Virus record (IMG/VR): IMGVR_UViG_3300032397_002854
Location: 1 to 21,620 of that record
Length of the DNA stretch: 21,620 bases
Origin: a virus
Reading direction: 5' to 3' (one strand)
The position numbers and the translations under genes were made by a program. The notes under the pieces were generated by a model that ran no database searches, was not told where the DNA came from, and saw nothing but the letters and a program-made list of their open reading frames with translations. Shown here one piece after another: positions 1 through 21,620 of this stretch. Within the stretch, counting starts at the first letter, position 1, and the number at the start of each line of letters is the position of its first letter.

Positions 1-22
1 TATAATTTTTAACGAATAGGGC

Positions 23-51
23 TTGACACACGCAGTAAAATATGATATAAT
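23..51 (+). promoter_or_regulatory. Strong sigma70-like promoter
   Basis: TTGACA at 23-28 and TATAAT at 46-51 with a 17-nt spacer and an extended -10 (TGA at 43-45). The -35 is preceded by GC, as in all strong promoters of this window. The predicted start near 58 falls on the GAGG ribosome site of the lipoprotein gene, giving a leader of about 9 nt. Confidence 0.9.
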
Positions 52-66
52 AATATTGAGGTAAAA

Positions 67-402
67 ATGAAAAAACTATTTGTTTTGTTATTCGTTGTTT
101 TTGTTGTTCTGGTGAGCTTCGGTTGTAGTCAAACGCCAACCCAAGCGCCAGCGACCACAAAAATAACGCAAGGTGATCGTATTGGGCATATATCAATAGA
201 TATAGTCCCGCCTGCCGGCGCCTACTTAGGCGCTACACATTATGTCATTCGGCAACGGGACGACCCTCGTCGGGATTATAACGAAAATATCGATAATGTA
301 TCTTATATTGAGGAATCGTTATATTATAAACAACTTACGATTCATTGGAAAAACGGAAAATCTTCTTCTTGGACTCAAAATTATTCTATATCGTTTAAAT
401 AA
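67..402 (+). CDS. Small secreted lipoprotein, unknown function
   Basis: The 111-aa product begins MKKLF, followed by a long hydrophobic stretch and a lipobox ending in Cys20 (V-S-F-G-C). This predicts export, signal peptidase II cleavage and lipid attachment at the inner or outer membrane. The mature part is short and mostly polar, with a Pro/Thr-rich linker (QTPTQAPATT) after the Cys and no domain I recognise. The start is supported by GAGG 6 nt upstream. It is a single-gene unit between a strong promoter and a strong terminator, so it is probably made early and in quantity. Phage lipoproteins sometimes act in superinfection exclusion; that role is only inference here. Confidence 0.85.
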   Translation: MKKLFVLLFVVFVVLVSFGCSQTPTQAPATTKITQGDRIGHISIDIVPPAGAYLGATHYVIRQRDDPRRDYNENIDNVSYIEESLYYKQLTIHWKNGKSSSWTQNYSISFK

Positions 403-409
403 TAACATC

Positions 410-442
410 AAAAAAGGTCAGTCCAAAAGGCTGACCTTTTTT
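410..442. terminator. Bidirectional intrinsic terminator
   Basis: A perfect 12-bp stem AAAAAAGGTCAG / CTGACCTTTTTT encloses a 9-nt loop, with a T-run on one side and an A-run on the other. It ends the lipoprotein transcript and could also stop antisense transcription. Confidence 0.93.
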
Positions 443-465
443 CTTGCCCAAAAATAAACGGTTTG

Positions 466-474
466 TGGTATAAT
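466..474 (+). promoter_or_regulatory. Extended -10 promoter of the first homing endonuclease
   Basis: TGGTATAAT. The best -35 is a weak TTGCCC at 444-449 with a 19-nt spacer. The predicted start (7 nt after the -10) is position 481, which is the first base of the GTG start codon, so the mRNA would be leaderless. Confidence 0.7.
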
Positions 475-480
475 AGTAGT

Positions 481-1377
481 GTGAGACAAACGCAAGAAGA
501 CTGGTTCAAATCTGAAAAGTTTAAAAGGTGTCAATTGGAAAATGCCAAAAAAGGCGGAGTTTCATCACACGAACGAGCACAGAAAAGAGAAGAAGAATAT
601 TTAAAAAATCCAAAACTGTGTCAAGAATGCGGTTCGTCTCTGCCGTATTACGATCACAACGATAAAAAGTTTTGTTCGTCTTCGTGTGCAGCAAAATATA
701 ATAATGAGCATCGAGATTTCAACCCAGCAGAAGATAAACGCACTAAAACAATAAACTGCGCAAAATGCGGGGTAGAGATTATTGTAAATATTCGATCCGG
801 ATTTGGAACCAAATGTAAAGAATGCCACAATTTACATTATAAAAAATATACAACAATAAAAAAAGTCCGAGAACGAAAAACAAGAGAACGGAATATAGAA
901 AACTACAAGGCCGTTTGTATTTATTGTGGAAAAGATTTTATTTCTTTACGAAGTAAAAATGTAAAAAGAGGATTAGTAAAATATTGCTCTCCCTCATGCG
1001 CATCAAAACACGGACATAAAAATGGTACTATACCATCCTGGACAACCCGGCCAATAAAAAGCTATCCAGAACGATTTTTTGAAAAAGTTTTAAATAATAA
1101 TAAAATACCATTTGAGATAAACAAACCTATTTGGTGCGAAGATCGAAACTATTTTCTCGACTTTTATATTGCTGACAAAAATATTGATTTGGAGATCGAC
1201 GGCAAGCAGCACGGATATCCCGAAAGGATCATCCACGATTTAAAACGTGATGCCTATTTAAAACAAAAAGGATATATTGTTTATCGCATAAAGTGGAAAA
1301 ACATAAATAAACAAGCAGGTAAAAATGAAATAAAAATGTCGATTCAAAACTTTTTGGATTTTTATAAGAAAGCTTGA
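481..1377 (+). CDS. Free-standing homing endonuclease, zinc fingers plus EDxHD/Vsr-like nuclease
   Basis: The 298-aa product is probably a mobile site-specific endonuclease. The N-terminal two-thirds carries three Cys-pair zinc-binding units (CQEC..CSSSC, CAKC..CKEC, CIYC..CSPSC), likely for DNA binding. The C-terminal ~100 residues match the Vsr-like/PD-(D/E)xK nuclease fold: LDFYIADKNIDLEIDGKQH, then a conserved D, R and L and the strand GYIVYRIKW. This is typical of EDxHD homing enzymes. I chose GTG 481 because a TTG at 463 would lie inside the promoter and because DWFKSEKFKR after GTG aligns with FFKTKEAKRR of the gene at 3349. The stop codon overlaps the -35 of the next promoter. Its zinc-finger half is homologous to that of the HNH enzyme at 3349. 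Confidence 0.8.
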   Translation: MRQTQEDWFKSEKFKRCQLENAKKGGVSSHERAQKREEEYLKNPKLCQECGSSLPYYDHNDKKFCSSSCAAKYNNEHRDFNPAEDKRTKTINCAKCGVEIIVNIRSGFGTKCKECHNLHYKKYTTIKKVRERKTRERNIENYKAVCIYCGKDFISLRSKNVKRGLVKYCSPSCASKHGHKNGTIPSWTTRPIKSYPERFFEKVLNNNKIPFEINKPIWCEDRNYFLDFYIADKNIDLEIDGKQHGYPERIIHDLKRDAYLKQKGYIVYRIKWKNINKQAGKNEIKMSIQNFLDFYKKA

Positions 1378-1403
1378 CAAAAGAAAACGAAGTGTGATAT
1401 AAT
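1374..1403 (+). promoter_or_regulatory. Strong promoter of the tRNA array
   Basis: TTGACA at 1374-1379 and TATAAT at 1398-1403 with an 18-nt spacer and an extended TGA. The -35 overlaps the upstream stop codon. Predicted start near 1410, 10 nt before tRNA-Pro. Confidence 0.88.
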
Positions 1404-1419
1404 AAGATTGTAGTTTTAT

Positions 1420-1495
1420 TGAGGTGTAGCTCAGTTAGTAGAGCGCTTGTTTTGGGCACAAGAGGCCGCGCGGGCGGGACGCGTCACCTCAACCA
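1420..1495 (+). tRNA. tRNA-Pro(UGG)
   Basis: Acceptor TGAGGTG/CACCTCA is perfect and CCA is encoded. The anticodon loop is TTTGGGC in stem CTTGT/ACAAG. The T-stem GCGCG/CGCGT closes an abnormal T-loop GGCGGGA with no T54 or T55. Confidence 0.82.
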
Positions 1496-1517
1496 GAAAA
1501 CAATCCCCGCAAGGGGC

Positions 1518-1546
1518 TTGACACACGCAGTAAAGTGTGGTATAAT
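1518..1546 (+). promoter_or_regulatory. Strong promoter before the structured-RNA block
   Basis: TTGACA at 1518-1523 and TATAAT at 1541-1546, 17-nt spacer, extended TGG. Predicted start near 1553; no gene follows, only structured RNAs and tRNAs. Confidence 0.9.
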
Positions 1547-1555
1547 GGATGAAAT

Positions 1556-1574
1556 GAATCATCGTTGATGGTTC
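1556..1574 (+). other. Leader hairpin at the start of the structured-RNA transcript
   Basis: GAATCATC pairs with GATGGTTC (one wobble) around a GTT triloop, a few nt after the predicted transcription start. From here to 1613 the sequence is AT-rich with no gene. Confidence 0.5.
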
Positions 1575-1613
1575 TTTGAATCTTTGAAATATTTTGATTT
1601 TTGTGGTTTAAAT

Positions 1614-1710
1614 GAATTGGAAAACCAGAAAAGGCTAAAGACCTTGAACTAGCTCTCCACATCGGAGAGATATAGCAAGGTCAGATCGCCTTCGCTCAGT
1701 TTTCCGATTC
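1614..1710 (+). ncRNA. Rod-shaped structured RNA, unknown family
   Basis: The unit folds on paper into one long rod. A 12-bp closing stem (1614-1625 with 1699-1710, one G-T) is followed by AAGGC/GCCTT (1631-1635, 1688-1692), GACCTTG/CAAGGTC (1640-1646, 1676-1682) and CTCTCC/GGAGAG (1653-1658, 1664-1669). The internal loops are nearly symmetric (6/6, 4/5, 6/6). There is no D-, anticodon- or T-arm, so it is not a tRNA. It is spaced from tRNA-Asp by a GCAATATT linker like those after the tRNAs. Confidence 0.65.
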
Positions 1711-1721
1711 TGCAATATTAT

Positions 1722-1794
1722 AGTGTCGTGGCAGACAAGCAGGTGCGTCGCGTTGTCAGCGCGGAATATGCGGGAGCGTTACCCGTCGGCACTG
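1722..1794 (+). tRNA. tRNA-Asp(GUC)
   Basis: Acceptor AGTGTCG/CGGCACT, anticodon stem TCGCG/CGCGG, loop TTGTCAG. The T-stem GCGGG/CCCGT closes the odd loop AGCGTTA (G55). CCA is not encoded; a GCAATTTT linker begins at the discriminator base. Confidence 0.8.
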
Positions 1795-1802
1795 CAATTT
1801 TA

Positions 1803-1922
1803 AAATGGAGCCCCCAAGCGGAACTGTCGGGGCTTAATAAGGGACATACGTAGGATTGAAGCGAATCGGCGCCAGTTCTCATGTGAATTGGAGATGCCAG
1901 GGCCGGTCAGTCCCCACCATTT
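1803..1922 (+). ncRNA. Multi-stem structured RNA, unknown family
   Basis: A ~120-nt unit closed by AAATGG/CCATTT (1803-1808, 1917-1922). Inside are hairpins AGCCCC/GGGGCT, GATT/AATC and CCAGTTC/GAATTGG, and a long-range GGGAC/GTCCC. It also has the string GACATACGTA found in the RNA at 6061-6329. It has no ORF and no tRNA arms. Confidence 0.6.
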
Positions 1923-1951
1923 ATTTTATTCAGTAATATTAAGGTTTAGAT

Positions 1952-2018
1952 GGTTGGATTATCAATCTCTGCCGCTGTCGCTTCGGCGCTGTTCGTCACC
2001 AGAATCGATAATCCAACC
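1952..2018 (+). ncRNA. Long hairpin RNA with 12-bp perfect stem
   Basis: GGTTGGATTATC (1952-1963) pairs perfectly with GATAATCCAACC (2007-2018). The enclosed 43 nt contain TCTG/CAGA and a GCCG/CGGC pairing. It is not a tRNA and has no T-run after it, so not a terminator. Confidence 0.6.
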
Positions 2019-2035
2019 TGGCATTATTAAAAAAT

Positions 2036-2162
2036 TGGCGTTTTGATACCGTTTCCGTCAGAAGAACAAAATGGTATTGGTTTGGGGACGGCAACCGTAG
2101 CCCCATTACAGAACCCAAACGACATAACGGTAAACGGTGACAGTCGGGAGAGACCGGCTTAT
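2036..2162 (+). ncRNA. Structured RNA, family 1, copy A
   Basis: The 88-nt core at 2073-2160 is 84/88 identical to 2301-2388. The main stem GTTTGGG/CCCAAAC has become GTTTAGG/CCTAAAC in the other copy, a compensatory pair change. Inner hairpin GGGG-A-CGG-CAA-CCG-TAG-CCCC; 3' hairpin AGTCGG/CCGGCT with loop GAGAGA. ACCGT in the inner loop region can also pair with ACGGT downstream, suggesting a pseudoknot or switch. The 5' part is variable, with a possible stem ATACC/GGTAT. Family unknown to me. Confidence 0.8.
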
Positions 2163-2171
2163 ATTCAGCAA

Positions 2172-2250
2172 TATTTTTGATTGGGGATAGTTCAACTGGC
2201 TAGAACGGGTGCGCTGCATCGACAGTTGGGGGTTCGAATCCCTCTCCCCT
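2172..2250 (+). ncRNA. tRNA-like RNA without a normal anticodon arm
   Basis: It has a normal D-arm (GTTC/GAAC) and a normal T-arm (loop TTCGAAT), but the acceptor pairs only over GGGGA/TCCCC. The segment between the arms folds best as GGTGC-GCT-GCATC, a triloop with no usable anticodon. It lies between the two family 1 RNAs. It could be a decayed tRNA or a non-decoding tRNA mimic. Confidence 0.55.
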
Positions 2251-2265
2251 TTCAGCAATTTTAAA

Positions 2266-2390
2266 ATGAAGGCGTTTGTCCGTTCGACGTCTAATAAAAC
2301 GGTCTTGGTTTAGGGACGGCAACCGTAGCCCCATTACAGAACCTAAACGACATAACGGTGAACGGTGACAGTCGGGAGAGACCGGCTTTT
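2266..2390 (+). ncRNA. Structured RNA, family 1, copy B
   Basis: Second copy of the 2036-2162 RNA. Its core 2301-2388 differs at four positions, two of which (2312 and 2344) form a compensated base pair. The 5' variable part has its own pairing CCGTT/AACGG. It is placed directly before tRNA-Met and after the tRNA-like RNA. Confidence 0.8.
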
Positions 2391-2392
2391 AT

Positions 2393-2467
2393 TGCGGGTG
2401 GGTGGTAAGGTATCACGTCAGCCTCATAAGCTGAACAAACAGGATTCGATTTCCTGACCCGCTACCA
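2393..2467 (+). tRNA. tRNA-Met(CAU)
   Basis: Anticodon loop CTCATAA in stem TCAGC/GCTGA, T-arm CAGGA-TTCGATT-TCCTG, CCA encoded. Positions 1 and 72 are T-T, mismatched as in initiators, but the three G-C pairs of initiator anticodon stems are missing. It could also be an Ile tRNA with a modified C34. Confidence 0.85.
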
Positions 2468-2468
2468 C

Positions 2469-2540
2469 GGCTCTGTCGTCTAGCGGCTAGGACACATGGT
2501 TTTCAACCATGCAGCCGGGGTTCGATTCCCCGCAGAGCTA
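2469..2540 (+). tRNA. tRNA-Glu(UUC)
   Basis: Acceptor GGCTCTG/CAGAGCT, anticodon loop TTTTCAA in CATGG/CCATG, T-arm CGGGG-TTCGATT-CCCCG. CCA is not encoded (CGCA follows). Confidence 0.92.
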
Positions 2541-2556
2541 CGCATTGTTTCCGTCT

Positions 2557-2590
2557 TGTGGAGAGGGCAATCTGTCCGGCCCTCTCCACA
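2557..2590 (+). ncRNA. Short hairpin RNA, 11-bp perfect stem
   Basis: TGTGGAGAGGG pairs with CCCTCTCCACA around the loop CAATCTGTCCGG. No U-run follows directly, so it is unlikely to be a simple terminator. It may be a spacer or processing structure between tRNA-Glu and tRNA-Ile. Confidence 0.55.
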
Positions 2591-2607
2591 GGGTTGTGGG
2601 TTTTTAT

Positions 2608-2681
2608 TCCCCTATCGCATAACGGAAATGCAAACGACTGATAATCGTTAGATCGGGGTTCAATTCCCTGTGGGGGAACCA
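2608..2681 (+). tRNA. tRNA-Ile(GAU)
   Basis: Acceptor TCCCCTA/TGGGGGA, anticodon loop CTGATAA in AACGA/TCGTT, T-loop TTCAATT, CCA encoded. Confidence 0.92.
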
Positions 2682-2684
2682 GAT

Positions 2685-2772
2685 GCCGTTGTTGAGCAGT
2701 GTAGTGAGCTTAGCGCGCTGTAAACGCGTCCACCGCAAGGTGTTGGGGGTGCAATTCCCTTCGGCGGCACCA
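2685..2772 (+). tRNA. tRNA-Tyr(GUA)
   Basis: Acceptor GCCGTTG/CGGCGGC (two wobbles), anticodon loop CTGTAAA, long variable arm CACC-GCAA-GGTG as expected for Tyr, CCA encoded. The T-loop is TGCAATT (G55). Confidence 0.88.
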
Positions 2773-2792
2773 GCAATTTTAATTAATCTGCG

Positions 2793-2830
2793 CCCCTCCC
2801 GATCACCGTTTATATCCGGCTCGGGCGGGG
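2793..2830 (+). ncRNA. Short GC-rich hairpin RNA
   Basis: CCCCTCCCGA pairs with TCGGGCGGGG except for one central mismatch. The 18-nt loop contains TCCGGC, a string also at the end of the 2557-2590 hairpin loop and stem. It stands out from the AT-rich surroundings; function unknown. Confidence 0.5.
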
Positions 2831-2849
2831 TTATATTTCAAGCAATAAT

Positions 2850-2978
2850 AATCAGAGTAGCGGTTCGATGGTGGAACGCCCCCGGTGAAGGGGGAGATGG
2901 GAGTTCGATTCTCCACGTCAACAAATTTATTATTAGAAGGTGCACTTTCGAAATAGTGGGTTTGTTGATACTCTGATT
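2850..2978 (+). ncRNA. tRNA-like RNA with a hairpin inserted before the 3' acceptor strand
   Basis: A 10-bp outer stem AATCAGAGTA/TACTCTGATT contains a 7-bp acceptor. Inside are a D-arm (GTTC/GAAC), an anticodon-like arm CCCCC-GGTGAA-GGGGG and a canonical T-loop TTCGATT. Between T-arm and acceptor strand sits an extra hairpin with an 8-bp perfect stem TCAACAAA/TTTGTTGA (2928-2935, 2961-2968). A GUG (His) reading is possible but lacks T33. It may be an intron-bearing or repurposed tRNA. Confidence 0.6.
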
Positions 2979-2990
2979 TGCAATAATTTT

Positions 2991-3064
2991 CCCCGGATAG
3001 TTCAGCAGAGTAGAACGCAGTCCTTATAAGACTGATGGCGGATGTTCAAACCATCCTCCGGGGA
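2991..3064 (+). tRNA. tRNA-Ile(UAU)
   Basis: Acceptor CCCCGGA/TCCGGGG, anticodon loop CTTATAA in CAGTC/GACTG, T-arm GGATG-TTCAAAC-CATCC. Reads AUA. CCA is not encoded; a run of six T at 3066-3071 follows and may end the transcript. Confidence 0.92.
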
Positions 3065-3082
3065 CTTTTTTACTTCAATCTG

Positions 3083-3091
3083 TGATATAAT
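3083..3091 (+). promoter_or_regulatory. Extended -10 promoter before tRNA-Ala
   Basis: TGATATAAT after a T-run, with no good -35. Predicted start near 3098, 13 nt before tRNA-Ala. Confidence 0.65.
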
Positions 3092-3110
3092 ATAAGTAAT
3101 GAACTATTAT

Positions 3111-3188
3111 GGGCGTGTAGCTCAGTTGGGAGAGCGCCTGGCCTGCAACCAGGAGGTTTCGCCCGTTCGATCCGGGTCACGTCCACCA
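3111..3188 (+). tRNA. tRNA-Ala(UGC)
   Basis: Acceptor GGGCGTG/CACGTCC, anticodon loop CCTGCAA in CCTGG/CCAGG, T-arm GCCCG-TTCGATC-CGGGT, CCA encoded. Position 33 is C instead of U; the variable loop is 7 nt. Confidence 0.92.
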
Positions 3189-3199
3189 TTTCTTTTTGC

Positions 3200-3292
3200 G
3201 CCCCCTTCCCATAGTTGGCCGATTGGAATAGCCTTGTAAGCTATGATAGAGAGAAATCTCAAACAACGAAGGTTCGAATCCTCCAGGGGGCT
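3200..3292 (+). tRNA. tRNA-Thr(UGU) with long variable arm
   Basis: Acceptor GCCCCCT/AGGGGGC, anticodon loop CTTGTAA in ATAGC/GCTAT, T-loop TTCGAAT. The variable region is about 23 nt and forms GAGA-GAAA-TCTC, a class II arm normally seen only in Leu, Ser and Tyr tRNAs. CCA is not encoded. Confidence 0.8.
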
Positions 3293-3333
3293 TTTTCAAA
3301 AAGTTCAACTTTTGATTACGGCTTTTTGAAAAA
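3292..3333 (+). promoter_or_regulatory. Hairpin upstream of homing endonuclease
   Basis: A perfect 12-bp stem TTTTTCAAAAAG/CTTTTTGAAAAA separates tRNA-Thr from the late-type motif of the HNH gene. Its first base is the tRNA discriminator. It could end the tRNA transcript weakly or shape the leader. Confidence 0.55.
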
Positions 3334-3343
3334 ACAATAAATA
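3331..3343 (+). promoter_or_regulatory. Late-promoter candidate AAAACnnTAAATA
   Basis: AAAACAATAAATA, 5 nt before the ATG of the HNH gene. One of five exact matches in the window. Confidence 0.5.
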
Positions 3344-3348
3344 GAAGT

Positions 3349-4119
3349 ATGAATAACACATTTTTTAAAACAAAAGAAGCAAAACGGCGGCATCTAATCG
3401 GTAGCATGAAAGGTAATGAAACACGAAAAAAAAGATTTAGAGACAAATACAAAGACAATTTAAATTTTTGTCTTTTATGTAAATCGCCTATTCCTTATGA
3501 AAAAAGAATGAATAGATTTTGTTCATCATCTTGTGCGGCAACATATAATAACAAAAGAAAACAAGCAAAAGCGAAAAAATGTATTATCTGTGGAAAAGAA
3601 TATTTTAATAAAAGTGCTAACTCAAAATATTGTGGTTTAACTTGTTTCAATATACCAAGAAAAGTAGAACGAATAATGACAAAATGTGATTATTGTCATA
3701 ATGAATACGAAATTAAAAAAACAAAATATCAAAAAACGGATCATCATTTTTGTTCAAAAGGGTGTGTAAATTTATTTTTTAAAGAAAATCCAAAATTAAG
3801 AGGAACTTGGGCAGGATATAACGGAAAATCTACTCTATCTGTTTATAGAAAAAAAGCATTTGAAATATTAGAAGCTAAATGTAGAATATGTGGTTATACC
3901 GAATATGTAAGTCTTTTACAAGTTCATCATAAAGATGGAAATAGAAAAAACAACAAAATAGAAAATTTAGAAATTTTATGTCCAACCCATCACGGAGAAA
4001 TTCATTTATTAACTTTAAATAATCACGCTGACCTAGTTCAATCAGCAGAACATGGGTTTCGTAATCCCAAGATGGCGGAGCAAAGCCGTCGGTCAGCTCC
4101 ATACGCCGATATAATTTAA
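3349..4119 (+). CDS. Free-standing HNH homing endonuclease with zinc fingers
   Basis: The 256-aa product has three N-terminal Cys-pair units (CLLC..CSSSC, CIIC..CGLTC, CDYC..CSKGC) and a C-terminal HNH nuclease with CRIC, LQVHHKDGNRKNN, ENLEILCPTHHGEIH. The zinc-finger half resembles that of the gene at 481 (shared RFCSSSCAA-YNN), but the nuclease is different. The last ~33 codons run through the whole of tRNA-Thr(CGU) in the same strand, so the original stop seems lost and the tail is probably not functional. AGAAG lies just before the ATG. It probably copied itself into the tRNA array. Confidence 0.85.
   Translation: MNNTFFKTKEAKRRHLIGSMKGNETRKKRFRDKYKDNLNFCLLCKSPIPYEKRMNRFCSSSCAATYNNKRKQAKAKKCIICGKEYFNKSANSKYCGLTCFNIPRKVERIMTKCDYCHNEYEIKKTKYQKTDHHFCSKGCVNLFFKENPKLRGTWAGYNGKSTLSVYRKKAFEILEAKCRICGYTEYVSLLQVHHKDGNRKNNKIENLEILCPTHHGEIHLLTLNNHADLVQSAEHGFRNPKMAEQSRRSAPYADII
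4027..4101 (+). tRNA. tRNA-Thr(CGU)
   Basis: Perfect acceptor GCTGACC/GGTCAGC, CCA encoded, anticodon loop TTCGTAA in TGGGT/TCCCA (31-39 is T-T). The T-stem GGCGG/CCGTC closes the odd loop AGCAAAG. It lies entirely inside the 3' end of the HNH reading frame. Confidence 0.82.
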
Positions 4120-4175
4120 TAGCAAAATACTAACTCGGTACGTTAGTTATGTTGGTGCAATTCCATCTGTCGGCT
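4105..4175 (+). tRNA. tRNA-Thr(GGU)
   Basis: Acceptor GCCGATA/TGTCGGC, anticodon loop TCGGTAC in CTAAC/GTTAG (C33), T-loop TGCAATT (G55), discriminator T, no CCA. Confidence 0.78.
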
Positions 4176-4180
4176 TTGAT

Positions 4181-4251
4181 GCGGGCGTGGTGTAATAGTA
4201 GCATAAGACTTTGCCGAAGTCTTGGTGAAGGTGCGAATCCTTCCGTCCGCT
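4181..4251 (+). tRNA. tRNA-Gly(GCC)
   Basis: Acceptor GCGGGCG/CGTCCGC, anticodon loop TTGCCGA in AGACT/AGTCT, T-arm GAAGG-TGCGAAT-CCTTC (G55). CCA is not encoded. Confidence 0.88.
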
Positions 4252-4275
4252 CTTTAATTTGAATGAGGTGATACA

Positions 4276-4884
4276 ATGAGATTTTTTATTTCGAATGTCT
4301 GTGAAGCGTTCAAGTCGAACGCGGTCGGCAGTAAAGTCAACCCCCAATTTCATCAGCAATTTTTTGCTGAAGTGGAACAGGCGATCAATTTGCACGATTT
4401 CTCGACGGATAAAGTCAGGGGACAAATGGTTCTGACCCTTCCTGAACACGTTAACGCCTGGGTTTCGCCCGGATCGTGGGAACGTCCCGAATCGACTTCC
4501 AACATCGAATTCGTTCATCGCGATTATGTGATGCGCGTGTTTCGTAATGAAGTCGGCCTGTATCTGCGCCGTAAGCCTGAAATGGTTTCGAATGGCGTAG
4601 CAGTCGTAGTCTATTCCGCAGAGGCTTACAGGAATGATCCCGATTTCGACGAATTGGAAAATGCGCTGATGAATGACGAATACGCAGGCGACGAAGCCGA
4701 CGTATTCGTGATCGTCGCAGTTCTCGGCTATTCAGGCCCCGCTTCGACGGTTTCGTATTCTCGTTTTGTCAAGAATCTCGCCGGTGCGAATAACGAATAT
4801 ATCAAAATGACGAAGGACGAAGTTGTCGCAAAGGCGAAGGAAGTTATCGATTATCGCAGTAAGTATATGGGAGTTGCTGATTGA
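4276..4884 (+). CDS. Conserved-looking cytoplasmic protein, unknown function
   Basis: The 202-aa product is soluble and acidic, with mixed alpha/beta character and no signal or membrane segment. I do not recognise a family. An AGGTGA ribosome site lies 5 nt before the ATG. It shares the transcript between tRNA-Gly and tRNA-Cys. Its TGA stop overlaps the first two bases of tRNA-Cys, so 5' processing of that tRNA would remove the stop from the mRNA. Codon use is less AT-biased than the neighbouring homing genes, suggesting it is a resident phage gene. Confidence 0.8.
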   Translation: MRFFISNVCEAFKSNAVGSKVNPQFHQQFFAEVEQAINLHDFSTDKVRGQMVLTLPEHVNAWVSPGSWERPESTSNIEFVHRDYVMRVFRNEVGLYLRRKPEMVSNGVAVVVYSAEAYRNDPDFDELENALMNDEYAGDEADVFVIVAVLGYSGPASTVSYSRFVKNLAGANNEYIKMTKDEVVAKAKEVIDYRSKYMGVAD

Positions 4885-4953
4885 CGGTGTGCCCGAAAAG
4901 TCAGGGAGCGGTCTGCAAAACCGCGCATGGGATTGCAAAATTCCTCGCCGTCT
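4883..4953 (+). tRNA. tRNA-Cys(GCA)
   Basis: Acceptor GACGGTG/CGCCGTC, D-stem CCC/GGG, anticodon loop CTGCAAA in GCGGT/ACCGC, T-loop TGCAAAA (G55). No CCA. Confidence 0.85.
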
Positions 4954-4963
4954 TGAATAATAA

Positions 4964-5037
4964 GCGGGCTTGGTGTAATAGTAGCATAAGAGTCCTCCAA
5001 ACTTTTGGTGCCGGAGCATAGCCGGCAGTCCGCTCCA
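4964..5037 (+). tRNA. tRNA-Gly(UCC)
   Basis: Acceptor GCGGGCT/AGTCCGC, anticodon loop CCTCCAA in AGAGT/ACTTT (C33), T-stem GCCGG/CCGGC with loop AGCATAG. CCA encoded. The 5' half is nearly identical to tRNA-Gly(GCC) at 4181, so the two are duplicates. Confidence 0.85.
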
Positions 5038-5052
5038 TTTCATAACAAAGTG

Positions 5053-5061
5053 TGATATAAT
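5053..5061 (+). promoter_or_regulatory. Extended -10 promoter for small membrane genes
   Basis: TGATATAAT without a clear -35. Predicted start near 5068; GAGG follows and ATG is at 5079. Confidence 0.7.
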
Positions 5062-5078
5062 AGTAGTGTGAGGTAAGA

Positions 5079-5243
5079 ATGAAAAACTTTTTTGATGGAT
5101 TAAGAATTTATGTCGTGTTGTATTTGATTACGATAGTCCTTTGTTTATCCGCGTATTATTTTAATACTATGTGGATGCTTACTTATTTTCTTCAGGCGAT
5201 GTTTATGTTTTACTACGCTGAAAAGAATGAAATCCTTTTTTAA
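5079..5243 (+). CDS. Small membrane protein, 54 aa
   Basis: MKNFFDGLRI is followed by a hydrophobic segment (about residues 11-30) and a second aromatic-rich stretch (31-46), ending AEKNEILF. Probably one or two membrane spans. The ribosome site GAGG lies 8 nt before ATG. It overlaps the next small membrane gene by 17 nt in another frame, so the two are likely co-translated. Paired small membrane proteins in phages are often holin/antiholin or exclusion factors; nothing here proves that. Confidence 0.65.
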   Translation: MKNFFDGLRIYVVLYLITIVLCLSAYYFNTMWMLTYFLQAMFMFYYAEKNEILF

Positions 5244-5436
5244 AAGAATTTTTAATCTTAAAAGAATCGCGAAAACAGTTGCGGTGGTTCTTTTCTGTTC
5301 GGTATTATTGGGCGTCCTTAAAGAAAAAGGTGTAAATGATTGGGTAATAATCAGCATATTATTAGTAACAATGATACCGTGCGTGGGTGAATTACTGGGA
5401 CTGAAAGATCACGACGATACTTTTGGAAAGAAATAA
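5227..5436 (+). CDS. Small membrane protein, 69 aa
   Basis: A basic N-terminus (MKSFFKRIFNLKRIAK) precedes a membrane segment (about 17-32), a short loop and a second segment (about 38-57), ending in a charged tail (KDHDDTFGKK). It starts within the preceding gene, which suggests translational coupling. It ends 1 nt before tRNA-Asn. Function unknown. Confidence 0.7.
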   Translation: MKSFFKRIFNLKRIAKTVAVVLFCSVLLGVLKEKGVNDWVIISILLVTMIPCVGELLGLKDHDDTFGKK

Positions 5437-5437
5437 T

Positions 5438-5514
5438 GGGCGTGTAGCTCAATGGTAGAGCCGGAGGCTGTTAACCTCTGTGTGCTGGAGGTTCGAGCCC
5501 TTCCTCGCCCGCCA
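5438..5514 (+). tRNA. tRNA-Asn(GUU)
   Basis: Acceptor GGGCGTG/CTCGCCC (one T-T mismatch), anticodon loop CTGTTAA in GGAGG/CCTCT, T-arm GGAGG-TTCGAGC-CCTTC, 7-nt variable loop, CCA encoded. The 5' half resembles tRNA-Ala at 3111. Confidence 0.9.
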
Positions 5515-5522
5515 TATCTTAT

Positions 5523-5604
5523 GTTGCGGTGGCGTAGTCGGTAGCCGCGTATGTTTGAGGTGCATATCCCGCAAGGGGTGAGAGTTCGATCCTCTCCCGC
5601 AACA
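5523..5604 (+). tRNA. tRNA-Leu(GAG)
   Basis: Acceptor GTTGCGG/CCGCAAC, anticodon loop TTGAGGT in TATGT/GCATA, variable arm CCC-GCAA-GGG, T-arm GAGAG-TTCGATC-CTCTC. CCA not encoded. Confidence 0.9.
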
Positions 5605-5620
5605 CATCAAATCAAATTAT

Positions 5621-5695
5621 GGCTCGGTAACTCAAATGGAAGAGTGCGAGACTGAAAATCTTGAAATCGCCGTTCAATTCGGCGCTGAGCCACCA
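5621..5695 (+). tRNA. tRNA-Phe(GAA)
   Basis: Acceptor GGCTCGG/CTGAGCC, anticodon loop CTGAAAA in CGAGA/TCTTG, T-arm CGCCG-TTCAATT-CGGCG, CCA encoded. Confidence 0.93.
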
Positions 5696-5700
5696 AATAC

Positions 5701-5784
5701 GCCGAGGTGGTGGAATTGGTATACCAGCCAGACTTAAAATTTGGCGTCCGAAAGGGCATGCGGGTTCGAGCCCCGCCCTCGGCA
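5701..5784 (+). tRNA. tRNA-Leu(UAA)
   Basis: Acceptor GCCGAGG/CCTCGGC, anticodon loop CTTAAAA in CCAGA/TTTGG, long variable arm, T-arm GCGGG-TTCGAGC-CCCGC. CCA not encoded; GTTTTT follows. Confidence 0.93.
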
Positions 5785-5804
5785 GTTTTTAGCAGTTTTA
5801 AAAT

Positions 5805-5969
5805 ACCGATAGCGGCGTGGAAGGACACGCGTCGCGGCTAGATTGTAGATACTTTTCTACCTATGATCCGGGGGATGCATACCCTATTTGATGCGGAGAG
5901 AAACCGCACAATCCGCTGGGTGAATATGTCGAAATGCTACAGAGTAAGTATCAAGGCTTACCTATCGGT
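5805..5969 (+). ncRNA. Structured RNA, family 2, short member (165 nt)
   Basis: Closing stem ACCGATAG/CTATCGGT. Then a CG joint and a hairpin GCGTG-GAAGGA-CACGC at the 5' side, and a hairpin GTAAG-TATCAAGG-CTTAC directly before the closing strand at the 3' side. The interior adds GTAG/CTAC, GCAT/ATGC and TGCGG/CCGCA hairpins. The same architecture with changed but paired stems occurs at 6061-6329. No ORF. Family unknown to me. Confidence 0.8.
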
Positions 5970-5975
5970 TTTTAT

Positions 5976-6050
5976 GGTCTCATAGCTCAATTAGGTCAGA
6001 GCAACGCCCTTTTAAGGCGTAGGTTCTCCGTTCGATCCGGAGTGGGATCA
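5976..6050 (+). tRNA. tRNA-Lys(UUU)
   Basis: Acceptor GGTCTCA/TGGGATC, anticodon loop CTTTTAA in ACGCC/GGCGT, T-arm CTCCG-TTCGATC-CGGAG. CCA not encoded (CGCA follows). Confidence 0.93.
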
Positions 6051-6060
6051 CGCAATATTT

Positions 6061-6329
6061 AAAAACTATCATCGGTGTGGAAAGGACACACTAGGAGAGT
6101 GAGTGAGGATACGGTTCACTACGACCAAGCGGAATTGACCGCTGCACGGGTCGCGTTTAAAGACGCATTAAATCCAAGTGCCGAACTGACCCAACAAGAT
6201 TCTCAAAACGTGAGTGGTGTTAGAAAATAGTAGGTTTACCGCTCTAAGGATCGGCGAATTAAGCTTCGCCTTCCGACATACGTAACGAAAGTCCCACAAG
6301 CAGGTATCAAGCCCTGCATGATAGTTTTT
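6061..6329 (+). ncRNA. Structured RNA, family 2, long member (269 nt)
   Basis: A 12-bp perfect closing stem AAAAACTATCAT/ATGATAGTTTTT, a CG joint, a 5' hairpin GTGTG-GAAAGGA-CACAC and a 3' hairpin GCAGG-TATCAAGC-CCTGC. The interior contains many clean stems: AGTGA/TCACT, CGACC/GGTCG around AGCGG/CCGCT, GCGT/ACGC, CTCA/TGAG and GGCGAA/TTCGCC. The frame is open nowhere. The complexity is ribozyme- or large-ncRNA-like. Confidence 0.8.
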
Positions 6330-6338
6330 ATTTTTTAC

Positions 6339-6413
6339 GCTCTGTTAGTTTAATGGACAGAATGCAGCTCTACGAAAGCTGAGATGGGGATTCGACTTCC
6401 TCACGGGGCGCCA
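6339..6413 (+). tRNA. tRNA-Arg(ACG)
   Basis: Acceptor GCTCTGT/ACGGGGC (two wobbles), anticodon loop CTACGAA in CAGCT/AGCTG, T-arm GGGGA-TTCGACT-TCCTC, CCA encoded. A34 would need TadA editing to inosine. Confidence 0.9.
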
Positions 6414-6466
6414 TACCCTCTTTAATATACTCATAAGACATACTACACTCTTCCCTAAATAAATAT

Positions 6467-6805
6467 ATGAAACGCCTGCTCTATCTGATGCTCGGATGGA
6501 TTCTGTTCGTCAACATCATCGACGCAGTTACGACCTATTACGCATTTCATAACCCCTTACCTATTGAAGAAGCAGGACTAATGCGAACTGCTGATGGGCG
6601 ATGTTCCGATCCAGTAATTGTTTTTCACTTTGTATTCAGTTTAGCAGTATTGATTCTGTCGTTTTGGATCGTTAAAAATCATTATGAAACTCAATGGAAA
6701 TCATTAGCATTTCGTGTATTTTTTATCGTTATGATTATTTGGATAATTCTTGATACGAGAGTCGCAATCAATAATATTTTGGTAATTCGACAAGCACTTT
6801 TATGA
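6467..6805 (+). CDS. Three-span membrane protein, DUF5658-like
   Basis: The 112-aa product has three hydrophobic segments (about 5-25, 50-70 and 84-105). NIIDAVTTYYAF followed by a proline-rich loop and EAGLMR resembles DUF5658 membrane proteins, which have N-x-x-D-A-x-x-T-Y and N-P-L-M-R. The match is from memory of the pattern and is tentative. No good ribosome site is seen before the ATG. The TGA stop overlaps the first two bases of tRNA-Lys(CUU). Confidence 0.7.
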   Translation: MKRLLYLMLGWILFVNIIDAVTTYYAFHNPLPIEEAGLMRTADGRCSDPVIVFHFVFSLAVLILSFWIVKNHYETQWKSLAFRVFFIVMIIWIILDTRVAINNILVIRQALL

Positions 6806-6879
6806 GACGTTAACTCAATAGGCAGAGTATCTGGCTCTTAACCAGAAAGCTGGGGGATCGTGGCCCTCACGTCTCACCA
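6804..6879 (+). tRNA. tRNA-Lys(CUU)
   Basis: Perfect acceptor GAGACGT/ACGTCTC, anticodon loop CTCTTAA in TCTGG/CCAGA, T-stem GGGGG/CCCTC with odd loop ATCGTGG, CCA encoded. Confidence 0.88.
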
Positions 6880-6880
6880 C

Positions 6881-6954
6881 GCCCGATTATTTTAATAGTA
6901 GAATCCCGGTTTTACACTCCGGAGGCGGTGGAGCATAACCATCATTGGGCACCA
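6881..6954 (+). tRNA. tRNA-Val(UAC)
   Basis: Acceptor GCCCGAT/ATTGGGC, anticodon loop TTTACAC in CCGGT/TCCGG (31-39 T-T), T-stem GGTGG/CCATC with loop AGCATAA (G55), weak D-stem, CCA encoded. Confidence 0.8.
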
Positions 6955-6967
6955 GCAATTTTTTTAC

Positions 6968-7061
6968 GGATAGGTTGACCTCAGTTGGCGCGAGGCCTAG
7001 TCTTGAAAACTAGTAATCCTCGAAAGGGGATATGGAGGTTCGATTCCTCTCCTATCCGCCA
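6968..7061 (+). tRNA. tRNA-Ser(UGA)
   Basis: Acceptor GGATAGG/CCTATCC, anticodon loop CTTGAAA in CTAGT/ACTAG, long variable arm, T-arm GGAGG-TTCGATT-CCTCT, CCA encoded. Confidence 0.93.
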
Positions 7062-7065
7062 TTAT

Positions 7066-7156
7066 GACAGGGTGGCAGAGTCTGGTTGATTGCGGCACCC
7101 CGCTAAGGTGTTAGACATCGTAAGGTGTCTCGAAAGTTCAAATCTTTCCCTTGTCG
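7066..7156 (+). tRNA. tRNA-Ser(GCU)
   Basis: Acceptor GACAGGG/CCTTGTC, anticodon loop CCGCTAA in GCACC/GGTGT (C33), variable arm AGACA/TGTCT, T-arm GAAAG-TTCAAAT-CTTTC. No CCA. Confidence 0.88.
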
Positions 7157-7164
7157 AATTTCTT

Positions 7165-7235
7165 GGCCCCATGTTGTAACGGATGCGAGTAACGCTTCGA
7201 ACGTTAAAGTCCGGGTTCGACTCCTGGTGGGGCTT
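7165..7235 (+). tRNA. tRNA-Arg(UCG)
   Basis: Acceptor GGCCCCA/TGGGGCT, anticodon loop CTTCGAA in TAACG/CGTTA, T-arm CCGGG-TTCGACT-CCTGG. No CCA; GCAATTTT linker follows. Confidence 0.9.
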
Positions 7236-7248
7236 CGCAATTTTAAAT

Positions 7249-7320
7249 GCCCGTATGTTGTAAAGGATAGCAAAAGGTGTTCCTAACGCCTAAGTTTGGG
7301 TTCAATTCCTAATACGGGTG
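7249..7320 (+). tRNA. tRNA-Arg(CCU)
   Basis: Acceptor GCCCGTA/TACGGGT, anticodon loop TTCCTAA in AGGTG/CGCCT, T-arm TTGGG-TTCAATT-CCTAA. No CCA. Confidence 0.9.
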
Positions 7321-7330
7321 CGAATATTAT

Positions 7331-7403
7331 GCCCCTATGGTGTAACGGATAAGCATACAAACCTTCTAAGTTTATGGTGAGGATTCGATTTCCTCTAGGG
7401 GCG
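7331..7403 (+). tRNA. tRNA-Arg(UCU)
   Basis: Acceptor GCCCCTA/TAGGGGC, anticodon loop CTTCTAA in CAAAC/GTTTA (outer pair mismatched), T-arm GAGGA-TTCGATT-TCCTC. No CCA. Confidence 0.9.
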
Positions 7404-7434
7404 CATTTATTTTAATAAAAATAAAAAAGTTAAA

Positions 7435-7478
7435 AGTTTATGTCTTAAAACACTAAATAATAGTAGGGGACATAAACT
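7435..7478 (+). promoter_or_regulatory. Ribosome-site-hiding hairpin of an HNH gene
   Basis: AGTTTATGTC (7435-7444) pairs perfectly with GACATAAACT (7469-7478), which abuts the ATG at 7479 and includes the end of the ribosome site AGGGGA. The loop contains the late-type motif, so only transcripts begun in the loop would lack the 5' arm. Confidence 0.7.
7447..7459 (+). promoter_or_regulatory. Late-promoter candidate AAAACnnTAAATA
   Basis: AAAACACTAAATA lies in the loop of the 7435-7478 hairpin. The 18 nt from 7447 are identical to those at 15301. Confidence 0.55.
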
Positions 7479-8183
7479 ATGAAAACAAAAAAAGAATACA
7501 GATATATCTCACAATGGGTTAAAAAAATTAAAGCAATTAATTTATTAGGTGGGAAATGTAAAAACTGTGGCGAATCTAGAATTTGGATATTAAATTTTCA
7601 CCATAAAAACCCAAACAAAAAAGAATTTGATATTAATAAATTAAGAAATTCTAGATGGTCTTTAATAGAAAAAGAAGTCAAAAAATGTATTTTGTTATGT
7701 AGAAATTGCCACGCTGAAATCCACAAAAAAAACAATAATAAATATCCAAGTCAAAAGAAAAATTTATTAGAAATTAAAAATATTTTTAAATGTGAAAAAT
7801 GTAATTATGAACAATATGAAGGGGCTTTAGATTTCCACCACGAAGATAGTAATGAAAAAAAATTCGAATTACACGGAATAAAAATATATGAAAATTCGTG
7901 TTTAGAGACAAAGAAAAAAATAATCGATGAAGTTAATAAATGCACAATCTTATGTTCTAATTGCCACGCTGATTTACATTTTGACAAAAAGAAATTCGAA
8001 ATTCATAAAAATGAACTTTATAATTGGAAATATAAAGAAACACCAAAAAAAATTGATAAAGAATTGGTAATTAAAATGTATAAAGAAGGAAAACGACAAA
8101 TAGATATCAGTAAAGAATTAAAATGTAGTAAAGCAACAATCTGTGTTATTATTAAATCAATAAAATTGCCAAATAAGCAATAG
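7479..8183 (+). CDS. HNH endonuclease with two HNH units and a C-terminal HTH
   Basis: The 234-aa product has two consecutive zinc-HNH units: CKNC..LNFHHKNPNKKEF..CILLCRNCHAEIH (about residues 26-88) and CEKC..LDFHHEDSNEKKF..CTILCSNCHADLH (about 106-168). A helix-turn-helix follows near 190-230 (YKEGKRQIDISKELKCSKATI). The duplication inside one chain is unusual; it may cut both strands or bind as a pseudo-dimer. The TAG stop overlaps the first two bases of tRNA-Gln. Strong AT bias marks it as a recent arrival in the tRNA array. Translation seems controlled by the hairpin just upstream. Confidence 0.85.
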   Translation: MKTKKEYRYISQWVKKIKAINLLGGKCKNCGESRIWILNFHHKNPNKKEFDINKLRNSRWSLIEKEVKKCILLCRNCHAEIHKKNNNKYPSQKKNLLEIKNIFKCEKCNYEQYEGALDFHHEDSNEKKFELHGIKIYENSCLETKKKIIDEVNKCTILCSNCHADLHFDKKKFEIHKNELYNWKYKETPKKIDKELVIKMYKEGKRQIDISKELKCSKATICVIIKSIKLPNKQ

Positions 8184-8256
8184 GGGATTAGTTTAACGGA
8201 AGAACATTCGGCCTTGAACCGAAAGGCGGTGGGTTCAACTCCCTCATCTCCTGCCA
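8182..8256 (+). tRNA. tRNA-Gln(UUG)
   Basis: Acceptor AGGGGAT/ATCTCCT, anticodon loop CCTTGAA in TTCGG/CCGAA (C33), T-loop TTCAACT with one T-T in the stem, CCA encoded. Confidence 0.88.
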
Positions 8257-8261
8257 ATAAT

Positions 8262-8336
8262 AGGGAAGTCATTCAAAGGCTAGGATACTAGACTCTGACT
8301 CTGGTTATCTCCGTTCAAATCGGAGCTTCCTTACCA
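8262..8336 (+). tRNA. tRNA-Gln(CUG)
   Basis: Acceptor AGGGAAG/CTTCCTT, anticodon loop CTCTGAC in CTAGA/TCTGG, T-arm CTCCG-TTCAAAT-CGGAG, CCA encoded. Confidence 0.9.
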
Positions 8337-8342
8337 AATATG

Positions 8343-8419
8343 GCGGCTGTAGCCCAGTGGCCCAAGGCGGTGCGCTGTGAACGCATTACTCACCAGTTCG
8401 AATCTGGTCAGTCGCCCCA
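8343..8419 (+). tRNA. tRNA-His(GUG)
   Basis: Acceptor GCGGCTG/CAGTCGC with G at -1 (8342) opposite C73, the His identity pair. Anticodon loop CTGTGAA in GTGCG/CGCAT, T-arm ACCAG-TTCGAAT-CTGGT, CCA encoded. Confidence 0.94.
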
Positions 8420-8422
8420 AAT

Positions 8423-8508
8423 GCAGGAATGGTGTAATGGTAGCCACGCCAGTCTTAGAAACTGGTTCTGAAAAACGAGTGGGGGTTCAAGTCCCTCTTC
8501 CTGCACCA
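8423..8508 (+). tRNA. tRNA-Leu(UAG)
   Basis: Acceptor GCAGGAA/TTCCTGC, anticodon loop CTTAGAA in CCAGT/ACTGG, long variable arm, T-loop TTCAAGT, CCA encoded. Confidence 0.93.
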
Positions 8509-8526
8509 GAATTTTATAACAACTTA

Positions 8527-8535
8527 TGGTATAAT
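8527..8535 (+). promoter_or_regulatory. Extended -10 promoter inside the tRNA array
   Basis: TGGTATAAT with no clear -35. Predicted start at about 8542, also the first base of a GTG codon. Confidence 0.7.
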
Positions 8536-8541
8536 ATAAGT

Positions 8542-8615
8542 GTGAATGAACGAGAAAATAAGGTGGTGGTAGATTTGTTTTCGAGAGGGCCCCGTCTGTG
8601 GGCCCTTTCTTTTTT
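8542..8615 (+). ncRNA. Candidate ~70-nt small RNA between promoter and terminator
   Basis: The segment runs from an extended -10 promoter to a strong terminator with no convincing gene. A short GTG frame starting at 8542 reads through the terminator into tRNA-Trp, so coding is doubtful. It may be a small RNA, or a leader whose terminator insulates tRNA-Trp. Confidence 0.5.
8586..8612 (+). terminator. Intrinsic terminator
   Basis: AGGGCCC pairs with GGGCCCT around CGTCTGT, then TTCTTTTTT. It ends transcripts arriving from the upstream tRNAs and from the 8527 promoter. Confidence 0.92.
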
Positions 8616-8621
8616 CGAGAA

Positions 8622-8696
8622 GGGTCAGTCCGTTAATGGCTAAACGGTTGGTCTCCAAAACCAATCCTGCACGTTCGACCCGTGCCTGGCCCGCCA
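8622..8696 (+). tRNA. tRNA-Trp(CCA)
   Basis: Acceptor GGGTCAG/CTGGCCC, D-stem CGTT/AACG, anticodon loop CTCCAAA in TTGGT/ACCAA, T-arm GCACG-TTCGACC-CGTGC, CCA encoded. It lies 7 nt after the T-run of a terminator, so it may depend on read-through. Confidence 0.94.
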
Positions 8697-8950
8697 TTCA
8701 CATTAATCTCTTAAACAATAAAAAATCTTTCTGTCAGGGTATTGAATTTAATACCGACAAATGGCGACTTTATCATCTTTTAACCCCGCAAGAAGTTGAT
8801 TTTCAAATAGCATATACTTGTGCAAATTGCTGGATTATTAATCATTTATGCCCGTGTGGTAATCTGTTTCATCCGGAAATATTATCAAAATATATGCTCG
8901 TCCGATTAAAAAAGTATCGATGGAAAAATGAAAATAAATCTTCTCAATAA
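8696..8950 (+). CDS. Cys-rich small protein, first of a tandem pair, start unclear
   Basis: About 84 aa. INLLNNKKSFCQGIEFNTDK and the following WRLY match the start of the next gene almost exactly. Where the next gene has ATG AAA, this copy has ATT CAC, and the ATT shares its first base with the CCA of tRNA-Trp. It therefore either uses an AUU start, starts at an ATG inside the tRNA (8636), or is a decaying copy. Cys pairs (CANC, CPC) suggest metal binding. The C-terminus extends past the second gene's start in another frame. Confidence 0.5.
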   Translation: MHINLLNNKKSFCQGIEFNTDKWRLYHLLTPQEVDFQIAYTCANCWIINHLCPCGNLFHPEILSKYMLVRLKKYRWKNENKSSQ

Positions 8951-9167
8951 TAAAAAATCTTTCTGTCGAGGTATTGAATTCAATACCGACAAATGGCGAC
9001 TCTATTATATTTTAAATAGTGAAAAAGTTGCTAATGAAATGGCGCTAAAATGTGTTAAGTGTTGGGATCATAACCCTTCAATAGCATATCGATGTGGTAA
9101 ATATTTTGTACCAGGCGCAATAACGAATTATATGTTAAATAACTTAAAAAAATACAAATGGAAATAA
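8928..9167 (+). CDS. Cys-rich small protein, second of a tandem pair
   Basis: The 79-aa product starts MKINLLNNKKSFCRGIEF and is clearly paralogous to the preceding frame; the nucleotide identity is highest over the first ~30 codons. CVKC and a lone later Cys may bind metal. It starts inside the 3' end of the first copy, which suggests coupling. It ends 1 nt before tRNA-Leu(CAA). No family recognised. Confidence 0.7.
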   Translation: MKINLLNNKKSFCRGIEFNTDKWRLYYILNSEKVANEMALKCVKCWDHNPSIAYRCGKYFVPGAITNYMLNNLKKYKWK

Positions 9168-9168
9168 T

Positions 9169-9255
9169 GCGGGGATGGCTGGAATGGCAGACGCGCCAGT
9201 TTCAAAAATTGGTTCTGGAAACAGAGTGAGGGTTCAAGTCCCTCTTCCCGCACCA
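9169..9255 (+). tRNA. tRNA-Leu(CAA)
   Basis: Acceptor GCGGGGA/TTCCCGC, anticodon loop TTCAAAA in CCAGT/ATTGG, long variable arm, T-loop TTCAAGT, CCA encoded. Strongly similar to tRNA-Leu(UAG) at 8423, so a duplicate with a changed anticodon. Confidence 0.93.
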
Positions 9256-9276
9256 ACCACAAAAATCAAAATAGGC

Positions 9277-9305
9277 TTGACAAACATCGTGAAAAATGGT
9301 ATAAT
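9277..9305 (+). promoter_or_regulatory. Strong promoter, leaderless geometry
   Basis: TTGACA at 9277-9282, 17-nt spacer, extended TGG, TATAAT at 9300-9305. The ATG at 9312 is exactly 7 nt after the -10. Confidence 0.9.
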
Positions 9306-9311
9306 TAAGAT

Positions 9312-9539
9312 ATGAAAAAAATGATAAGAGTTGAACAAATGTTTTTTGAATTTCTCCAAAAAACTCTTTATAAATACGTTTCTACGGAAAAGCTGAAAGC
9401 ATCAAAATTCTTGAGTTGGTTAGGAATGGCTATTGTGGCACGTGGCCTACGTTTGGAAGCTGCTATTTATCCCGACGAAATCTCTATTGAAAGCGTCAAT
9501 TCTCTTATTATTGAACTTAAACAAATTATTAAAAACTAA
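9312..9539 (+). CDS. Small protein, 75 aa, unknown
   Basis: MKKMIRVEQM begins a mostly helical, amphipathic sequence with a central WLGMAIVARG segment that may be a weak membrane or interface helix. No family recognised. There is no ribosome site; the ATG sits at the predicted transcription start, so the mRNA is likely leaderless. It converges on, and overlaps by 4 nt, the last minus-strand gene of the head operon. Confidence 0.7.
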   Translation: MKKMIRVEQMFFEFLQKTLYKYVSTEKLKASKFLSWLGMAIVARGLRLEAAIYPDEISIESVNSLIIELKQIIKN

Positions 9540-10078
9540 AATTTCGCCAAACCTGTTTTTTGGTTTTTAATATAATCTATTAAAGCAGTAATTGTGGGTT
9601 CGATTTTAAGACCAATAAGAAATTGTTTATATTGTCTTAATAAAGCCCTGTCGTCCAAATAAGTTAATTTACCGATCCCCACTTCATCAAGTTTAAATAA
9701 TTTCATTACTTTATCTTTAAATTCTGGAAATTTTTCAATTAATGAACCAAGCATTCTGCTTTCAAGCAATTCTTCTTTACATTCCCGCAAAAATTCGATT
9801 TCTTCTCTGGTACCGTATTTTAAAATGTCTTCCCAGTAAGTCCCGCCCAATGCGCCTTTAACTTTTTTCATACCCACCGCTTTGTATGCCTCGTCTTTCC
9901 AATTTCTATTTTTTGTTGCCATTCTGGTTTTTCTCCTTGCTGCACATTCCGGACAATCGGGATTCTCTTTCATGTGTCGATGTCCCTCATTTGTCCAATC
10001 ATCTCGCCTTCCACCCCTCGATGGCGGCACAGTTCCCGTAATTTCCATCATGTGATCGATCCAACCCTTTTTGGTCAT
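9536..10078 (-). CDS. Protein downstream of the terminase, unknown
   Basis: The 180-aa product has a CPEC pair near residue 42, a basic stretch (RRKTRMATKNRNWKDEAYK) and a helical C-terminal half. I do not recognise it. The ribosome site AGGAGA lies before the ATG. It is last in the leftward head operon and also has its own late-type motif at 10095-10107. A role in packaging or head assembly is inferred from position only. Confidence 0.75.
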   Translation of the reverse strand: MTKKGWIDHMMEITGTVPPSRGGRRDDWTNEGHRHMKENPDCPECAARRKTRMATKNRNWKDEAYKAVGMKKVKGALGGTYWEDILKYGTREEIEFLRECKEELLESRMLGSLIEKFPEFKDKVMKLFKLDEVGIGKLTYLDDRALLRQYKQFLIGLKIEPTITALIDYIKNQKTGLAKF

Positions 10079-10094
10079 ACCTGTCTCCTATTCT

Positions 10095-10107
10095 TATTTA
10101 TCGTTTT
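10095..10107 (-). promoter_or_regulatory. Late-promoter candidate AAAACnnTAAATA
   Basis: On the minus strand this reads AAAACGATAAATA. It overlaps the terminase stop codon and precedes the 180-aa gene. Confidence 0.45.
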
Positions 10108-12017
10108 CGCCAAACCTGACTTGCCGATCTCCACAAAGAAGTCATATCACCCATATCCTTCGCAGTTACCTCATCGTATTTAAGAGGCACTTCATTATCA
10201 CTTCGTAATTCTTCCATATTATCCCGCTCCATCTGTCTGCGGAATGCCTCACGCGGGGTTCTATTCGCATTCGCTCCCAGAATCGCATCCAAATACTGAC
10301 GTTCGCGACTCATGCCCAATTCGAGCAACGGCGTGATCGTCATAACGTCTTTAATTCTGTCGCGGTCGGAAAGCATCCACGTCGAGAATTTCAGCGCAGT
10401 CACCAAATCGAAATGACTGACTCCCTGATATTGTCTGTGTGCTAATACCTCTTTCCCCTTGCGATCTTCGAACAAACGCATTTCTTCGAGTAAAAATTCA
10501 TCACAAACCGACACCATGCCTTTGTCAATAACAGTTTTAAGGTTATTTTTAAGGTCTATAGCGTTCTTTCTGTCGGTTCGGAAGCCCCACGGCACATAGG
10601 CGCGTTTCTTTGCTCCGCCTAATGACCTATAGACGCGCCTGGTGAGGTAAGATACCATCATTTCGTTATTTCCAGAGAATTTATCGACTAATATTTGCTT
10701 GAAAAAGTCATTTTTCTTGGAAAACTCGCCTGAAGAAATCTCACCAAGCAGATTTTCGAATCGTAATGAAAAGATGCGGCCGACATCGTTAATCTCAAAA
10801 ATCAAAAACCATTTATCATTCAATTGCGTGATTAAAAAGTTAAACAAGAAGTCGAATAAGTCGTCCGCAAGTGTTCCTGCGTGCATCCATTGAAATGCCT
10901 GACGAGTTACAAACGTATCCAGATCGCCTGCAATCTTTTTCTTTCGCACTGACAAGCCGACGACGGTGGAGAAATTCAGCCATTTGCCTTCGGACACATC
11001 GACACCGACGAGAAAAGTCTGGTCGCCAACTTGGTCGTAAATTCTCATCGGTTCGCCCGCGTAATCAGTATGCGGAACCCATTCGAACATCGGCGCAACC
11101 GGATGAAGTCTTGCCAACGTATCCTGGTTAAAAAAGCGACTGACGCCCGCCTGAATTTCGAACGAATTGTCGAATTCCTGCGCGAATCGTTCTGCACCGT
11201 TCTTGCCACCAACGGAAAGATCACGAATAGTCTGTTCTTTCCATCTGTCGTCTCTGCCTTTGCCTCTGGGGTCGACATCCTTCCAATGAATTTTTTCCAA
11301 AATCCATTTCGGATCGTAGAGCGGATTTTCTTCGCCGTCGATTTCCTTCTGTGTTTTGCGATACAAATCATAGAACAAATCCTTCCCGTTCGGCGTTGAT
11401 GATACCATCAGGCCGCCGTCCATCGACTGCATGATCGGGTAGTTACTCGTCCAGAATTCCGATTGTAATTCAGGCGTTGGAAGCCACGCGAATTCGTCCA
11501 AATACAATAGGGTCAACGATTCCGACCGTAAGCCTGATTTGGACGTTGCGGCACAAAATACGATTGTGCCGTCTTCCAATTCCAACTCGAATTTACTGTC
11601 GCTGATTGACGCAGAAAGGCGGAACATCTTCGGCAACTTTTCATACATTCCCGAAAAGCGGCGGAATATCTTTCTTGCGTTATCTTTCTTGTTTGCGAGA
11701 ATACCGACGTTTGACGATGAGGTGAACGTAATCAGCCAAAGAATAAAAACCATAACCAGCGTAGTTTTCGATGACTGTCTGGGTGACAATAACACTATAT
11801 ATTTTTTGCGCCAATGATCCTGCAATTCCTTCAAAATCTTTTTCTGTTTCGGGTAGATAACGTCTGCAAAATTCAACCACCCTCTTCCAGGTTCGGGATT
11901 GAATATCTGGACATACTTGATAAATTCAAGAATATTTTCGGAGCACTTCTTAAATATCTCCAGTTCGTCGGTGGTCAACGTGGGCAAGGACTGACGAATA
12001 ACTGGTTGAATGGGCAT
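10098..12017 (-). CDS. Terminase large subunit (T4 gp17-like)
   Basis: The 639-aa ATPase-nuclease drives DNA into the prohead and cuts the genome. The ATPase part shows Walker A SPRQSSKTT (78-86), Walker B TLLYLDEFA (169-177) and the coupling motif SSTPNG (206-211). The RNase H-like nuclease has acidic residues at D340 (VGVDVSEG), E408 (FEIND) and D537 (HFDLVTALKF). The Walker A has Ser where nearly all homologues have the Gly before the catalytic Lys. The length matches T4-type enzymes. The ATG is 2 nt after the stop of the metalloprotease gene. Confidence 0.96.
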   Translation of the reverse strand: MPIQPVIRQSLPTLTTDELEIFKKCSENILEFIKYVQIFNPEPGRGWLNFADVIYPKQKKILKELQDHWRKKYIVLLSPRQSSKTTLVMVFILWLITFTSSSNVGILANKKDNARKIFRRFSGMYEKLPKMFRLSASISDSKFELELEDGTIVFCAATSKSGLRSESLTLLYLDEFAWLPTPELQSEFWTSNYPIMQSMDGGLMVSSTPNGKDLFYDLYRKTQKEIDGEENPLYDPKWILEKIHWKDVDPRGKGRDDRWKEQTIRDLSVGGKNGAERFAQEFDNSFEIQAGVSRFFNQDTLARLHPVAPMFEWVPHTDYAGEPMRIYDQVGDQTFLVGVDVSEGKWLNFSTVVGLSVRKKKIAGDLDTFVTRQAFQWMHAGTLADDLFDFLFNFLITQLNDKWFLIFEINDVGRIFSLRFENLLGEISSGEFSKKNDFFKQILVDKFSGNNEMMVSYLTRRVYRSLGGAKKRAYVPWGFRTDRKNAIDLKNNLKTVIDKGMVSVCDEFLLEEMRLFEDRKGKEVLAHRQYQGVSHFDLVTALKFSTWMLSDRDRIKDVMTITPLLELGMSRERQYLDAILGANANRTPREAFRRQMERDNMEELRSDNEVPLKYDEVTAKDMGDMTSLWRSASQVWRKR

Positions 12018-12019
12018 TT

Positions 12020-12745
12020 TTAATCCTTTTGTTTTGCTATCGCTTTTTCGAATTTATCTTTCATCAACACATAAAATCCATAAAGTCGGCGATGAAAATG
12101 TTTTTTATTTTTTTCATTTAAATCACTATAAAAAGACCCTTGTTTCATAAATGGACGTAAAAAATTTAAAAAAGCCGAAAATGATCCAAAAATTAATTTT
12201 TTATATTTGTCCTTTTCTCCGATTAATGTTTTTACGTTTTCACGAAAAAACTGTTCAAAATCGTGTGTCAATTCTTGATAATAAGCGTTGCTCTCCGACG
12301 GAGTATTGACATAATCTTCCATCCTGCCTGCTTTTTGAAGACTAACGGTGTTTTCATCATATTTCAAGGTATATCGCTTTTTATCCAAATAATGAATAAA
12401 TTCGTGCACAAAACTCTTTTCCAGTGTGCTGTTTTTAAAAATATCCTCCTTCATTTTCATTTCCGGCATTAAACAATAAACAACGATGACATATTTATCT
12501 TTTTTATTATGATAATGTCCGAATGAGGCAGTAACCCCATTGGCTGAATCTTGTTTTCTTGCTAAAAGCAAATCCAAATCGTTATATTTTTTATTAACGT
12601 ATTCCAATGACAATATTAATGTAGTGCGGCCTTCCGTAATAGTCCATAAAGAATCTGGTAATTTTCCTGCTTTTTTCCAGACATTGGCCGCCTCGATTCT
12701 TCGAGCGTGGTCTTTTTCTGCGTCTTCTATTATTTTAAATTTCAT
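12020..12745 (-). CDS. Zinc metalloprotease with MKFKIIE head tag
   Basis: The 241-aa product has the zincin motif HEFIH (114-118) in SFVHEFIHYLD, with a candidate third ligand E151 (PSESNAYYQE). The start MKFKIIE|D matches the T4 prohead-protease site (I/L-x-E) and is shared with four neighbours, so it may be carried in the head and injected. The C-terminal half is helical and basic. The ATG overlaps the stop of the coiled-coil gene (ATGA). Being directly before the terminase suggests late expression. A host-takeover or cell-wall role is only inference. Confidence 0.75.
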   Translation of the reverse strand: MKFKIIEDAEKDHARRIEAANVWKKAGKLPDSLWTITEGRTTLILSLEYVNKKYNDLDLLLARKQDSANGVTASFGHYHNKKDKYVIVVYCLMPEMKMKEDIFKNSTLEKSFVHEFIHYLDKKRYTLKYDENTVSLQKAGRMEDYVNTPSESNAYYQELTHDFEQFFRENVKTLIGEKDKYKKLIFGSFSAFLNFLRPFMKQGSFYSDLNEKNKKHFHRRLYGFYVLMKDKFEKAIAKQKD

Positions 12746-13080
12746 CCCTTCTTTCCGCCCTCAACCATTCGTAGGATTGCGTCCTTCGATCCTTTGATGC
12801 CTTCGGGCGTAGCGCCCTGTGATTGCGCATCGTCCAATTCAAGCAACGTATTGATTTCGTTCTCAATTTCATTTCTGGTTTTTAATAGGTCGTTAAGTCT
12901 TGACAAAAGCGACGCAATACCAGCAATATGCTTACCATCGACTTTTGCTTCGTTCGCTTCGTAGAGTTCGCCATAATGCTTCGTGGTGATTTCGTATAGC
13001 TTCGTCGTTTGATCGAGAGTCGTTTCGATATCTCTCAACGTTCTCTTTTTTTCAGCAATCTTTTCTTCGACACTTTTCAT
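12742..13080 (-). CDS. Coiled-coil protein, candidate small terminase
   Basis: The 112-aa product is almost all heptad-rich helix (about residues 3-88), then a short QSQGATPEG linker. Its place between the neck protein and the large terminase matches T4 gp16, which has a central coiled coil and forms a ring on DNA. No sequence signature proves this. Both ends use ATGA overlaps, so it is translationally coupled with its neighbours. Unlike them it lacks the MKFKxxE start. Confidence 0.6.
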   Translation of the reverse strand: MKSVEEKIAEKKRTLRDIETTLDQTTKLYEITTKHYGELYEANEAKVDGKHIAGIASLLSRLNDLLKTRNEIENEINTLLELDDAQSQGATPEGIKGSKDAILRMVEGGKKG

Positions 13081-13541
13081 TTAGACATCCTTTTTAAAAA
13101 TTCTTTTGGTTCGTAAAAACTGTCTTGATAATAAACAAAAATTATTTTTGTTTCATTTGCATTTTTTATATATGCGTGAATATCATCAAAATCGACATAA
13201 TCGCCCAATGGACTGATTCCCAAAACCACACCTTCTTCTCCAGCATAATCAAGAGCACTATTAAAATCACTTGTAACATTTACTCCGTTGGAAACACTCT
13301 CTACGGAGCCGTCATACCACGGAACGGTATTTTTAATCCAATCTTCAATTTCTTCTTCCTGCATATCGAAGTATTCATCACCAATCGCGTATTCGACAAT
13401 CGTAGGGTCTATTGGCATTTGTTCTGTTTTGGCGGAAGGTTGTAATCCATTGGGAATAGCCGAAATTGCTTCTCCTATGGTTACTCCTCTATAATATTCG
13501 GCGGAGGAATCGTCCAATCCTTCTTTTATTACGAATTTCAT
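13077..13541 (-). CDS. Possible ADP-ribosyltransferase-like head protein (MKFVIKE tag)
   Basis: The 154-aa product starts MKFVIKE|G, fitting I-x-E prohead cleavage. EYYRGV (R18), then GLQPS, then VNVTSDFNSALDYA (89-100) and a terminal FYEPKEF (E144/E147) resemble the order R, S-T-S, E of R-S-E ADP-ribosyltransferases. The final E-x-E is not exact, so the fold is a suggestion. T4 packs a comparable enzyme (Alt) in its head. The ribosome site is weak; the ATG is 2 nt after the preceding stop, so coupling is likely. Confidence 0.6.
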   Translation of the reverse strand: MKFVIKEGLDDSSAEYYRGVTIGEAISAIPNGLQPSAKTEQMPIDPTIVEYAIGDEYFDMQEEEIEDWIKNTVPWYDGSVESVSNGVNVTSDFNSALDYAGEEGVVLGISPLGDYVDFDDIHAYIKNANETKIIFVYYQDSFYEPKEFLKRMSK

Positions 13542-13543
13542 TT

Positions 13544-13855
13544 TTATGCGGTTTTCAAGGATTCCTTATCATCCTCTTTTTCTTCGTCGTCTTCTTTCTC
13601 TTCGTCGTCTTTTTCTTCGTCGTCCTTTTCGCCCTCTTTCGGCTGATCCCCACTCTCCATCTTTTTCAATTTTGTATAGTATTCTACGTCTTCCCCCAAA
13701 TGATCGAGCGCAATTCGGATCACGGAAATAGGACAGTTATCCATTGAGTCTGCGTGTTCTCGCTCCACTTCGAATCCTTGTTTCAGGACTTCCCAGAATT
13801 TCTCTTCCGACTCAAAAGAACCTTTTAAATCGCCTTCCAATAGTTTAAATTTCAT
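13544..13855 (-). CDS. DUF5661-like protein with acidic repeat tail and MKFKLLE tag
   Basis: The 103-aa product begins MKFKLLE|G. The central part, E-x-E-H-A-D then IALDHLGEDVEYYTKLKKME, resembles DUF5661, small proteins of phages with A-x-DHL-x-E-x-x-x-YY-x-x-L. The last ~30 residues are a charged low-complexity run of DDEEK/EDDEE units encoded by imperfect 15-bp repeats. The start was placed at the MKFKLLE Met, which has AGGAG upstream; an upstream in-frame ATG overlaps the previous gene. Confidence 0.72.
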   Translation of the reverse strand: MKFKLLEGDLKGSFESEEKFWEVLKQGFEVEREHADSMDNCPISVIRIALDHLGEDVEYYTKLKKMESGDQPKEGEKDDEEKDDEEKEDDEEKEDDKESLKTA

Positions 13856-13865
13856 TCTATTTCTC

Positions 13866-14105
13866 CTATCGAGTAAATTTCCAATCATCGGAAGATTCGT
13901 TCCAATGATTTAATAATTTATCCAATTCATCGGCATGGTGAACATATATCGAATGCGTCCCTTTTTTTCCTGATGGCACGTGAAACCAATTATAAACAAA
14001 ATGCATCCAGCCACCATCATATAATTCATCTTGAAGAACAGGGGGAGTCATATAATCTACGCCTGCTTCGTGATAAACATTACTTTCTGTAATTTTAAAT
14101 TTCAT
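13866..14105 (-). CDS. Small head-operon protein with MKFKITE tag
   Basis: The 79-aa product starts MKFKITE|S. The rest is Trp/His/Tyr-rich with an HFVYNWFHVPSG hairpin-like core; no family recognised. The start at 14105 overlaps the upstream stop (ATGA) and has GGAGG upstream. The shared tag with four neighbours suggests it is an internal head protein. Confidence 0.7.
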   Translation of the reverse strand: MKFKITESNVYHEAGVDYMTPPVLQDELYDGGWMHFVYNWFHVPSGKKGTHSIYVHHADELDKLLNHWNESSDDWKFTR

Positions 14106-14536
14106 TGAAATATTTCCTCCCCGAATTCCGCGTCCCAATCTGTCAATTTTTGCGTTATGTCCGTTGTGATGGGAACAGTTTTATCTATTTCCTCTGGCAT
14201 CACTCTGCCTATTTTTTTCAGCCAGTCGCCCTTCTTGCTCGCCTGAGACATCGGATCATTTTCGTCTATTTCCCAATCGCTTGACTTTTTAAAACGCAGG
14301 ACTGATATTTTTCCTGTGCCAATATTTTTATTAAAATCCCAATCCATTCTTGCCGCCCATCTGATCGCATCTTTAAGATCGGTGAATGCGTAAACTTCGC
14401 CCTGGCCGTATCTGTCGCCGCCACCCTTCACCCAGTTGCTCGTTTGCATCGGCAGCAAACCTTTCTTTTGAATTAATGGTACTTTATCAGTATGCGTAAC
14501 GTGATAGAGATAGTTTTCAAGAAGTTTAAATTTCAT
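14102..14536 (-). CDS. ADP-ribosyltransferase-fold candidate with MKFKLLE tag
   Basis: The 144-aa product starts MKFKLLE|N. LYHVTHTDKVPLIQKKGLLP (H12) followed by GEVYAFTDLKDAIRWA (Y49) and VMPEEI (E115/E116) matches the H-Y-E pattern of small ADP-ribosyltransferase/KptA-like folds. That makes it a possible counterpart of the T4 head enzyme Alt, but I cannot confirm the fold. It is coupled at both ends by ATGA overlaps, after the neck gene and before the MKFKITE gene. Confidence 0.68.
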   Translation of the reverse strand: MKFKLLENYLYHVTHTDKVPLIQKKGLLPMQTSNWVKGGGDRYGQGEVYAFTDLKDAIRWAARMDWDFNKNIGTGKISVLRFKKSSDWEIDENDPMSQASKKGDWLKKIGRVMPEEIDKTVPITTDITQKLTDWDAEFGEEIFQ

Positions 14537-15276
14537 ACAATAAACCCCTTAAATATTTTTGAAAAAATTTCCCACGAAAGAAAAGCGAATGGGAGCCACG
14601 CATAGTTACCAAATGGATTTTCACCAGGTTTATACGTATGCAATTCCTCGCACTTCGCCTCGATCCCCGCAACAACTTGTCCGGGCTGAGGATCACCAAT
14701 CCAACCCGAAGCGCCGCCCTGTTCAACTGCTTCAGCAATCTCATCAGGCGCCCAACCTGGTTCCGTAACATCATTCGTAACATCGGCATCAGCGCTGTCC
14801 TCGCGCCACGTCTTAGCGGTCATTTTCCACGTCAATTTATTGCCCCAAAAATTTGCATCACTATCAACCACATTAACCACTTCGAACATCAATTTAACGT
14901 GCTCGATATAAAACAAATCGCCAATTCTTGGCATCGCAACTTTGGTAATCTCCGTCCAATATGTTTTTTCGATGATTAAATTGACTTCATCGAGAATTTG
15001 GATGCCGTATCTCTGGTTTTCGATCATTTCTTCAAGATACTGGAATACTGCTTTGATCGGGATAGGGCGGCACCATTTCTTATCTGCTTTTTCCAAGAAA
15101 ACCGGATCCATTCCAGCGTTCGGGTCTTGCAAACGATACCAATTTACAAAGAGTCCGCCGACTTTATTATATTCTTGCAAAAAGCTTATTACAGTTGCAG
15201 TATCGGTATTTTCCTCTTGATGAAAATAATCGAGGTCGAGAGGACGCTCTGTATCAATGGTTTGATCTTCTGCCAT
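14533..15276 (-). CDS. Candidate neck protein (T4 gp14-like)
   Basis: The 247-aa product has the order YGIQILDEVNLIIEKTYW...MPRIGDLFYIEHVKLMFEVVNV, which resembles T4 gp14 head-completion/neck proteins (a PRIGD-like motif followed by an F-E-V strand). Gene order agrees: neck, small terminase, large terminase. It is the first gene of the leftward head operon; a late-type motif lies 6 nt before the ATG. Identity is moderate, based on pattern and synteny. Confidence 0.6.
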   Translation of the reverse strand: MAEDQTIDTERPLDLDYFHQEENTDTATVISFLQEYNKVGGLFVNWYRLQDPNAGMDPVFLEKADKKWCRPIPIKAVFQYLEEMIENQRYGIQILDEVNLIIEKTYWTEITKVAMPRIGDLFYIEHVKLMFEVVNVVDSDANFWGNKLTWKMTAKTWREDSADADVTNDVTEPGWAPDEIAEAVEQGGASGWIGDPQPGQVVAGIEAKCEELHTYKPGENPFGNYAWLPFAFLSWEIFSKIFKGFIV

Positions 15277-15282
15277 ACCTTT

Positions 15283-15295
15283 ATTTATTGATTTT
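15283..15295 (-). promoter_or_regulatory. Late-promoter candidate (variant)
   Basis: On the minus strand it reads AAAATCAATAAATA-like, one base off the consensus, just before the neck gene. It faces away from the plus-strand motif at 15301, making a divergent pair. Confidence 0.4.
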
Positions 15296-15300
15296 GAACA

Positions 15301-15313
15301 AAAACACTAAATA
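15301..15313 (+). promoter_or_regulatory. Late-promoter candidate AAAACnnTAAATA
   Basis: AAAACACTAAATA, 90 nt before the HNH gene at 15403. The 18-nt block is identical to 7447-7464. Confidence 0.5.
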
Positions 15314-15341
15314 ATAGTGTAGGGACAGGGGTCATTCCCTT

Positions 15342-15392
15342 TTTGAAAAGCCAACCCTTTTCAAATTACCTACCTAATTTAAACTTGGTTGG
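15342..15392 (+). promoter_or_regulatory. Leader hairpin/pseudoknot of HNH gene
   Basis: TTTGAAAAG/CTTTTCAAA is a perfect 9-bp stem whose 6-nt loop CCAACC is fully complementary to GGTTGG at 15387-15392, directly before the GGGG ribosome site. This would hide the ribosome site in a pseudoknot. Confidence 0.55.
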
Positions 15393-15402
15393 GGGTTTTA
15401 AA

Positions 15403-15930
15403 ATGGCAAAGAAAATGGGGTATACAGAGGAAGAAAGAAAAGAAGCAAAAAGCAAGAGAGATAAAAAAAACTACATAAATTGCCGAGAAGAAAAACTCAA
15501 ATGTGTGAAAAAATATTATCAAAATCATAAAAAAGAAAGACTCGAATATGCTAAAGAATATCAAAAAAATCATCAAAAAGAAATAAACGAATATAAAAGG
15601 GAATACGCTAATAATAGATTAAAAACTGATATTAATTTTAAACTCATTAATTATTTGCGCAGTAGATTATACAAAGCTATTAAAAATAATCAGAAAGTAG
15701 GTTCGGCAGTCAAAGATGCGGGTTGCTCCGTCCTTGAATTAAAAACACACTTAGAAAAACAATTTCAACTAGGAATGTCTTGGGACAATTATGGAAAATG
15801 GCATATTGACCACATCATTCCGTTATCAAAGTTTAATCTTGGGAATAGAGAAGAAATTTTAGTAGCCTGTCATTATACCAATCTCCAACCGTTATGGGCA
15901 GAAGAGAATTTAAGCAAAGGTAATAAATAA
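15403..15930 (+). CDS. HNH homing endonuclease
   Basis: The 175-aa product has a basic helical N-terminus with repeats of the type N-H-x-K-E-x-x-E-Y (about 30-75) and a C-terminal HNH motif: WHIDHIIPLSKFNL, CHYTNLQPLWAEENLSKG (about 134-173). The start at 15403 has GGGGG 7 nt upstream; longer forms would begin inside the leader hairpin. It interrupts two minus-strand structural units, and its stop abuts the end of the opposing 71-aa gene. Confidence 0.85.
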   Translation: MAKKMGYTEEERKEAKSKRDKKNYINCREEKLKCVKKYYQNHKKERLEYAKEYQKNHQKEINEYKREYANNRLKTDINFKLINYLRSRLYKAIKNNQKVGSAVKDAGCSVLELKTHLEKQFQLGMSWDNYGKWHIDHIIPLSKFNLGNREEILVACHYTNLQPLWAEENLSKGNK

Positions 15931-16146
15931 TTATTTAAATTCTATATTTTCTTCGATTTCTTTCGTCAATTGTTCGAGCAAACCTTTTAATTCGTTATAT
16001 TTTTGCGGAGAAAAGTTCAAATCTTTCATGCTTTTCAGGATTTTGTCCTTCAGCAGAAGCAACTGAATGAGTATATCGACTGCTTCTTTTCTGCGTGTTT
16101 GCCTCTCGTAATATAACCTTGTTTGGGTATCAAGGTGGGAGAACAT
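15931..16146 (-). CDS. Small helical protein, 71 aa, unknown
   Basis: MFSHLDTQTRLYYERQTRRK leads into amphipathic helices likely to form a coiled coil (about 22-68). Its ATG directly abuts the stop of the 129-aa gene, so it is the last member of the response-regulator operon. No family recognised. Confidence 0.65.
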   Translation of the reverse strand: MFSHLDTQTRLYYERQTRRKEAVDILIQLLLLKDKILKSMKDLNFSPQKYNELKGLLEQLTKEIEENIEFK

Positions 16147-16536
16147 TTATTTTTTTATGACTCTTCTGATACTATCAAGTAATTCCAAAAGATTTCTCGA
16201 TATCCTCTCAAGTCCTTCTTCTACCCTCACCCCGCAAACTTTTACAGTATAAACTTCCGTTTTGACATCTTCAATGATTTCCCTATTTTTTGTAAGTCTA
16301 TTAAAAATATCAGTTAAAATATTTTTTTGTGAAATTGGGCAGTCTATTTGTATTTTGGTTAATAAAATATTTAACTGTTCTTCTGATATTGTTGCGGGTT
16401 CTGATTTATTTTTTTTAAACTGCAAAAATAACCAAATGTAAATGGGAATTAATGCGGATAATATGATGACCACTCCCGCCCAATTCACCGCAGAAATAGC
16501 CGCCCCAACCTTTTCAACAGTTCCTGGATCTATCAT
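16147..16536 (-). CDS. Membrane-anchored coiled-coil protein, 129 aa
   Basis: A membrane span at about 18-40 (WAGVVIILSALIPIYIWLFL) is followed by KKNKSE and a long helical cytoplasmic or periplasmic part. AGGAG lies 12 nt before the ATG. It starts 1 nt after the response-regulator gene ends, so they are co-transcribed. Possible roles include a membrane partner of the response regulator or a spanin-like lysis factor; I cannot decide. Confidence 0.68.
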   Translation of the reverse strand: MIDPGTVEKVGAAISAVNWAGVVIILSALIPIYIWLFLQFKKNKSEPATISEEQLNILLTKIQIDCPISQKNILTDIFNRLTKNREIIEDVKTEVYTVKVCGVRVEEGLERISRNLLELLDSIRRVIKK

Positions 16537-16537
16537 A

Positions 16538-17428
16538 TTATTTATTTCTCCTATTGTTTTGTATTAAATCTTCTAAATCTGTTCTTATCAATTCCAATTC
16601 TTTATCCAAAATTTCTAATTCTTTATTTTTTATTATACCAAGTTCAATTTCGGCCTGTTTGCGCTCGGTGATGTCCTGACTAATGGTTTGAAACTGCTGA
16701 ACACCATTCCAAAGAATTGCCTTGCGGAAAACTTGAAGATAGCGAATTTCGCCATTTTTCCTGACAATTTCAATTCCATATTCACTTGGCCCAAAACCTC
16801 CTAAATTTCTGGTTTCTTTTCTATGTTTGAATTCGGCATAACTTTTAGGAGTATAGCGTTTGTAAGTCGGCACTTTATTCAGTTCCGTAATATCGTCGTA
16901 TCCATAGAAATAAAGAAATTGGCGATTCGCATAAAGAGTCTCATCATCTTCGGTCAAAATACGAACGCCCAATGGAGATTCATCTAACGAACGATGAAAA
17001 TTCTCTTCCATTCTACGTAGCGTCGCTTCCGCTTCAGCATGTTTATTCCGCAAACTCTGTTTTTCTAACGCATTCATGACTGCTTCGCCCAGTCGAGCCA
17101 GTCGGTCTTTCAGCAAATAGTCATCTGCCCCCTGCTTCATACATTCGACTGCAACTTCTTCGCTGACTGCGCCGGTGACGATGATAAACAGAATCTTGGG
17201 AATTTTTTCCCTAATCAAATCGAGCGCTTGCAAAGCATCAAAATTCGGCAGTTTGAAATCGGCCAGAATCAAATTGGGTTTGAATAATTCCAGCGCTTTA
17301 ATGAAACTTTCGCCGTCGTCCGCCCTCTCACTTGTAAAAATGATACCAGCTTTACGAAGTTCACGTTCCATTAACTCGGCATCGCTGGGCACGTCTTCCA
17401 GTAATAAAATGCGCAAGGGTTCAACCAT
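16538..17428 (-). CDS. Response regulator receiver-PAS protein
   Basis: The 296-aa product has an intact receiver domain (about 5-120): acidic pocket E11/D12, phospho-acceptor D57 (LILADFKLP), T85 (VTG) and K107 (LLKDR). A coiled linker (125-142) leads to a PAS domain (about 143-260) with the PAC ending DITERKQAE, then a terminal coiled coil. There is no kinase or DNA-binding output. It probably modulates host two-component signalling or forms part of a host-state sensor. Such a protein in a phage structural region is unusual; the sequence resembles bacterial proteins, suggesting acquisition from a host. Confidence 0.93.
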   Translation of the reverse strand: MVEPLRILLLEDVPSDAELMERELRKAGIIFTSERADDGESFIKALELFKPNLILADFKLPNFDALQALDLIREKIPKILFIIVTGAVSEEVAVECMKQGADDYLLKDRLARLGEAVMNALEKQSLRNKHAEAEATLRRMEENFHRSLDESPLGVRILTEDDETLYANRQFLYFYGYDDITELNKVPTYKRYTPKSYAEFKHRKETRNLGGFGPSEYGIEIVRKNGEIRYLQVFRKAILWNGVQQFQTISQDITERKQAEIELGIIKNKELEILDKELELIRTDLEDLIQNNRRNK

Positions 17429-17474
17429 ATTTTAATACCCCAAATACTGATTTATCCATATTTTCTATCCTAAT

Positions 17475-17906
17475 TTATTTTCCAAACAAATGTATTATCC
17501 CAAGTATCAAACTGATTCCCGCCAGCAACCAGCCAAAATAAACTTGCGCCGTGCTCGCTTTTCCTTTGGCAGTATCAATATCAGTTTTCAAAATCGCATA
17601 CGATTGCAAGTGCTCATCAAATTCGCGCCGAGCGATGGCTAACGATGCACATTTCTCAAGTGTTTTGATATCATCAACCACCTGTTGAAGAGACATATCG
17701 AACTTTTCCCTGGTCAAGAATGTTTTTTGCGCATCATTCAGAGAGGAGCGAAACTCATTCATCGTATCCAAACGAGCGGATAGTGTTTTTTCTGCTTTGT
17801 CAATCGCCCGTTCTGCAACCATAAACCGCAAATCAACATATTCTCTTAGCGAGACGAACATATCATCATTGCGCTTCTGTTGTTTAGTTTCTTCTTGTGT
17901 CGTCAA
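17475..17906 (-). CDS. Coiled-coil protein with C-terminal membrane anchor
   Basis: The 143-aa product is a long coiled coil (about 15-115) followed by a membrane span (about 122-140, YFGWLLAGISLILGIIHLF). LREYVDLRF..ERA..KAEKTL..RLDTMNEFR is a pattern I associate with phage and prophage hypothetical proteins. The start is TTG with AGAGG 11 nt upstream; the first internal ATG is at residue 16. First gene of the operon led by the late-type motif at 17939-17951. Confidence 0.72.
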   Translation of the reverse strand: MTTQEETKQQKRNDDMFVSLREYVDLRFMVAERAIDKAEKTLSARLDTMNEFRSSLNDAQKTFLTREKFDMSLQQVVDDIKTLEKCASLAIARREFDEHLQSYAILKTDIDTAKGKASTAQVYFGWLLAGISLILGIIHLFGK

Positions 17907-17938
17907 TTCTTATACCTCTATAAATATATTTTCATATC

Positions 17939-17951
17939 TATTTATTGTTTT
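17939..17951 (-). promoter_or_regulatory. Late-promoter candidate AAAACnnTAAATA
   Basis: On the minus strand it reads AAAACAATAAATA and shares 15 nt with the motif at 3331. Divergent from the early-type promoter at 17963. Confidence 0.5.
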
Positions 17952-17962
17952 CCAACGCAGTG

Positions 17963-17971
17963 TGGTATAAT
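17963..17971 (+). promoter_or_regulatory. Extended -10 promoter
   Basis: TGGTATAAT; no good -35. Predicted start near 17978, at the GAGG of the next gene. Confidence 0.75.
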
Positions 17972-17989
17972 AAATAGAGGTATAAAAGC

Positions 17990-18151
17990 ATGGCAAAATA
18001 TAAGAAAATGACGAGAAATATTCAAATAAATAAAACTCCGCGCCTGTATAAGTATAGTGTCAAAATGGTGGCGAAGATAAAAGAAAACGAAAAAAAGAAA
18101 AATCGGCGTAAGTGGGAAAAACAGAACTTGTGTAAAAAAGAGGACAGCTGA
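17990..18151 (+). CDS. Small basic Lys-rich protein, 53 aa
   Basis: MAKYKKMTRN continues into a strongly basic sequence with KENEKKKNRRKWEKQ, suggesting nucleic-acid binding. GAGG lies 10 nt before the ATG. Not recognised. It is the only gene between its promoter and the lipoprotein promoter. Confidence 0.65.
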   Translation: MAKYKKMTRNIQINKTPRLYKYSVKMVAKIKENEKKKNRRKWEKQNLCKKEDS

Positions 18152-18196
18152 GTCCTTAAAATAGGACAGTATTGACCCAAATACCCCTTAAAAAGT

Positions 18197-18205
18197 TGGT
18201 ATCAT
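18197..18205 (+). promoter_or_regulatory. Extended -10 promoter of the repeat lipoprotein
   Basis: TGGTATCAT, one base off TATAAT; TTGACC at 18172-18177 is too far upstream to be a normal -35. Confidence 0.45.
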
Positions 18206-18234
18206 TCTTGATTGATATATAGTGGAGGTAGCAA

Positions 18235-18984
18235 ATGAAAAAACTATTTTTAAGTTTGGTTATTTTAGGAACGATGTTGGCGTCAGGTTGTGCGATCATG
18301 CCCGCGCAGGCACAGACGACCCCCGACGAAACCGAATACGCATATACTGATGACTATACGAGCGTCGACTGGGCGAACGCTGAAATGGACATCATGTATT
18401 CGTATTATGATTTTTCCAATTTGTTCCTGGTGGTTTATGGTGGTCGCATCTTCATTATGCCGTATGATTATTTTTATGGTAATCTCTACAATCGTTATTC
18501 ATTGCGCATGCATTGGTATTCATACGATTATTTTTCCGCATGGTGGGGAACCAACTATTATAACAGACTTTGGAGCAATTATTATTATCGGCACAATCGC
18601 GGGAATTGGCGTGGCGACAGGGATTGGTATCGCGATCACAAACGCTTCAACAGTAATCGTGATTTCCACATTCGTCGAAATGGATTGCGCAATCCGTATT
18701 ATCCACGGCTGAGAAACAAGACTGATCCTGCGCCATTGCCCAATCGGCGATATCAGGCAAAACCTCGCAGCTATACACCTCGCAGTTATACACCACGGTC
18801 TTATACGCCTCGCAGTTATACACCTCGCAGTTATACACCACGCAGTTATACACCACGCAGTTATACACCTCGCAGTTATACACCTCGCTCATTCGGTGGC
18901 AGTAGTGGTGGTTATCACGCAACCCCACGTTCATTCGGCGGCAATTCAGGCGGTGGGCACGGCGGAGCACGGAAAAAAGACTAA
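18235..18984 (+). CDS. Tyr-rich lipoprotein with RSYTP repeats
   Basis: The 249-aa product has a lipobox ending in Cys19 (LASGC), an acidic segment, then a Tyr/Trp/Arg-rich region (about 55-165), a run of pentapeptide RSYTP units (about 178-218) and a Gly/Ser/His-rich tail. GGAGG lies 6 nt before ATG. The cell-surface location and aromatic low-complexity sequence suggest a surface matrix or binding role. It might have come from a host gene. No known domain. Confidence 0.85.
   Translation: MKKLFLSLVILGTMLASGCAIMPAQAQTTPDETEYAYTDDYTSVDWANAEMDIMYSYYDFSNLFLVVYGGRIFIMPYDYFYGNLYNRYSLRMHWYSYDYFSAWWGTNYYNRLWSNYYYRHNRGNWRGDRDWYRDHKRFNSNRDFHIRRNGLRNPYYPRLRNKTDPAPLPNRRYQAKPRSYTPRSYTPRSYTPRSYTPRSYTPRSYTPRSYTPRSYTPRSFGGSSGGYHATPRSFGGNSGGGHGGARKKD
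18768..18892 (+). repeat. 15-bp tandem repeat encoding RSYTP
   Basis: About eight copies of CGCAGTTATACACCT with third-position variants (CAC/CGC, CCT/CCA, one TCT). In-frame units mean copy number can change without frameshift. It is coding DNA, not a CRISPR: there are no spacers. Confidence 0.9.
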
Positions 18985-18999
18985 AATCTAAACGAAGTA

Positions 19000-19008
19000 T
19001 GATATAAT
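19000..19008 (+). promoter_or_regulatory. Extended -10 promoter firing into a terminator
   Basis: TGATATAAT, preceded by AGTA as at other promoters. The predicted start near 19015 lies inside the following terminator stem. Confidence 0.5.
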
Positions 19009-19011
19009 AGA

Positions 19012-19035
19012 AAGGCGGCTTCGGTCGCCTTTTTA
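19012..19035 (+). terminator. Intrinsic terminator with UUCG loop
   Basis: AAGGCGGC/GTCGCCTT with a TTCG tetraloop, then TTTTTATT. Ends the repeat-lipoprotein transcript. Confidence 0.94.
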
Positions 19036-19052
19036 TTTGCGCCAAAAAGGGC

Positions 19053-19081
19053 TTGACAAGTCGCTTATATTGTTATATAAT
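19053..19081 (+). promoter_or_regulatory. Strong promoter overlapped by a palindrome
   Basis: TTGACA at 19053-19058, 17-nt spacer, TATAAT at 19076-19081. Unlike the others it lacks the TG extension. It drives the long small-gene operon to at least 19503. Confidence 0.9.
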
Positions 19082-19089
19082 AACAATAT
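19067..19089 (+). promoter_or_regulatory. Perfect palindrome over the -10 and start site
   Basis: ATATTGTTAT-ATA-ATAACAATAT, 10-bp arms, spanning the -10. It is a good candidate repressor operator; as RNA it would be only partly transcribed. Confidence 0.6.
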
Positions 19090-19099
19090 GGAGGAATGA

Positions 19100-19297
19100 A
19101 TGGAAAAGACATTATTTTCAAAAAAGACGATTTGGCTTATCACCGAAGATTACGATGGGCAAGACGGATGGGGCAGATCATTGGGTAGATGTGAGTATAA
19201 ACGCGGCTACGCAGAAACCGAAGCAGAAGCGAAAAAATGGGTAAAGAAACAGAAAAAATCCTATCGATTTTTCGTCAAAGAGATCGAACAGGTTTGA
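19100..19297 (+). CDS. Small soluble protein, 65 aa, unknown
   Basis: MEKTLFSKKTIWLITEDYDG is followed by a Gly/Arg-rich loop and a basic helix (EAEAKKWVKKQKKS). Ribosome site GGAGG lies 5 nt before the ATG. A TTG frame that overlaps the promoter was not chosen. First gene of the rightward operon. Confidence 0.75.
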   Translation: MEKTLFSKKTIWLITEDYDGQDGWGRSLGRCEYKRGYAETEAEAKKWVKKQKKSYRFFVKEIEQV

Positions 19298-19299
19298 CA

Positions 19300-19503
19300 A
19301 TGAAAAGAATGAAAAAAAATTGTCACACTTGTGGGTGGGGAAACGAATACAAAACAGACTACGGCGGAAAAAAGGTTATCTGTAAATACAGAATACCGAA
19401 ATTACCGTTTTTCGTGGAGAATACGAAAGACAATGACAATGATTGGTGCAACGGTTGGGAATGTAAATGTTGGAAATCGAAAGAACGCTTGACAAAAGTA
19501 TAA
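19300..19503 (+). CDS. Cys-rich small protein, 67 aa
   Basis: MKRMKKNCHTCGW has a CxxC, one further Cys near the middle and a WCNGWECKCW cluster at the end: six Cys in all, so metal binding is likely. The ATG is 2 nt after the previous stop. The end of the gene contains the -35 of the next promoter (LTK codons). Confidence 0.7.
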   Translation: MKRMKKNCHTCGWGNEYKTDYGGKKVICKYRIPKLPFFVENTKDNDNDWCNGWECKCWKSKERLTKV

Positions 19504-19517
19504 AAACGTGGTAAAAT
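19489..19517 (+). promoter_or_regulatory. Strong promoter, leaderless geometry
   Basis: TTGACA at 19489-19494, 17-nt spacer, extended TGG, TAAAAT at 19512-19517. ATG at 19524 is exactly 7 nt after the -10. Confidence 0.88.
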
Positions 19518-19523
19518 AGTATT

Positions 19524-19787
19524 ATGGAAAGAAAAAGTATCGAAAAACCGCTTTTTGGTCGAATTCCCGATTACGGAATTACCAAAACAGGGGATTTCCG
19601 CTACAAAATCTTCAATTTTTCTCGAAAATCGACCTATATTGTCGAAAAGAAGGATAAATTCTTCGCTCGATCAAGAAAAACACACAAAATCTGGCAATGC
19701 ACCTGTCCGAGCTACCAAAAATGGGCTTGGAAAACGCACTCTTGTAAGCATATCGATATGTTATTCGAAATTAAAGTATTAAAATGA
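19524..19787 (+). CDS. SWIM zinc-finger protein, 87 aa
   Basis: The C-terminal half shows CTC-x12-CKH (C59, C61, C74, H76) within WQCTCPSYQKW and SCKHIDML, the SWIM zinc-finger pattern CxCx(n)CxH. SWIM domains bind DNA or protein. The N-terminal half (RYKIFNFSRKSTYIVEKKDKFF) is a beta-rich part typical before SWIM. No ribosome site; leaderless start predicted. Its stop overlaps the start of the first MTRKEIDKIKL gene. Confidence 0.82.
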   Translation: MERKSIEKPLFGRIPDYGITKTGDFRYKIFNFSRKSTYIVEKKDKFFARSRKTHKIWQCTCPSYQKWAWKTHSCKHIDMLFEIKVLK

Positions 19788-19990
19788 CTAGAAAAGAAAT
19801 TGACAAAATCAAATTGATCTCAAAATTGGGTGGGATTTTACCTGATAAATATTATTTAACAAATATGTGTTATTTATGCAAATATATTAATAAAATAAAT
19901 GGTGCGTGCCGTAATTACCATAAAGAAATAATTGACGTGAAGCATGAATATAGTTCTACCTGCAGATTTTGTTTATCGCATGAGTTGTAA
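19784..19990 (+). CDS. MTRKEIDKIKL family, copy 1 (68 aa)
   Basis: First of four tandem paralogues. The start MTRKEIDKIKL is identical in copies 1-3. It has CYLC, a central Cys and RFCLSH near the end, predicting a small zinc-binding fold. ATGA overlap with the SWIM gene. Function unknown. Confidence 0.78.
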   Translation: MTRKEIDKIKLISKLGGILPDKYYLTNMCYLCKYINKINGACRNYHKEIIDVKHEYSSTCRFCLSHEL

Positions 19991-19991
19991 A

Positions 19992-20201
19992 ATGACCAGA
20001 AAAGAAATTGATAAAATCAAATTGATGGCGAAATTGGGATGCACCTTCGACCAAAAAATAATCGACAAGAATAGATGCAAAAAATGCACCCATAACAAGA
20101 CTTGCCCGAATCCTGATTGGGGACAGGAAACTGTGATCCGTTTAAAAGTAAAAAATGGATACACACCAGCCCTTTTTTGTTTTAAATTTGAGAAAAAATG
20201 A
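19992..20201 (+). CDS. MTRKEIDKIKL family, copy 2 (69 aa)
   Basis: Starts MTRKEIDKIKLMAKLG; CKKC, a central CPNP and LFCFKFEKK at the end. The ATG is 1 nt after the previous stop; a longer in-frame start inside copy 1 was rejected because the paralogues fix the N-terminus. The final His of the family is Phe here. Confidence 0.78.
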   Translation: MTRKEIDKIKLMAKLGCTFDQKIIDKNRCKKCTHNKTCPNPDWGQETVIRLKVKNGYTPALFCFKFEKK

Positions 20202-20410
20202 CCAGAAAAGAAATTGATAAAATTAAGTTAATCTTGATATTAAATCGAGAACTCCCAAATGAATATCTTGACAAAAATCACTGCAAAACTTGTTCTCATT
20301 ATTATCCTGGCAAATGTGCTGTTAAATGGACTAGTCGAATGCTTATGGATATTGAATTTGAAGGATGTGGAAAAAATAGATTTTGTTTTTCCCACGACGA
20401 AAAAAAATGA
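20198..20410 (+). CDS. MTRKEIDKIKL family, copy 3 (70 aa)
   Basis: Starts MTRKEIDKIKLILIL; CKTC, GKC and NRFCFSH. Joined to copy 2 by an ATGA overlap. Same predicted metal-binding layout. Confidence 0.78.
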   Translation: MTRKEIDKIKLILILNRELPNEYLDKNHCKTCSHYYPGKCAVKWTSRMLMDIEFEGCGKNRFCFSHDEKK

Positions 20411-20631
20411 CCAGAAAACAGATCGATAAAATCAAATTAAAACTGTTATTGGGCAGCACTGAATGGACAAAAGAAATAGAAAGAAATGATTGTAACAAAT
20501 GCCGATTTCAAATTCCTGGTTGTCCAAAAGAGCCCAGAGCCAAGCAAATAGTAACTGTAAAATCAACCCACAAGGGTTACAATGGTGAATTTGTAATTTG
20601 TTTCAAACATAAAAGTAAAAGGAGAAAATAG
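20407..20631 (+). CDS. MTRKEIDKIKL family, copy 4 (74 aa)
   Basis: Starts MTRKQIDKIKLKLLLG; CNKC, GCP and VICFKHKSKRRK. ATGA overlap with copy 3; its TAG shares one base with the GTG of the AT-hook gene. The basic tail is unique to this copy. Confidence 0.78.
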   Translation: MTRKQIDKIKLKLLLGSTEWTKEIERNDCNKCRFQIPGCPKEPRAKQIVTVKSTHKGYNGEFVICFKHKSKRRK

Positions 20632-21326
20632 TGAAACATAAGAAAGTCAAGAAAATCAAAACCAAGAAATTGGGAGTCGAGAAAAAGCATCGCGGGCGTC
20701 CGAAGGGTTCGAAAAACAAGAAAACGCTAGCAATGACCAACGTCCAGAAAATCGCCAAACTCGGCAAACGGAAATACAAGAAAGCCGTCGAGAATATGGC
20801 GGTGGAAAAACTCACCAAAGAAATCAACAAGAAAAGAAAGAAAGAAATCAAGAACCTAAAAAACCACGTCGGCGAAATTGTTGAAACCCGCAATCCAAGG
20901 GATCAGGGTTATTTCGATATCGTCGCGTCGGCAGAAACGCATACGCCGGCGTGGCGCAATGGCAAGGCACAGAAAATGTTCGACAAAATTGAAAAAGAAA
21001 AGATCAAAGAGTACAAGAAAAAAATCACTAAAGTCTCAAAGGTCGAACTGAACCGTTATATCAAAAACCTGAAGGCCAGAGGGCTCCATCCCGAAAATAT
21101 CAAGGTTCTGGAAAATGAGCCTGAATATTTTCGAATCGAATTCAACGACGGTAAAGACGGCGCGGTTGTGGTTTGTTCCCACTACAAGGCATGGGACAAG
21201 GACGAACTGAAATACAACGAAAAGAAAGACCGATGGGAAAAGGGAGCGAAAAATGAAAAGGGTGTTCTGGAGAAAAAAGTTTTGGAACCGAACCCGAACA
21301 AAGGATTTTATCATACGGAACGTTAA
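20631..21326 (+). CDS. AT-hook, Lys-rich protein, 231 aa
   Basis: GTG start overlapping the previous stop (TAGTG), with AGGAG 8 nt upstream. The N-terminal half is very basic and contains RGRPKGSKNKK (residues 22-32), an AT-hook for the minor groove of AT-rich DNA. The C-terminal half (about 125-231) is a mixed alpha/beta domain with DGKDGAVVVCSHYKAW that I do not recognise. It may be a nucleoid-like or transcription-related protein. Confidence 0.8.
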   Translation: MKHKKVKKIKTKKLGVEKKHRGRPKGSKNKKTLAMTNVQKIAKLGKRKYKKAVENMAVEKLTKEINKKRKKEIKNLKNHVGEIVETRNPRDQGYFDIVASAETHTPAWRNGKAQKMFDKIEKEKIKEYKKKITKVSKVELNRYIKNLKARGLHPENIKVLENEPEYFRIEFNDGKDGAVVVCSHYKAWDKDELKYNEKKDRWEKGAKNEKGVLEKKVLEPNPNKGFYHTER

Positions 21327-21327
21327 A

Positions 21328-21588
21328 ATGAAAAAAATGGCAGATGTTCTTAAAAATGAATTTTATCGACAGGCAACCCAAGCGGAAAAACTGAAAATCT
21401 ATATTCGTTCAATTTTCGATTCCCTTTTATCCACTATCTTGACGGTGAAGGGGATATTTTCCTTTTTCATTGTCAAATCTGTTTTTGTCGAAATCCCTGT
21501 TCTACTCATCATTTTTTGGGGATATTTTCACGCATTTGAATTGGTGCATATCGTCTATATCAGCGCAGTAAAAGACAAAGAGGCTTGA
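21328..21588 (+). CDS. Small membrane protein, 86 aa
   Basis: MKKMADVLKN begins an amphipathic N-terminus, then one or two membrane spans (about residues 30-75, with a FFIVKSVFVEIPVLLIIFW core). The start at 21328 is 1 nt after the previous stop; a longer frame begins inside the AT-hook gene. Its TGA stop lies in the -35 of the following promoter. Function unknown. Confidence 0.7.
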   Translation: MKKMADVLKNEFYRQATQAEKLKIYIRSIFDSLLSTILTVKGIFSFFIVKSVFVEIPVLLIIFWGYFHAFELVHIVYISAVKDKEA

Positions 21589-21613
21589 CAACCCCGCCTC
21601 AAAATGGTATAAT
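21585..21613 (+). promoter_or_regulatory. Strong promoter at the right edge
   Basis: TTGACA at 21585-21590, 17-nt spacer, extended TGG, TATAAT at 21608-21613. The window ends at the predicted start base (21620, A), which could be a leaderless ATG. Confidence 0.9.
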
Positions 21614-21620
21614 AAGAGTA

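Follow-up and report, generated by a model that had tools for sequence, protein, structure and literature searches.

Short N-terminal tags on head-operon proteins of a T4-type phage fragment as candidate capsid-targeting propeptides

Tagged genes of the head operon

The window, which is the whole stretch of viral DNA analysed here, is an IMG/VR record that is complete at 21,620 bp and represents a genome fragment that lacks protease and capsid genes. Its minus strand carries a T4-type head and packaging operon consisting of a neck gene, four tagged genes, a TerS-like gene, a fifth tagged gene and TerL. The five genes starting with MKF(K/V)[IL]xE are all sited on this strand between the gp14-like neck gene and the T4-type terminase. 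The features are as follows.

14533..15276, minus strand: untagged T4 gp14-like neck or head closure protein (Hc2; phrog_679 2.2e-10, T4_neck-protein 0.0014)
14102..14536, minus strand: tagged cargo 1, MKFKLLE followed by 'NYLYHVTHT...', 144 aa, no family assigned
14516..14536, minus strand: tag 1, ATGAAATTTAAACTTCTTGAA (MKFKLLE), predicted capsid-targeting propeptide
13866..14105, minus strand: tagged cargo 2, MKFKITE, 79 aa, ATG at 14105, Shine-Dalgarno sequence ggaggaaa
14085..14105, minus strand: tag 2, ATGAAATTTAAAATTACAGAA (MKFKITE)
13544..13855, minus strand: tagged cargo 3, MKFKLLE and DUF5661 (PF18905, E 2.5e-12, residues 22-67), ATG at 13855
13835..13855, minus strand: tag 3, ATGAAATTTAAACTATTGGAA (MKFKLLE), identical to tag 1 in its residues but not in its codons
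13077..13541, minus strand: tagged cargo 4, MKFVIKE, 154 aa
13521..13541, minus strand: tag 4, ATGAAATTCGTAATAAAAGAA (MKFVIKE)
12742..13080, minus strand: untagged coiled-coil protein starting MKSVEEK, TerS-like by position
12020..12745, minus strand: tagged cargo 5, MKFKIIE and HExxH (HEFIHYLD), predicted zinc metalloprotease
12725..12745, minus strand: tag 5, ATGAAATTTAAAATAATAGAA (MKFKIIE)
10098..12017, minus strand: untagged T4-type large terminase (Terminase_6N 1.8e-9, phrog_2 1.6e-31)
9536..10078, minus strand: gene downstream of TerL bearing a second repeated motif, EDILKYGTREEIEFLRE

An earlier sequence-only reading had described five adjacent genes with the same tag. The shared tag is present at all five N-termini, and in 5/5 it ends in [LI]xE at residue 7 as described; strict adjacency did not hold, since the untagged gene at 12742-13080 lies between the fourth and the fifth. 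The five passenger bodies show no mutual similarity. Each is a small stand-alone protein (79-241 aa) without fusion to head or other effector domains, and cargo 3 has an acidic C-terminal tail. Cargo 1, 2 and 4 matched no Pfam or NCBIfam family, and for cargo 2 and 4 no homologue was found.

The HExxH motif reported for cargo 5 is real; M1, K2, F3, E7 and HEFIHYLD are invariant in four homologues of 27-56% identity; gp462 of the jumbo phage SCTP-2 has HELTH at this position. The protein matched no peptidase family in Pfam or NCBIfam and gave no meaningful sequence match in the PDB. Two window proteins, 13077-13541 and 14102-14536, had also been called ADP-ribosyltransferase (ART)-like. This assignment is unsupported: neither has a Pfam or NCBIfam match beyond noise, and BLASTP of 14102-14536 against an ART-PolyVal-like relative gave E 0.18. 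An ART-PolyVal match was obtained only in a tagged protein of the relatives G001/G002, just under the cut-off. A YRG family outside the window (phrog_11975, in the relative L006) appeared ART-like by eye; it is not called an ART because Foldseek against the PDB returned nothing at E<=0.001.

The 7-residue tag falls within the range of about 6-20 residues known for T4-type capsid-targeting sequences (CTS; PMC5694885, PMC9026906). E7 occurs in 37/37 listed tags, a count that is partly circular as most rows were picked by the motif itself, and F3 in 34/37; a second aromatic residue is absent. Residue 8 is free, and variability jumps there. Two near-matches lack the glutamate (L127:11921, MMKFKIRD; L005:1445, MKFKIPKQ). 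Leucine is encoded in the tags by five codons (CTT, CTA, TTA, TTG and CTC) and isoleucine by three. Because synonymous codons vary while the residues are kept, the tag is selected at the protein level. The DNA upstream of the tagged genes has only a Shine-Dalgarno-like purine run in common. A scan of IMG/VR with the tag-DNA pattern yielded single matches per stretch among the matches listed and was uninformative. In an AlphaFold2 model of one L006 cargo protein (mean pLDDT 87.9 with 13 sequences; 38 with three sequences of the family) residues 1-6 are the sole segment below 50.

Tagged cargo in relatives and other lineages

Searches with the TerL and HExxH proteins identified the relatives L004, L005, L006, G001 (168.8 kb) and G002 (223.0 kb); scans of genome contigs found none. 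TerL identity between the window and the relatives is 63-79%, with about 75% for G001/G002. The relatives carry tagged genes at the same site, from neck gene to terminase, but in differing sets; the TerS-like gene is conserved and, like TerL, untagged in every one of them. Tagged DUF5661 homologues are present in all five, in L004 (MKFKIAE) together with two paralogues (MKFKLLE and MKFKILE). In L006 the interval between neck gene and terminase encodes HExxH, DUF6876 (MKFNLSE; PF21781 1.8e-22), DUF5661 (MKFKIFE) and an MKFKIME protein, and a downstream tagged run comprises three YRG-family proteins, one related 267-aa protein (MKFKILE) and a zeta/kinase (MKFKIAE; Zeta_toxin 3e-8). Additional tagged genes of G002 lie at 135-141 kb and encode an RNA ligase (MKLTIIE; RNA_lig_T4_1 2e-24), proteins starting with MKFQIVE and MKFKIAE, and the ART-PolyVal-like protein (MKFRIVE; 9e-7, just under the cut-off). 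The tag always precedes the conserved domain, which begins at residue 22 in DUF5661 and DUF6876, 16 in the zeta/kinase, 69 in the RNA ligase and 28 in ART-PolyVal.

Similar arrangements with other residues were found in other phages. The HExxH homologues start with MKFKIIE, MKFRVME or MKFTVVE, and with MKLEQLFE in SCTP-2. DUF5661 elsewhere starts with MKFYEYLNE, MSFQEYLSE or MKLKNFLTE and is surrounded by arrays of M[RK][FL]xxY[IL]xE genes, and YRG-family and kinase genes in L241-L244 start with MRLNEFISE, MRLGGFIDE, MRLQQYITE and similar sequences. In phage Atu_ph07 about eleven consecutive proteins nearly all start with M[KR]W[EHQDN]xL[TNI]E, and several are homologous to L006 cargo; the kinase domain, which is fused to a tagged protein there, has a gene to itself in L006, with a tag of its own. 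Cargo 1 has a homologue in an unrelated phage (L232) that is 49-50% identical and matches only from residue 10. Its entirely different N-terminus, MNLQTTISIHAGGAGSGC, is common to seven other genes of that phage, and the shared tag was used to infer its GTG start. As a control, the pattern of the T4 internal-protein tag matched ipI, ipII, ipIII and the hypothetical gene 61.1 (MKTFKEFIKE) in T4; ipII and ipIII read MKTYQEFIAE, with the tag end at residue 10. Judged by these predicted N-termini, homologous cargo bears each phage lineage's own tag, and the 7-, 8-, 9- and 10-residue tags look like one design of lineage-specific length.

Motif statistics, prohead protease and virion proteins

The search for further MKFKxxE proteins, suggested on the basis of the window, was carried out on the relatives and was productive. 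The strict motif occurs at 10/378 predicted N-termini in G002 (0.13 expected after shuffling of N-terminal columns); a single internal copy was counted there among 62,197 positions. In G001 it occurs at 4/289 (0.03 by shuffle). Enrichment over shuffles is 30-100 fold. To avoid an after-the-fact choice of motif, we also performed an unselected scan in which the position of every [LI]xE in all predicted proteins was recorded. A single sharp peak was observed at residue 7 in G002 (15 vs 3.8), G001 (13 vs 2.7) and the window (5 vs 0.35). Two cultured jumbo phages have their peak at residue 8 (Atu_ph07, 26 vs 9.7; SCTP-2, 16 vs 4.7), and six other contig pieces with tag arrays have it at residue 9 (32 vs 1.6; the P of 1e-30 for this peak is overstated, as some of the six pieces are related). 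The position-peak P values are 1e-5 or lower; in 121Q/phAPEC6 the peak is weak (14 vs 5.8).

The sequence-only reading had made its targeting idea depend on a gp21-like protease in the genome. The window fragment stops short of the respective cluster, and both long relatives, G001 and G002, encode an S77 (T4 gp21-type) prohead protease (PF03420, E 2e-26, above the Pfam cut-off) adjoining the portal, a scaffold candidate and a gp23-type major capsid protein (MCP). Four jumbo phages available in culture, Atu_ph07 and SCTP-2 among them, also encode an S77 protease. None was found in G009 or in the fragments behind L241, L242, L243, L249, L258 and L314, which carries little weight for fragments. 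In G001/G002 the MCP contains SLRE|ST at residue 49, where a propeptide could plausibly end, and few [LI]xE sites elsewhere, while the predicted scaffold contains 16-18 such sites compared with about 8 by shuffling. The protease itself begins with MSKQVLME|T, and this VLME|T resembles the LIE-9 near the start of T4 gp21 (PMC9026906). Sites of the [LI]xE type are slightly below shuffles in cargo bodies (20 vs 27.6) and above them in other genes (1236 vs 1111). Therefore, we infer that the protease specificity in G001/G002 is the one displayed by the tags.

Published virion proteomics of other phages was compared with the tags. In Atu_ph07, CDS 31-76 encode 29 proteins detected in virions by mass spectrometry (PMC6102473). 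The tagged run AUZ94865-94875 corresponds to gp53-gp63, counted from the first CDS AUZ94813 (gp31 is AUZ94843), and falls inside this cluster, a placement by cluster position. The virion list of phAPEC6 was mapped on 121Q by mass and order; proteins starting with MRFRDLTE, MKYNQLQE and MKKKLNE are among those detected, a weak overlap of about 3/10 loosely tagged proteins. The RCC1-like virion proteins of phAPEC6/121Q, which share MLPFARMVKYGNIAP and have no LxE tag, were set aside.

Interpretation and relation to known systems

The tag is real, modular and selected at the protein level, and it goes together with a prohead protease of the matching family in the long relatives, where the motif also occurs in the other predicted substrates of that protease. 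Similar tags are found on many unrelated proteins in related phages, and therefore the tag is most likely a head-loading address. We consider it probable, at roughly 0.84, that MKF(K)[IL]xE acts as a short capsid-targeting propeptide of the T4 type, carried by proteins that are packaged in the head and probably injected. In the proposed mechanism, the N-terminal residues would bind the prohead core, so that any tagged protein would be built into the prohead. The S77 prohead protease would then cut after residue 7 at [LI]xE and free the cargo. By analogy with T4 Alt and the internal proteins, the cargo would leave the head with the DNA and might act in the new host ahead of phage gene expression. 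T4 Alt is injected and modifies the host RNA polymerase (PMC9026906). The earlier idea of a gp21-type capsid-targeting propeptide has good, though indirect, support, and was corrected in its points on tag length, ART assignment and strict adjacency.

Tagged proteins might alternatively be targeted to the prohead core as structural or core components, or be packaged without injection, with some tags never cut. In line with this, one tagged protein (G002:104316) lies in the head cluster close to portal and protease, unprocessed head proteins have been reported in giant phages (PMC5694885) and DUF5661 is very frequent across phages. However, most cargo with known domains is enzyme-like (zeta-like kinase, RNA ligase, HExxH and ART-PolyVal) and its turnover between relatives is fast, unlike that of structural parts, and we regard this explanation as unlikely. 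An address elsewhere, such as a phage-made cell compartment or the tail, is quite improbable: other phage compartments could conceivably use short N-terminal addresses, but the end motif matches the site of the prohead protease and that in the MCP of the same genomes, and the related T4 tags mark annotated internal virion proteins (ipI, ipII and ipIII).

The shared 5' ends could also reflect a nucleic-acid feature, either an element of translation initiation or a module that shuffles genes by recombination, given the shared ATGAAATTTAAA start and the AT-rich early codons of many phage genes. This is very improbable, as synonymous sites differ while the residues are kept and E7 is invariant, only the purine run is shared upstream, and in other lineages the residues differ but the end motif is kept. 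Chance or a gene-calling artefact is practically negligible: many proteins have MK- starts and acidic residues, but the enrichment over shuffles, the single internal copy in G002 and the position-peak P values argue against it.

A capsid-targeting propeptide of this kind has precedents. T4 internal proteins IPI-IPIII share a capsid-targeting sequence (Mullaney and Black 1996, reviewed in PMC9026906), and the tags described here resemble it as short N-terminal peptides on otherwise unrelated proteins of a T4-type phage, with a gp21-type end site and an S77 protease, here in the genomes of relatives. In contrast to the T4 tag MKTYQEFIAE (10 residues), the tag here has 7 residues, one aromatic residue instead of two and a predicted cut, and is carried by at least five window genes and at least nine in relatives, predicted enzymes included. 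In IPIII the aromatic residues 4 and 7 are responsible for targeting, and residues 8 and 10 are required for cutting (PMC9026906). MKFKIxE has no equivalent of the second aromatic (residue 7 of the 10), and this IPIII result is not known to define the class. The tag had been considered unusually short; this does not hold, as the propeptide removed from T4 Alt has 6 residues (ITE-6; PMC5694885) or 7 (PMC9026906). Alt is similar in its very short propeptide and in being a packaged, injected enzyme, but it is a single ADP-ribosyltransferase, and a propeptide common to it and several neighbouring proteins is not known.

Inner-body or ejection proteins of phiKZ and SPN3US also share propeptides (gp53/gp54) and have identical N-termini on diverged proteins that are packaged and cut by the prohead protease, yet these propeptides mostly have 79-130 residues and are cut at AxE or SxE, not [LI]xE (PMC5694885). 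An N-terminal head signal of P1 DarB directs an anti-restriction protein and a reporter; it lies between 9 and 30 residues and belongs to another phage type (PMC9024508). Polyvalent proteins and MuF-ART fusions are likewise predicted to bring ART and other conflict domains into the head (PMC9503650), although packaging is deduced there from fusion or neighbourhood and here from a short separable tag on stand-alone genes. Capsid-targeting sequences as such are already known. Whole-text literature searches gave no paper in which lineage-specific tags are deduced from genome sequences, tags are replaced on shared cargo or these arrays are described, and none naming DUF5661.

Phage-injected proteins usually become known only after virion proteomics. 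Because this is usually needed, nearly all uncultured phages are blank for injected proteins. Should the tag prove to be an address for the head, a lineage's N-terminal [LI]xE peak and the genes forming it would reveal from sequence which proteins are likely injected. The predicted preloaded set so far includes an RNA ligase, a zeta-like kinase, DUF6876, HExxH and DUF5661 proteins, several of them plausible against host defence, and the tags would represent short portable candidate targeting peptides. Within this group there may be two tiers, the 7-residue cargo tag and a stretch of about 20 residues, KLTxEDIxKYGTxEEIxxLxE, on head-cluster proteins. MNL[EQ]TTISIxAGGPGSGC may be an independent tag in one phage that yielded no S77, S78 or XkdF protease. 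Tentatively, and with rather more doubt than confidence, we propose that short lineage-specific N-terminal addresses could be a general code of large tailed phages for a swappable set of head-packaged, injected proteins, with cargo passing from phage to phage and re-tagged on arrival. The suggestion that the CTS allows T4-like phages to package varied proteins (PMC9026906) would thereby become testable genome-wide.

A second motif in head-cluster proteins

Several small head-cluster proteins and the gene downstream of TerL, the large terminase, share a second recurring motif, KLTxEDIxKYGTxEEIxxLxE, which ends in LxE as does the cargo tag. This motif may be a longer propeptide or a core-binding motif. 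It was located at the following positions:

Window: 9536-10078
G002 (223.0-kb relative): 103666, 103987, 104757, 108569, 109366, 109794, 158309
G001 (168.8-kb relative): five places
Other contigs: L004:3914; L129:2859

Tag-like N-termini elsewhere

Near-tags lacking the E were found at L127:11921 (MMKFKIRD) and L005:1445 (MKFKIPKQ). By analogy with T4 IPIII, in which Asp at the cut position permits targeting and blocks cutting, these could possibly target and remain uncut. In the unrelated phage L232, eight different genes at 98-116 kb of the 124,954-bp contig have in common an N-terminus that loosely matches MNL[EQ]TTISIxAGGPGSGC, which is an independent tag-like system. No S77 (T4 gp21-type), S78 or XkdF-type protease was found in this 124,954-bp contig.

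Further genes of the window

Adjoining the head operon, positions 16538-17428 encode a protein with response-regulator and PAS domains; at the corresponding position G001 and G002 carry a large ORF (MFQSLFEYSNNG...). Differing small endonuclease-like genes are inserted near the neck/cargo junction of two relatives (window 15343-15930; L005:676-1356). Other features of the window are:

1722-9255: 29 tRNA genes, interspersed with HNH-like endonuclease ORFs (463, 3349, 7479)
8636-9167: tandem paralogues carrying INLLNNKKSFC(Q/R)GIEFNTDKWRLY
18235-18984: lipoprotein-like ORF with a 15-bp repeat (PRSYT), 8.5 copies at 18762-18888
19784-20631: four small Cys-rich paralogues in tandem, N-terminus MTRK(E/Q)IDKIKL

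T4 gene 61.1

The hypothetical protein of T4 gene 61.1 (NC_000866, 18966-19130) starts with MKTFKEFIKE, which resembles the capsid-targeting sequence of the T4 internal proteins, and may be an overlooked internal head protein.
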